From positions 1-40,053 of the forward strand of contig CANFUJ010000007.1 in assembly GCA_947450165.1 (NCBI GenBank): DNA of 40,053 nucleotides, written 5' to 3'. Both the position numbers and the translations under genes were made by a program. The notes under the pieces are model-generated. The model made no database searches. It was given only the letters and a program-made list of their open reading frames with translations, and was not told the origin of the DNA. This DNA comes from Chitinophagaceae bacterium. GTDB lineage: Bacteria; Bacteroidota; Bacteroidia; Chitinophagales; Chitinophagaceae. The stretch's first letter is position 1. The number at the start of each line of letters is the position of its first letter. This document shows positions 1 to 40,053 of the stretch, piece by piece.

Positions 1-10
1 GCTGATTCAT

Positions 11-18
11 TACATTTG
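11..18 (+). promoter_or_regulatory. Bacteroidota -7 element upstream of psd
   Basis: TACATTTG matches the TAnnTTTG -7 consensus of the Bacteroidota primary sigma factor and lies 17 nt before the psd start codon. The expected -33 TTTG would fall outside the window, so only half of the promoter can be seen. Confidence 0.45.
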
Positions 19-35
19 CAGCTAAATTTTTTATT

Positions 36-692
36 ATGACCGTACATCGCGAAGGGTATAGAACAATTTTGGTAGTAGGTTTTTTACTTGCTTTGATCAA
101 TGTTGTAGCGTTTAAATTTTTATGCGCTGAATTTTGCTGGATTTCAACTTCAATTTTAGCAATTTCATTGATTTTTTGGCTATTTATCGTTTCTTTTTTC
201 AGAATTCCCAATCGTAAACTAACCATTAACGAAGGTGCTGTGGTTTCGCCTTGTGATGGAAAAGTGGTGGTAATGGAAGAAGTATTTGATGAAGAATATT
301 TTAAAGCAAAAGTTTTACAGGTTTCTATTTTTATGAGTCCTGCAAATGTGCACGTAAACAGAAACCCAATAAGCGGAGAAGTGTTGTATAATCAATATCA
401 TAAAGGAAAATACCTTGTGGCTTGGAATCCCAAATCATCAACTGAAAATGAACGTCATTCTGTTGTAATTAAAAAAGGAGAAAAATCAATCCTGGTAAAA
501 CAAATTGCTGGCGCTGTGGCCAAAAGAATTGTAAACTATTTAAAAGTTGGCGAGCAGGTATCTCAATCTCAAGAGTTGGGCTTCATTAAATTTGGTAGCC
601 GCGTAGATTTGCTTTTGCCTATTGGAACCAAACTCAATGTTAGCTTAAACCAGGTTGTTCAAGGTGGTGTAACCATCATTGCAACTTTATAA
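36..692 (+). CDS. psd: Phosphatidylserine decarboxylase family proenzyme
   Basis: Predicted to decarboxylate phosphatidylserine to phosphatidylethanolamine at the inner membrane, the last step of PE synthesis. At 218 residues it belongs to the short, archaeal/rhizobial-like branch of the family. Two hydrophobic segments (about residues 10-32 and 38-56) anchor the N-terminus. The core contains SPCDGKV and MSPANVHVNR, both typical of the family. The FGSRVD motif near residue 186 is the self-cleavage site: the chain is cut between Gly and Ser, and the Ser becomes the pyruvoyl prosthetic group. The gene appears complete and is preceded by a TAnnTTTG element. It is followed after 67 nt by an unrelated small secreted peptide with its own promoter. 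Family assignment is secure. Substrate specificity (phosphatidylserine versus archaetidylserine) follows from the phylum rather than from sequence detail. Confidence 0.93.
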   Translation: MTVHREGYRTILVVGFLLALINVVAFKFLCAEFCWISTSILAISLIFWLFIVSFFRIPNRKLTINEGAVVSPCDGKVVVMEEVFDEEYFKAKVLQVSIFMSPANVHVNRNPISGEVLYNQYHKGKYLVAWNPKSSTENERHSVVIKKGEKSILVKQIAGAVAKRIVNYLKVGEQVSQSQELGFIKFGSRVDLLLPIGTKLNVSLNQVVQGGVTIIATL

Positions 693-708
693 TTTTAACA
701 ACTATTTC

Positions 709-740
709 TTTGTATTTTTTAAGTTTATTGGCTACTTTTA
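709..740 (+). promoter_or_regulatory. Putative promoter of the small Cys-rich peptide
   Basis: TTTG at 709-712, a 20-bp spacer, then TACTTTTA at 733-740, a 7-of-8 match to TAnnTTTG. It would give a leader of roughly 13-15 nt before the ATG at 760. This supports independent transcription of the 56-residue peptide. Confidence 0.5.
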
Positions 741-759
741 GATTCTTAAATTTTTAATT

Positions 760-930
760 ATGAAAAAAATATTTTTATTAGCAACTGCTGCTTTATTAGT
801 AAGTGCTGTATCATTTGCTGGTCCAACTCAAGACAAAAAGAAAAAATGTGCAAAAGGTAAAACTTGTTGCAATAAATCTAAATCTTGCAGCAAAGACAAA
901 ATTGAAAAAACTGAAGAGTTGAAAAACTAA
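760..930 (+). CDS. Small secreted Cys/Lys-rich peptide (56 aa)
   Basis: Not in the ORF track because it is short. It starts MKKIFLLATAALLVSAVSFA, a textbook Sec signal peptide with likely cleavage after SFA at residue 20. The mature chain is about 36 residues, with roughly 12 Lys and four Cys at 30, 36, 37 and 43, giving the symmetric spacing C-x5-CC-x5-C. There are no aromatic residues after cleavage. The gene has its own promoter-like sequence and a strong downstream terminator, which argues for a real, separately expressed gene. I do not recognise a family. The Cys pattern could form two disulfides or bind a soft metal in the periplasm, and the Lys-rich ends could bind anionic surfaces, but these are guesses. 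Short Lys/Cys peptides with signal sequences are common, poorly studied products in Bacteroidota. Confidence 0.75.
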   Translation: MKKIFLLATAALLVSAVSFAGPTQDKKKKCAKGKTCCNKSKSCSKDKIEKTEELKN

Positions 931-943
931 TTGAAAAGGACAT

Positions 944-993
944 GTAGGGGTTGAATATATTCAACCCTTACTTTTTTCAACCCCTACTTTTTT
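944..993. terminator. Double (nested) hairpin terminator
   Basis: Two alternative stems share the same 5' arm. The inner one is a perfect GGGTTGAATATATTCAACCC palindrome (948-967) followed by a T-rich stretch. The outer one pairs GTAGGGGTTGAA (944-955) with TTCAACCCCTAC (977-988), followed by TTTTTT. It sits between two convergent genes and could stop transcripts from the plus-strand peptide gene. Confidence 0.75.
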
Positions 994-1001
994 CCCTATC
1001 C

Positions 1002-1700
1002 TCAAAATATCTGTTCCAACTGATTAAGATGCGTTATTACATACGTTGGATTTAAAGTGGATTCCTCATTGATGTGATTTACAAAAATGGTATCCATCCC
1101 AGCATCAATACCTCCTTTAATATCCGCAGATTGATTATCTCCAATCATTATAGATTCCGATAAACTTGCATTTGCTTTGTTAAGTGCGTATTCAAATATT
1201 TCTTTTTCCGGCTTCATGCTATTGCTCGCTTCTGAAGTAATCATGTGCGTAAAATATTGATCTATATTGCTATTTTTAATTTTACTCCATTGCGTTTTTT
1301 CAAAACCATTGGTAATTAAATGCATGGTATATTTTTTTTCCTTTAGATATTGTAAAATTTCAACCGTGTGCGGAAACAATTCTTTTTTTGTAGGTAATAT
1401 TTCTAAAAACCTTGCGCTTAATGATTTTGAAAGTGATTCATCACCAACTTTAAATTCGAGTAACGTGCGCCACATTCTGCGCCATTTTAATTCTTCGGCA
1501 TTAATAAATCCATTTTGATAACGTTCCCATAATATCTTGTTGTGGTGCAAATATTTTTCATAAAACAAATCGAATTGGCCATCGATTTTTTTATGCAATT
1601 CAAACTCTTCGAAAATATCGATTAGCGACATTTTTGCGTTAACATCAAAATCCCACAACGTGTGATCTAAATCAAAAAAAAGATGATTGTACTTGCGCAT
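1002..1700 (-). CDS. YjjG-type HAD-superfamily hydrolase (nucleotidase-like)
   Basis: The ORF track starts at 1793, but homologues begin at MRKYNHLFFDLDHTLWDFD. The ATG at 1700 gives a normal 232-residue protein, and the extra 31 hydrophobic residues upstream are probably untranslated. HAD motifs are intact: nucleophile and acid/base Asp 10 and 12 in FDLDHT, the Thr of LITNG, the Lys in SMKPEKEIF, and the metal-binding acids in MIGDNQSADIKGG. The large helical cap between motifs I and II and the closing GDNQSADIKGG match the YjjG/YfnB group, whose E. coli member is a house-cleaning nucleotidase for non-canonical pyrimidine nucleotides. Substrate is inferred from family only. It converges on the small peptide gene across a shared hairpin region and diverges from the SDR gene upstream. 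Confidence 0.85.
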   Translation of the reverse strand: MRKYNHLFFDLDHTLWDFDVNAKMSLIDIFEEFELHKKIDGQFDLFYEKYLHHNKILWERYQNGFINAEELKWRRMWRTLLEFKVGDESLSKSLSARFLEILPTKKELFPHTVEILQYLKEKKYTMHLITNGFEKTQWSKIKNSNIDQYFTHMITSEASNSMKPEKEIFEYALNKANASLSESIMIGDNQSADIKGGIDAGMDTIFVNHINEESTLNPTYVITHLNQLEQIF

Positions 1701-1812
1701 GAACTTATTTAAAGTGTGGAAAATGAATAATATCTTTACCTTTTGTGAAGATAAGTAATAAACAATTATTGAAAATAAACTCAAAAGAAACAAAGTGAAA
1801 AGAGCGTATTAA

Positions 1813-1820
1813 TAATTTTG
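1813..1820 (+). promoter_or_regulatory. -7 element upstream of the SDR gene
   Basis: TAATTTTG fits TAnnTTTG and lies 23 nt before the ATG at 1844. No TTG was found at the usual -33 distance, so this is a partial promoter call. Confidence 0.35.
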
Positions 1821-1843
1821 ACTTTTAAATTAATCATTATCAC

Positions 1844-2542
1844 ATGAACATCATTATTACAGGAGGAAGTAGGGGAATGGGAAAAGCGATGGCATTTGAA
1901 TTTGCTGCTACCTCATCTCATATTATTTTGTGTGCCAGAAATGTGGAACATTTAAATAAAACGAAAACAGAAATTGTAGAAAAATTTCCTGCTTGTACAG
2001 TTGATGTTTTTGCTGCGGATCTGTCTGTAAAAACGGAGGTGGAAGGATTTGCTAATTTCTGTTTAAATAAATTTACACCAGACGTTTTGATTAATAACGC
2101 GGGCGTATATACGCCAGGAAATACAATGGATGCCAGCGAAGAAGATTTTAATAACATGATGAACCTGAATTTCTTTAGTGCGTACTATTTAACAAAGAAA
2201 TTGCTGCCTTCAATGATTGCTCAAAAGCGTGGACATATATTCAACGTATGCTCTATTGCTGCACTACGAGCTTATGATGGTGGCGGAATATATAGCATAA
2301 CCAAATTTGCAATCAACGGTTTTAGTCAAAATTTAAGACACGAAATGAAACCTCATGGCATAAAGGTTACTGCCGTTTTCCCAGGAGCGGTACTTACTGA
2401 TTCTTGGGGAGATTTTGATAATAGTAATAAGAGAATTATGGAAGCCACAGACATTTCAAAAATGGTTTTTGCAGCCTCTACACTATCGCCTCAAGCGGTG
2501 GTAGAAGAAATCACCATTCGTCCGCAATTGGGTGATTTGTGA
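1844..2542 (+). CDS. Short-chain dehydrogenase/reductase
   Basis: A classical SDR of 232 residues with a Rossmann fold that uses NAD(P)H. The cofactor motif TGGSRGMG is at residues 6-13, the structural NNAG at 84-87, and the catalytic Tyr150 and Lys154 in YSITK, with a Ser near 137 completing the triad. The Arg in the glycine-rich loop and ARN after the second strand (residues 31-33) favour NADP. The C-terminus is short and soluble, so it is not membrane-bound. The substrate cannot be told from sequence. SDRs of this type act on sugars, ketoacyl groups or xenobiotics. The stop lies only 4 nt from the stop of the convergent response-regulator gene. Confidence 0.9.
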   Translation: MNIIITGGSRGMGKAMAFEFAATSSHIILCARNVEHLNKTKTEIVEKFPACTVDVFAADLSVKTEVEGFANFCLNKFTPDVLINNAGVYTPGNTMDASEEDFNNMMNLNFFSAYYLTKKLLPSMIAQKRGHIFNVCSIAALRAYDGGGIYSITKFAINGFSQNLRHEMKPHGIKVTAVFPGAVLTDSWGDFDNSNKRIMEATDISKMVFAASTLSPQAVVEEITIRPQLGDL

Positions 2543-2546
2543 TGAT

Positions 2547-3254
2547 TTAATGCGTAGAAAATTTATATCCCATTCCTCTAATGGATAAAAAGTATTTTGG
2601 ATTCTTTTGATCTTTTTCAAAATATTTTCTAAAGTTCAAAATGAAGTTATCAATGGTTCTTGTAGTTGGAAATACATTATAACCCCAAACAGCTTGTAAT
2701 ATTTTTTCTCGGGTTACCACTTCGTTTTTATGGTCAATCAACAACTTCAACAGCATCGCTTCTTTTTTGGTAAGATGAATTTCTTGTCCAACAGAATTGG
2801 TGGCCAATAAACCATTAAAGTCGATTTTATTTTTTCCAAAACTGTATAATTCTGGAACGTTTGTTTTTAAAGAAAGCTGGTCGTTTTTCTTGATTAATTT
2901 TTCTACCCTTAGTAAAAGCTCTTCTAAATTAAATGGCTTGTTAAGATAATCATCAGCACCCATTTTTAAGCCCAACACTCGATCAGCACTACTGTTTTTT
3001 GCACTTAAAATTAAAATTGGAATTGGGTTTTGTTGAAGTCTTACCGATTCACAAACTGAAATGCCATCCAACTCAGGAAGCATCACATCCAACACCATTA
3101 AATCAAAATGCTCTTGTGATAAAATTTTTAATGCTTCCAAGCCATCAGCACATGCGGTTACTTCATACCCTTCCAATTCAAGATTTAGCTTTAACGCTTC
3201 TTGAAGATTTTCTTCATCCTCTACAAGTAAAATGGAATGTTTTTTTAGTGACAT
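2547..3254 (-). CDS. OmpR/PhoB-family response regulator (RprY-like)
   Basis: A 235-residue two-component response regulator. The receiver domain (about 1-120) has the acidic pair at 12-13, phospho-acceptor Asp56 in VLDVMLP, the switch Ser84 and Lys106 in LNKPF. The C-terminal winged helix (about 140-233) contains LTKKEAMLLKLLIDHKNEVV and the wing sequence SIRGMGYKF, typical of OmpR-type DNA binders. It lies 3 nt downstream of the histidine-kinase gene, so the two are surely cotranscribed and form a pair. Closest by architecture are the RprY regulators of Bacteroidota, but the target genes cannot be deduced here. Confidence 0.93.
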   Translation of the reverse strand: MSLKKHSILLVEDEENLQEALKLNLELEGYEVTACADGLEALKILSQEHFDLMVLDVMLPELDGISVCESVRLQQNPIPILILSAKNSSADRVLGLKMGADDYLNKPFNLEELLLRVEKLIKKNDQLSLKTNVPELYSFGKNKIDFNGLLATNSVGQEIHLTKKEAMLLKLLIDHKNEVVTREKILQAVWGYNVFPTTRTIDNFILNFRKYFEKDQKNPKYFLSIRGMGYKFSTH

Positions 3255-3257
3255 GTT

Positions 3258-4235
3258 TTAAGCAACCGTTTTTAATTGTATAACAAATTTGGCTCCATTC
3301 GGTTCGTTATCTGTTATAAATATTTTACCCTTATGTGCTTTAATAATTCGATGAACCAAATACAAACCCAATCCTGTGCCTTTTGCTTTTTGCGTGGCTT
3401 CGGTACCAATGCGATAAAATTTTTCAAATACTTTCTTTTTATCAACATCTGCAATTCCTGCACCATAATCTGCAAATGTAATGCTACATTGATTTTGCTG
3501 ATTTTCTATTTTGATGGTAATGGGCTGGTCTTTGGGCGAATATTTAATGGCGTTATCGATTAAATTATTAAATGTCATTTGCAATAAAAATACATCTCCC
3601 ATTACGTGCAAAGAACCATTGTTGAAAAACTGAATTTCACGATTGGGAAATCGATTTATAAAATCTGAAACTACAGATTCTAATATTTCCTTAACATCTA
3701 ACTTTTCTGGAGTGTATTGATGCGCACCTGCTTCCATTTGAGAAGAAAGCAACAGATTATTACAAAGCGCATTCATTCTATTGGACTCCTGAATAGTATT
3801 GCTGATAATCTTAAACTGCTGCACTTCATCTAGTTGACGCTTTTGAAGTGTTTCTAAATTTAATTTAGTAACAGCTATTGGCGTTTTTAATTCATGTGAA
3901 ATGGCAACCATAAAATTTTGTTGCTGTCTGCTAATGATGAGTTGCTTATTAACTGCGCGAAATAAAAAAATTGCCCCTGCAGAAATTAATAGAAAAAATA
4001 TGGAACCTTCACCAAGATATTGTGCTGTCTTTCTTTTTTGTTCTGCTTCTATTTGAGCAATTTTAATCACATATGCAGCATCTTCTTTGCTAATCTCATT
4101 TTTTTTAAAATTAGCCATTGACATATTTTGTCTGCTTAATGCGATATACCACCATATCAACGCAGAAAAAATATAAAGCAACAGAAACCAATAAATAAAA
4201 AATATCAATTTTATTTTTTTTGATTTCTTGAACAT
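3258..4235 (-). CDS. Membrane sensor histidine kinase (RprX-like)
   Basis: A 325-residue kinase with two membrane helices (about 10-32 and 77-94) that enclose a short extracytoplasmic loop of some 44 residues. This is too small for a known ligand-binding domain, so it may sense membrane state or a partner protein. No HAMP domain is evident. The second helix leads almost directly to HisKA, with phospho-acceptor His114 in SHELKTP. The ATPase domain has the N box (NNLIDNAIKYS, 223-233), G1 (DYGAG, 256-260) and G2 (GTGLG, 286-290). All catalytic motifs are intact. It precedes its response regulator by 3 nt and follows nadK by 28 nt, so it may be the tail of a longer operon. Confidence 0.93.
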   Translation of the reverse strand: MFKKSKKIKLIFFIYWFLLLYIFSALIWWYIALSRQNMSMANFKKNEISKEDAAYVIKIAQIEAEQKRKTAQYLGEGSIFFLLISAGAIFLFRAVNKQLIISRQQQNFMVAISHELKTPIAVTKLNLETLQKRQLDEVQQFKIISNTIQESNRMNALCNNLLLSSQMEAGAHQYTPEKLDVKEILESVVSDFINRFPNREIQFFNNGSLHVMGDVFLLQMTFNNLIDNAIKYSPKDQPITIKIENQQNQCSITFADYGAGIADVDKKKVFEKFYRIGTEATQKAKGTGLGLYLVHRIIKAHKGKIFITDNEPNGAKFVIQLKTVA

Positions 4236-4263
4236 GAATTGAATATTGAAAAATGGTTTTGAA

Positions 4264-5142
4264 TTAATTGCGCTTATCCAAACCCCAGCTTAGCTTACTG
4301 CGTAAGGTTTGTAAAAAATTATTTTCATTAAGACGAACCAGCTTGATATCGAAGGTTTCTTTTTTCACAGCCAATTGAACTTCTTTACTTACGATTTCTT
4401 TTCTGCTATCGAGCGTTACTAAAAAATCATCCGTTCTTCCTTCTAATTCAAAAGAAACGATATTATCGTCTGGCACTACAATTGGTCGGATATTTAAATT
4501 ATGCGGCGCTACTGGCGTAATTACAAAACTATTGCTTTCTGGAAAAACAACTGGACCGCCACAGCTTAATGAATAACCCGTAGAACCTGTTGGTGTGGCT
4601 ACAATAATACCATCAGCCCAATAAGTATTTAAAAATTCACCGTTTAAATAGGTATGAATTTTTATCATTGGCGATATATCTCTTTTGTGAATTGAAAACT
4701 CATTCAATGCATAAGGTGTATCTCCAAATAGAGGTACATTGGCATCAAGATGGATTAATGTTCGCTTATCGAGTACATATTTTCTTTCGGCAATAGCATC
4801 TATGACACCCTGAATTTCATCTCTACCAATATTGGCCAAAAAACCCAATCGACCATAATTAATCCCAAGTACTGGAATACCCGAATTGCGCACCATAGTT
4901 ACGGTATCCAACATCGTACCATCACCACCTAAACTCAATACACAATCAATACTACTGTCCAAATCTTCAAAAGCATTGAAAGTTGAATATTGATTGTTTA
5001 AATCTACAGATGAATAAAATTGATTGAAAAAATCCTGAAAAAATACGGGCTCAACACCATTTTTAATGAGCTCTTCAAACAACTTATGAATGTCTTTAAG
5101 TTGATCATTTTCTACGCCGCGACTATATATAGCAATTTTCAT
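4264..5142 (-). CDS. nadK: NAD kinase
   Basis: Phosphorylates NAD to NADP in the cytoplasm and so sets the supply for NADPH-dependent biosynthesis. At 292 residues it has the family size. The diagnostic GGDGT is at residues 72-76, followed by GINYGRLGFLA, an ALNEF motif and GSTGYSLSCGGPVV, which bind NAD and form the dimer interface. It is preceded after 19 nt by the outer membrane protein gene and the CBS gene. In many Bacteroidota a CBS-domain gene, nadK and BamA-type genes are neighbours, so the context agrees. Assignment is secure. Confidence 0.96.
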   Translation of the reverse strand: MKIAIYSRGVENDQLKDIHKLFEELIKNGVEPVFFQDFFNQFYSSVDLNNQYSTFNAFEDLDSSIDCVLSLGGDGTMLDTVTMVRNSGIPVLGINYGRLGFLANIGRDEIQGVIDAIAERKYVLDKRTLIHLDANVPLFGDTPYALNEFSIHKRDISPMIKIHTYLNGEFLNTYWADGIIVATPTGSTGYSLSCGGPVVFPESNSFVITPVAPHNLNIRPIVVPDDNIVSFELEGRTDDFLVTLDSRKEIVSKEVQLAVKKETFDIKLVRLNENNFLQTLRSKLSWGLDKRN

Positions 5143-5161
5143 TTTTTCTAAAATAAATACT

Positions 5162-6613
5162 TTATAAAATACTTCTTAAATGTAAAAATAACCCCTTTTC
5201 ATGTAATTGATTCATACTAAACTCGGCACTTAACCTTAAATCATACAAACTTATAACATCTAATCCTACACCAGTTGTGTATAAAAGTCGGTCATTTAAC
5301 ATGCCGCTGCCATTGGGCTTGTTGTAAGCAAATCCAGTATTTAAATAGGTTTTAGCATAAAATGAAAAAGGTAAATAGGGAACTTGTTTAATTTTAAAAG
5401 GCATCTTGATTTTAAAAGCAGCTATTTTTTTACTCAAATTATATTTTGCCATTGCCGTTGCCACACCATCAATCACATAATATTCCAAACCATTTAAATA
5501 ATATTCGCCAAATCCAAATGCACGTTGGTTTATAAACGGTTGGGTAAATGGTAATTTTATTTTTGAAAAAAGTTGAACATTCATATAAAAATGATGAGGC
5601 AATGTGTAATACTTACGCCATGCCAAATCCAACTGAAACATATTTATTCCACCCGATATTCCAAACCCACGCTTTACCAATGAAACATTTAATGCTTTTC
5701 CTTTTAACGGATAATTGATGTTGTCTAATTTTAGAAATTGATAGCTATATATAAAATCCATGAAGCCAATATTCGCCTTATTTGAATTGAAATATTTAGG
5801 GTTATAAGCAGTTGAAATTATACTGTCATTTACATCAATAAAACTATATTGAATTTTAAAGGTTTGTTTTTTATAAAACCCTTTCCGCACACTATAAGCA
5901 GCCACTGCACTAAATGATGTTCTATCAAAATTTTTAGATTTGTACAAAAGCGATTTGTGGTTGTAGGTTGTTTTGTAATCTATCTCTTTGTTTTGAGCAT
6001 AGCCCATTGCAATGGAAAAACCTTCTGTAAGTTTTGAATTGCTATAAGGTGCTGAATAAGAAATTGCAATATTTCTGGCATAGCCCGTTAATAAATAAAT
6101 ATTCAGTTGATCGCCTCTGCCACTCAAATTAAAATCAGCATATTTTAAACCATAAGTTACCCGGTTGAAGTCATGATTATGCGTTACCCACCAGTCGTTA
6201 AAATTTCTATCGGTAAGTTTTAAATATGGTGTTGGATAAATGTACCATCTTTCCAAAACTTCAATTAGAATATCTACATCTTCATTGTTAACCATAACAG
6301 GCGTAACGGTTACAATGGAAAATAAATTTGTATTGTAAATGAGTTCTTGTGAAGTGTTTATTTTTTTAAGTAAATGTGCCGCTTTTATTTGCTGCCCCAT
6401 TTTCAATTGCATTTCCCGAAGAATGATATAATCTTTCGTTTTTTTATTTCCTGTAATTTTTATCGAATGAACATTTAATAAACGAACAGTATCAGTATGT
6501 AATGATTCAAAAAATGTAGAATCAAATATTAAATTATTATGTTTGGGTTGGGCATGAATATATTGTAAGAAAAAAATAGAAATGATAAAAAATATGGTGG
6601 TTATTTTTTTCAT
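5162..6613 (-). CDS. BamA/TamA-like outer membrane beta-barrel protein
   Basis: A 483-residue protein with a signal peptide (MKKITTIFFIISIFFLQYIHA, cleavage near AQ). One POTRA-like domain follows at about residues 45-120 (HSIKITGNKKTKDYIILREM, then a second half ending in ILIEVLERWYI). The remainder is rich in alternating aromatic/polar strands, as expected for a 16-strand Omp85 barrel. Canonical BamA is 700-900 residues with five POTRAs, so this is a small paralogue with one recognisable POTRA. Its role could be outer membrane insertion of a specific client or surface-lipid handling; this is unknown. Its ATG overlaps the stop of the upstream CBS gene by 4 nt, indicating translational coupling, and nadK follows after 19 nt. 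Confidence 0.8.
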   Translation of the reverse strand: MKKITTIFFIISIFFLQYIHAQPKHNNLIFDSTFFESLHTDTVRLLNVHSIKITGNKKTKDYIILREMQLKMGQQIKAAHLLKKINTSQELIYNTNLFSIVTVTPVMVNNEDVDILIEVLERWYIYPTPYLKLTDRNFNDWWVTHNHDFNRVTYGLKYADFNLSGRGDQLNIYLLTGYARNIAISYSAPYSNSKLTEGFSIAMGYAQNKEIDYKTTYNHKSLLYKSKNFDRTSFSAVAAYSVRKGFYKKQTFKIQYSFIDVNDSIISTAYNPKYFNSNKANIGFMDFIYSYQFLKLDNINYPLKGKALNVSLVKRGFGISGGINMFQLDLAWRKYYTLPHHFYMNVQLFSKIKLPFTQPFINQRAFGFGEYYLNGLEYYVIDGVATAMAKYNLSKKIAAFKIKMPFKIKQVPYLPFSFYAKTYLNTGFAYNKPNGSGMLNDRLLYTTGVGLDVISLYDLRLSAEFSMNQLHEKGLFLHLRSIL

Positions 6614-7275
6614 TTTAAACCGAGGTAATTCATCAAATTTCTATAATTGACATCTGATTTGTCTTCATAAATTTTCACCCCAAAATGGTGAATCACATTG
6701 TATTCATATCTTTCAAATGTTGCTACAATAGAGGCGATTTCTTTTTTGTTGATATGTAATGTAACCGTTAGTAATCCTGTAATTGGATCGGTGGTTGTAT
6801 TCAAATGCAAAATTGTACAATCATTACTTTCTACGATTCTGCTGATTTCTGAAATGGCAAATTGTATACGTTCCATTTCTAAAATAATCAACCCGCCAAT
6901 TTCATTTGCACCAGCAAATTCACCAATTGTTTTTAAAAGATTCTCTGTGGTAATTACGCCCATGAATTCGGCATTTTTATCTATAACCGGAACTACATTG
7001 GTTTCATATTGATTGCAGTAATTGATGGCATTTAAAAAATGTACATCCTCTTGAATGTAAAACAGTAAAAATTGATCCTGTATTTTTTCAATGGTGATTT
7101 TATCTTCGTCTATATCTAGCAAATCTTCTTCGCTTATTAAACCAAGAAATTTTTTATCAGAAACTATGGGTAAGTGCGTTAACTTAAAATCATTAATCAA
7201 TTGCTTCGCTTTTCCAACGGAATCGTCCAATTGTAATTGGGGAATACCAAAATTGATTAATTGTGCAGTTAGCAT
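6610..7275 (-). CDS. Tandem CBS-domain protein with ACT-like C-terminus
   Basis: A soluble 221-residue protein. Two CBS motifs, about residues 5-60 (with LPIVSDKKFLGLISEEDLL) and 75-130 (VVPVIDKNAEFMGVITTENLL), form a Bateman module that usually binds adenine nucleotides. Residues about 140-215 resemble an ACT-type ligand domain (GGLIILEMERIQFAISEISRI onwards), an arrangement known from AcuB-like proteins. It probably acts as an energy or ligand sensor. Being coupled to the OMP gene (4-nt overlap) and close to nadK, it may modulate envelope assembly or NAD kinase, but this is inference. It starts 29 nt after the alpha/beta-hydrolase stop. Confidence 0.85.
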   Translation of the reverse strand: MLTAQLINFGIPQLQLDDSVGKAKQLINDFKLTHLPIVSDKKFLGLISEEDLLDIDEDKITIEKIQDQFLLFYIQEDVHFLNAINYCNQYETNVVPVIDKNAEFMGVITTENLLKTIGEFAGANEIGGLIILEMERIQFAISEISRIVESNDCTILHLNTTTDPITGLLTVTLHINKKEIASIVATFERYEYNVIHHFGVKIYEDKSDVNYRNLMNYLGLK

Positions 7276-7304
7276 AGCGGACGATTTAATTCATTTAAAA
7301 TGAA

Positions 7305-8078
7305 TTATTTATTTTGTGGTAATGCCATTTTTTTCAAAAACACTTCTAAGATTTCATTGAAGGTTTCTGGTACTTCCATCATTGGCGCGTGACCACATTT
7401 ATCTATAAAATGCAATTCACTATTTGGGATTAACTTATGAAATTCTTCACCCACAAACGGAGGTGTAATGGTATCATTATTTCCCCAAATTAAACAAGTT
7501 GGAATTTTAATTTGATTAAGCTCTTCGCCTAAATTATTTCTAATGGCACTTTTTGCAAGGGCAATGATTTTTATTACTTTAAGTCTGTTGTTGGTGATTT
7601 CAAATACTTCATTTACCAATTCTTCCGTAGCTAAAGCAGGATCGTAAAAAGTAAGCGACGTTTTATTTCTAATGTATTCTTTATCGCCACGTTTTGGATA
7701 CGAGTCGCCCATTCCATTTTCAAACAAGCCTGAGCTTCCAGTTAAAATAAGCGATCTGATTTTTTCGGGTTTATTTAATGCATAAACCAATGCCACATGT
7801 CCACCCAATGAATTGCCCATTAAATGAATATGATCATACCCTCTATGGTCAATAAATTTTGATACAAATTTCTTTAATCCACCAACAGATGTGTGTAACA
7901 AATCAAGCTCCAAAAGGGGCAACATGGGTACCACAACCTTATGGGTATGTTTGAAATGTTCAATTAGGGGTTCGAAATTGCTCATAGCCCCAAAAAGTCC
8001 ATGTAATAACATCAACACCTCACCTTCGCCTTCTTCTAAGAATTTGAATTTTCCATCTTCTTTTATTGTATACGCCAT
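7305..8078 (-). CDS. Alpha/beta-hydrolase
   Basis: A cytoplasmic serine hydrolase of 257 residues with no signal peptide. The oxyanion motif HGLFG is at 26-30, the nucleophile Ser90 in GNSLGG, the acid Asp201 in WGNNDTITPP and His229 in KCGHAPMMEVP, so the triad is complete. A cap segment lies between about 120 and 185. It resembles the BioH/MhpC-like esterase group. The substrate is not determinable. It is the first gene of the run hydrolase-CBS-OMP-nadK-kinase-regulator; hydrolases of this kind often sit next to CBS/nadK genes in Bacteroidota. A short imperfect palindrome (ATTCATTTAAAATGAAT) lies between its stop and the CBS gene. Confidence 0.88.
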   Translation of the reverse strand: MAYTIKEDGKFKFLEEGEGEVLMLLHGLFGAMSNFEPLIEHFKHTHKVVVPMLPLLELDLLHTSVGGLKKFVSKFIDHRGYDHIHLMGNSLGGHVALVYALNKPEKIRSLILTGSSGLFENGMGDSYPKRGDKEYIRNKTSLTFYDPALATEELVNEVFEITNNRLKVIKIIALAKSAIRNNLGEELNQIKIPTCLIWGNNDTITPPFVGEEFHKLIPNSELHFIDKCGHAPMMEVPETFNEILEVFLKKMALPQNK

Positions 8079-8171
8079 ACTTAAAAACTAATTATTTATC
8101 GTATAAAGTTAATGTTTAAACTTTATTTGGGTTAAAATTACGGTAAATGAAAGACAACATGAAAAAATTAA

Positions 8172-8705
8172 CTATGGTTTGTTTGAAACAGTTTTAAAAT
8201 AATCTTCTAGCTGATGAATCATGTTTTTAAAAATTGGAATCCAATTTCCAATTTGATCTATAACCATGGGTGCAATTGGCGCTAGCTTATTATAAAAAAA
8301 AGAGGCGTTTTTTTGGTTATCTGACAATAAATTCAATTGATTGAGATAATATAAAATCATGCTGTAAAACAAGCCATACATCAATAAATAAAGCAGTAAT
8401 CCAATTAATTTATTAAACCAACCCAACATGATTAGTTCCGCTGATTTTTCAAGGATTTTGCCCAATAGGTGCAGGGCTAAAAACACAAGTGTCAATACAA
8501 GAATAAATGATAAAAAAGGAATCCATTTATTGTTTACCCATTGGTGCTTAGTTAAATAAACAGCAACAGTGGCTGCAAATTTGGTGGCAATGAAAAATCC
8601 AATAAAAAAAGCAGTAAATGAAATAATGGACCCTATAAACCCTTTTTTTATGCCTTTATAACAAGCTAAAGCAACTATAAAAACAAAAATTATATCAATG
8701 TACAT
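8172..8705 (-). CDS. CvpA-family membrane protein
   Basis: An integral membrane protein of 177 residues. The ORF track begins at a GTG at 8726, but that would run into the REP-like hairpin. The ATG at 8705 (MYIDIIFVFIVALACYKG) matches the usual CvpA N-terminus. Four hydrophobic helices are visible (about 2-20, 25-47, 57-83, 99-122). The first two carry the family pattern of a short polar turn with Gly-Lys-Lys-Gly-Phe. E. coli CvpA is linked to colicin V production and envelope homeostasis; the biochemical role is unknown. It is followed by the alpha/beta-hydrolase gene after 93 nt, a gap that holds a small inverted repeat (ATAAAGTT/AACTTTAT). Confidence 0.82.
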   Translation of the reverse strand: MYIDIIFVFIVALACYKGIKKGFIGSIISFTAFFIGFFIATKFAATVAVYLTKHQWVNNKWIPFLSFILVLTLVFLALHLLGKILEKSAELIMLGWFNKLIGLLLYLLMYGLFYSMILYYLNQLNLLSDNQKNASFFYNKLAPIAPMVIDQIGNWIPIFKNMIHQLEDYFKTVSNKP

Positions 8706-8721
8706 GGCACGTGATTTATTT

Positions 8722-8799
8722 CCCACCGTTAAAACGGTGGGCTATGTTAAAACGGTGGGCTATTTTAAAACGGTGGGTTATGTTAATGCGATGGGCTAT
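8722..8799. repeat. REP-like palindrome extended into 18-bp tandem repeats
   Basis: CCCACCGTT-AA-AACGGTGGG (8722-8741) is a perfect hairpin. Its right arm is then repeated as an 18-bp unit, GTTAAAACGGTGGGCTAT, with four copies at 8728-8745, 8746-8763, 8764-8781 and 8782-8799. The last two are degenerate. A related palindrome occurs at 36546-36565. The array occupies the region upstream of the cvpA start. Confidence 0.85.
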
Positions 8800-8849
8800 T
8801 TAAAATGATCATCTCAAATAACATTGAAAAGCCAAACTGCGCTTAGGTT

Positions 8850-9299
8850 TTATCCCAACATCTCTTTTACCAAACTGCTGATGGTTTTACCGTCTGCTTT
8901 TCCTGCCAATTGTTTTGAAGCAACACCCATTACTTTTCCTAAATCTGCTGCAGTTGATGCACCAGTTTCAGTAATTATTATTTGAATCGCTGCTTTTATT
9001 TCAGCTTCAGTCATTTGCTTGGGTAAAAACTTTTCGATTACCGCCATTTCTTCTCTTTCTTTTACCGCTAAATCTTCTCTTCCTTGTTTTTCGAAAATAT
9101 CAAGCGAGTCTTTACGTTGTTTCATCATTTTTTGTAAAAACTTCAATTCAGTTGCTTCATCAATTTCTCCAGAAGCGCCTGGTTCTGTTTTGGCTTTAAT
9201 GATTTCAGCTTTTATTGCTCTTAATCCTCTTAACGCTGCTTCATTTTTTGATTTCATGGCTTCCTTCATTTCAGCCATAATTTGTTGTTCTAATGCCAT
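8850..9299 (-). CDS. GatB/YqeY domain-containing protein
   Basis: A 149-residue stand-alone YqeY protein, related to the helical tail domain of the GatB amidotransferase subunit that contacts tRNA. Recognised by MALEQQIMAEMKEAMKSKN, the LRAIKAEI helix, LKFLQKMMKQRKDS and the C-terminal GKVMGVASKQLAGKADG-K-ISSLVKE segment. It is almost entirely helical and Lys/Glu-rich, and cytoplasmic. The exact function of free YqeY is unknown; a role with tRNA or translation is inferred. It follows gldC by 11 nt and is presumably cotranscribed with it. Confidence 0.93.
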   Translation of the reverse strand: MALEQQIMAEMKEAMKSKNEAALRGLRAIKAEIIKAKTEPGASGEIDEATELKFLQKMMKQRKDSLDIFEKQGREDLAVKEREEMAVIEKFLPKQMTEAEIKAAIQIIITETGASTAADLGKVMGVASKQLAGKADGKTISSLVKEMLG

Positions 9300-9310
9300 T
9301 TTTATATTTT

Positions 9311-9661
9311 TTAATTAGATGATTGTTCGTTTATCATTTGCGCTTTAAATTTCTGATGAAATTGTTTTGCAAATGTTTTCATTTCGCTTGTTAATTCGTG
9401 TTGTTGTGTAGCACGGTCAAATGTGTCGGCCATACTCATCATCATTTGGTAAAAGAAATCACCCATTTCATCTACCATCATGTCTTTTGTCCACAAATCA
9501 ATACGCATTGCGGTTTGATCAGCTGCATCCCAAAAAGCCAAACACATGGCTTTTGATTTTTGAGTCATTTCCGCCGAACTATCGGACGCTTGCCAATTTA
9601 TTTGTTCTGGAATCTTATTCGGATCCAGCATTACATCTATTGTTATGGTTGATTTTTGCAT
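9311..9661 (-). CDS. gldC: Gliding motility protein GldC
   Basis: A 116-residue cytoplasmic protein. The central block, FWDAADQTAMRIDLWTKDMM followed by VDEMGDFFYQMMMSMADTFDRAT, is the GldC signature. In Flavobacterium johnsoniae GldC is needed for efficient gliding on surfaces, although its mechanism is unclear, and GldC is found across Bacteroidota including non-gliders. Here it is cotranscribed with yqeY. In this window it is accompanied, 8 kb away, by a SprB-like giant protein and SprF-like porin, so the cell may glide or attach. A TAACTTTG -7 element lies just before the start codon. Confidence 0.9.
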   Translation of the reverse strand: MQKSTITIDVMLDPNKIPEQINWQASDSSAEMTQKSKAMCLAFWDAADQTAMRIDLWTKDMMVDEMGDFFYQMMMSMADTFDRATQQHELTSEMKTFAKQFHQKFKAQMINEQSSN

Positions 9662-9674
9662 AAAAAAATTTTGT

Positions 9675-9682
9675 CAAAGTTA
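9675..9682 (-). promoter_or_regulatory. -7 element of gldC-yqeY
   Basis: Read on the minus strand, TAACTTTG is an exact TAnnTTTG match 13 nt upstream of the gldC ATG. No TTG stands at the normal -33 distance, which falls inside the upstream glycosyltransferase gene. Confidence 0.4.
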
Positions 9683-9689
9683 TACTATT

Positions 9690-10739
9690 CTATGCTTTTT
9701 TGTTGATTATCCAATCCCATAGTTTTTCAGAAACATCTTCCCATTGAATTTTTTCGGATTGTTTTTTCATGTGATCTATTATTGAATTTCTAAGGGCCTC
9801 ATCTTTATACAGCAATATCAAATTATCGGAAATGGCTTTTTCTGATAAATCGCAATAAACGGCTGCATTTTTAGCAATCGAATGGTAATGTTCATCTTCT
9901 GGAAGCAACATCGGAACTTTGTATTTGAAAGCAAGTTGATTCATCTCCATAAAAGAAGATTCATTTCCTCCAAATAAAGTAACATAAGCAGCCCCAAACA
10001 ATGCTGTATAATCTTCCGATTTGTTTATCAATAAAACATCAGAACGATATTTATAATTGGCCAGTAATTTCTTCGAACTTTTTAATTGTTTTTCATCTAG
10101 ATAGATAACCAATTTAAAATTAGATTGTTGCCATTTTTTAAACGCAGAAAAAGATTTTAATAGCATCAACAATTGAGCACTTGAACATCCTTTTTGAATG
10201 GCTATAAAAAAGTCTTTTTCGTCTGTAAACTGTTGTTTTATTTTGGTGCAATCTTCTATGGAAAGGGCTTCCATTTTTTCAACACCATAGTGAATTATGT
10301 TGACTTTGCTTTTTAATTCCGGAATGGTTTTGATTATTTTATCATGTACCGTTTCATTCGTGGCAATTAAAAAATCAGCATAATTGGTTTTTTTAAATTT
10401 CTGTTTTTGTTTGATGGCTTTTGTTTGATGAATCAATACAATTTTTGTAATCCCTTTTACAGGAATCGTTGATTCATTTGAACTGAAATAATAATCTACT
10501 TTATATTTTTTTAAATAAGCGCGTAGTTGAATTTGATTTAAAACGCTATGATAAACACCTGTATTATGGGCGTATTTTAATTTTACGGGTTTAATATTTG
10601 AAGGCATTTCTTTTTTAACTACATGATTTTTTTGATGTAGCATTATAAACTGCTGCGTAGGATATTTTAATGCAAGTTGTATAAAGCAATTGTAATTAAA
10701 ATCCGATGTTGTATTTGCAATTTGAAAAGCGATAATCAT
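9690..10739 (-). CDS. Glycosyltransferase-like protein (GT-B type, probable)
   Basis: A 349-residue soluble protein. The N-terminus MIIAFQIANTTSDFNYN and the overall layout suggest a two-Rossmann GT-B enzyme. The C-terminal half has FFIAIQKGCSSAQLLMLLKSFSAFK, then KLVIYLDEKQ, YRSDVLLINKSEDYTALFGAAYVTLFGG (an acceptor-to-donor crossover typical of GT4), and a segment around EMNQLAFKYKVPMLLPE-DE corresponding to the donor-binding loop. The usual GT4 EGFGLPxxEA motif is altered to FGGNESSFMEMNQLAFKYK, so activity or donor may differ. It is followed by gldC after 28 nt and preceded by the CNNM gene after 6 nt. Likely involved in cell-surface glycans, by inference only. Confidence 0.65.
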   Translation of the reverse strand: MIIAFQIANTTSDFNYNCFIQLALKYPTQQFIMLHQKNHVVKKEMPSNIKPVKLKYAHNTGVYHSVLNQIQLRAYLKKYKVDYYFSSNESTIPVKGITKIVLIHQTKAIKQKQKFKKTNYADFLIATNETVHDKIIKTIPELKSKVNIIHYGVEKMEALSIEDCTKIKQQFTDEKDFFIAIQKGCSSAQLLMLLKSFSAFKKWQQSNFKLVIYLDEKQLKSSKKLLANYKYRSDVLLINKSEDYTALFGAAYVTLFGGNESSFMEMNQLAFKYKVPMLLPEDEHYHSIAKNAAVYCDLSEKAISDNLILLYKDEALRNSIIDHMKKQSEKIQWEDVSEKLWDWIINKKA

Positions 10740-10745
10740 AATCTG

Positions 10746-12035
10746 TTATTTCAATAATCTAACTTTTACCATTTCAATTCGAGTATCGCTTACATGAAGT
10801 ATATCAAACTCGATGTTGCCAATAATGATTTTTTGTTTTTGTTTTGGAATGGCATTATTATTTTGAATGATAAATCCCGAAAGCGTTTCTGCGCCTTCTG
10901 TACCATAAAAATTAAGTTGGTATTTCTGTTCAATGTAGTCTAGTTCGATTCTTCCGCTAAATAGATATTCATCTTCTGCCAATTGTTTTTCAACAAAATT
11001 TTCTGTTGTATCATATTCATCTTCTATCTCCCCAAAAAGTTCTTCAAGCAAATCCTCCATAGTTACAATACCTGCGGTTCCACCAAATTCATCAACTACC
11101 CAAGCAATGCTTTTTCTGTCTTTGGTAAATTTATTCATCAAATCAGTAGCGCTCATTGTTTCTGGTACAGCCGCAATAGGATGAAGAATTTCTATAGTCG
11201 TAGCTGGATTTTTAAACAAATCTAGGTGATGTATATATCCGATGATATTGTCGATATTGTTTTCAAAAACAATAATTCTACTCAACTTCGTTTCTATAAA
11301 TTTTTCTTTTATTGAAGCAATACTGGTATCTTTTTCTACGGCAATAATTTCTTTTCTAGGCAATAAGCAAGCACGAATTTTGGTATCACTTAAAGACAAA
11401 GCATTTTCAAATAATTTCTTATTATGTTCTGATGCTTCTTCGATTTCTTGATTTTTATTTTGCTGAAAAAAATGTTCAAGGTCTAATTTGGTAAATGCTT
11501 CTTTTTTGTTTTTAATTTTTACATTAAAAATGTATTTCAAAATCCATTCAGAAATATTTACCAACAAAGCTGCAAAAGACGAAAAAAGTTGATAAAAAAA
11601 ATTCATCAATTTGCTGATAAAAACAGAGTGAATAATTTGCTCGTTCTTTATTCTAAAGAAAGTTCTTACAATAAAAACAGTAAACAATAAAATGGTAGTA
11701 GATAAAATGGTTTCAACCAATAATTGAATGTAGCTGATGTAATCAGATGCAGATTCGGGCAACAAATTTTTTATCCAATTCCAAACTGGAAGAAGCATAT
11801 CTCCAATAAGTAATCCATAAACAACGGACAAAATCGTTAACCCTACTAGAAGTGTTCCAATAAATCGGGTTGAGTTTTCAGAAAAACGACTCCAAGTCTT
11901 TCCGCTTATAGTTCCTTGCTTTTTCTTTAACTCTATGGATAATTTGTTTACCGAAATAAATGCGATTTCAATTCCATAAAAAAAAGCAATTAATAAAAGC
12001 GAACTAATTATGGCAAGCAGTGAAATCCAATTCAT
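10746..12035 (-). CDS. CNNM/CorC (hemolysin-family) membrane protein
   Basis: A 429-residue member of the hemolysin-C/CNNM group. The N-terminal DUF21 domain has about four hydrophobic segments (roughly 3-23, 60-85, 101-125, 150-172). A linker leads to a CBS pair (about 200-315, including RIIVFENNIDNIIGYIHHLDLF and IAWVVDEFGGTAGIVTMEDLLEELFGEIEDEYD). A CorC/HlyC domain (about 340-428) follows. Members are implicated in divalent-cation transport or regulation. GldE of gliding Bacteroidota has the same architecture, but is usually next to ssb, mutY or gldD. Here the neighbours are a glycosyltransferase gene and gmk, so I call it a paralogue rather than GldE itself. Confidence 0.85.
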   Translation of the reverse strand: MNWISLLAIISSLLLIAFFYGIEIAFISVNKLSIELKKKQGTISGKTWSRFSENSTRFIGTLLVGLTILSVVYGLLIGDMLLPVWNWIKNLLPESASDYISYIQLLVETILSTTILLFTVFIVRTFFRIKNEQIIHSVFISKLMNFFYQLFSSFAALLVNISEWILKYIFNVKIKNKKEAFTKLDLEHFFQQNKNQEIEEASEHNKKLFENALSLSDTKIRACLLPRKEIIAVEKDTSIASIKEKFIETKLSRIIVFENNIDNIIGYIHHLDLFKNPATTIEILHPIAAVPETMSATDLMNKFTKDRKSIAWVVDEFGGTAGIVTMEDLLEELFGEIEDEYDTTENFVEKQLAEDEYLFSGRIELDYIEQKYQLNFYGTEGAETLSGFIIQNNNAIPKQKQKIIIGNIEFDILHVSDTRIEMVKVRLLK

Positions 12036-12065
12036 ATAAAATATTTAAACGTTTGTTTGATATGA

Positions 12066-12641
12066 TCAGTTTTTCAAAAATTCGGCAAGAATTTCTTTTG
12101 CCTGATTACAAGCATTCTCTAAAACATTATTAACGATAATTTTATCAAAATGTTCCTTAAATCCAATTTCGTAAGATGCTTTATTGATGCGTGCGTTGAG
12201 TGACTCTTCGGTTTCTGTTCCTCTTGATAACAATCTTTTTTTAAGTTCATCTACTGATGGTGGTTCCACAAAAATGCTCATTGTGTTTTCGGGATATTGC
12301 TGCTGAATATGCAACGCTCCTTTTACATCAATATCCAAAACTGGCACTTTGTTTAACGACCAAATACGTTTGAGCTCCGATTTTAACGTACCATAATATT
12401 TCCCTTCATATACCATTTCCCATTCTGCAAATTCTTTTTTTTGAATTTTAGATTTAAACAACTCGGGCGAAATAAAATAGTAATCTTTTCCATCTTCTTC
12501 ATTTGCTCTCGGCTTTCGGGTTGTTGCTGATATTGAAAAAGTAAGCTCCGGAAACTCTTGCATTAAAAAATGGGTAATCGATGTTTTTCCAGCTCCGGAA
12601 GGTGCGGTAATAATTAATATTTTCTGATGTTTAGTTTCCAT
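12066..12641 (-). CDS. gmk: Guanylate kinase
   Basis: Phosphorylates GMP to GDP with ATP. 191 residues, the usual size. The P-loop ITAPSGAGKTS is at about 11-21, the GMP-binding region FSISATTRKPRANEEDGKDYYF at about 35-56, and later come the conserved FAEWEMVYEGKYYGT and VLDIDVKGALHIQQQYP segments. The first P-loop residue is Ala instead of the common Gly (APSGAGKT versus GPSGxGKS), a minor and frequent change. It is flanked by murA upstream (84 nt) and the CNNM gene downstream (30 nt). Confidence 0.97.
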   Translation of the reverse strand: METKHQKILIITAPSGAGKTSITHFLMQEFPELTFSISATTRKPRANEEDGKDYYFISPELFKSKIQKKEFAEWEMVYEGKYYGTLKSELKRIWSLNKVPVLDIDVKGALHIQQQYPENTMSIFVEPPSVDELKKRLLSRGTETEESLNARINKASYEIGFKEHFDKIIVNNVLENACNQAKEILAEFLKN

Positions 12642-12725
12642 TTTTGCTACGCCTAAAATAAAAAATAATGTTTACAAAATAGCCAACAATTTACATTGCA
12701 GGCTATTCTTTTTAATGATGGTTTC

Positions 12726-14033
12726 TTAATCCTTGCGGATGATTTCGGCACCCAACGCTTTTAAACGCTCGTCTATATATTGATACCCTCTATCTATTTG
12801 TTCAATATTTTGAATAACGCTTTTCCCTTCTGCACTCAATGCAGCAATTAATAATGCTACTCCGGCACGAATATCAGGTGAGCTCATGGTAATTCCCCTT
12901 AATTTTTTTTGTCTTTCCATACCAACTACTACGGCACGATGCGGATCACATAAAATAACCTGTGCACCCATTTCAATTAGTTTATCTACAAAGAACAATC
13001 TGCTTTCAAACATTTTTTGATGGATAAGCACACTGCCTTTTGCCTGAATAGCCGTTACCAAAATTATACTTAATAAATCGGGTGTTAATCCTGGCCAAGG
13101 ATGGTCGTAAATGGTGGGAATACCGCCTTCAAGATAGGTTTGAATTTCATAAATATCTTGAGCAGGAATATGAATATCATCATCATTGAAATTCATTTTT
13201 ATGCCCAATTGTTGAAACTTTTCTGGGATAACGCCTAGTTCTTTTAAGCCTACATTTTTTATAATGATGTCACTTTGCGTCATGGCGGCCATGCCAATAA
13301 AACTTCCCACTTCAATCATATCCGGCAGCATGGTATGTGTTGTACCATTTAAAGTTTCAACCCCTTGTATAATAAGCATGTTACTTCCTATGCCTTCAAT
13401 TTTTGCGCCCATTCTGTTGAGCATCTTACAAAGTTGTTGAATGTAAGGTTCGCAAGCTGCATTATAAATGGTGGTGGTTCCTTCGGCCAAACTAGCAGCC
13501 ATTAAAATATTAGCGGTTCCAGTTACACTTGGCTCATCCAATTGCATGAATGTACCTTTCAAACCAGCTGTTTTTAACTGAAAACAATTTGCGTTTTCAT
13601 CATAAAAATAATCGGCACCTAATTTTTGAAAGCCGATGATATGCGTATCTAATTTTCTTCTGCCTATTTTATCACCTCCTGGTTTTGGTAAATACGCTTT
13701 TTTAAAACGAGCAAGTAATGGACCAGCAAGCATTACCGAACCCCTTAATCGACCACTTTTTTTGTGAAACGCCTCACTGGAAAGGTAATCTACATCCACA
13801 TCATCTGCTTGAAAAGTACAAGTTTGACGATCTGTGCGGTTTACTTTTACATTGATTTCTTTTAATAATTCAATCAATAAGTTTACGTCAATAATATCGG
13901 GGATGTTTTGAATAACAACAGGTTCTTTTGTTAACAAAACGGCACTTATAATTTGCAGCGCTTCGTTTTTGGCCCCCTGAGGTTGAATTGTACCTGAAAG
14001 TTTTTTTCCACCAACGACTTCAAAAATACTCAT
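12726..14033 (-). CDS. murA: UDP-N-acetylglucosamine 1-carboxyvinyltransferase (Asp-type)
   Basis: The first committed enzyme of peptidoglycan synthesis: transfers enolpyruvate from PEP to UDP-GlcNAc. 435 residues, full length. Lys22 (AKNEAL) and the later DPHRAVVVGMERQKKLRG and SPDIRAG segments are conserved. The active-site loop reads KPGGDKIGRRKLD with Asp121 where E. coli has Cys115. An Asp here keeps activity but removes the thiol that fosfomycin alkylates. It stands alone, transcribed toward gmk, with 264 nt of A+T-rich DNA upstream. Function is certain; insensitivity to fosfomycin is inferred from the residue. Confidence 0.97.
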   Translation of the reverse strand: MSIFEVVGGKKLSGTIQPQGAKNEALQIISAVLLTKEPVVIQNIPDIIDVNLLIELLKEINVKVNRTDRQTCTFQADDVDVDYLSSEAFHKKSGRLRGSVMLAGPLLARFKKAYLPKPGGDKIGRRKLDTHIIGFQKLGADYFYDENANCFQLKTAGLKGTFMQLDEPSVTGTANILMAASLAEGTTTIYNAACEPYIQQLCKMLNRMGAKIEGIGSNMLIIQGVETLNGTTHTMLPDMIEVGSFIGMAAMTQSDIIIKNVGLKELGVIPEKFQQLGIKMNFNDDDIHIPAQDIYEIQTYLEGGIPTIYDHPWPGLTPDLLSIILVTAIQAKGSVLIHQKMFESRLFFVDKLIEMGAQVILCDPHRAVVVGMERQKKLRGITMSSPDIRAGVALLIAALSAEGKSVIQNIEQIDRGYQYIDERLKALGAEIIRKD

Positions 14034-14273
14034 GTATTATAGATTTTTTCTTTGAACGCAAAGATGAATATTTAATTTGAAAGTTAGCGTTTGAATTTGG
14101 AGGATGTTGGATTATTTATAATGGTAGGGGTTAAAATGTTTCGGGTTTGAGGTTTGGTATCAAGCATCCAGTAATATTGTATTGTATTCTAGATTTTAAA
14201 TCGATAGTTTTAATTTTATTGACAGTAAAAAGTAAATCAAAAAAAGAACTAGGCGGTTTTACGTTTAAATTTT

Positions 14274-14281
14274 TACTTTTG
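14274..14281 (+). promoter_or_regulatory. -7 element of the IPExxxVDY gene
   Basis: TACTTTTG fits TAnnTTTG and lies 16 nt before the ATG at 14298. No matching TTG was found at -33 distance. Confidence 0.4.
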
Positions 14282-14297
14282 GCTTAATTACTCCATC

Positions 14298-14732
14298 ATG
14301 AAACTAAAAATATCCAACGATGATTTAGCCGATGCATTTTTTGAGGATTCTCATGTATTGGGAGTTGTGTCATCATTAAAAAACTATCAGTTTATTTGGC
14401 ATATCAACCAGCAACTTGGATTTACATTTAGATTAAATAGCGAACTTGAAATAGAACTTAAAAAAAAAACCAGGAATTATTTCTTTTCGATTTACGAATA
14501 CCAAATTCCTCAAACGAGTTTGGTATATTACATTTATCATAATCAAAACAATGGCGAATATTTACTTCCAGAGTTTAAGCACCTCGATTTTATTTGGATG
14601 ATTAAAGGCGAAGATTTTACATTGAAAGAATTAGAGGCTCTTCAAAAAACAATTAAATTGATGCCTTCTGTTCAGTTTGTTATAGAAATGGATCAAGAAA
14701 AAATTAAAAACAAACAACACTTAATCTTTTAA
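14298..14732 (+). CDS. IPExxxVDY-family protein (divergent motif)
   Basis: A 144-residue cytoplasmic protein with no signal peptide. It matches a small family restricted to Bacteroidota that is named for the motif IPExxxVDY. Here the corresponding stretch reads [11 protein letters not shown], so both the Glu and the Asp are changed, but the flanking pattern (FSIYEYQ before, then [19 protein letters not shown]) fits. The start of the protein, [25 protein letters not shown], is also family-like. Function is unknown. The dehydratase gene starts 2 nt after its stop, so they are coupled. The family call rests on memory of the motif and should be treated as moderate. Confidence 0.7.
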
Positions 14733-14734
14733 TC

Positions 14735-14965
14735 ATGTGGACAAACGACAATAATGTTTTGTATAAAAAATTTCAATTTAAAAACTTCTCTGAAGCTTTT
14801 GCGTTTATGACAAGAGTGGCATTAGAAGCAGAGAAAATGGACCATCATCCAAAATGGAGCAACGTATACAACACTGTAGAGATATGGCTTAGCACCCACG
14901 ATGCTGGAAATATAATTACCGATAAGGATAAAAACCTCGCTGCAAAAATTGATGGTTTACTTTAA
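14735..14965 (+). CDS. 4a-hydroxytetrahydrobiopterin dehydratase (PCD/PhhB-like)
   Basis: A 76-residue short form of pterin-4a-carbinolamine dehydratase, which regenerates the pterin cofactor after aromatic amino acid hydroxylation. The signature runs from [27 protein letters not shown] to [18 protein letters not shown], with the active-site His pair in DHHP, the Trp and the THDAG motif present. Such single-domain proteins are also found where no phenylalanine hydroxylase exists and may assist pterin chemistry in other roles. It follows the IPExxxVDY gene by 2 nt. No separate promoter is visible. Confidence 0.92.
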
Positions 14966-15000
14966 AACAGATTATCAATTGAAATATTGTGATTGCTTCA

Positions 15001-15085
15001 CCTTAAACCAGCGAAGCGAATTAAACCATTAAACTTCTACTCCTTAAACCCGCGCAGCAAATTAAACCGTTAAACTTTTAAACCT
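15001..15085. repeat. Dispersed TTAAACC-GCRMAGC-TTAAACC element (two copies)
   Basis: CCTTAAACCAGCGAAGCGAATTAAACC and CCTTAAACCCGCGCAGCAAATTAAACC occur side by side, followed by runs of TTAAAC. It fills the space between the convergent dehydratase gene and selD. Related copies are found at 33.5, 33.8, 33.9, 34.0 and 36.6 kb. Confidence 0.8.
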
Positions 15086-16141
15086 TTATAGCTTTACTTC
15101 TATCGCTTTTTCTTTTTGGGCAACAAAAACACCAATAGGTTCAATAAAATTTTCTAACCCATTTTGTTTGAGCAATGCTACTACTTCTTCAAAAGCATTT
15201 GGATTGACGCTAAATAATAAGCCACCATTGGTTTGTGGATCAGGCAATAAATTAAATGCTTCCATCACATTCACCCCTTTTTCAAAACTGGTTTTTGCAG
15301 AATAACTGTTCCAGTTTCTATAAGTTGCATCTGGTACAATTCTTTTTGAAAGATATTCTTTTGCGCCTTCAATAACTGGAATTTTTGAATAAAATAAATC
15401 TATCGACAAATCAGCGCCTTCTGCCATTTCTATACAATGTCCAAGTAAGCCAAAACCTGTAACATCTGTAACAGCAGTAATTCCATCTATTTCAGCTAAT
15501 TTTTCGCCCAATGAATTTAGTGTGGTCATTTGGGAAATCATCTTTGTAAGATGCCCACCTTCAATTACATCTCTTTTTTGTGCGGTGGCTAAAATGCCTA
15601 CTCCTATTGGCTTTGTAATGAATAATAAATCGCCTTCTTTACTCGTGTTGTTTTTTTTGATTTTTGATGTGTCAACAATTCCTGTTACTGCTAATCCAAA
15701 CATCGGTTCTTGTGTGTCAATGGTATGTCCACCAGCCAAGGGTATTCCTGCTTTTGAACAAATATCACGTGCACCATCCAACACTTGACGTGCCAATTCA
15801 GTAGATAGTTTTTCAATTGGCCAACCTAATATAGCCACAGCCATCAATGGCTTTCCGCCCATTGCGTAAACATCACTTATCGCATTTGCTGAAGCAATTT
15901 GTCCAAAATTAAATGCATCATCTACAATAGGCATAAAAAAATCTGTTGTAGATATAATTGATTTACCACCGCCAATATCATAAACTGCCGCATCATCATT
16001 GGTGTTATTGCCCACCAACAAATTTGGGAAATTTATTGATGGCATTTTCGACGAAAGCATTTCTTGCAATACATTTGGTGCAATTTTGCATCCACAACCA
16101 GCCCCTTTTGAAAATTGCGTTAACCTTATTTTTTCTTCCAA
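15086..16141 (-). CDS. selD: Selenide, water dikinase
   Basis: Makes selenophosphate from selenide and ATP, the activated selenium donor. 351 residues. The catalytic loop KGAGCGCKIAP places Cys16 and Lys19 at the positions of E. coli Cys17 and Lys20; both Cys codons are TGT/TGC, so no selenocysteine is used here. Further family motifs are DDAAVYDIGGGKSIISTTDFF, SDVYAMGGKPL, LAGGHTIDTQEP and DVTGFGLLGH. It follows mnmH after 5 nt and is cotranscribed, giving a self-contained unit for tRNA 2-selenouridine. Confidence 0.97.
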   Translation of the reverse strand: MEEKIRLTQFSKGAGCGCKIAPNVLQEMLSSKMPSINFPNLLVGNNTNDDAAVYDIGGGKSIISTTDFFMPIVDDAFNFGQIASANAISDVYAMGGKPLMAVAILGWPIEKLSTELARQVLDGARDICSKAGIPLAGGHTIDTQEPMFGLAVTGIVDTSKIKKNNTSKEGDLLFITKPIGVGILATAQKRDVIEGGHLTKMISQMTTLNSLGEKLAEIDGITAVTDVTGFGLLGHCIEMAEGADLSIDLFYSKIPVIEGAKEYLSKRIVPDATYRNWNSYSAKTSFEKGVNVMEAFNLLPDPQTNGGLLFSVNPNAFEEVVALLKQNGLENFIEPIGVFVAQKEKAIEVKL

Positions 16142-16146
16142 AGTTT

Positions 16147-17196
16147 TTAATTTTTAATTGATGATAAAACCATTTCAGCATTAGTTTTCGGACTAATTTC
16201 TAAAAGTTCGATTTTTTGTAAAAGGTGTTCTACATTTTCACGTTTATGCAACGACGTTATATAGTTTTTGTCGTAATAGTTGAGTAAATTATGAAACGCT
16301 TCTTTAATGTTATTGTCTTCGAAAAGTGCCAATGTAATCTTTGTTTCATTTGGCCCAAAACGTTTTTGAATTCTAATGGTGGCTTCCTTTAAAGCATCTA
16401 TCTCAAGATTGCCATAGGATTGAAGTATAAAGTTCAATCTATTTTCAAAAGGTATATCTATAAAATATAACGGCGATTTTCTAACACTATTCCAAAATGC
16501 ATTGGGAATAATTAAATCGCCAATACGCTGACTCTCATCTTCCACCCAAAAGTAGTTTGTATTGTGTTGTGCATTTTTTTCAGAAATTTTAAGCGCTAAA
16601 ATGTTTTCAAACATTTCTTGAGTAGGTTGCGGCATTTGTCCAATACCACCAAATGCAGATCCCTTATGGTTTGCAATACCTTCTAAATCAATGATGTTTT
16701 CGCCCAATCTTTCCAACTCATGAAGTGTTTCTGTTTTTGCGCTTCCTGTATAACCGCCCAATACTTTTATTTCATAAGGATATTCAAATTGTACCAATAC
16801 CCAATTTCTAAATGCTTTATAACCACCTTCTAATAGATAAACATCATAGCCGTATAAATTAAGCAACCAGGCCACTGCCGCACTACGCATGCCTCCTCGC
16901 CAACAATGCACCAAGATTTTTTTGTTGTTGGGTTGTATCCTATCACACAATTTCTCCACTTCCTCAACCATGCTGCGCATTTTTGTTCCAAAGAAATCAA
17001 GCCCTAATTTAATGGCCATTTCTTTGCTTTGCTTTTTATATGCAGTGCCAACAATCTTTCGCTCTTCATTTGAAAATAACGGTAATGACACCGCGCCAGG
17101 ATAATGCGCATGGTTATATTCTTCAGGACTTCTTACATCAAATACCAAATGATGTTCTGAAAGTGCAATAAAATCAGATACGCTAATTTTTTTCAT
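16147..17196 (-). CDS. mnmH: tRNA 2-selenouridine synthase
   Basis: Replaces sulfur by selenium at position 2 of the wobble uridine in tRNAs for Lys, Glu and Gln, using selenophosphate from SelD. The N-terminal rhodanese domain (about 1-130) carries the catalytic Cys98 in VHCWRGGMRSAA. The C-terminal P-loop domain has GGYTGSAKT at about 147-155 and the family segment LEGIANHKGSAFGGIGQ. 349 residues is the normal size. Known enzymes first geranylate the 2-thiouridine and then exchange it for selenium. With selD directly behind it the substrate supply is local. An ordinary but informative pair: it predicts selenium use in tRNA without needing selenoproteins. Confidence 0.96.
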   Translation of the reverse strand: MKKISVSDFIALSEHHLVFDVRSPEEYNHAHYPGAVSLPLFSNEERKIVGTAYKKQSKEMAIKLGLDFFGTKMRSMVEEVEKLCDRIQPNNKKILVHCWRGGMRSAAVAWLLNLYGYDVYLLEGGYKAFRNWVLVQFEYPYEIKVLGGYTGSAKTETLHELERLGENIIDLEGIANHKGSAFGGIGQMPQPTQEMFENILALKISEKNAQHNTNYFWVEDESQRIGDLIIPNAFWNSVRKSPLYFIDIPFENRLNFILQSYGNLEIDALKEATIRIQKRFGPNETKITLALFEDNNIKEAFHNLLNYYDKNYITSLHKRENVEHLLQKIELLEISPKTNAEMVLSSIKN

Positions 17197-17285
17197 AATG
17201 CCATTAGATGCACTAAGGTAATTATGAAATGGGAAACAATGGTTAAATAAAAAATGACAAGCAGATTTTTAAACAACTACATGAA

Positions 17286-18344
17286 TTAGAAAAACTCCCA
17301 AGGATAACGGACATTACAATCACCAGAGTTTCCGGTTGGACAAGGTACGTCTCCCCCTGTTACATTAAAATCTTTTTGAACGCCAAATTCCATACTACCA
17401 AAGGTCGTCTTTATTCCTGGTCTGTAAATGTCCACATCATAATTTAAACCCATCTTTGAAGTGTATGCGCCTTTATCTAATACTGCCATTTTCTTGCCCA
17501 ATTTCCAAGTTACACCTATGCAAAAACTACTGTTGTTGGCTAAGCCAATTGCATTTCTATACCACAATCCAAACTCAATGGGAAAGTCTGCATAATCTAT
17601 AATTACACCAGCGCTAATAACACTTGATTTACCTTGAAACTGTGTAATAATGGTTGGCTTTAATCCAATAACATTGTATTCATTTACGTTACTATAACTT
17701 AAATGCGTGGTTATTTTTTTAGGAAGCTTTGAGTCATCAGGTGTTCCAACAAAACTTGTAGCTGGCTCATTCATATGATGTACAGCAGCACCAATCATAA
17801 AGTTTCTATAGGTAAAAACAAACCCCGAAGAAAAATCAAAATAGTTTTTAGAATTGATGGTTTTAAACAGCTCTACATCTGATGGTAAACCAGTAATGCC
17901 ATTTTGATTGAGCTGATCTATAAAAACAAATTGAGACGGATTTACCCTTGCAAAGTTATACCCTGCCTGTAAAGCAATATTTAAAAACCATTCTTTACAA
18001 CTCACATTTGTACCAAAACTTCTTCCTACAATGCCACTGATATTTGTATTGGAGATGTATCCTTTTGATTGATGATTTACATTAAATCCAAGGTTCAATA
18101 TGTTTCTTCTACTATCATCATAAATGGCGTAATCCATTCCCCCAGAAAAATATTTGTAAGGCTTGTATAAATTAAACCATTGCAATTTTGTTACTGCTGA
18201 TAATCGCAGATAATCTTTACCTGTGCCCGTTAATCCAGGATTAAAGTACATTGGGGTATAGCTAAACTGACTATAAAGCGCATCTTGTGTAAATCCAAAA
18301 TGAAACGTCAATAATACAAATAGGGTTAAAGTAATTTTTTTCAT
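17286..18344 (-). CDS. PorP/SprF-family type IX secretion outer membrane protein
   Basis: A 352-residue beta-barrel protein with a signal peptide (MKKITLTLFVLLTFHFGFT, then QDALYSQF). The opening SQFSYTPMYFNPGLTGTGKD and later FFSSGFVFTYRNFMIG-like blocks are hallmarks of PorP/SprF proteins. SprF is required to display SprB on the cell surface in Flavobacterium johnsoniae, and pairs with cargo proteins that carry a type B C-terminal domain. Here it starts 2 nt after the stop of the giant SprB-like gene, so they form an adhesin-plus-partner operon. It likely captures or anchors that protein at the outer membrane. The specificity is inferred from gene order. Confidence 0.93.
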   Translation of the reverse strand: MKKITLTLFVLLTFHFGFTQDALYSQFSYTPMYFNPGLTGTGKDYLRLSAVTKLQWFNLYKPYKYFSGGMDYAIYDDSRRNILNLGFNVNHQSKGYISNTNISGIVGRSFGTNVSCKEWFLNIALQAGYNFARVNPSQFVFIDQLNQNGITGLPSDVELFKTINSKNYFDFSSGFVFTYRNFMIGAAVHHMNEPATSFVGTPDDSKLPKKITTHLSYSNVNEYNVIGLKPTIITQFQGKSSVISAGVIIDYADFPIEFGLWYRNAIGLANNSSFCIGVTWKLGKKMAVLDKGAYTSKMGLNYDVDIYRPGIKTTFGSMEFGVQKDFNVTGGDVPCPTGNSGDCNVRYPWEFF

Positions 18345-18346
18345 AA

Positions 18347-21300
18347 CTATCTAAATAAGGTTAACGTTCCAAAACTATGTGCAGGTTGGCCTTGCTGTGA
18401 TTTATCGTAATTCATCCCTTCCCAAACTTTGCCGTTTCTAAATCGAGCTTTAATTTTCCATGCATAAGCATCTTGTGGCATAGGAGCTCCTTTGAACGTT
18501 CCATCCCATCCTTCAACAGGACTTCCAGCGTAATCTAATTTGGTTGTTCTAAACAATAATTTTCCCCAGCTATCGAATATCAATAACTCATATTCAGCCA
18601 AGCCTTTTCCTAATGGTTTAAAGTATTTAAAATCGATTTGGGTGCTGTTGGCATAAAAAGCATTCGGAACATATAAATATCCTGGATAACCTATAATACG
18701 TGCATATTTTATAACAGTATCCACACAACTTGTGGTAGTATCTAATACCGTTAAACGCACTTCATAATTTCCAGTATCACTATATAAGTGAGATACCACA
18801 TCTCTTGTTATGGCAAAGGATCCATCTCCAAGCGACCAATTATATTTATAAATTGGATAATCAGGTGTTAAATTTAAAAATCCAAAAGTATAATTGGGTA
18901 TGTAAATCGTTGGTGATGGCGTGATGGTGAAATCTCCTTGTGGCAATGCATATACTTTGATATAATTCGCTCTTGTTAAGGAATCTCTACAACCATCTGC
19001 GTTTATTGCCAATAACGTTACTGAATATGGCGTTGCACTTGGGTTTAAAATTATTGTTGGCGATGTTTCGGTTGTAGTATATCCGTTACTTACGGTCCAT
19101 AAAAACGAAGTTGCATTTGCCGTTAAGTTTATAAAACGAACACCAGAAGTATCACAATTTTTTACATTATTGGCAATGAAGTTTGCCGTAGGTTTTTGAG
19201 ATACAACCACAGAATGACTAATCGTATCCGTACAAACCCCATCTGATGCCGTTAGTAATGTGTTATAAACACCTACAGAAGAGAATAAATGGGTTGGATT
19301 GTTTATGGTACTATTGGCTGTAGCATCGCCCCACTCCCAAGTATATGCGTTTGCATGCTGACTCGTATTTGTGGTAACCACGGCAAGTTGACCCGAACAA
19401 CCAAGCGTATTGTTAAAGCTGAAAGCAGCAATAGGCATCACGCGAGAACGGAAAGTAAAGCTGCTGGTATCTGGGCGGCATGCATAAATATTAGATACAA
19501 TTAACGTTACCGTGTAACTTGTATTGGCTGTGGTGATATTGATATTTGGATTTTCATTTATACTCACCAATACACCATTTAAATACCATTGATAATTTGT
19601 TGCGTACGTTGAGCTGTTGTTAATTGCTGCAACAAACGGAATACAAGCTTGTGGATTGCTTAAATTGAATATTGATTTTGCAGTAGGGCTTATTTGTAAT
19701 GCGCCCGTTGTTGAATCCGCACATCCAACTGAATTGGTAGCAACTAGTTTTGTATTAAATATTCTTGGTAAAATATCTGTTGGCAATGCCGTATATCGAT
19801 ATGTGAAATTGCCTGATGTTGCACGTTGAATACCATCTACATACCATCGATAAGTTAATGGCGTATATATATTTGCCGTTGTATTGTTTATATAAGACAC
19901 CAAAGTATCCAAACTACAAGTTGTTAGATTTAATGGCGTGAAAGTAGCTACCGGTTTAGCATACACGCTCAAGAATCTAAACGAACTGTCCTTACAACCA
20001 GATGCATTTTCAATCACCATGACTACTTTAAATCTACCCGAATGATTAAATGTATAATTTAAAATAGGATTAGAAATTACAACAGGATAAACTGGAAGTG
20101 TTGTATCATATACATACCAAGTTATTGATTCCGTTGTATATCCTGGTACAGACCCTGTGATTATAAAAGGAGAGCAATTCACTGGATTTATATTGGTGAT
20201 GATTGCCGTATCGGGTTTGCTTAAAATGGTAATCGATCTAGTAATGGTATCGAAACATACCAAACCAGTTGCATTACTTTGTTGTGCTTCCAATTGTACA
20301 TTATATACACCTGGATTTAGGTACATATAATTTGGCTGAAAATTTGTATTAAAAATACCATTCCCAAAGCTCCAAATGTAATTGGTAGCGTTGATGGAAT
20401 TATTTATAAATCGAGTAGTATCGCCAAAGCAATATACGGTTTGACTGGTTGTAAACGCTGCCGTTGGACGCGGATAAACGGTAATCGATGTATTAATCGA
20501 TGTATCGCTACAACCGTTTGTCATATTGATTTGGATATTAAAATTACCCGCTGTATTGTACGTATGATTTACTATGGTTTGAAAGAAATTTGTAGTTTGT
20601 AATGGTGTGCCATCTCCAAAATTCCAAGTAAAATTGGTTGCTCCAGTACTTGTGTTTATAAAATTCACCGAATGCGAAACACAGCCGTATAATTCTGTTG
20701 CGTTAACAGAAACACCAGGATGAATTACATTAGGCGCTACACGAATTTTAATGATTTGCGAATCTCTTCCACATGCACTTATTGCAACAAGTTTAAGCTC
20801 GAAAGTATCAACAATTCCTGTGTAATATGTGTGCGTTAATGTACCAAGTGTTGTGGTGGTTTGGATTGGCGTGCCATCTCCAAAATCCCAATAATAGGTA
20901 TGTGGATTTCCCAATGAGCTATTGGTAACTTGTATGGTAAATGGCGAACAACCTGATGAAGAAGAAACAGCAAATCTTGCTTTTGGATCAGCTCTTACAA
21001 TTACACTATCTAAATATGTTGTGGTATCACATTCATTAAATGCTCGTAGTGTTATATAATATGTTGTATCAAAAAATCTTGGGTTGCTTACATAAGTTAC
21101 TGGACCAGGATTTGTAGCCGTTGATGTTTGTCCATTTCCAAAGTTCCATTGATATCTAAATGTATCTCTAATATTGGTTTGATTTACGAATGAAATGGTT
21201 AATGGTCCACAACTGTCTCTATTAGACATTGTAAATGCGGCGGTTGGTTTTGGTTTGGTATAAAAAGTATGGGTTAAACTATCGTTTTTACAACCAAATG

Positions 21301-24300
21301 CACTTATAGAAACCATTTTTATTTTAATGGAATCGCTTGGTCCTTGTATTATATATCCTGGAAATACTGAGCCTGCCCCAATAAAGGTTTCTATTCCCAA
21401 TTGATTGATGTTATACCAATTGTAGCTACTGTTTGGAATGTTTACATTTCCTGGTGATAGTTGTGAAGTATTATTAATCACAATTGAGTAAGGCCAACAA
21501 GCAGTATCATAAGGCCAACGAAAATCTGCGTTTGCATCAGGATTCACATAGATGGTGTAATTGGTTGCTGGACCAGCGCAAGCACTGGCTGTGGATGAAA
21601 CAGCATATACCACAGAGTCTTGAGCTATACCATTGTTGGATAAAGTCATTGCACCTAGTGTTGGGCCATTGCCTGCTGGCAAATAACCTGTTACGTTTCC
21701 AAATGAAACTAACGTCCATGCATAAGTTGCCCCTGCTGTAAAGGAAGACCAATTCACTGACGTAGTGGTGTTTCCATTACAAACAGATTGGCTCAAAGGA
21801 TTATTGCTGATAGAAGCAAGCGGATTTACTGTTATATCAACATTGAATGGTAAACCTGGGCAACTTCCTGCTGCGCCTGATATTGGTGTTACCACATATG
21901 TTACTGTTATAGGAGCAAATGTTGTATTATATAACGTACCACTAATCGTTGATTGATTTGTTCCAGATGCTGCCCCACTCATTCCTACAGTAAGCGTTGG
22001 AGCTGACCAATTATATACTGTAGCGTTAGGTACTATTGTATTTGCGTTGGGTTGACCATTTGCTGGATTTAACAGAAACCCTATTCCACTACAAACAGTT
22101 TGCGTTAATGTTGGGATTACAGGCTTTGGATTTACCGTTACTGTAATTGTAAATAGCTGACCGATACAAGAATCTGCAATGCCAGACCTTGGTTTTACTG
22201 TATACACAATAGTTTGTGGTACATTACTAATATTAGTTAATGTATCTGCAATTGATGTTTGTGGAATAGACTGACTTGACTGACCTGTTATATTTGAATT
22301 GTTTGATACCGTCCAAGTGTATGTTGTACCAGAAGGTACTATTGTATTTGTATTATTTACTGGCTGAACATTAAAGAATTCTCCACTACAAATTGTTTCT
22401 GTTGTGTTTGGAATAACTGGAGTTGGTGTTACAACAATTTGATAAGGAGTTGGCGTTCCAGGACAAGCCGAAGTACCCGTAGTAGAAGCTGTTGCTGTAT
22501 AAGTAACTGTTATTGGATTAGGGGTTGTATTTATTAATGTTTGTGTAGGAATTGTGCCCGATCCCGAAAGTGTTACACCACTGATACCAAGAGGTTGTAC
22601 TGATGTCCATGGAATTATAGCATTTGGAGTGGGTGATGTTAATGTTACCGCTTGCGAAATATTACCAGAACATATAGATTGATTTGGTAGAGAAAAAACA
22701 ATTCGAGGTGCAGGATTTACAGAAATCACAACAGTAAAAGTATTACCAGGACAACTGCCAGAGATTGACGAAACGGTATAAGTTGCCGTTTGTACAAAAT
22801 CAGTAGGATTAAACAATGTGCCTGTTATATTAGATTGGTTCGTTCCGGTTGCACCTCCTGTTAAACCTCCAGTTACCACTGGAAGGCCCCATGAATAAAG
22901 GGTGTTAGAAGGAACGCTAGAGGTTCCACTTGGAGATATTAAAAAACTGGCACCACTACAGATTGTTTGTAATTGACCAGAAACTACTGGTGTGGGATTT
23001 ACAATTACATCTATTTGTGTTCTTAAACCTTCGCAATGTGCAGGCGTTGTTTGACTCACAAAATATGAAATTGGTGAAGTAGTACTTGTAGATGGAGTTG
23101 GGGCTGTAGCAGAAGCCGTTCCTCCGGTTAATGATGTGTACCAATTCAACGTATGGCCAGGCAATGCTGTTGCAGTAAGTGCAACAGGAACATCATATTG
23201 GCAATAAACAACTGGACTAGGAGCAACAGGAGCCAATGGACGCGGATTAACAATTACAGTTGTTGTACCTGCTTGAGATGTACAATTACTAATCGTAACC
23301 GTTACACTATAAACACCATTTGCATTTAATCCAGCAGCATTAATAGATGGATTATAATTTGTGCTTGTAAATCCATTAGGTCCTGTCCAATTCCATGTTG
23401 CATTTCCTGTTGATGTTGTTGTTGCGTTTAATTGTAATAATTCACCATCACAAATTGCACCGTTGTTTGTTACAGTTGGAACTGGTGGCGGCGTTGGGTC
23501 TACTAAATTAAACGGACCAACTGGTGCAGATGGACAATTGGTCAATACCACATACACATTAGAATATGTTCCCGCAGGAAGTAATGGTATTGTAATTACA
23601 CCAGTTAAATTACTCGTTATGGTTGATGTTTGAGCACCAGCTGAATTCGTATAATGCACTGTGTAAGATGTTGATGCATTTAATCCATTTAAAGAAATGC
23701 TTCCTGTTGAACTTGCACAACTGGATGGATTAATTGATGATGAACTGCTTATTACTGGAGTAGCATTTATAACAACAATTGTTGATGCGGTTGCTGATGG
23801 ACAATTCAATGTGGTTGAAGTGGTATATGTTGCTATAGCATACACTTCATATGTTCCATCCATAGCCGTTGTTGCATTTGCACTTACCTGTGGGTTTTGA
23901 GAAGTCGATGTAAAACTATTTGGACCCGACCAACTCCATGTCACTGGCATTGTACTGGTTGTTGATGCAGTTAATGTTAATGCATTTCCAGTACATACTG
24001 GTGTATTTGATGATGCAGTTGGAGTTGCGGGTGTTTGGTTTACTGTCACATTTATAGTTCCTGCTGGGGAAGTACAGCTATTAATGGTAACCGTTACACT
24101 GTAGGTTCCTGTTGCTAATGTTGTTGCGTTGGTAATGGTTGGATTTTGATCTGAACTTGTAAACGAATTAGGCCCTGTCCAACTCCATGTTGCTGTTCCA
24201 GTTGATGTAGTTGATGCACTTAAATTTATTGTATTTCCACTACATAAAGGATTTACACTTTGAATCACAGGAGTCACAGGCGGAGTGGGATCTACTAAAC

Positions 24301-27300
24301 TAAAAGGACCAACAGATGTCGATGGACAATTGATTAATACCACATACACATTGGAATATGTTCCCGCAGGAAGTGATGAAATTGTTATTACGCCAGTCGA
24401 ACTACTCGTTAAAGTTGATGTTTGAGCTCCAGCTGAGTTCGTATAATGTACTGTGTAAGATGTTGATGCATTTAATCCATTTAATGTTATACTTCCTGTT
24501 GAACTTGCACAATTGGATGGATTGGTTGATGATGAACTGCTTATTACAGGAGTAGCATTTATAACAACAATTGTTGATGCTGTTGCAGATGAACAACTTA
24601 ATGAGGAAGCATTATACGTTGCCGTAGCATACACATCATACGTTCCATCCATCGCTGTTGTTGCATTTGCACTTACTTGTGGGTTTTGAGAAGTCGATGT
24701 AAAACTATTTGGACCCGACCAACTCCATGTCACTGGCATTGTACTGGTTGTTGATGCATTTAATGTTAATGCATTCCCTGTACAAACTGGTGTATTTGAT
24801 GATGCAGTTGGAGTTGCTGGGGTTTGGTTTACTGTCACATTTATAGTTCCTGCTGGGGAAGTACAGCTATTAATGGTAACCGTTACACTGTAGGTTCCGG
24901 TTGCTGCTACTGTAACATTGGAAATGGAAGGGTCTTCATCCGAACTTGAGAATCCATTCGGTCCTGTCCAGTTCCACGTTGGTGTACCAGAACCAGTGTA
25001 ACTCGTGTTCAACTGAAGTGTATTACCGCTACAGATATTGTTTCCAGAAGGTACTGGCGCTGATGGGGTTGTTGTAATCGTGATGTTTGTATCTATATTT
25101 ACTGCTGGACATCCATTTCCTGCTGGAATGTTGTAATTCACAGTATAGGTGCCCGCTGTACTCGTAGATGGATTTACGGATCCATTACTTGTATTCAACG
25201 TAAGTCCTGTCGTTCCTACTGGTGATATACTAAAGGTGCCACCCGTTGCTCCCGTCAATGTAACACTCTGATTCGTTTGATTTGTACAAATCGTAGATGG
25301 ATATGATATCGTTGCTGTTGGTGATGAACTTACTGTAACCGAAAAAGTAGCCTGACATCCAAACTCATTTGTATAAGTAATGGTTGATGTGCCCGCCGCA
25401 ACGCCAACTACCGCTCCCGAATTATTAACTGTTGCCACACTCGTATTCGATGATGACCATGGTGTACTTGTGGCTGGATTCGTTGTTGCACTAAAACTCA
25501 CATTCGATCCCACACAAATTGATGATGATCCTGTGATTACGGGTAATGGCTTTACAATAACGTTTACTTTTTTAGTACAACCATTGGTATTTGTATACGT
25601 TATGATACTAGTGCCTACTGATACAGTTGAAACTAATCCTCCAGTACTTATTGTTGCAACGCTTGTGGTTGCTGAAACCCAAGGATTTATGGTTGCTGCT
25701 GTTGCACTACCCGTTAGCTGACTTGTGTTGTTCAAACAGATAATTGTATCTCCTGTTATGGTTGGTAAAGGATTTGCCGTGAATGTTACATCAGATTTAC
25801 AACCATTAGAATTTGTATAAGTGATTACTGAAGTTCCAGAACTTACTGCTGTTACTACTCCCGAATTTGTAACTGTCGCTACACTTGTGGTTGCTGAAAC
25901 CCAAGGATTCGAGGTAGCTGCTGTTGCACTACCCGTTAAAGTTAAAGTGCTTCCCACACATATCGCCGAATTACCCGTTATTGTTGGAAGTGGATTGACC
26001 GTAACCGTAATGGACGTTCTAGGTCCTTCACATCCATTAGATGTTGACTGACTAACATAATAAGTTGTGCTGCCTGCTGTTGTAGTGGATGGTATCAATG
26101 AGGTTACTCCTGTTCCACCAGTTGAAGTGGTATAATAAAGTAACGAGTTGGATCCAGTACCTGTTGCAGTTAAAGCAGAAGCTGTAACATTTTGGCAATA
26201 AACAACTGGGCTTGTTACTGTTGGTCCTGAAGGTGTATTTGTAATTGTTATGGTTGTACTCACATCAACTGCCGAACATCCATTTCCTGCTGGAATGTTG
26301 TAATTCACAGTATAGGTGCCCGCTGTACTCGTAGATGGATTTACTGATCCATTACTTGTATTCAACGTAAGTCCTGTCGTTCCTACTGGTGATATGCTAA
26401 AGGTGCCACCCGTTGCTCCCGAAAAGGTAATATTCTGATTTGTTTGATTTGTACAAACTGGTGAAGGATATGATATCGTTGCTGTTGGTGATGAACTTAC
26501 TGTAACCGAAAAAGTAGCCTGACATCCAAACTCATTTGTATAAGTAATGGTTGATGTGCCCGCCGCAACGCCAACTACCGCTCCCGAATTATTAACTGTT
26601 GCCACGCTCGTATTCGATGATGACCATGGCGTACTTGTGGCTGGATTCGTTGTTGCACTAAAACTCACATTCGATCCCACACAAATTGATGATGATCCTG
26701 TAATTACGGGTAATGGCTTTACAATAACGTTTATTTTTTTAGTACAACCATTGGTATTTGTATACGTTATGATACTAGTGCCTACTGATACAGTTGAAAC
26801 TAATCCTCCAGTACTAACTGTTGCAACGCTTGTGGTTGCTGAAACCCAAGGGTTTGTGGTTGCTGCTGTTGCACTACCCGTTAGCTGACTTGTGTTGTTC
26901 AAACAGATAATTGTATCTCCTGTTATGGTTGGTAAAGGATTTGCCGTGAATGTTAAATCAGATTTACAACCATTAGAATTTGTATAAGTGATTACTGAAG
27001 TTCCAGAACTTACTGCTGTTACTAATCCCGAATTTGTAATTGTTGCAACGCTTGTGGTTGCTGAAACCCAAGGATTAGTTGTAGCTGCTGTTGCACTACC
27101 CGATAAAGTTAAAGTGCTTCCCACACATATCGCCGAATTACCCGTTATTGTTGGAAGTGGATTAACCGTAACCGTAACCCCTTTCTGACATCCATTAGCA
27201 TCTGTAAATGTTATGGTAGCAGATCCTGCAGCTACACCTGTAACTACTCCTGTGTTACTAACTGTTGCTACACCTATGTTAGACGATGTCCAGGTTCCAG

Positions 27301-29800
27301 AACCTGTTGCTGTAGATGTTCCTGTTAACGTTGTGGTTTGCCCAACACAAACCGACAATGTTCCAGTTACAGTTGGTAATGGATTTACTGTTACAGTTGC
27401 TGAAGCAGGTGTTGAACCGCAGACATTTGTTACAGTTAATCCAATGTTATATGAACCTGAATTGGCATAAGTAATTGTACCAGGGGAGGAAACATTTGAG
27501 GAAGAAGGATTTCCATTTGCAAAAGTCCATGCATAAGTTGTGTTTGCATCAATAAAGCAAGTGCTGGAATTTGTAGGAGTTATTGACTGATTGACGCAAA
27601 TTGTTGAATTGGACAAGCTTATAGAAACCACAGGTTTCCCTTTAACCGTAATGGTATCTTTAAAAATTACTGATTGGCAACGGTTATTCGGAGCTATAGT
27701 TTGTAATGAGATAATATATTGACCTGGACTTACAAATTGAAAATGTGGATTTTGTGAGGTAGAACTTGTATTGTCGATATAACTATAATCTGATGTTGTT
27801 GGTGTACAACTAGGATTAGATAAATATGCAACACTATATTGATAAGTATTTTGTCCGCAAGTGGGAGTGTTTGTTGAACCACTGGCATACACTGATTGGT
27901 TAGGGCAAATGGTATCTCTATTTAATGTAAATGAAGCCTTTGGAAGGGGATTTACACAAATAGTTTTTGTCATAGTATCTGTTCCAGAACATAAAGATGA
28001 GTTGGATGCTAGAAGCTTGATTGTGTATATACCAGCTGAATCAAATCTTACATTAACAGAGTTTGTGCCAGAAACCCAATTGTCAACACCTCCAGGAATA
28101 ACAGATCCTAAATTAAAACCTGATTGTATTTGATATCTAGTTCCTGGAGAAATAGGGGATATTTGCCAAACTATCTTTCCATCTGTACAAGTTTCGGTGG
28201 AAACATCAATACTTTTTCCTGGGTCTCCTATATTTGTTAGTGTAATTGTTTGACCAACACAAATTGAATCATACGGAGTAATTGTAAAGTCGGCTTTTGG
28301 AGATTTAGCAACATAAATTGGAGATACTGCAAATCTCTTAGTACCACAAGGATTTTTTACAGTTAGAAAAGCACCAAATGCGTTAGTAGATACACCCGTC
28401 CCAGTAGTTGTATTTGTACCACAACTAGTAGATGGAAAAGTATGTGTAATTGGATATGGATTTGAAATAGGATGAACTAAAACTACAGAATCGTTTGAAC
28501 CATCATTGAAAGTTACTGTATAAATTGTTCCCGAGGTGTTTGCGTTAGTCCCTGAAATCTGGACAGTATCTTGAGATCCAGAACAAATTACATCCGATAT
28601 ACCAGATCCGAAATTTGCAGCAGGAACACTTCCAACAAAGACTTTGTACTTTGCAGTATCTGAACACGAATTATTGTTCATTATAAAAGTAAGATTATAT
28701 GTACCTACATTATAATTATGTCCAATGGTTATCCCCGAGGTTATTGGCGCAGTAAAAGTTGTTTGGTCATAATTCTGAGATGAGGAAGCATCTCCCCATT
28801 GAATTTGATATGTAGTTGTGCTTGTAAAGTTTTGAGAGTTGTTTAAAAATTGTAATTGTTGGGAGCCTGAAGAGCATATATAAAAATATTGTTCTCCATT
28901 TATGGTGGTTAGTTGCTGTGCAGCAGATGCATTAGCTAACTGTGCATAAGGACTCGTTCCTATCGTCGTCGTTTGCGTAACCGTATCCTTACAACCAAAA
29001 CTATTTGTAACAATCAATCTAATGCTAAACGTTTGTCCACTTGAATTACGAGGAAAATTATTGTTGGTAGTTATTCCAGTTGATGTATTGTTGTAGCCGT
29101 TTGGCCCGCTAAACGTCCATTGATAATTGGTAAATGAACCTCCACTCGTAGTTGATGTAGAAGTGAATTGGTATTTACGTCCGCAATTGGAGGTAAATGT
29201 AAAACTCGCTACTGGCTTGGGGTTTACCACCACTCTCACCGTATCCAAAGTTGAACAAGTAGAAGCACTATCCGCTTTAATCACATAATCAAAAGTACCA
29301 GCAGTTGTGGTAGGAACGGTGTATGTTGCATTTGTTCCCAATGAAGCTGTGCTTCCTAATAAATACCAATTAATAGATGCACTAGACGGAGCAACACTTC
29401 CTGTTAAATTAAATAAACTACCCTGACAAGTACTTTGATTAGATCCTGCATTCACACGAGGACTTGGGTTTACAGTAACTTGTACAGTATCGCTTTCTGT
29501 GCACGCCGTAGCTCCTGATCCACTACTCACTTTTATGATATAATTAAAAACTCCAGATGTAGAAAGTATAGTGTTTATTGTAGAAGTAGTAGAAATTATG
29601 TTTGATGAATTCCCTTGAATAAACCACTGAATGGTAGCTCCTGTGGGAGCTACAACTGCCGTTCTAACAAAAGCTTTATTCTGACAAATTGTAGTATTAT
29701 TCCCTGCAGTTACACTACATTGAGCCATCAACACATTTGGTAATGATAGTGTAAATAAGCAGATTGCTAATTTAAAAATTAGGTTGTTTAATTTTTTCAT
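18347..29800 (-). CDS. Giant SprB-like modular surface adhesin, T9SS C-terminal domain
   Basis: A secreted protein of 3817 residues (about 390 kDa). Signal peptide 1-26 (ends NVLMAQC). Roughly by residue: Ig-like/PKD modules to about 800; a BIG_2-like array to about 1570, each unit with W-S-x-SVATV-GxVT-GTS-ITYTN-GC and a paired Cys; Ig-like modules with SPAGTINVTVN ends to about 2275; five PKD-like repeats (CSGxxFxxxP, then GTxYxW) to about 2750; true PKD domains with WNFGDGTP/WDFGDG motifs to about 3710. The final 100 residues (YLYVPNAFYANSTQIDFKYF to TLTLFR) are a gliding-type CHU_C domain, a type B signal for type IX secretion. SprF-like partner follows after 2 nt. It probably forms a long surface filament for adhesion or gliding. 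No enzymatic domain was seen. Confidence 0.93.
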   Translation of the reverse strand: MKKLNNLIFKLAICLFTLSLPNVLMAQCSVTAGNNTTICQNKAFVRTAVVAPTGATIQWFIQGNSSNIISTTSTINTILSTSGVFNYIIKVSSGSGATACTESDTVQVTVNPSPRVNAGSNQSTCQGSLFNLTGSVAPSSASINWYLLGSTASLGTNATYTVPTTTAGTFDYVIKADSASTCSTLDTVRVVVNPKPVASFTFTSNCGRKYQFTSTSTTSGGSFTNYQWTFSGPNGYNNTSTGITTNNNFPRNSSGQTFSIRLIVTNSFGCKDTVTQTTTIGTSPYAQLANASAAQQLTTINGEQYFYICSSGSQQLQFLNNSQNFTSTTTYQIQWGDASSSQNYDQTTFTAPITSGITIGHNYNVGTYNLTFIMNNNSCSDTAKYKVFVGSVPAANFGSGISDVICSGSQDTVQISGTNANTSGTIYTVTFNDGSNDSVVLVHPISNPYPITHTFPSTSCGTNTTTGTGVSTNAFGAFLTVKNPCGTKRFAVSPIYVAKSPKADFTITPYDSICVGQTITLTNIGDPGKSIDVSTETCTDGKIVWQISPISPGTRYQIQSGFNLGSVIPGGVDNWVSGTNSVNVRFDSAGIYTIKLLASNSSLCSGTDTMTKTICVNPLPKASFTLNRDTICPNQSVYASGSTNTPTCGQNTYQYSVAYLSNPSCTPTTSDYSYIDNTSSTSQNPHFQFVSPGQYIISLQTIAPNNRCQSVIFKDTITVKGKPVVSISLSNSTICVNQSITPTNSSTCFIDANTTYAWTFANGNPSSSNVSSPGTITYANSGSYNIGLTVTNVCGSTPASATVTVNPLPTVTGTLSVCVGQTTTLTGTSTATGSGTWTSSNIGVATVSNTGVVTGVAAGSATITFTDANGCQKGVTVTVNPLPTITGNSAICVGSTLTLSGSATAATTNPWVSATTSVATITNSGLVTAVSSGTSVITYTNSNGCKSDLTFTANPLPTITGDTIICLNNTSQLTGSATAATTNPWVSATTSVATVSTGGLVSTVSVGTSIITYTNTNGCTKKINVIVKPLPVITGSSSICVGSNVSFSATTNPATSTPWSSSNTSVATVNNSGAVVGVAAGTSTITYTNEFGCQATFSVTVSSSPTATISYPSPVCTNQTNQNITFSGATGGTFSISPVGTTGLTLNTSNGSVNPSTSTAGTYTVNYNIPAGNGCSAVDVSTTITITNTPSGPTVTSPVVYCQNVTASALTATGTGSNSLLYYTTSTGGTGVTSLIPSTTTAGSTTYYVSQSTSNGCEGPRTSITVTVNPLPTITGNSAICVGSTLTLTGSATAATSNPWVSATTSVATVTNSGVVTAVSSGTSVITYTNSNGCKSDVTFTANPLPTITGDTIICLNNTSQLTGSATAATINPWVSATTSVATISTGGLVSTVSVGTSIITYTNTNGCTKKVNVIVKPLPVITGSSSICVGSNVSFSATTNPATSTPWSSSNTSVATVNNSGAVVGVAAGTSTITYTNEFGCQATFSVTVSSSPTATISYPSTICTNQTNQSVTLTGATGGTFSISPVGTTGLTLNTSNGSVNPSTSTAGTYTVNYNIPAGNGCPAVNIDTNITITTTPSAPVPSGNNICSGNTLQLNTSYTGSGTPTWNWTGPNGFSSSDEDPSISNVTVAATGTYSVTVTINSCTSPAGTINVTVNQTPATPTASSNTPVCTGNALTLNASTTSTMPVTWSWSGPNSFTSTSQNPQVSANATTAMDGTYDVYATATYNASSLSCSSATASTIVVINATPVISSSSSTNPSNCASSTGSITLNGLNASTSYTVHYTNSAGAQTSTLTSSSTGVITISSLPAGTYSNVYVVLINCPSTSVGPFSLVDPTPPVTPVIQSVNPLCSGNTINLSASTTSTGTATWSWTGPNSFTSSDQNPTITNATTLATGTYSVTVTINSCTSPAGTINVTVNQTPATPTASSNTPVCTGNALTLTASTTSTMPVTWSWSGPNSFTSTSQNPQVSANATTAMDGTYEVYAIATYTTSTTLNCPSATASTIVVINATPVISSSSSINPSSCASSTGSISLNGLNASTSYTVHYTNSAGAQTSTITSNLTGVITIPLLPAGTYSNVYVVLTNCPSAPVGPFNLVDPTPPPVPTVTNNGAICDGELLQLNATTTSTGNATWNWTGPNGFTSTNYNPSINAAGLNANGVYSVTVTISNCTSQAGTTTVIVNPRPLAPVAPSPVVYCQYDVPVALTATALPGHTLNWYTSLTGGTASATAPTPSTSTTSPISYFVSQTTPAHCEGLRTQIDVIVNPTPVVSGQLQTICSGASFLISPSGTSSVPSNTLYSWGLPVVTGGLTGGATGTNQSNITGTLFNPTDFVQTATYTVSSISGSCPGNTFTVVISVNPAPRIVFSLPNQSICSGNISQAVTLTSPTPNAIIPWTSVQPLGISGVTLSGSGTIPTQTLINTTPNPITVTYTATASTTGTSACPGTPTPYQIVVTPTPVIPNTTETICSGEFFNVQPVNNTNTIVPSGTTYTWTVSNNSNITGQSSQSIPQTSIADTLTNISNVPQTIVYTVKPRSGIADSCIGQLFTITVTVNPKPVIPTLTQTVCSGIGFLLNPANGQPNANTIVPNATVYNWSAPTLTVGMSGAASGTNQSTISGTLYNTTFAPITVTYVVTPISGAAGSCPGLPFNVDITVNPLASISNNPLSQSVCNGNTTTSVNWSSFTAGATYAWTLVSFGNVTGYLPAGNGPTLGAMTLSNNGIAQDSVVYAVSSTASACAGPATNYTIYVNPDANADFRWPYDTACWPYSIVINNTSQLSPGNVNIPNSSYNWYNINQLGIETFIGAGSVFPGYIIQGPSDSIKIKMVSISAFGCKNDSLTHTFYTKPKPTAAFTMSNRDSCGPLTISFVNQTNIRDTFRYQWNFGNGQTSTATNPGPVTYVSNPRFFDTTYYITLRAFNECDTTTYLDSVIVRADPKARFAVSSSSGCSPFTIQVTNSSLGNPHTYYWDFGDGTPIQTTTTLGTLTHTYYTGIVDTFELKLVAISACGRDSQIIKIRVAPNVIHPGVSVNATELYGCVSHSVNFINTSTGATNFTWNFGDGTPLQTTNFFQTIVNHTYNTAGNFNIQINMTNGCSDTSINTSITVYPRPTAAFTTSQTVYCFGDTTRFINNSINATNYIWSFGNGIFNTNFQPNYMYLNPGVYNVQLEAQQSNATGLVCFDTITRSITILSKPDTAIITNINPVNCSPFIITGSVPGYTTESITWYVYDTTLPVYPVVISNPILNYTFNHSGRFKVVMVIENASGCKDSSFRFLSVYAKPVATFTPLNLTTCSLDTLVSYINNTTANIYTPLTYRWYVDGIQRATSGNFTYRYTALPTDILPRIFNTKLVATNSVGCADSTTGALQISPTAKSIFNLSNPQACIPFVAAINNSSTYATNYQWYLNGVLVSINENPNINITTANTSYTVTLIVSNIYACRPDTSSFTFRSRVMPIAAFSFNNTLGCSGQLAVVTTNTSQHANAYTWEWGDATANSTINNPTHLFSSVGVYNTLLTASDGVCTDTISHSVVVSQKPTANFIANNVKNCDTSGVRFINLTANATSFLWTVSNGYTTTETSPTIILNPSATPYSVTLLAINADGCRDSLTRANYIKVYALPQGDFTITPSPTIYIPNYTFGFLNLTPDYPIYKYNWSLGDGSFAITRDVVSHLYSDTGNYEVRLTVLDTTTSCVDTVIKYARIIGYPGYLYVPNAFYANSTQIDFKYFKPLGKGLAEYELLIFDSWGKLLFRTTKLDYAGSPVEGWDGTFKGAPMPQDAYAWKIKARFRNGKVWEGMNYDKSQQGQPAHSFGTLTLFR
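23225..25060 (-). repeat. In-frame 789-bp (263-aa) tandem duplication in the giant gene
   Basis: The segment TPATPTASSNTPVCTGNAL and the surrounding Ig-like modules recur with a period of exactly 789 nt (compare the GTGTATTTGATGATGCAG matches at 24001 and 24790). About two full copies and a third, more diverged partial copy are visible, all in frame. Copy edges are approximate. Confidence 0.85.
25070..27177 (-). repeat. In-frame 1167-bp (389-aa) tandem duplication in the giant gene
   Basis: A block of five modules (three BIG_2-like, two others) is present 1.8 times with a period of 1167 nt. The near identity is seen from antisense shadow ORFs at 25380-25721 and 26547-26888, which differ at 3 of 113 positions. 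The period is a multiple of three, so the frame is kept. Confidence 0.9.
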
Positions 29801-29903
29801 ATATTATTTAGAGAAGTCTTTTTTATACTATTATTATTAATTATTTCGATTTATAACCCATCTTTTAAAAAATCGACAAATTATACGTTCATAAAAACTT
29901 ATG

Positions 29904-29912
29904 CCCCCCCCC
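29904..29912 (-). repeat. Homopolymeric (G)9 tract in the leader of the giant gene
   Basis: Nine C on the plus strand, hence nine G on the coding strand, in otherwise A+T-rich DNA. It lies 104 nt before the start codon and about 70 nt after the predicted transcription start. Such tracts are classic sites of slipped-strand length change. Confidence 0.9.
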
Positions 29913-29983
29913 TTTCACATTAAACATTTTTTGAAAAACTATAGACTGATAGGATACTTAAAAACCTGTGAATAAAATGTTGG

Positions 29984-30014
29984 CAAATTTATAGGTTTAT
30001 TGCTTACAACCAAA
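29984..30014 (-). promoter_or_regulatory. Putative promoter of the giant adhesin operon
   Basis: Read on the minus strand: TTTG at 30014-30011, a 19-bp spacer, then TAAATTTG at 29991-29984, an exact match to the Bacteroidota -33/-7 consensus. The start of transcription would lie near 29977, giving a leader of about 177 nt that includes the G tract. This is the best promoter match found beside the one for ppiD. Confidence 0.6.
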
Positions 30015-30052
30015 GAAAAATTGAGAATATTTTATAATATATTCTATTTTTA

Positions 30053-31270
30053 CTAATTAGTCCAGGCCAGCTTCAGCATTAAATAAGAGGGGCGAAATTG
30101 AGTGGTATACCATCCTCCGGTTTGAACAATCTTCACCAAACCAAACCATTCTTCCACATCATTTGCATCTTGTGTGTACGAGTCCTGTAAATCGTATTTC
30201 CACCATGAATCCAAATACTCATGCACACATGCTCCTGCTATAGGTAAATTGGTGGTTCGTAAATCTTGTACATTAGTCAATAACCCCGAAGACTGCTCCT
30301 GCTCTGTATTTCCACCATATCCATAATTTGGCGCTCCTACGTGATTTGCATTTGGCGATACACTCAATCCCATCTCCGTTAATAATAATGGCATCGCAGG
30401 ATAACGCCCCTTCAACTCCTCTACCCAACCCTGAAACAACGATCCCGTTCCACTGCCAACTTGCGTTTGTGGTCGATATTCTGGTACCGAATAAGAATAC
30501 ACGTTATGACACCTGAAATCCAAAAACTCCGTATCTATCATATCCGCCGTTCTGATGTCGTTCGAATAAGACACCAACGACATCCTTCCATAATTTATAT
30601 ATTCATATTGCTTTACATAATCGGCCATTTCTGCAATAAATGCTTCCGTTGCATTAATGTTTCCATTTGTAAATACATATTCGCCCGAATAACTATTGAT
30701 ATTTGGATGTGCCAAATTGGTACTTCTTATACTCGATGCACTCAATTCGTTTCCTACTAAATACGCAATTATGGGCGGATTTTTATTGGTATAAACAGAA
30801 TATATCCTGTCTATTACCGATCTAATATAGGTTTTGGTATTTACTTTAAAGGTTGGATCCTGAAAATCTACCTGATCTCCATTTATCCAAATGGTTTGCA
30901 ATATGGATAAACCACCTATCGACTTAATCGACTCGTAACATTTTTTTGGCGCACCCCATAATCGGACCGTATTGGCGCCCATAGCTTTAATATTAATCAT
31001 ATCCTGATTAATGCTATTTGAAAAATTCAACGGCAGATTGGTATTTTGTTCTGTTTCCCACGGCAGTGTTCCCGGATAACCTGGTACATACACCACACCT
31101 TTTATCTCAAATGGAATGTCGTTTTTTAAAATAAAATGATTGTTTACCGTGTAATTATCCACTTTTGGAACAATTGGTACTACAACATTAGAAGTTGATT
31201 TTTCTTTGGTACATGAACACAACATCATTAATGCAACAATACAAACATTAATGAAATATCGAAAAAACAT
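30053..31270 (-). CDS. Lipoprotein, glycoside-hydrolase clan A-like TIM barrel
   Basis: A 405-residue secreted lipoprotein. The signal peptide ends LMMLCSC-T with Cys20 as the likely lipidated residue; a Cys/Lys/Ser-rich linker follows. The body resembles the (beta/alpha)8 domain of GH5/GH2-type retaining glycosidases: IKAMGANTVRLWG (about 95-106), the acid/base candidate Glu175 in VGNELS and the nucleophile candidate Glu299 in LLTEMG, plus aromatic-rich VHEYLDSWWKYD near the end. Exact family and substrate are not determinable by eye; mannan or beta-glucan are possibilities only. It stands apart from the giant adhesin, whose start lies 252 nt past the end of this gene, with no shared operon. 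Confidence 0.72.
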   Translation of the reverse strand: MFFRYFINVCIVALMMLCSCTKEKSTSNVVVPIVPKVDNYTVNNHFILKNDIPFEIKGVVYVPGYPGTLPWETEQNTNLPLNFSNSINQDMINIKAMGANTVRLWGAPKKCYESIKSIGGLSILQTIWINGDQVDFQDPTFKVNTKTYIRSVIDRIYSVYTNKNPPIIAYLVGNELSASSIRSTNLAHPNINSYSGEYVFTNGNINATEAFIAEMADYVKQYEYINYGRMSLVSYSNDIRTADMIDTEFLDFRCHNVYSYSVPEYRPQTQVGSGTGSLFQGWVEELKGRYPAMPLLLTEMGLSVSPNANHVGAPNYGYGGNTEQEQSSGLLTNVQDLRTTNLPIAGACVHEYLDSWWKYDLQDSYTQDANDVEEWFGLVKIVQTGGWYTTQFRPSYLMLKLAWTN

Positions 31271-31394
31271 AATTAATTTTTGATAAAATTAATCGATTAA
31301 CATTTCAAATTGTATTTTTATAAAATTATAAATTTTAGTTAATTGAATGTAAACGCTCGTTTTATTAAAATTAAATGAGGAATTTGAACGGATT

Positions 31395-32000
31395 ATGGAA
31401 TGGATTGTACCAATTTTATTGATTTGCATCTCACTGATGATTTATTTTTACAATTTTAAAAAGAAAAATAATTCGTCAGATAATGATTTAAATGTACCAA
31501 ATCAAGAAGCAAAAAATATTAATGTAACACATGATGATTTAAAAAAAGAAATCAGCCATCGAATTACAGACTATCTTAATAAAAATAAAATATTATACAG
31601 CACTGCTGATGCAGGATCTACCTATAGGATCATTTATGAAAACGGAGAAAATGACGAGCATCAAATTTTAATCGAAATCCCCGACCAAAAAAGTTACATC
31701 AAATTTTCTTGTCTCATTTTTAGAAATGTACCCGATGATGCATTAAGCAGGTCGGCAGAAATCATTACGCGTATCAATAACCGTTATGTACTGGGAAACT
31801 TGTTGTTAATGTATGAAGAGCGGTTGGTTATTTTCGAAGCCAATATGATTCTAACCGACATAAATCAACTTACCGAAGAATTTATTGATTTGTATTTAAA
31901 AGAAACCATTAAAGCGGGTTATTGGTGTAAACCTTTGATAAATAAAGTCATTATTGATAACGAAGAGCCGATTATCGCTTTACTTGAATTTATAGAATAG
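31395..32000 (+). CDS. Membrane-anchored YbjN-like protein
   Basis: A 201-residue protein with one N-terminal membrane helix (about 3-20, MEWIVPILLICISLMIYFY), a Lys/Asn-rich linker and a soluble domain from about residue 50. The soluble part has the alpha/beta pattern of YbjN/T3SS-chaperone-like folds: helix ISHRITDYLNKNKI, strands with RIIYENGENDEHQILIEIP, FSCLIFRNVPDDALSRSAEIITRINNRYVLGNLLLMYEERLVIFEANM. Family resemblance is weak and from memory. Function unknown. It diverges from the lipoprotein gene (124 nt) and ends 2 nt from the stop of the convergent transferase-like gene. Confidence 0.55.
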   Translation: MEWIVPILLICISLMIYFYNFKKKNNSSDNDLNVPNQEAKNINVTHDDLKKEISHRITDYLNKNKILYSTADAGSTYRIIYENGENDEHQILIEIPDQKSYIKFSCLIFRNVPDDALSRSAEIITRINNRYVLGNLLLMYEERLVIFEANMILTDINQLTEEFIDLYLKETIKAGYWCKPLINKVIIDNEEPIIALLEFIE

Positions 32001-32002
32001 CA

Positions 32003-32683
32003 TTATTTTTTCTCTTGATCCATTAAAAATTCTGCGTAACTAATCCATTTCTTTTTCTCCCAGCTCAATATTTCGGTAGCCGATTTATCTAAAAATAATT
32101 TGTAATCAAACTTGTTATTTCCTGGCGCAATATATCCAGGGTAATACCATTCGATATTGTTGTTTTTGCAGTATTCAAACTTTTTCAAAACCAGTAATTT
32201 CCCAATAGAAAAAGATTTATAATCTGGGTGATAAATATTTTTAATGCCTGCAATTGTGTTTTTTCCTTGATCAAAAATACCAAGCCCGATTAATTTATTT
32301 TCTGACCTTACTTCAATTTTATATGTGTCATAAACCTGACAAGTGGTATCTACCAATAATTCTTTAATGGTATAATTGGTTATAAAATCAATATGGCTAA
32401 AATACACATCATGCAATAATTCCATTTCCTCTGTAAGCGAAAATGGTTCTATAGAAAAAGATAAGGAATCTGCTTTTTTTAATAGATGCTTAGATGATTT
32501 ACTTAACTGAATTTGATGTACATCATATCTGGCCCAATATACACGTACCCAATCTAAACCACTAGGCGTGATATTTGTGGTAAAAATTTCTGACCCAATT
32601 CTGTACCAACCTTTTTCTAAGTATTGATCAAGCATTTCGTTTTTAATGCTTTCGTGGCTGTGAAAAAGCATGTTTTCAATCAT
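32003..32683 (-). CDS. Arginyl-tRNA-protein transferase-like protein, cysteine-poor
   Basis: A 226-residue protein that aligns by eye with the ATE1/Bpt family, which transfers amino acids from tRNA to protein N-termini. Visible blocks are GWYRIGSEIFTTN near 25-37, RVYWARYDVHQIQLSKSSKHLLKK (like the LRIPVxxFxPSRSQKRLLxK segment of Bpt), IEPFSLTEEMELLHDVYFSHI, GLGIFDQGKNTIAGIKNIYHPDYKSFSIG, and WYYPGYIAPGNNKFDYK (like WYPGYWIxxCPKMxYK). The family's conserved Cys in the N-terminal region (CxxC pair) and in the late motif are absent. It could be an acyl- or aminoacyl-transferase with changed chemistry. Family match moderate, function unknown. Confidence 0.65.
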   Translation of the reverse strand: MIENMLFHSHESIKNEMLDQYLEKGWYRIGSEIFTTNITPSGLDWVRVYWARYDVHQIQLSKSSKHLLKKADSLSFSIEPFSLTEEMELLHDVYFSHIDFITNYTIKELLVDTTCQVYDTYKIEVRSENKLIGLGIFDQGKNTIAGIKNIYHPDYKSFSIGKLLVLKKFEYCKNNNIEWYYPGYIAPGNNKFDYKLFLDKSATEILSWEKKKWISYAEFLMDQEKK

Positions 32684-32999
32684 AGAAGTACGTTTATTGA
32701 TTGGCTAAAATAAAATTTACAAATCAATAATGATGTTAAAAAAGATAGAAATTGAATGCCGTGTACAATTATCAATTTTATGTGTACATTTTTATAAAAT
32801 AAATAGCTTAGTGAACTTAGTTTGCATGTTATTTATCCAATTTTTTCAACGGAATTTCTTCGAGTTTGGCGGTAATATTTTCTTTTTTAAGTAACAATAC
32901 TTACGGATATCATGTGTAAAAACTCAATTTTTAAACTGATTGTTATCATTGCTTGTAATGAATCATCAGCAGTTGTAGTTTTACATCAGATAAGCGCGC

Positions 33000-33350
33000 A
33001 ACATATCCGATACCAATGAAAAACCAGAACATCCAAAACCAATGAAAAACTAAAACCAAAATCCAAACCAAATGAAAAAACCAAACATCCGAATCCCAAA
33101 AAAACCAAACCCGTATTAAAGTCCAAATCCAAAAAAATCCAATCCAAATGAAAAAACCAGAACATCCAAAACCAATGAAAAACTAAAACCAAAATCCAAT
33201 CCAAAAGAAAAAACCAAACATCCGAATCCAAACCAAATGAAAAAAACCAAATTATCCTAACCTGTAGAAAACTAAAACCGAATTAATATCTTAATCCAAA
33301 CACAATCCAATCCAAATGAAAACGTTTTATCCAATCCAAATGAAAAAAAC
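33000..33350. repeat. A/C-only tandem repeat, about 133-bp period
   Basis: The plus strand is nearly free of G and T except in ATGAAAAA and CATCCG words. A block CCAGAACATCCAAAACCAATG recurs at 33024 and 33157, a period of 133 nt, with shorter echoes of AATCCAAACCAAATGAAAAAA. About two copies plus degenerate tails. The minus-strand ORF of 81 residues here is a by-product of this base bias. Confidence 0.85.
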
Positions 33351-33434
33351 TATGAGCTGATGAAGTGTTAGAGGCTTCAGTATCCTAATGATTACAACAA
33401 CTTATACTTAAACCGAAGCCAAAATAAATTGAAG

Positions 33435-33469
33435 ACCGCCATTGCAGAGATGTAATAGGCGGTTTTTTT
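33435..33469 (+). terminator. Orphan intrinsic terminator
   Basis: ACCGCCATTGC ... GTAATAGGCGGT forms an 11-bp stem with one bulged A, followed by TTTTTTT. There is no gene on the plus strand within 1.4 kb upstream. It may end an unannotated RNA or be the relic of a lost gene. Just upstream, GGCTTC (33372 region) and GAAGCC could pair as well. Confidence 0.6.
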
Positions 33470-33485
33470 ATTGAAAGGGGGCAAT

Positions 33486-33529
33486 GAGGTTTAAAAGTTT
33501 AATTTGCTGCGCGGTTTTAAGGGTTGGGT
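33486..33529. repeat. TTAAACC element, copy at 33.5 kb
   Basis: Minus-strand reading CCTTAAAACCGCGCAGCAAATTAAACTTTTAAACC, a member of the dispersed family also seen at 15.0 kb. Confidence 0.7.
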
Positions 33530-33765
33530 GTATTTTTAGAGATGAAAGAAATACAATTAATTAATTGTTGTTTAATTTAATGGTTAATTGATTGGTTATT
33601 AGCGTGTTAGCGATATTGCAATATTACGTGTTCCCAACACAAACAGCCAAATATTTTCACTAATTTTTATTCAGTGTTATTTATTTTAATTTATCAATCC
33701 CGCGGTTGAAAACCGATGATTGAAATACAGGCGGCATTTTCAGATTGAGAAGCATTTACAAAGAA

Positions 33766-33813
33766 GAGGTTTAAAAGTTTAGGTTTAATTTGCTGCGCGC
33801 GTTTAAAGGTTGG
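33766..33813. repeat. TTAAACC element, copy at 33.8 kb
   Basis: Minus-strand reading begins CCAACCTTTAAACGCGCGCAGC and continues AAATTAAACCTAAACTTTTAAACC. Its flanks repeat those of the 33.5-kb copy (GGTTGGGTG), suggesting a local duplication. Confidence 0.7.
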
Positions 33814-33915
33814 GTGCATTTACATAGATAATCGATTATTGATTTGTTTTAGTTTATTTATACCACGATTGAAAACCGGCGACAATAATCAAATAAAGTG
33901 CTTCCAACCATTATA

Positions 33916-33943
33916 CCTTAAACCAGCAAAGCGTTTTAAACCT
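33916..33943. repeat. TTAAACC element, copy at 33.9 kb
   Basis: CCTTAAACCAGCAAAGCGTTTTAAACC on the plus strand. Confidence 0.7.
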
Positions 33944-33993
33944 TCAAGTCAATGACAATAGCCAAAACTTAGCATTTTTAATATACATCTTAC

Positions 33994-34042
33994 AACCTTA
34001 ATCCATTAAACCTTAAAACTGCGAAGCGTTTTAAACCTTTCC
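33994..34042. repeat. TTAAACC element, copy at 34.0 kb
   Basis: CCTTAAAACTGCGAAGCGTTTTAAACC on the plus strand, ending just before the ppiD promoter. Confidence 0.7.
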
Positions 34043-34058
34043 CTCCTCCTCCAAAACA

Positions 34059-34089
34059 TTTGTTAATATGCTTTTTTATCTTATTTTTG
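34059..34089 (+). promoter_or_regulatory. Putative promoter of ppiD
   Basis: TTTG at 34059-34062, a 19-bp spacer and TATTTTTG at 34082-34089, an exact Bacteroidota -33/-7 match. The leader would be about 20 nt. Confidence 0.65.
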
Positions 34090-34116
34090 CCTTCCTTAAA
34101 TATTAAATAATATATT

Positions 34117-36249
34117 ATGCAAATTATTCAGAGTATTCGTGATAAAGGAGCTGCAATTGTTATTGCCGTAATCGCTTTAAGTTTGATTGGTTTTATTTTG
34201 ATGGACGCAAAGCAAGGTAGTAATCAGCTTTTTGGTGCTCAATCTAATAATGTAGGCGAAATAAACGGTCAGTCTATTTCTTTGGCTGAATTTAATAAAA
34301 AAGTAAAAACTGCTGAAGATAACCAAGCACAACAAACTGGTCAAAGACCTTCTGGTGCTCAAACATATCAAATTAGAGAGCAAGTTTGGAATCAAATGGT
34401 TGCAGAAAATGTATTTTTTTCTGAGGCAAAAAAAATAGGTATTGAGTTTACACCTAAAGAATTGTCATCAATTCTATTGAGTAACGATCCTTCAAACCCT
34501 TTGTTGCAAGAGCCATCTCTTAAAGATTCAATTTCAGGTAAATTGGATTTTAATAAAGCAAAAGACGCTTTAAACAACATTAAAAAACTTAAAGGTGAAC
34601 AAAAAGAGGCTATCAATACCCAAATGATTGAACCTTTAAAATTGAATACTACTGCTGCTAAATACACTGCACTTTTAAACGCTAGTGCATATTATCCAAC
34701 TTGGATGCAGAAGAAAGATGCTGCTGAAGCTAAATCTTTTGCAATTATATCTTACGTTACAGTTCCTTATGGCGAAATTTCTGATTCTTTAGTAAAAGTT
34801 ACCGATCAAGATATCAATGATTATGTTAGCAAGCACAAGGAGCAATTCAAACAAGAAAAAGGAAGAAACGTTTCTTATGTTGATTTCAGTCTTTTGCCTT
34901 CAATTGATGATAGTACTGTAACTTTTAATGCTGTTAATGAATTAAAATCAGCTTTTCAAGCAGATACCAACAACGCATCATTTTTTGCTAGAAACGCTTC
35001 TTCTATAGATTTCAAAGATGATTTTGTTACTAAAGAAAAAATGACAAATCAAATTTATGCTGATACGCTTGCAAACTTAGCCACTGGGGCTGTTTTTGGA
35101 CCATTCGTTCAAAGAGAAAATTATGTTTTGGCAAAAAAAATCAGCAGCAAACAATTACCAGATAGCGTAAAAGCAAGACATATTTTAATTGCAACTGTAA
35201 ATCAACAAACAGGGGCTCAAATTATGGCGGATTCTGCTGCTAAAAAATTAGCAGATAGTATTTACAACGCCATTCAATCTGGTGCTGATTTTGCGATGAT
35301 GGCTTTAAAATATTCTGCTGATGGAAGCAAAGATAAAGGTGGGGATTTAGGAACTTTTGGATATGGGACAATGGTTTCTGAATTTAATGACTATTGCTTT
35401 ACAAAACCTGCTGGTTCTAAAGGTGTTGTAAAAACTCAATTTGGTTACCACGTCATTGATGTAGTTAGTCAAAAAGATTTTAAAACAGCATACAAAATTG
35501 CTTATTTCGGTAAAGAAATTATTGCAAGTGATGTTACTGTAAACAAAGCAAGTTTAGAAGCAACAAAAGCTTCTGCCGTTAAATCTAAAGCAGAATTGGA
35601 AAAATACATTTCAAAAGCTGGTTTAAGTTTAACCACTGTTCCAGATTTGATTAAAGAAAACGATTACAAAGTTGGAAAATTAGGCGATGCAAGATCTTTG
35701 GTACGTTGGATTTTTGAAGCTAAAAAAGGTGACATCAGCGAACCATTCAGCATTGGCGATCAATTTGTAGTAGCTGTGTTGGATAAAGTAAAAGAAGAAG
35801 GTGTTCAAGATGCGGAAACAGCAAGAGTGGGTTGCGAAGCCATTATCCGCAATCAGAAAAAAGCAGACATCATTAAAAAGAAAATCGGTAACAACCCAAC
35901 TTTAGAAAGCGCTTCTGCTGCTTATGTTAAAACGATTCAAGTTGCAGGAAACGATTCAACTGTTTTGTTAAATGCTCAATTTATTAACGGTGTTGGTATG
36001 GAACCAAAAGTGATTGGTGCTTCATTTAACAAAGCTTATCAATCAAAAGTATCTCCGCTTATTGATGGTACAACAGGTGTATTTATCATTAAAGTAAACA
36101 CAGTGCAAAACAAGCCTGATGAATCAGCTGAGGTTTTAGCTCAACAATACAATACAAAAATCAGCTCAATTAAAAGTCAAATTAATGGCTGGTACGAAGC
36201 GTTGAAAAAAAGAGCAACAATTGTTGACGAAAGAAGCAAACATTTTTAA
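34117..36249 (+). CDS. PpiD-like membrane-anchored peptidyl-prolyl isomerase
   Basis: A 710-residue periplasmic folding factor anchored by one helix (about 11-30, preceded by the short cytoplasmic tail MQIIQSIRDKG). The SurA-like N-terminal region spans about 45-250. A parvulin domain follows at about 350-452 (KARHILIATV, SADGSKDKGGDLGTFG, FGYHVIDVV). A second, less clear parvulin-like or dimer region makes up the rest. Members chaperone newly secreted proteins and aid outer membrane protein assembly. PpiD proteins of Bacteroidota are of this length. It has its own promoter and a strong terminator, so it is monocistronic. No PPIase-inactivating change was evident. Confidence 0.92.
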   Translation: MQIIQSIRDKGAAIVIAVIALSLIGFILMDAKQGSNQLFGAQSNNVGEINGQSISLAEFNKKVKTAEDNQAQQTGQRPSGAQTYQIREQVWNQMVAENVFFSEAKKIGIEFTPKELSSILLSNDPSNPLLQEPSLKDSISGKLDFNKAKDALNNIKKLKGEQKEAINTQMIEPLKLNTTAAKYTALLNASAYYPTWMQKKDAAEAKSFAIISYVTVPYGEISDSLVKVTDQDINDYVSKHKEQFKQEKGRNVSYVDFSLLPSIDDSTVTFNAVNELKSAFQADTNNASFFARNASSIDFKDDFVTKEKMTNQIYADTLANLATGAVFGPFVQRENYVLAKKISSKQLPDSVKARHILIATVNQQTGAQIMADSAAKKLADSIYNAIQSGADFAMMALKYSADGSKDKGGDLGTFGYGTMVSEFNDYCFTKPAGSKGVVKTQFGYHVIDVVSQKDFKTAYKIAYFGKEIIASDVTVNKASLEATKASAVKSKAELEKYISKAGLSLTTVPDLIKENDYKVGKLGDARSLVRWIFEAKKGDISEPFSIGDQFVVAVLDKVKEEGVQDAETARVGCEAIIRNQKKADIIKKKIGNNPTLESASAAYVKTIQVAGNDSTVLLNAQFINGVGMEPKVIGASFNKAYQSKVSPLIDGTTGVFIIKVNTVQNKPDESAEVLAQQYNTKISSIKSQINGWYEALKKRATIVDERSKHF

Positions 36250-36271
36250 TAAACTCGTTTTTCGAAATAAC

Positions 36272-36304
36272 AAAAAAGCCGGTCTGATGAAGATCGGCTT
36301 TTTT
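36272..36304 (+). terminator. Intrinsic terminator of ppiD
   Basis: AAAAAAGCCGGTCT-GATG-AAGATCGGCTTTTTT forms an A-tract/T-tract flanked stem with one G-T wobble, 22 nt after the ppiD stop. It can also act in the other direction. Confidence 0.9.
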
Positions 36305-36305
36305 G

Positions 36306-36446
36306 TTATTGAAGCGTTTGTTGTTTGTTGTTTATGGTTTGTTGTTTAATGGTTTAACGGTTGGAAATATGTTCCCTTTGAGTGTATTACTCCGAAGCGG
36401 AAGTTGGTTGTTTGGCGTTTGGTGTTTGGTATTTGGTGTTGGAAGC
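36306..36446. repeat. G/T-rich low-complexity stretch with 7-bp repeats
   Basis: Runs of GTTTGTTGTTT and a degenerate 7-bp tandem TGTTTGG (about 36409-36445). The 80-codon plus-strand ORF here is a by-product of this composition, not a gene. Confidence 0.75.
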
Positions 36447-36545
36447 AATTTCTATTTACTTATTTTACATCGTTTCGTGAATAATTATTATCATCGTTTC
36501 AACGAGCCGCCATTATTAAATTCTATTCGAGAAAAATTTTTATAG

Positions 36546-36565
36546 CCCACGGTTTAAACCGTGGG
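36546..36565. repeat. REP-like perfect palindrome
   Basis: CCCACGGTTTAAACCGTGGG, preceded by TATAG. It matches the CCCACSGTT arm seen at 8722 and is intergenic. Confidence 0.85.
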
Positions 36566-36595
36566 TGGAAGAGCATAAATGCAAAATGTCGATCA

Positions 36596-36638
36596 ACCTT
36601 AAACCCTTAAACCAGCAAAGCAAATTAAACCCTTAAAC
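36596..36638. repeat. TTAAACC element, copy at 36.6 kb
   Basis: CCTTAAACCCTTAAACCAGC followed by AAAGCAAATTAAACCCTTAAAC on the plus strand, 30 nt after the REP-like palindrome. Confidence 0.75.
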
Positions 36639-36681
36639 GATTGCATCAAACTACAAAGCATCTTATCCCGCATTAAATAAT

Positions 36682-36689
36682 TACTTTTG
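36682..36689 (+). promoter_or_regulatory. -7 element directly before the DUF2480 gene
   Basis: TACTTTTG fits TAnnTTTG and ends 4 nt before the ATG. If it is used, transcription would begin at or next to the start codon. No -33 TTG at normal spacing was found. Confidence 0.4.
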
Positions 36690-36693
36690 CTTT

Positions 36694-37206
36694 ATGTCTG
36701 AAGTATTTACCAATAAAGTAGCCGAAAGCGGCATAATAACCATTGATTTGGAAAGCTTTTTCCCAAAAGAAGAAATCGTTGTTTTTGATATCAAAGATTA
36801 TTTATTCATGGGGTTGATTTTAAAAGAAAAAGATTTTAGAGCTGCATTAAAAGATTTATCGCTTGAAAAATATGAACATAAAATTGTAGCCGTTACGTGT
36901 AGCGCTGATGCCATTATTCCCATGTGGGCTTATATGCTCATTGCTTCACTATTACAACCCGTATGCATACACGTTATGTTAGGCAATGCTGATGAAATTG
37001 AAAATAAATTGCTTTTACAAAATATTCAACAAATAGATGTGACCGCGTATATAGATAACCGTGTGGTGGTGAAAGGTTGTGGCGAAAAACCTATTCCTGA
37101 AGAAGCTTATTTAGAAATCACCAATAAATTACGACCCATCGCAAAATCTATTATGTTTGGCGAACCTTGCAGTACTGTACCCGTGTATAAAAAGCCAAAA
37201 GTATAA
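36694..37206 (+). CDS. DUF2480-family protein
   Basis: A 170-residue cytoplasmic protein of a family found in Bacteroidota and of unknown function. Recognised by VAESGIITIDLESFFPKEE, FDIKDYLFMGLILKEKDFR, and VTCSADAIIPMWAYMLIASLL. No catalytic motif stands out, apart from conserved Cys in CSADAIIP and in KGCGEKPIPEEAY, and GEPCSTVPV near the end. It converges on corA with only 4 nt between stops and lies downstream of the 36.5-kb repeat cluster. Confidence 0.9.
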   Translation: MSEVFTNKVAESGIITIDLESFFPKEEIVVFDIKDYLFMGLILKEKDFRAALKDLSLEKYEHKIVAVTCSADAIIPMWAYMLIASLLQPVCIHVMLGNADEIENKLLLQNIQQIDVTAYIDNRVVVKGCGEKPIPEEAYLEITNKLRPIAKSIMFGEPCSTVPVYKKPKV

Positions 37207-37210
37207 ATGA

Positions 37211-38302
37211 CTAAAACCACTTTTTTCGTTTAAAATAACGAATCATCCAAATTGGACATATTACCATTAATATAACGGAAACCAGAAACCCCCATTTATT
37301 ATGTAACATCGGAATACTTTCGAAGTTCATACCAAATATGCCGCCAATTACCGTTGCTGGAGCCAGTAAACAAGTTACAATGGCCATCACTTTCATCGAT
37401 TCGTTTAATTTCAAGTTTACATTACTCATATATAAATCGTGCATGTTAATCAACATGTCACGATAGTTTTCGGCTAAATCATTGGCTTGAATAATATGAT
37501 CATAAACGTCTTTAAAATACTTTTCTGTTTTTTCTTCTATTAATTCATTTTCACTTTTTAAAATTCCATTGATTAATTCTCTTACCGGACCAATACTTCT
37601 TTTTAAAATAATCATTTCTTTTCGAATCGAGTTGATTTTTACAAGCGTTCTGTTTGTGGCTTGTTTTACAATGTCCTCTTCTAGCTGTTCTATTTTTTCG
37701 CCCAACTTTTCCATCACTAAAAAATAATGATCTACAATTGAATCTATCAACATATAAAATAGAAAATCAGCGTGCAGCTGTCTAAGTTTACTGTTATTGA
37801 TTTTTATTTTTTCTCGCAGGCCATTAAACACATCTCTTGTTGCGTCTTCTTGAATACTGATAATAAAGTTCTTTCCAAGCACAATGCTAATTTGTTCCGA
37901 TTCTACCGTTTCGGTTTGTTCATTAAAAAACAACATGTTTAAAACGCAAAAAAGCAGTCCATTGATATCATCCATTTTTGGGCGTTGTCCAATACTTAAA
38001 ATGTCTTCTACAATTAATGGGTGAACGTTAAAATGTGTACAAATTCGTTCTATTTCAACCCTATTTATACCGTCTATATTTATCCAAGAAGTTAATGAAG
38101 TATCTAAATGTTTATACGTGTCTTCTATTTTACTTAATTCAGCGTATGAGTAATTTTCTGAATCATATTCGAATAAATATATTTTTCCTAAAACATTTTC
38201 TGTGCGTTCAGGTATAACCGTTGGATTAACCTGAAGTACTTTTTTTGTTTTTAAAAGCTCTAAAGGATTGATTAAATATTCGAGGAAGTTATTGTTTGCC
38301 AT
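37211..38302 (-). CDS. corA: CorA-family magnesium/cobalt transporter
   Basis: A homopentameric channel for Mg2+ (and Co2+) in the inner membrane. 363 residues. A cytoplasmic funnel domain occupies about 1-295, with long helices (KLGEKIEQLEEDIVKQ, DLAENYRDMLINMHDLY). Two C-terminal helices follow, with the signature IFGMNFESIP between them (GMN motif intact). It ends in the basic tail IRYFKRKKWF. It is divergent from the PQQ-type gene across 467 nt and convergent with DUF2480. Regulation is not visible. Confidence 0.95.
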   Translation of the reverse strand: MANNNFLEYLINPLELLKTKKVLQVNPTVIPERTENVLGKIYLFEYDSENYSYAELSKIEDTYKHLDTSLTSWINIDGINRVEIERICTHFNVHPLIVEDILSIGQRPKMDDINGLLFCVLNMLFFNEQTETVESEQISIVLGKNFIISIQEDATRDVFNGLREKIKINNSKLRQLHADFLFYMLIDSIVDHYFLVMEKLGEKIEQLEEDIVKQATNRTLVKINSIRKEMIILKRSIGPVRELINGILKSENELIEEKTEKYFKDVYDHIIQANDLAENYRDMLINMHDLYMSNVNLKLNESMKVMAIVTCLLAPATVIGGIFGMNFESIPMLHNKWGFLVSVILMVICPIWMIRYFKRKKWF

Positions 38303-38769
38303 AAATTGAAGTTATTCATTTATATCGAAAAATTATGATGATTGGTTGAGTAAAAATGGAAAATTAAAAAGTAAAATTTGTTGAATTTGGTTTTTTAACA
38401 TTTTTATTAGGTTGGTCTTTTTTAAAAATTTTAGTTGGCGAAAAGTGAATTATAATTATTATTTCATTTTATTGATAATCCCTTGAAATGCAATATTGAC
38501 AATGGTTTTAAAAAATATATTCTTTTTAAAAAGTAAATTTTAAACTATTTAAAACCAATCAATATTTATAATAATTATTTTTTTTCTTCAAATTTCTATT
38601 AACATTTTATTGTGGTTTAATTATTTACATAGCCATTACTTTTATAAAAAACACGCCTAGTAGAAAACATTTACCCCATTATTTTATTGCTAAAGTTTTT
38701 TATCGATTTATTTGATTCAAATCGTTGAATTGGTTTTTAAACTTTATTGTTCACCTTAAAATAAATACT
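38303..38769. other. Divergent intergenic region, 467 nt, no gene
   Basis: Strongly A+T-rich. I see no gene and no promoter that I would trust. One weak inverted repeat, TGGTTTTAAA (38503-38512) and TTTAAAACCA (38548-38557), could mark a regulator site but may be chance in such DNA. Confidence 0.6.
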
Positions 38770-40053
38770 ATGATGCGACTATCTGCAATGTTGTTTTTTG
38801 TTTGTACACTAAACGCAGCAAATCCAAAAGAAAATGAACGCCTTCCAGAAATTGGAAAAACTTTTACGCTTTTGTGGAAAGAAGATATCGGAAGGGTTAG
38901 CTTTAGATCGAATGTAATTTTTAATGGCAATGATTTAATAATTGGGTCAAATGGAAGCTATTTTATGGATTATGGTTATTATGACCGCAAATCCGGGGTT
39001 TACGTTATTAACAGACAAAATGGTAACATTAAAAAATGTTTTAGTGGGGACTGTTTGGGTGATATGGATGTAAATGGACTTTTGTTGTACAATCAAAAGC
39101 TTTATTTTGGAAATGACAATGAAGAGTTTTTTTGCACAACACCTGAGGGAAAAACGATTTGGAAAAAACCTACATCAGGAGATATTGAACACGAACCCGT
39201 TTTGATTGAGGGAAAAGATAAAAACTATATTGTTTATGCTTCAGAATCAGGTGAGGTTAGGGCTGTTGAACCGGAAACAGGCAAAACTGTTTGGGTGTAT
39301 TACACACCTGATTTTAATGGGTGGAAGCCAGAAGATAATCGCACCATTTTTAAAGTAAAATCTTACTTCCGCAATACGTCTTCTTTTTTTACAAAGCCAG
39401 AATTAAGAGACTTAAATAATGATGGTGTTTTAGACTTGTTGTATTTAACCTTTGATAACAAGCTCTATGCAATAAATGGAAATAATGGTCAACTATTTTG
39501 GTGTTTTACTAGCAATGAAAATCTTGGATTTCAAAACATGGTGACAGGGTCTGGTAAGGCATCTACACCAATTTTATTTTACTCAACATACAAAGGGCCT
39601 AACAAATATTGTTCCTATCAAATTACATTAAATGCAAATGGTAAATGCATAAAAAAGGATTCAACTTTTGAAACAGATAGAAGCTTTAGCTTAAATAATT
39701 TTTGTACACAAAACAATGAATTGATTATAGCGCGTAATGAATCCTTGTTGATTTATGAAAAAAATATTTTAAAAGATTCCATCGATCGAAAGTTTCAGGG
39801 TGTGAATAAATTTTCGAGCAGCTTTTCAAATAGCCAACCAATTTCAAGAAATTTTGGAGACGAATTATTTTCAAAAACCACATTCCCTTATAAAGGAAAT
39901 AAAAACTGTGTCCTGTTGTTAAACCAGCACGACTATGCAAATTTTGAATATGGTTTTATTGAAATCATCTCTCTCGATACAAAACAAGTAATCGATCGTT
40001 TTGAACTTCCCGCCTCAAGCGAAATGGCACCAATTGTGAAAGATGTTAACCAA
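38770..40053 (+). CDS. Secreted PQQ-type beta-propeller protein (partial, 3' end missing)
   Basis: Open to the window edge and so missing from the ORF track; 428 codons visible. It starts with a signal peptide MMRLSAMLFFVCTLNAA. Repeats of the PQQ/pyrrolo-quinoline beta-propeller kind follow: GVYVINRQNGNIKKCF, GEVRAVEPETGKTVWVYY, KLYAINGNNGQLFWCF. One FG-GAP-like Ca-binding motif, LRDLNNDGVLDLLYL-like, is at about residues 213-225. Such proteins are found as BamB-like, periplasmic or surface binding proteins; a PQQ cofactor is not implied. Another in-frame ATG lies one codon downstream. Family level is good, function unknown. Confidence 0.8.
   Translation, partial: MMRLSAMLFFVCTLNAANPKENERLPEIGKTFTLLWKEDIGRVSFRSNVIFNGNDLIIGSNGSYFMDYGYYDRKSGVYVINRQNGNIKKCFSGDCLGDMDVNGLLLYNQKLYFGNDNEEFFCTTPEGKTIWKKPTSGDIEHEPVLIEGKDKNYIVYASESGEVRAVEPETGKTVWVYYTPDFNGWKPEDNRTIFKVKSYFRNTSSFFTKPELRDLNNDGVLDLLYLTFDNKLYAINGNNGQLFWCFTSNENLGFQNMVTGSGKASTPILFYSTYKGPNKYCSYQITLNANGKCIKKDSTFETDRSFSLNNFCTQNNELIIARNESLLIYEKNILKDSIDRKFQGVNKFSSSFSNSQPISRNFGDELFSKTTFPYKGNKNCVLLLNQHDYANFEYGFIEIISLDTKQVIDRFELPASSEMAPIVKDVNQ

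Follow-up and report, generated by a model that had tools for sequence, protein, structure and literature searches.

The locus described here raises the question of whether a giant surface protein and the PorP/SprF-like protein encoded directly behind it work as one unit, and if so whether the adhesin is carried along the cell or held in place. In the window, by which we mean the whole 40,053-nucleotide stretch of DNA that was analysed, two intact ORFs of an uncultured Chitinophagaceae bacterium lie on the minus strand (as do all features given below), the adhesin at 29800-18347 and the SprF-like ORF downstream of it at 18344-17286, with a gap of 2 nt between them. An earlier note had placed such a pair in this interval without naming a strand, a 3817-residue signal-peptide protein with a PorP/SprF protein 2 nt downstream, and we find that its observation is correct and that its interpretation holds in its core. 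The adhesin begins with an ATG and runs to 3817 aa, and inspection of its translation identifies a signal peptide, MKKLNNLIFKLAICLFTLSLPNVLMAQ, in residues 1-26 (29723-29800); the 352-aa SprF-like product likewise carries a signal peptide by inspection. On the 3' side the pair is followed by mnmH and then selD, and a scan for terminators found none in the stretch from sprF to mnmH. Since the source is a MAG (97% complete, 237 contigs, 2.63-Mb assembly) and the adhesin contains two long internal duplications (66-98% identity), its exact length could be a compromise of the assembly. Taken together, we put the probability at roughly 85% that the pair is a two-gene type B T9SS cassette composed of an adhesin and its cognate SprF shuttle and anchor, a figure in which the mobility of the adhesin has no part. 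The adhesin-then-sprF arrangement is itself already well known in gliding bacteria, and has been described as common (PMC12618676). In Flavobacterium johnsoniae the gene for a cognate SprF-like shuttle comes directly after that for the type B substrate, and this shuttle is necessary for secreting the substrate and decides where it ends up (PMC12618676, PMC9143113).

The downstream product was found to belong to the PorP/SprF family, as had been proposed, scoring 120.6 bits against TIGR03519 (cut-off 90.55) and 110.6 bits against PF11751 (cut-off 22.3). Its AF2 model (pLDDT 78.7) has 14 strands, the last of which ends at residue 326, so that with its signal peptide and this predicted outer-membrane beta barrel it has the make-up of a PorP/SprF protein, and we annotate it as an outer-membrane shuttle and anchor of that family. 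Neither single-sequence nor profile searches gave a significant PDB sequence hit for it; the top query-normalised TM-score among the listed matches was 0.58, to chain 8gl6_F of a T9SS complex, which we take to be PorV. Behind the last predicted strand, the AF2 model and the tails of orthologues define a C-terminal tail (residues 327-352; 17289-17366) that bears Cys335 and Cys343, in a C-x7-C spacing rather than the Cys-x-Cys of the F. johnsoniae SprF tail. Cys335 is kept in the window SprF and in 13/13 relatives (L082-L094), and Cys343 is present in all of these except L093. In the same genome each of the five remaining paired SprFs has a single tail cysteine, and two-cysteine tails are also seen in unpaired PorP proteins.

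The T9SS core, on which the earlier reading had been made to depend, is encoded in the genome, where a profile search detected SprA, PorV, GldK, GldL, GldM and GldN above their cut-offs (GldK/L/M/N and PorV by NCBIfam). GldB, GldD and GldH are also present above cut-off, together with a GldJ-like protein at 400 bits, under its cut-off of 458. With the core and the gld genes in one genome both secretion and gliding are possible, and a function in adhesion or gliding, as first suggested, fits this gene set. Moreover, we counted eight genes of the PorP/SprF family in the genome, along with seventeen matches to type B CTDs, and 6/8 of the PorP/SprF genes lie directly 3' of a CTD-bearing ORF, the window pair being one of the six. 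In 5/6 of these pairs, the window pair included, the nearest relatives of the SprF and of the CTD agree (C55 with C36, C15 with C206, and C7 with orthologues elsewhere), the exception being C196. With its six pairs, this Chitinophagaceae lineage extends the rule of cognate adhesin and shuttle beyond F. johnsoniae, from which the rule was drawn.

The pairing also extends to other genomes. Of 60 related genomes, five from the same genus carry close SprF orthologues (55-63% identity) and a sixth genome carries one at 35%. A scan of genome contigs recovered two very near relatives (95% and 84%), which have the mnmH-selD neighbourhood in common with the window, and eleven further relatives without it; some records bear names that are less specific or doubtful, and the rest come from Chitinophagaceae or Chitinophagales MAGs. 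Each orthologous SprF for which upstream sequence was available is preceded by an adhesin of the same CTD subtype. Windowed blastp against 11 relatives showed that adhesin residues ~2850-3817, a membrane-proximal base made of a PKD array and the CTD (18347-21253), are conserved across the group; the distal two thirds are kept in the nearest relatives only and are otherwise reshuffled, and complete adhesins in the group have about 2000 to 3300 residues. This shows that the membrane-proximal base is passed on together with SprF as one unit, and that it is the outer shaft which undergoes reshuffling. Over 31 pairs the correlation of SprF distances with CTD distances is 0.90, but that of SprF distances with those of the upstream PKD region is 0.92, and because the PKD region does as well as the CTD these values speak for co-inheritance of neighbours only. 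A mirror-tree argument for contact between CTD and SprF was dropped on this ground. The agreement of nearest relatives in 5/6 pairs seems to us the better sign of pairing, and together with the orthologous pairs in other genomes it bears out the proposal that the adhesin has a dedicated outer-membrane partner.

Slice-wise Pfam scans of the adhesin gave, from N to C terminus, Ig_7 x2, PKD, an unassigned stretch, PKD, a Big_2 array with Ig_7, an Ig-like block, Ig_7, a PKD_5 array, a PKD array and a CHU_C-like CTD. The order that had been read from the sequence (BIG_2-like, Ig-like, PKD-like, PKD, CTD) was thus recovered, with the N-terminal Ig_7 x2 and one PKD as additions. The modules up to the second PKD make up an N-terminal distal region (residues 27-805; 27386-29722), which is followed by the Big_2 array with Ig_7 (residues 811-1520; 25241-27370), the Ig-like block with its similarity to GhpA repeats (residues 1577-2190; 23231-25072, delimited by phmmer against the PDB and by self-comparison) and the PKD_5 array (~residues 2260-2755; 21536-23023). 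Self-comparison revealed two internal duplications, one of residues 901-1170 and 1290-1559, which are 93-98% identical, so that this duplication looks recent, and one of residues 1577-1844 and 1839-2108, with 66-91% identity by window. The composition is high in T, S, N and G, with few charged residues.

Whether the CTD (18350-18688) is a sorting domain is central to this reading, and the claim that it is of the gliding type held in substance, although not at the level of the curated thresholds. The CTD matches TIGR04131 at 25.6-32 bits (cut-off 35) and PF13585 CHU_C at 24.0 bits (cut-off 27), and it is these sub-threshold scores that would favour a reading in which the CTD is no T9SS signal and the adjoining SprF a coincidence. 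However, 6/6 members tested (the window CTD and five orthologues) match TIGR04131 with an E of 0.01 or better, each below cut-off, and a CTD profile of nine members (the window and eight relatives) aligns by hhalign with five cut-off-passing CTDs of the same genome at a probability of 99.1% (E 1e-18, 79 columns). The AF2 model of the window CTD has a pLDDT of 91, about 95 across most of the domain, and shows four main strands, which agrees with how type B CTDs have been described (PMC12618676). The domain is strictly C-terminal and adjoins sprF, and this adjacency of CTD and SprF is kept across genomes whose flanking genes differ, which with the profile match makes coincidence scarcely credible. 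Given the profile match, the modelled fold, its place in the protein and its inheritance alongside SprF, we treat the CTD as a T9SS sorting domain of type B, though a divergent one, and as the putative export signal of the adhesin. The end that is unmatched by the profiles contains an extra W-x-GM-x-Y segment before the final GTLTLFR. As this subtype scores under current profile cut-offs, type B adhesins are probably under-counted.

A second alternative takes its cue from the adhesin's best PDB sequence match, the Aureispira grappling-hook protein GhpA (PDB 9flp and related; 871 bits, E 1e-260 by phmmer), and would make the protein a GhpA-like predation protein, as in Aureispira ixotrophy. GhpA is likewise a giant protein of the T9SS, its Ig-like repeats are related to those in adhesin residues ~1583-2209, and it too ends in a type B CTD (A4 profile, 49 bits). 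However, the match is limited to the Ig-like repeats (GhpA 1120-5107) and the CTD, with the N-terminal region of GhpA unmatched in the adhesin. The shared repeats are common in Bacteroidia, a GhpA-like Ig repeat being found in 136/198 sampled Bacteroidia genomes, and another adhesin, L071, also matches GhpA. Moreover, a T6SS is reportedly employed in ixotrophy (PMC11205867), and the T6SS sheath gene VipB was not found in the 97% complete genome. A grappling hook in this sense is therefore very unlikely, and as a specific relationship it was rejected: similarity to GhpA, comprising a generic Ig repeat and a type B CTD, is domain sharing and no evidence of ixotrophy, and the predation once suggested for this locus finds no support. 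One paralogue of the adhesin was seen to be without a GhpA match.

For the cassette of adhesin and cognate SprF, a working scheme can be modelled on F. johnsoniae. The signal peptide would bring the adhesin into the periplasm, the CTD would direct it across the outer membrane through SprA, and the adjacent SprF barrel would collect it, free it from the translocon and retain it at the surface, where it would extend as a long filament of Ig and PKD domains, its N terminus farthest from the cell. A disulfide between SprF and GldK might then tow the complex along the gliding track. In F. johnsoniae mobile adhesins have no porE neighbour (PMC12618676, PMC9143113), and the tail cysteines of SprF form a disulfide with GldK Cys343, tow the adhesin and are needed for sustained movement (PMC12635249). 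In the GldK of this genome, Cys251 and Cys307 align with cysteines of PorK and have a spacing like that of Cys285 and Cys343 in F. johnsoniae, so that by alignment and spacing Cys307 is the counterpart of Cys343. The pair resembles SprB-SprF of that species in its giant secreted filament protein, its type B CTD, the PorP/SprF encoded directly downstream, the lack of a porE neighbour, the two SprF tail cysteines and the gld and T9SS genes of the host; it differs in that its SprF tail is C-x7-C and not C-x-C and its CTD a divergent subtype with W-x-GM-x-Y, and according to the earlier note its module order is also unlike that of SprB in detail. A second F. johnsoniae pair, Fjoh_3952-Fjoh_3951, also has a cognate CTD and SprF-like shuttle side by side and an adhesin predicted to be retained at the surface, but there a PorE-like gene follows and the adhesin is static (PMC12618676), whereas no PorE-like gene lies beside the window pair, where mnmH and selD follow.

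The absence of a neighbouring PorE gene, the two SprF tail cysteines and the GldK cysteine make towing likelier than fixing to the cell wall, and that the adhesin-SprF complex is towed through an SprF-GldK disulfide is a reading we lean towards, at slightly better than even odds. The tail alone is no proof of mobility, given the C-x7-C spacing and the two-cysteine tails of unpaired PorP proteins. The competing view keeps the same export route and SprF anchor and has the adhesin attach to surfaces or to other cells without being moved along a track. Type B substrates are for the most part predicted to be adhesins, and F. johnsoniae has static examples among them (PMC12618676); the departure of the tail from the characterised C-x-C points the same way, and the six adhesin-SprF pairs suggest a division of labour in which not all need move. 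It is opposed by the lack of a PorE-like gene beside the pair, by the conserved SprF tail cysteines together with the alignment of GldK Cys307 to a PorK cysteine, and by the gliding gene set of the genome, and we would place a static adhesin somewhat short of an even chance.

The region upstream of the adhesin holds one unexpected feature besides its promoter match. The "one good promoter" of the earlier note survives as a plausible one: a pattern search found a Bacteroidota-type match, TTTG-N19-TAAATTTG (29984-30014), its position 30014 being the end of the interval that the note gave, and for a match on the correct strand in the 252-bp intergenic region upstream of the adhesin the chance is ~0.007, but across the window there were 2 matches against ~4 expected by chance. 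A conservation check did not find the match upstream of five complete relatives, and sigma-70-type hits were set aside because they have no bearing on promoters in Bacteroidota. A search for runs in window and assembly located a G9 homopolymer in the 5' leader (29904-29912), downstream of the promoter match and 103 nt ahead of the ATG, a candidate phase-variation tract that may make expression of the adhesin phase-variable, which we offer as a lead only. Poly-G tracts upstream of surface-protein genes have been linked to phase variation, for example at tprL of Treponema pallidum (PMC7864442), where about nine Gs precede a surface-protein gene as they do in the adhesin leader; tprL is a case of promoter phase variation, however, whereas G9 lies downstream of the promoter match. 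For poly-G phase variation in Bacteroidota the literature searched held no relevant report, which does not prove that there is none. A fuller proposal is that G9 is a slipped-strand switch by which single cells turn the adhesin-SprF pair on or off. On this view Bacteroidota would have a type B adhesin that is phase-variable and that a variant SprF tail, C-x7-C, links to the gliding track; we judge this conceivable but doubtful.

In the window (GC 34%) G9 is the sole G or C run of at least 6, and it is the longest of four G runs of at least 7 in the 2.63-Mb assembly, the other three being two within genes and one (G8) outside any ORF found. Simple models predict 18 to 57 such runs where we observed 4, so that G runs of this length are depleted in the assembly, although any chance estimate for G9 is weakened by its having been noticed after the fact. 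In the genomes of the two nearest relatives, whose contigs end before the adhesin start, G tracts have 7-12 Gs in one and 7-8 Gs in the other.

We find that the leader of the giant T9SS adhesin contains, on its coding strand, a tract of nine G residues (G9; window 29904-29912), which is a candidate phase-variation tract, and that this is the longest G run of the genome assembly. The sole other non-coding G run of at least 7 in this genome is a G8 (L205:3992-3999), on the plus side of which no gene start was found within 400 nt. A near-relative genome, G256, has G runs 9-12 long at four loci (L189:4011-4022, L190:4433-4441, L191:4579-4587 and L192:4568-4576), one lying within a short ORF, one within a 489-aa ORF and two between ORFs, and these are possibly further phase-variable loci.

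Giant adhesins with a related extended C-terminal sorting domain (CTD) were also observed in Bacteroidales and Lentimicrobium (L105, L117, L118, L126 and similar stretches), where the SprF tails terminate in ECCPF or ECTPF, and these adhesins represent a broader family with this CTD subtype. Elsewhere, genome G025 carries two distinct adhesin-SprF pairs in tandem inside 17 kb (L067:1162-17892), which differ in CTD/SprF subtype. A record titled as a Streptomyces griseus MAG (L092) encodes a SprF of Chitinophagaceae type (64% identical), and is probably mislabelled or contaminated.

Directly downstream of sprF lie mnmH-like (rhodanese) and selD-like genes (window 15086-17196, minus strand), an order shared with the two nearest relatives (L082 and L083); the window SelD has a GCGC motif with cysteine in place of selenocysteine. 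Upstream of the adhesin, a predicted lipoprotein (window 30053-31270, minus strand) gave no Pfam match and appears glycosidase-like by eye only. Further along, A-rich tandem repeats with units of 30 and 76 bp (window 33020-33219) lie in the gap between an arginyltransferase-like gene and a SurA-like isomerase gene.

Follow-up and report, generated by a model that had tools for sequence, protein, structure and literature searches.

The analysed window, a 40,053-nt stretch of DNA corresponding to contig C7, derives from the genome of an uncultivated environmental Bacteroidota bacterium, whose assembly comprises 2.63 Mb in 237 contigs, is 97% complete and has a G+C content of about 0.34. The window contains a giant adhesin-like gene of 11.45 kb, a PorP/SprF-family gene immediately downstream of it, and a homopolymer of nine G (the G9 tract) in the spacer upstream of it (Table 1). 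The giant protein begins with a signal peptide (MKKLNNLIFKLAICLFTLSLPNVLMAQ) and contains PKD, PKD_4, PKD_5, Ig_7 and Big_2 domains, together with a match to the T9SS type B sorting domain (TIGR04131) of 25.6 bits (E 1e-5), which is below the 35-bit cut-off. With its signal peptide, repeated PKD/Ig domains and adjacent PorP/SprF gene, the pair has the composition of a T9SS giant adhesin-sprF operon. The selD and mnmH genes (selenide water dikinase and tRNA 2-selenouridine synthase; 15086-17196, minus strand) are located directly 3' of the pair, and the ORF on the other side of the spacer (30053-31270, minus strand) gave no family match. The middle of the giant protein contains long near-identical internal repeats, such as the LPTITGNSAICVGSTLTL...NPWVSATTSVAT blocks. 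These repeats could recombine and alter the repeat number, and they are a likelier source of variation for the giant protein than the G9 tract.

Table 1. Features of the adhesin locus and poly-C lipoprotein loci of the same genus
Feature	Position	Strand	Remarks
PorP/SprF-family T9SS membrane protein gene	17286..18344	-	two nucleotides downstream of the giant gene
Giant adhesin-like gene, 3817 aa	18347..29800	-	signal peptide, PKD/Ig_7/Big_2 domains, weak T9SS type B sorting domain
Intergenic spacer/leader with the G9 tract	29801..30052	-	252 nt
P2, weak candidate -7 box TAATTTGT	29876..29883	-	fits TAnnTTGY (SM5 of F. psychrophilum); sequence match, may be chance
G9 homopolymer (C9 on the plus strand)	29904..29912	-	read directly from the sequence
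P1, predicted sigma-A-type promoter TTTG-N19-TAAATTTG	29984..30014	-	exact match; prediction; start expected near 29979
Twelve poly-C lipoprotein loci	L056, L057, L071, L077, L083, L084, L095, L096, L111, L112, L129, L160		same genus

The spacer is bounded by the stop codon of the upstream ORF and the giant ATG at 29800, and the tract, which reads ...CTTATG-CCCCCCCCC-TTTCAC... on the plus strand, lies 104 nt from this ATG. It is the only G/C run of at least nine in the 2.63-Mb assembly, where the next longest are one run of eight and two runs of seven. In 422 kb of the same genome, G/C runs of lengths 4, 5 and 6 occur 501, 74 and 7 times, respectively, and extrapolation of this decay gives an expected 0.04–0.16 runs of at least nine per genome and 0.0006–0.0025 per 40-kb window. 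The G9 run is real and rare for the window, and it is merely mildly surprising genome-wide, because it was chosen as the most striking homopolymer of the genome. The preliminary description had reported a nine-G run, rare in such A+T-rich DNA, ahead of a giant surface protein, and both points are borne out, by the exact position and uniqueness of the run on the one hand and by the signal peptide, PKD/Ig domains and adjoining PorP/SprF gene on the other. With nine G, the tract belongs among the slippable homopolymers (at least 7 G/C) that characterize contingency loci.

Two putative promoters were recognized in the spacer, with both start sites predicted from the sequence. The box of P1, TAnnTTTG, is the Bacteroidota sigma-A -7 box according to the Flavobacterium psychrophilum study (PMC9723704), and it is enriched upstream of genes in the present genome, with 70 matches, whereas the reverse strand gives 43 and shuffled sequence 27. 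An mRNA starting at P1 would have a leader of ~180 nt, with the tract at about +68 to +76. This leader is long in comparison to the median box-to-ATG distance of 27 nt in this genome and to the median 5' UTR of 24 bp given for F. psychrophilum (PMC9723704). P2, with a start expected near 29871, would instead place the tract at -41 to -33 and yield a leader of 71 nt. An in-frame TAA lies six bases 5' of the giant ATG (-6); therefore, slippage in the tract cannot alter the reading frame of the giant gene, and a frameshift fusion to it is ruled out. The tract thus lies between a predicted promoter and the ATG and would have to act without changing the frame, as had been proposed before. Several other candidate features were rejected. 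The ATG directly before C9 on the plus strand opens at most ~24 codons without a signal peptide, excluding the tract as the start of a plus-strand gene; a search against Rfam found no element in the window, and no terminator was found either; and reading the sequence by eye showed no sigma-54 element (GG-N10-GC) that ends at the tract. Loss of mismatch repair was likewise dismissed, with MutS intact in this genome; of MutL only a C-terminal fragment was seen (C101:7-210), which is uninformative because the contig end cuts it.

Comparison with relatives was used to evaluate the conservation of the tract. Within the genus, and also in named genomes, there are proteins with a related N-terminus; the best match in the genus reaches 55% identity across the first 300 aa. 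No G/C run of at least six was observed near the start in those orthologous leaders that were readable, several matches being partial or uncertain in their start. Retention of a tract at the orthologous place, a supporting though not strictly defining feature of contingency loci, was thus not seen in the readable leaders. Across the genus, 66 of the 93 genomes searched contain at least one G/C tract of nine or more, and 139 distinct tracts of this size were classified among those listed (a few listed ones were omitted), with lengths reaching 17. Among these, 78 of 139 are intergenic, while intergenic bases account for 11% of a sample of the present genome and 16% of the tract-bearing loci, an excess as expected if coding DNA purges frameshift-prone runs. 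The intergenic tracts listed are distributed as the spacer bases are (codirectional, 0.58 versus 0.60; divergent, 0.26 versus 0.24; convergent, 0.17 versus 0.16), with no preference for promoter-bearing divergent or codirectional spacers. Genes within 400 nt downstream of a listed tract appeared exported in 19 of 65 cases, compared with 94 of 321 neighbouring controls (p=1.0), where both the export predictor and the ORF calls are simple, crude custom scripts, so that a modest enrichment could be missed. Because the intergenic tracts of the genus are placed as expected from intergenic length, finding a rare homopolymer next to a surface gene carries little weight by itself. Two listed intergenic tracts precede genes whose exported products carry a C-terminal T9SS sorting domain (Por_Secre_tail), at 198 nt upstream of the gene in L094 (425-2803, minus strand) and 66 nt upstream of that in L171 (1754-2956, minus strand), the domain match in L171 being below cut-off.

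A rheostat at the promoter or leader level, in which slippage of G9 tunes the expression of the giant T9SS adhesin, would, if real, extend Helicobacter-style homopolymer control to T9SS surface proteins, in this case to an adhesin of an environmental Bacteroidota; we regard it as unlikely. In its promoter form, P2 would transcribe the operon, and slippage would shift upstream contacts in distance or helical phase relative to the core promoter, as for the T-tract of Helicobacter pylori sabA, which likewise lies beside a -35 element. The predicted location of the tract relative to the P2 start is consistent with this mechanism, the 71-nt leader is closer to the usual short leaders than that from P1, and the TAnnTTGY (SM5) box is one of two mutagenesis-confirmed motifs upstream of the F. 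psychrophilum sprB-sprF operon (PMC9723704). However, we estimate that about one in four leaders of this length would have a TAnnTTGY match by chance, the enrichment of the box in this genome is slight (43 versus 30 on the reverse strand), and the tract is not conserved in the readable orthologous leaders, which makes promoter tuning a quite improbable explanation. Tuning within the mRNA is somewhat less probable still. In this case, the strong predicted P1 would put the tract inside the transcribed leader, and its length would affect translation or stability through folding or a C/U-rich small RNA, comparable to the gradual control that the G-repeat of the H. pylori tlpB leader exerts through RepG. 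When the P1 leader was folded with 6 to 13 G, the region around the ATG stayed similarly unpaired (mean probability 0.62 falling to 0.57), so that predicted start accessibility is nearly constant, which argues against the earlier idea that the tract acts through leader structure or translation initiation. A RepG-like C/U-rich partner was not found in the two places examined, namely the Rfam families of the window, of which there are none, and the next-longest C run of the genome, a C8 at C1:38491, whose surrounding sequence folds no more stably than shuffled versions. Nor would the G-rich run be expected to serve as a ribosome site, because Bacteroidota are described as rarely using Shine-Dalgarno pairing.

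Two further possibilities concern translation upstream of the giant gene and the accuracy of the tract itself. A short ORF, MFNVKGGGHKFL, spans the tract, and computation of its stop for each tract length indicated that, with one G lost, the distance between the stop and the giant ATG would shrink from 91 nt to 39 nt, a movement that might change downstream translation. Such short ORFs are, however, common by chance in DNA of this kind, nothing indicates that this one is used or conserved, and the giant ATG is not reached in any of the frames; a switch of this type is extremely unlikely. The true run might also be shorter than assembled, given that homopolymer lengths are generally error-prone and that the assembly is fragmented into 237 contigs, but the tract is internal to a 40-kb contig and flanked by open genes, and the other G/C runs of the assembly are short, leaving a miscalled length very improbable.

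We prefer the reading, with a probability of roughly 0.6, that G9 is tolerated in the untranslated leader of this T9SS giant adhesin-sprF operon and that the homopolymer is effectively neutral. The tract may occasionally gain or lose a base, because nine G are long enough to slip, and we infer that expression would respond little or not at all to such changes, so that G9 would not be a maintained ON/OFF or rheostat element. The preliminary description had put forward the tract as a candidate for phase variation. Its anatomy stands, with a unique G9, a leader position, a T9SS-type giant adhesin and no effect on the frame, whereas the functional step has gained no positive support: the tract is missing from the readable orthologous leaders, and the genus tracts listed follow intergenic length and favour neither promoter-bearing spacers nor exported genes. 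Judged from sequence, phase variation at the tract is neither demonstrated nor favoured. Against the neutral reading, the longest G/C run of the genome precedes a giant surface gene, tracts listed in the genus are up to 17 long, and relatives appear to use phase-variable poly-C in lipoprotein signal peptides. Phase variation in the Bacteroidota phylum is known mainly through DNA inversions. A partial selection of the literature contained no description of poly-G control of a Bacteroidota T9SS adhesin.

Inspection of the same genus tracts revealed a distinct arrangement on the poly-C strand. Among the tracts listed, 14 poly-C tracts have an ATG within 33 nt upstream and then a hydrophobic, signal-peptide-like stretch, compared with one on the poly-G strand. 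Twelve of these 14, with C9–C15, lead into a lipobox (CKK, CRK, CNK and similar), the poly-C being located a few codons after the ATG within the part of the lipoprotein gene that encodes the signal peptide (loci in Table 1). As assembled, the ATG is in frame with the lipoprotein in none of these 12 listed cases, where one third would be expected by chance. The lipoproteins behind the tracts are divergent: those in L056, L071, L077, L084, L090, L096, L111 and L129 share the lipobox and N-terminal region, several of them with a Gly-rich linker, and they differ C-terminally, with DUF6973 in L090 and a weak SprT-like match in L096. Anatomically, this looks like a translational phase switch that the assemblies have caught in the OFF state, with in-frame rescue by slippage or use of another start codon as a possible alternative to a true OFF state. 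A single query for the family in the present genome gave no match, an empty answer of little weight, and the pattern ATGA-N(6-14)-C9 over 299 genomes of the order matched mostly at unrelated sites and failed to delimit the lipoprotein family. Poly-C in lipoprotein signal peptides is a stronger lead for phase variation than the G9 tract, and these tracts are the better place to seek it in this lineage.

The G9 tract and its operon can be compared with four known systems. In H. pylori, the G-repeat of the tlpB leader is under the control of the RepG sRNA, with 6-16 G tested (PMC8295292). Both are G homopolymers of similar length within the mRNA leader of a gene related to the surface; for tlpB, a pairing sRNA and strain-to-strain differences in length were shown, whereas the present tract comes from one genome in which no sRNA partner was found in the places examined. 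The sabA T-tract of H. pylori acts as a rheostat, is 5-28 long, varies between strains and lies beside the -35 element (PMC4081817). If P2 is real, G9 would similarly be intergenic and close to the -35 region of an adhesin promoter, although it consists of G rather than T and is represented by one genome and a candidate promoter. Campylobacter jejuni NCTC11168 contains 29 poly-G/poly-C tracts of at least seven, mostly intragenic and a few intergenic (PMC4965091), while the present genome has four and its G9 is non-coding; the two share G/C homopolymers of at least seven in an A+T-rich genome, some of them intergenic in C. jejuni as well. The F. psychrophilum remFG-sprCDBF operon, with its SM4 and SM5 promoters, differs in that no homopolymer control is described in the available part of that study (PMC9723704), and P2 is here a sequence match, with no sigma-54 element at the tract. 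Both operons nevertheless combine a giant T9SS adhesin gene with an SprF-family partner and have an SM5-type box upstream.
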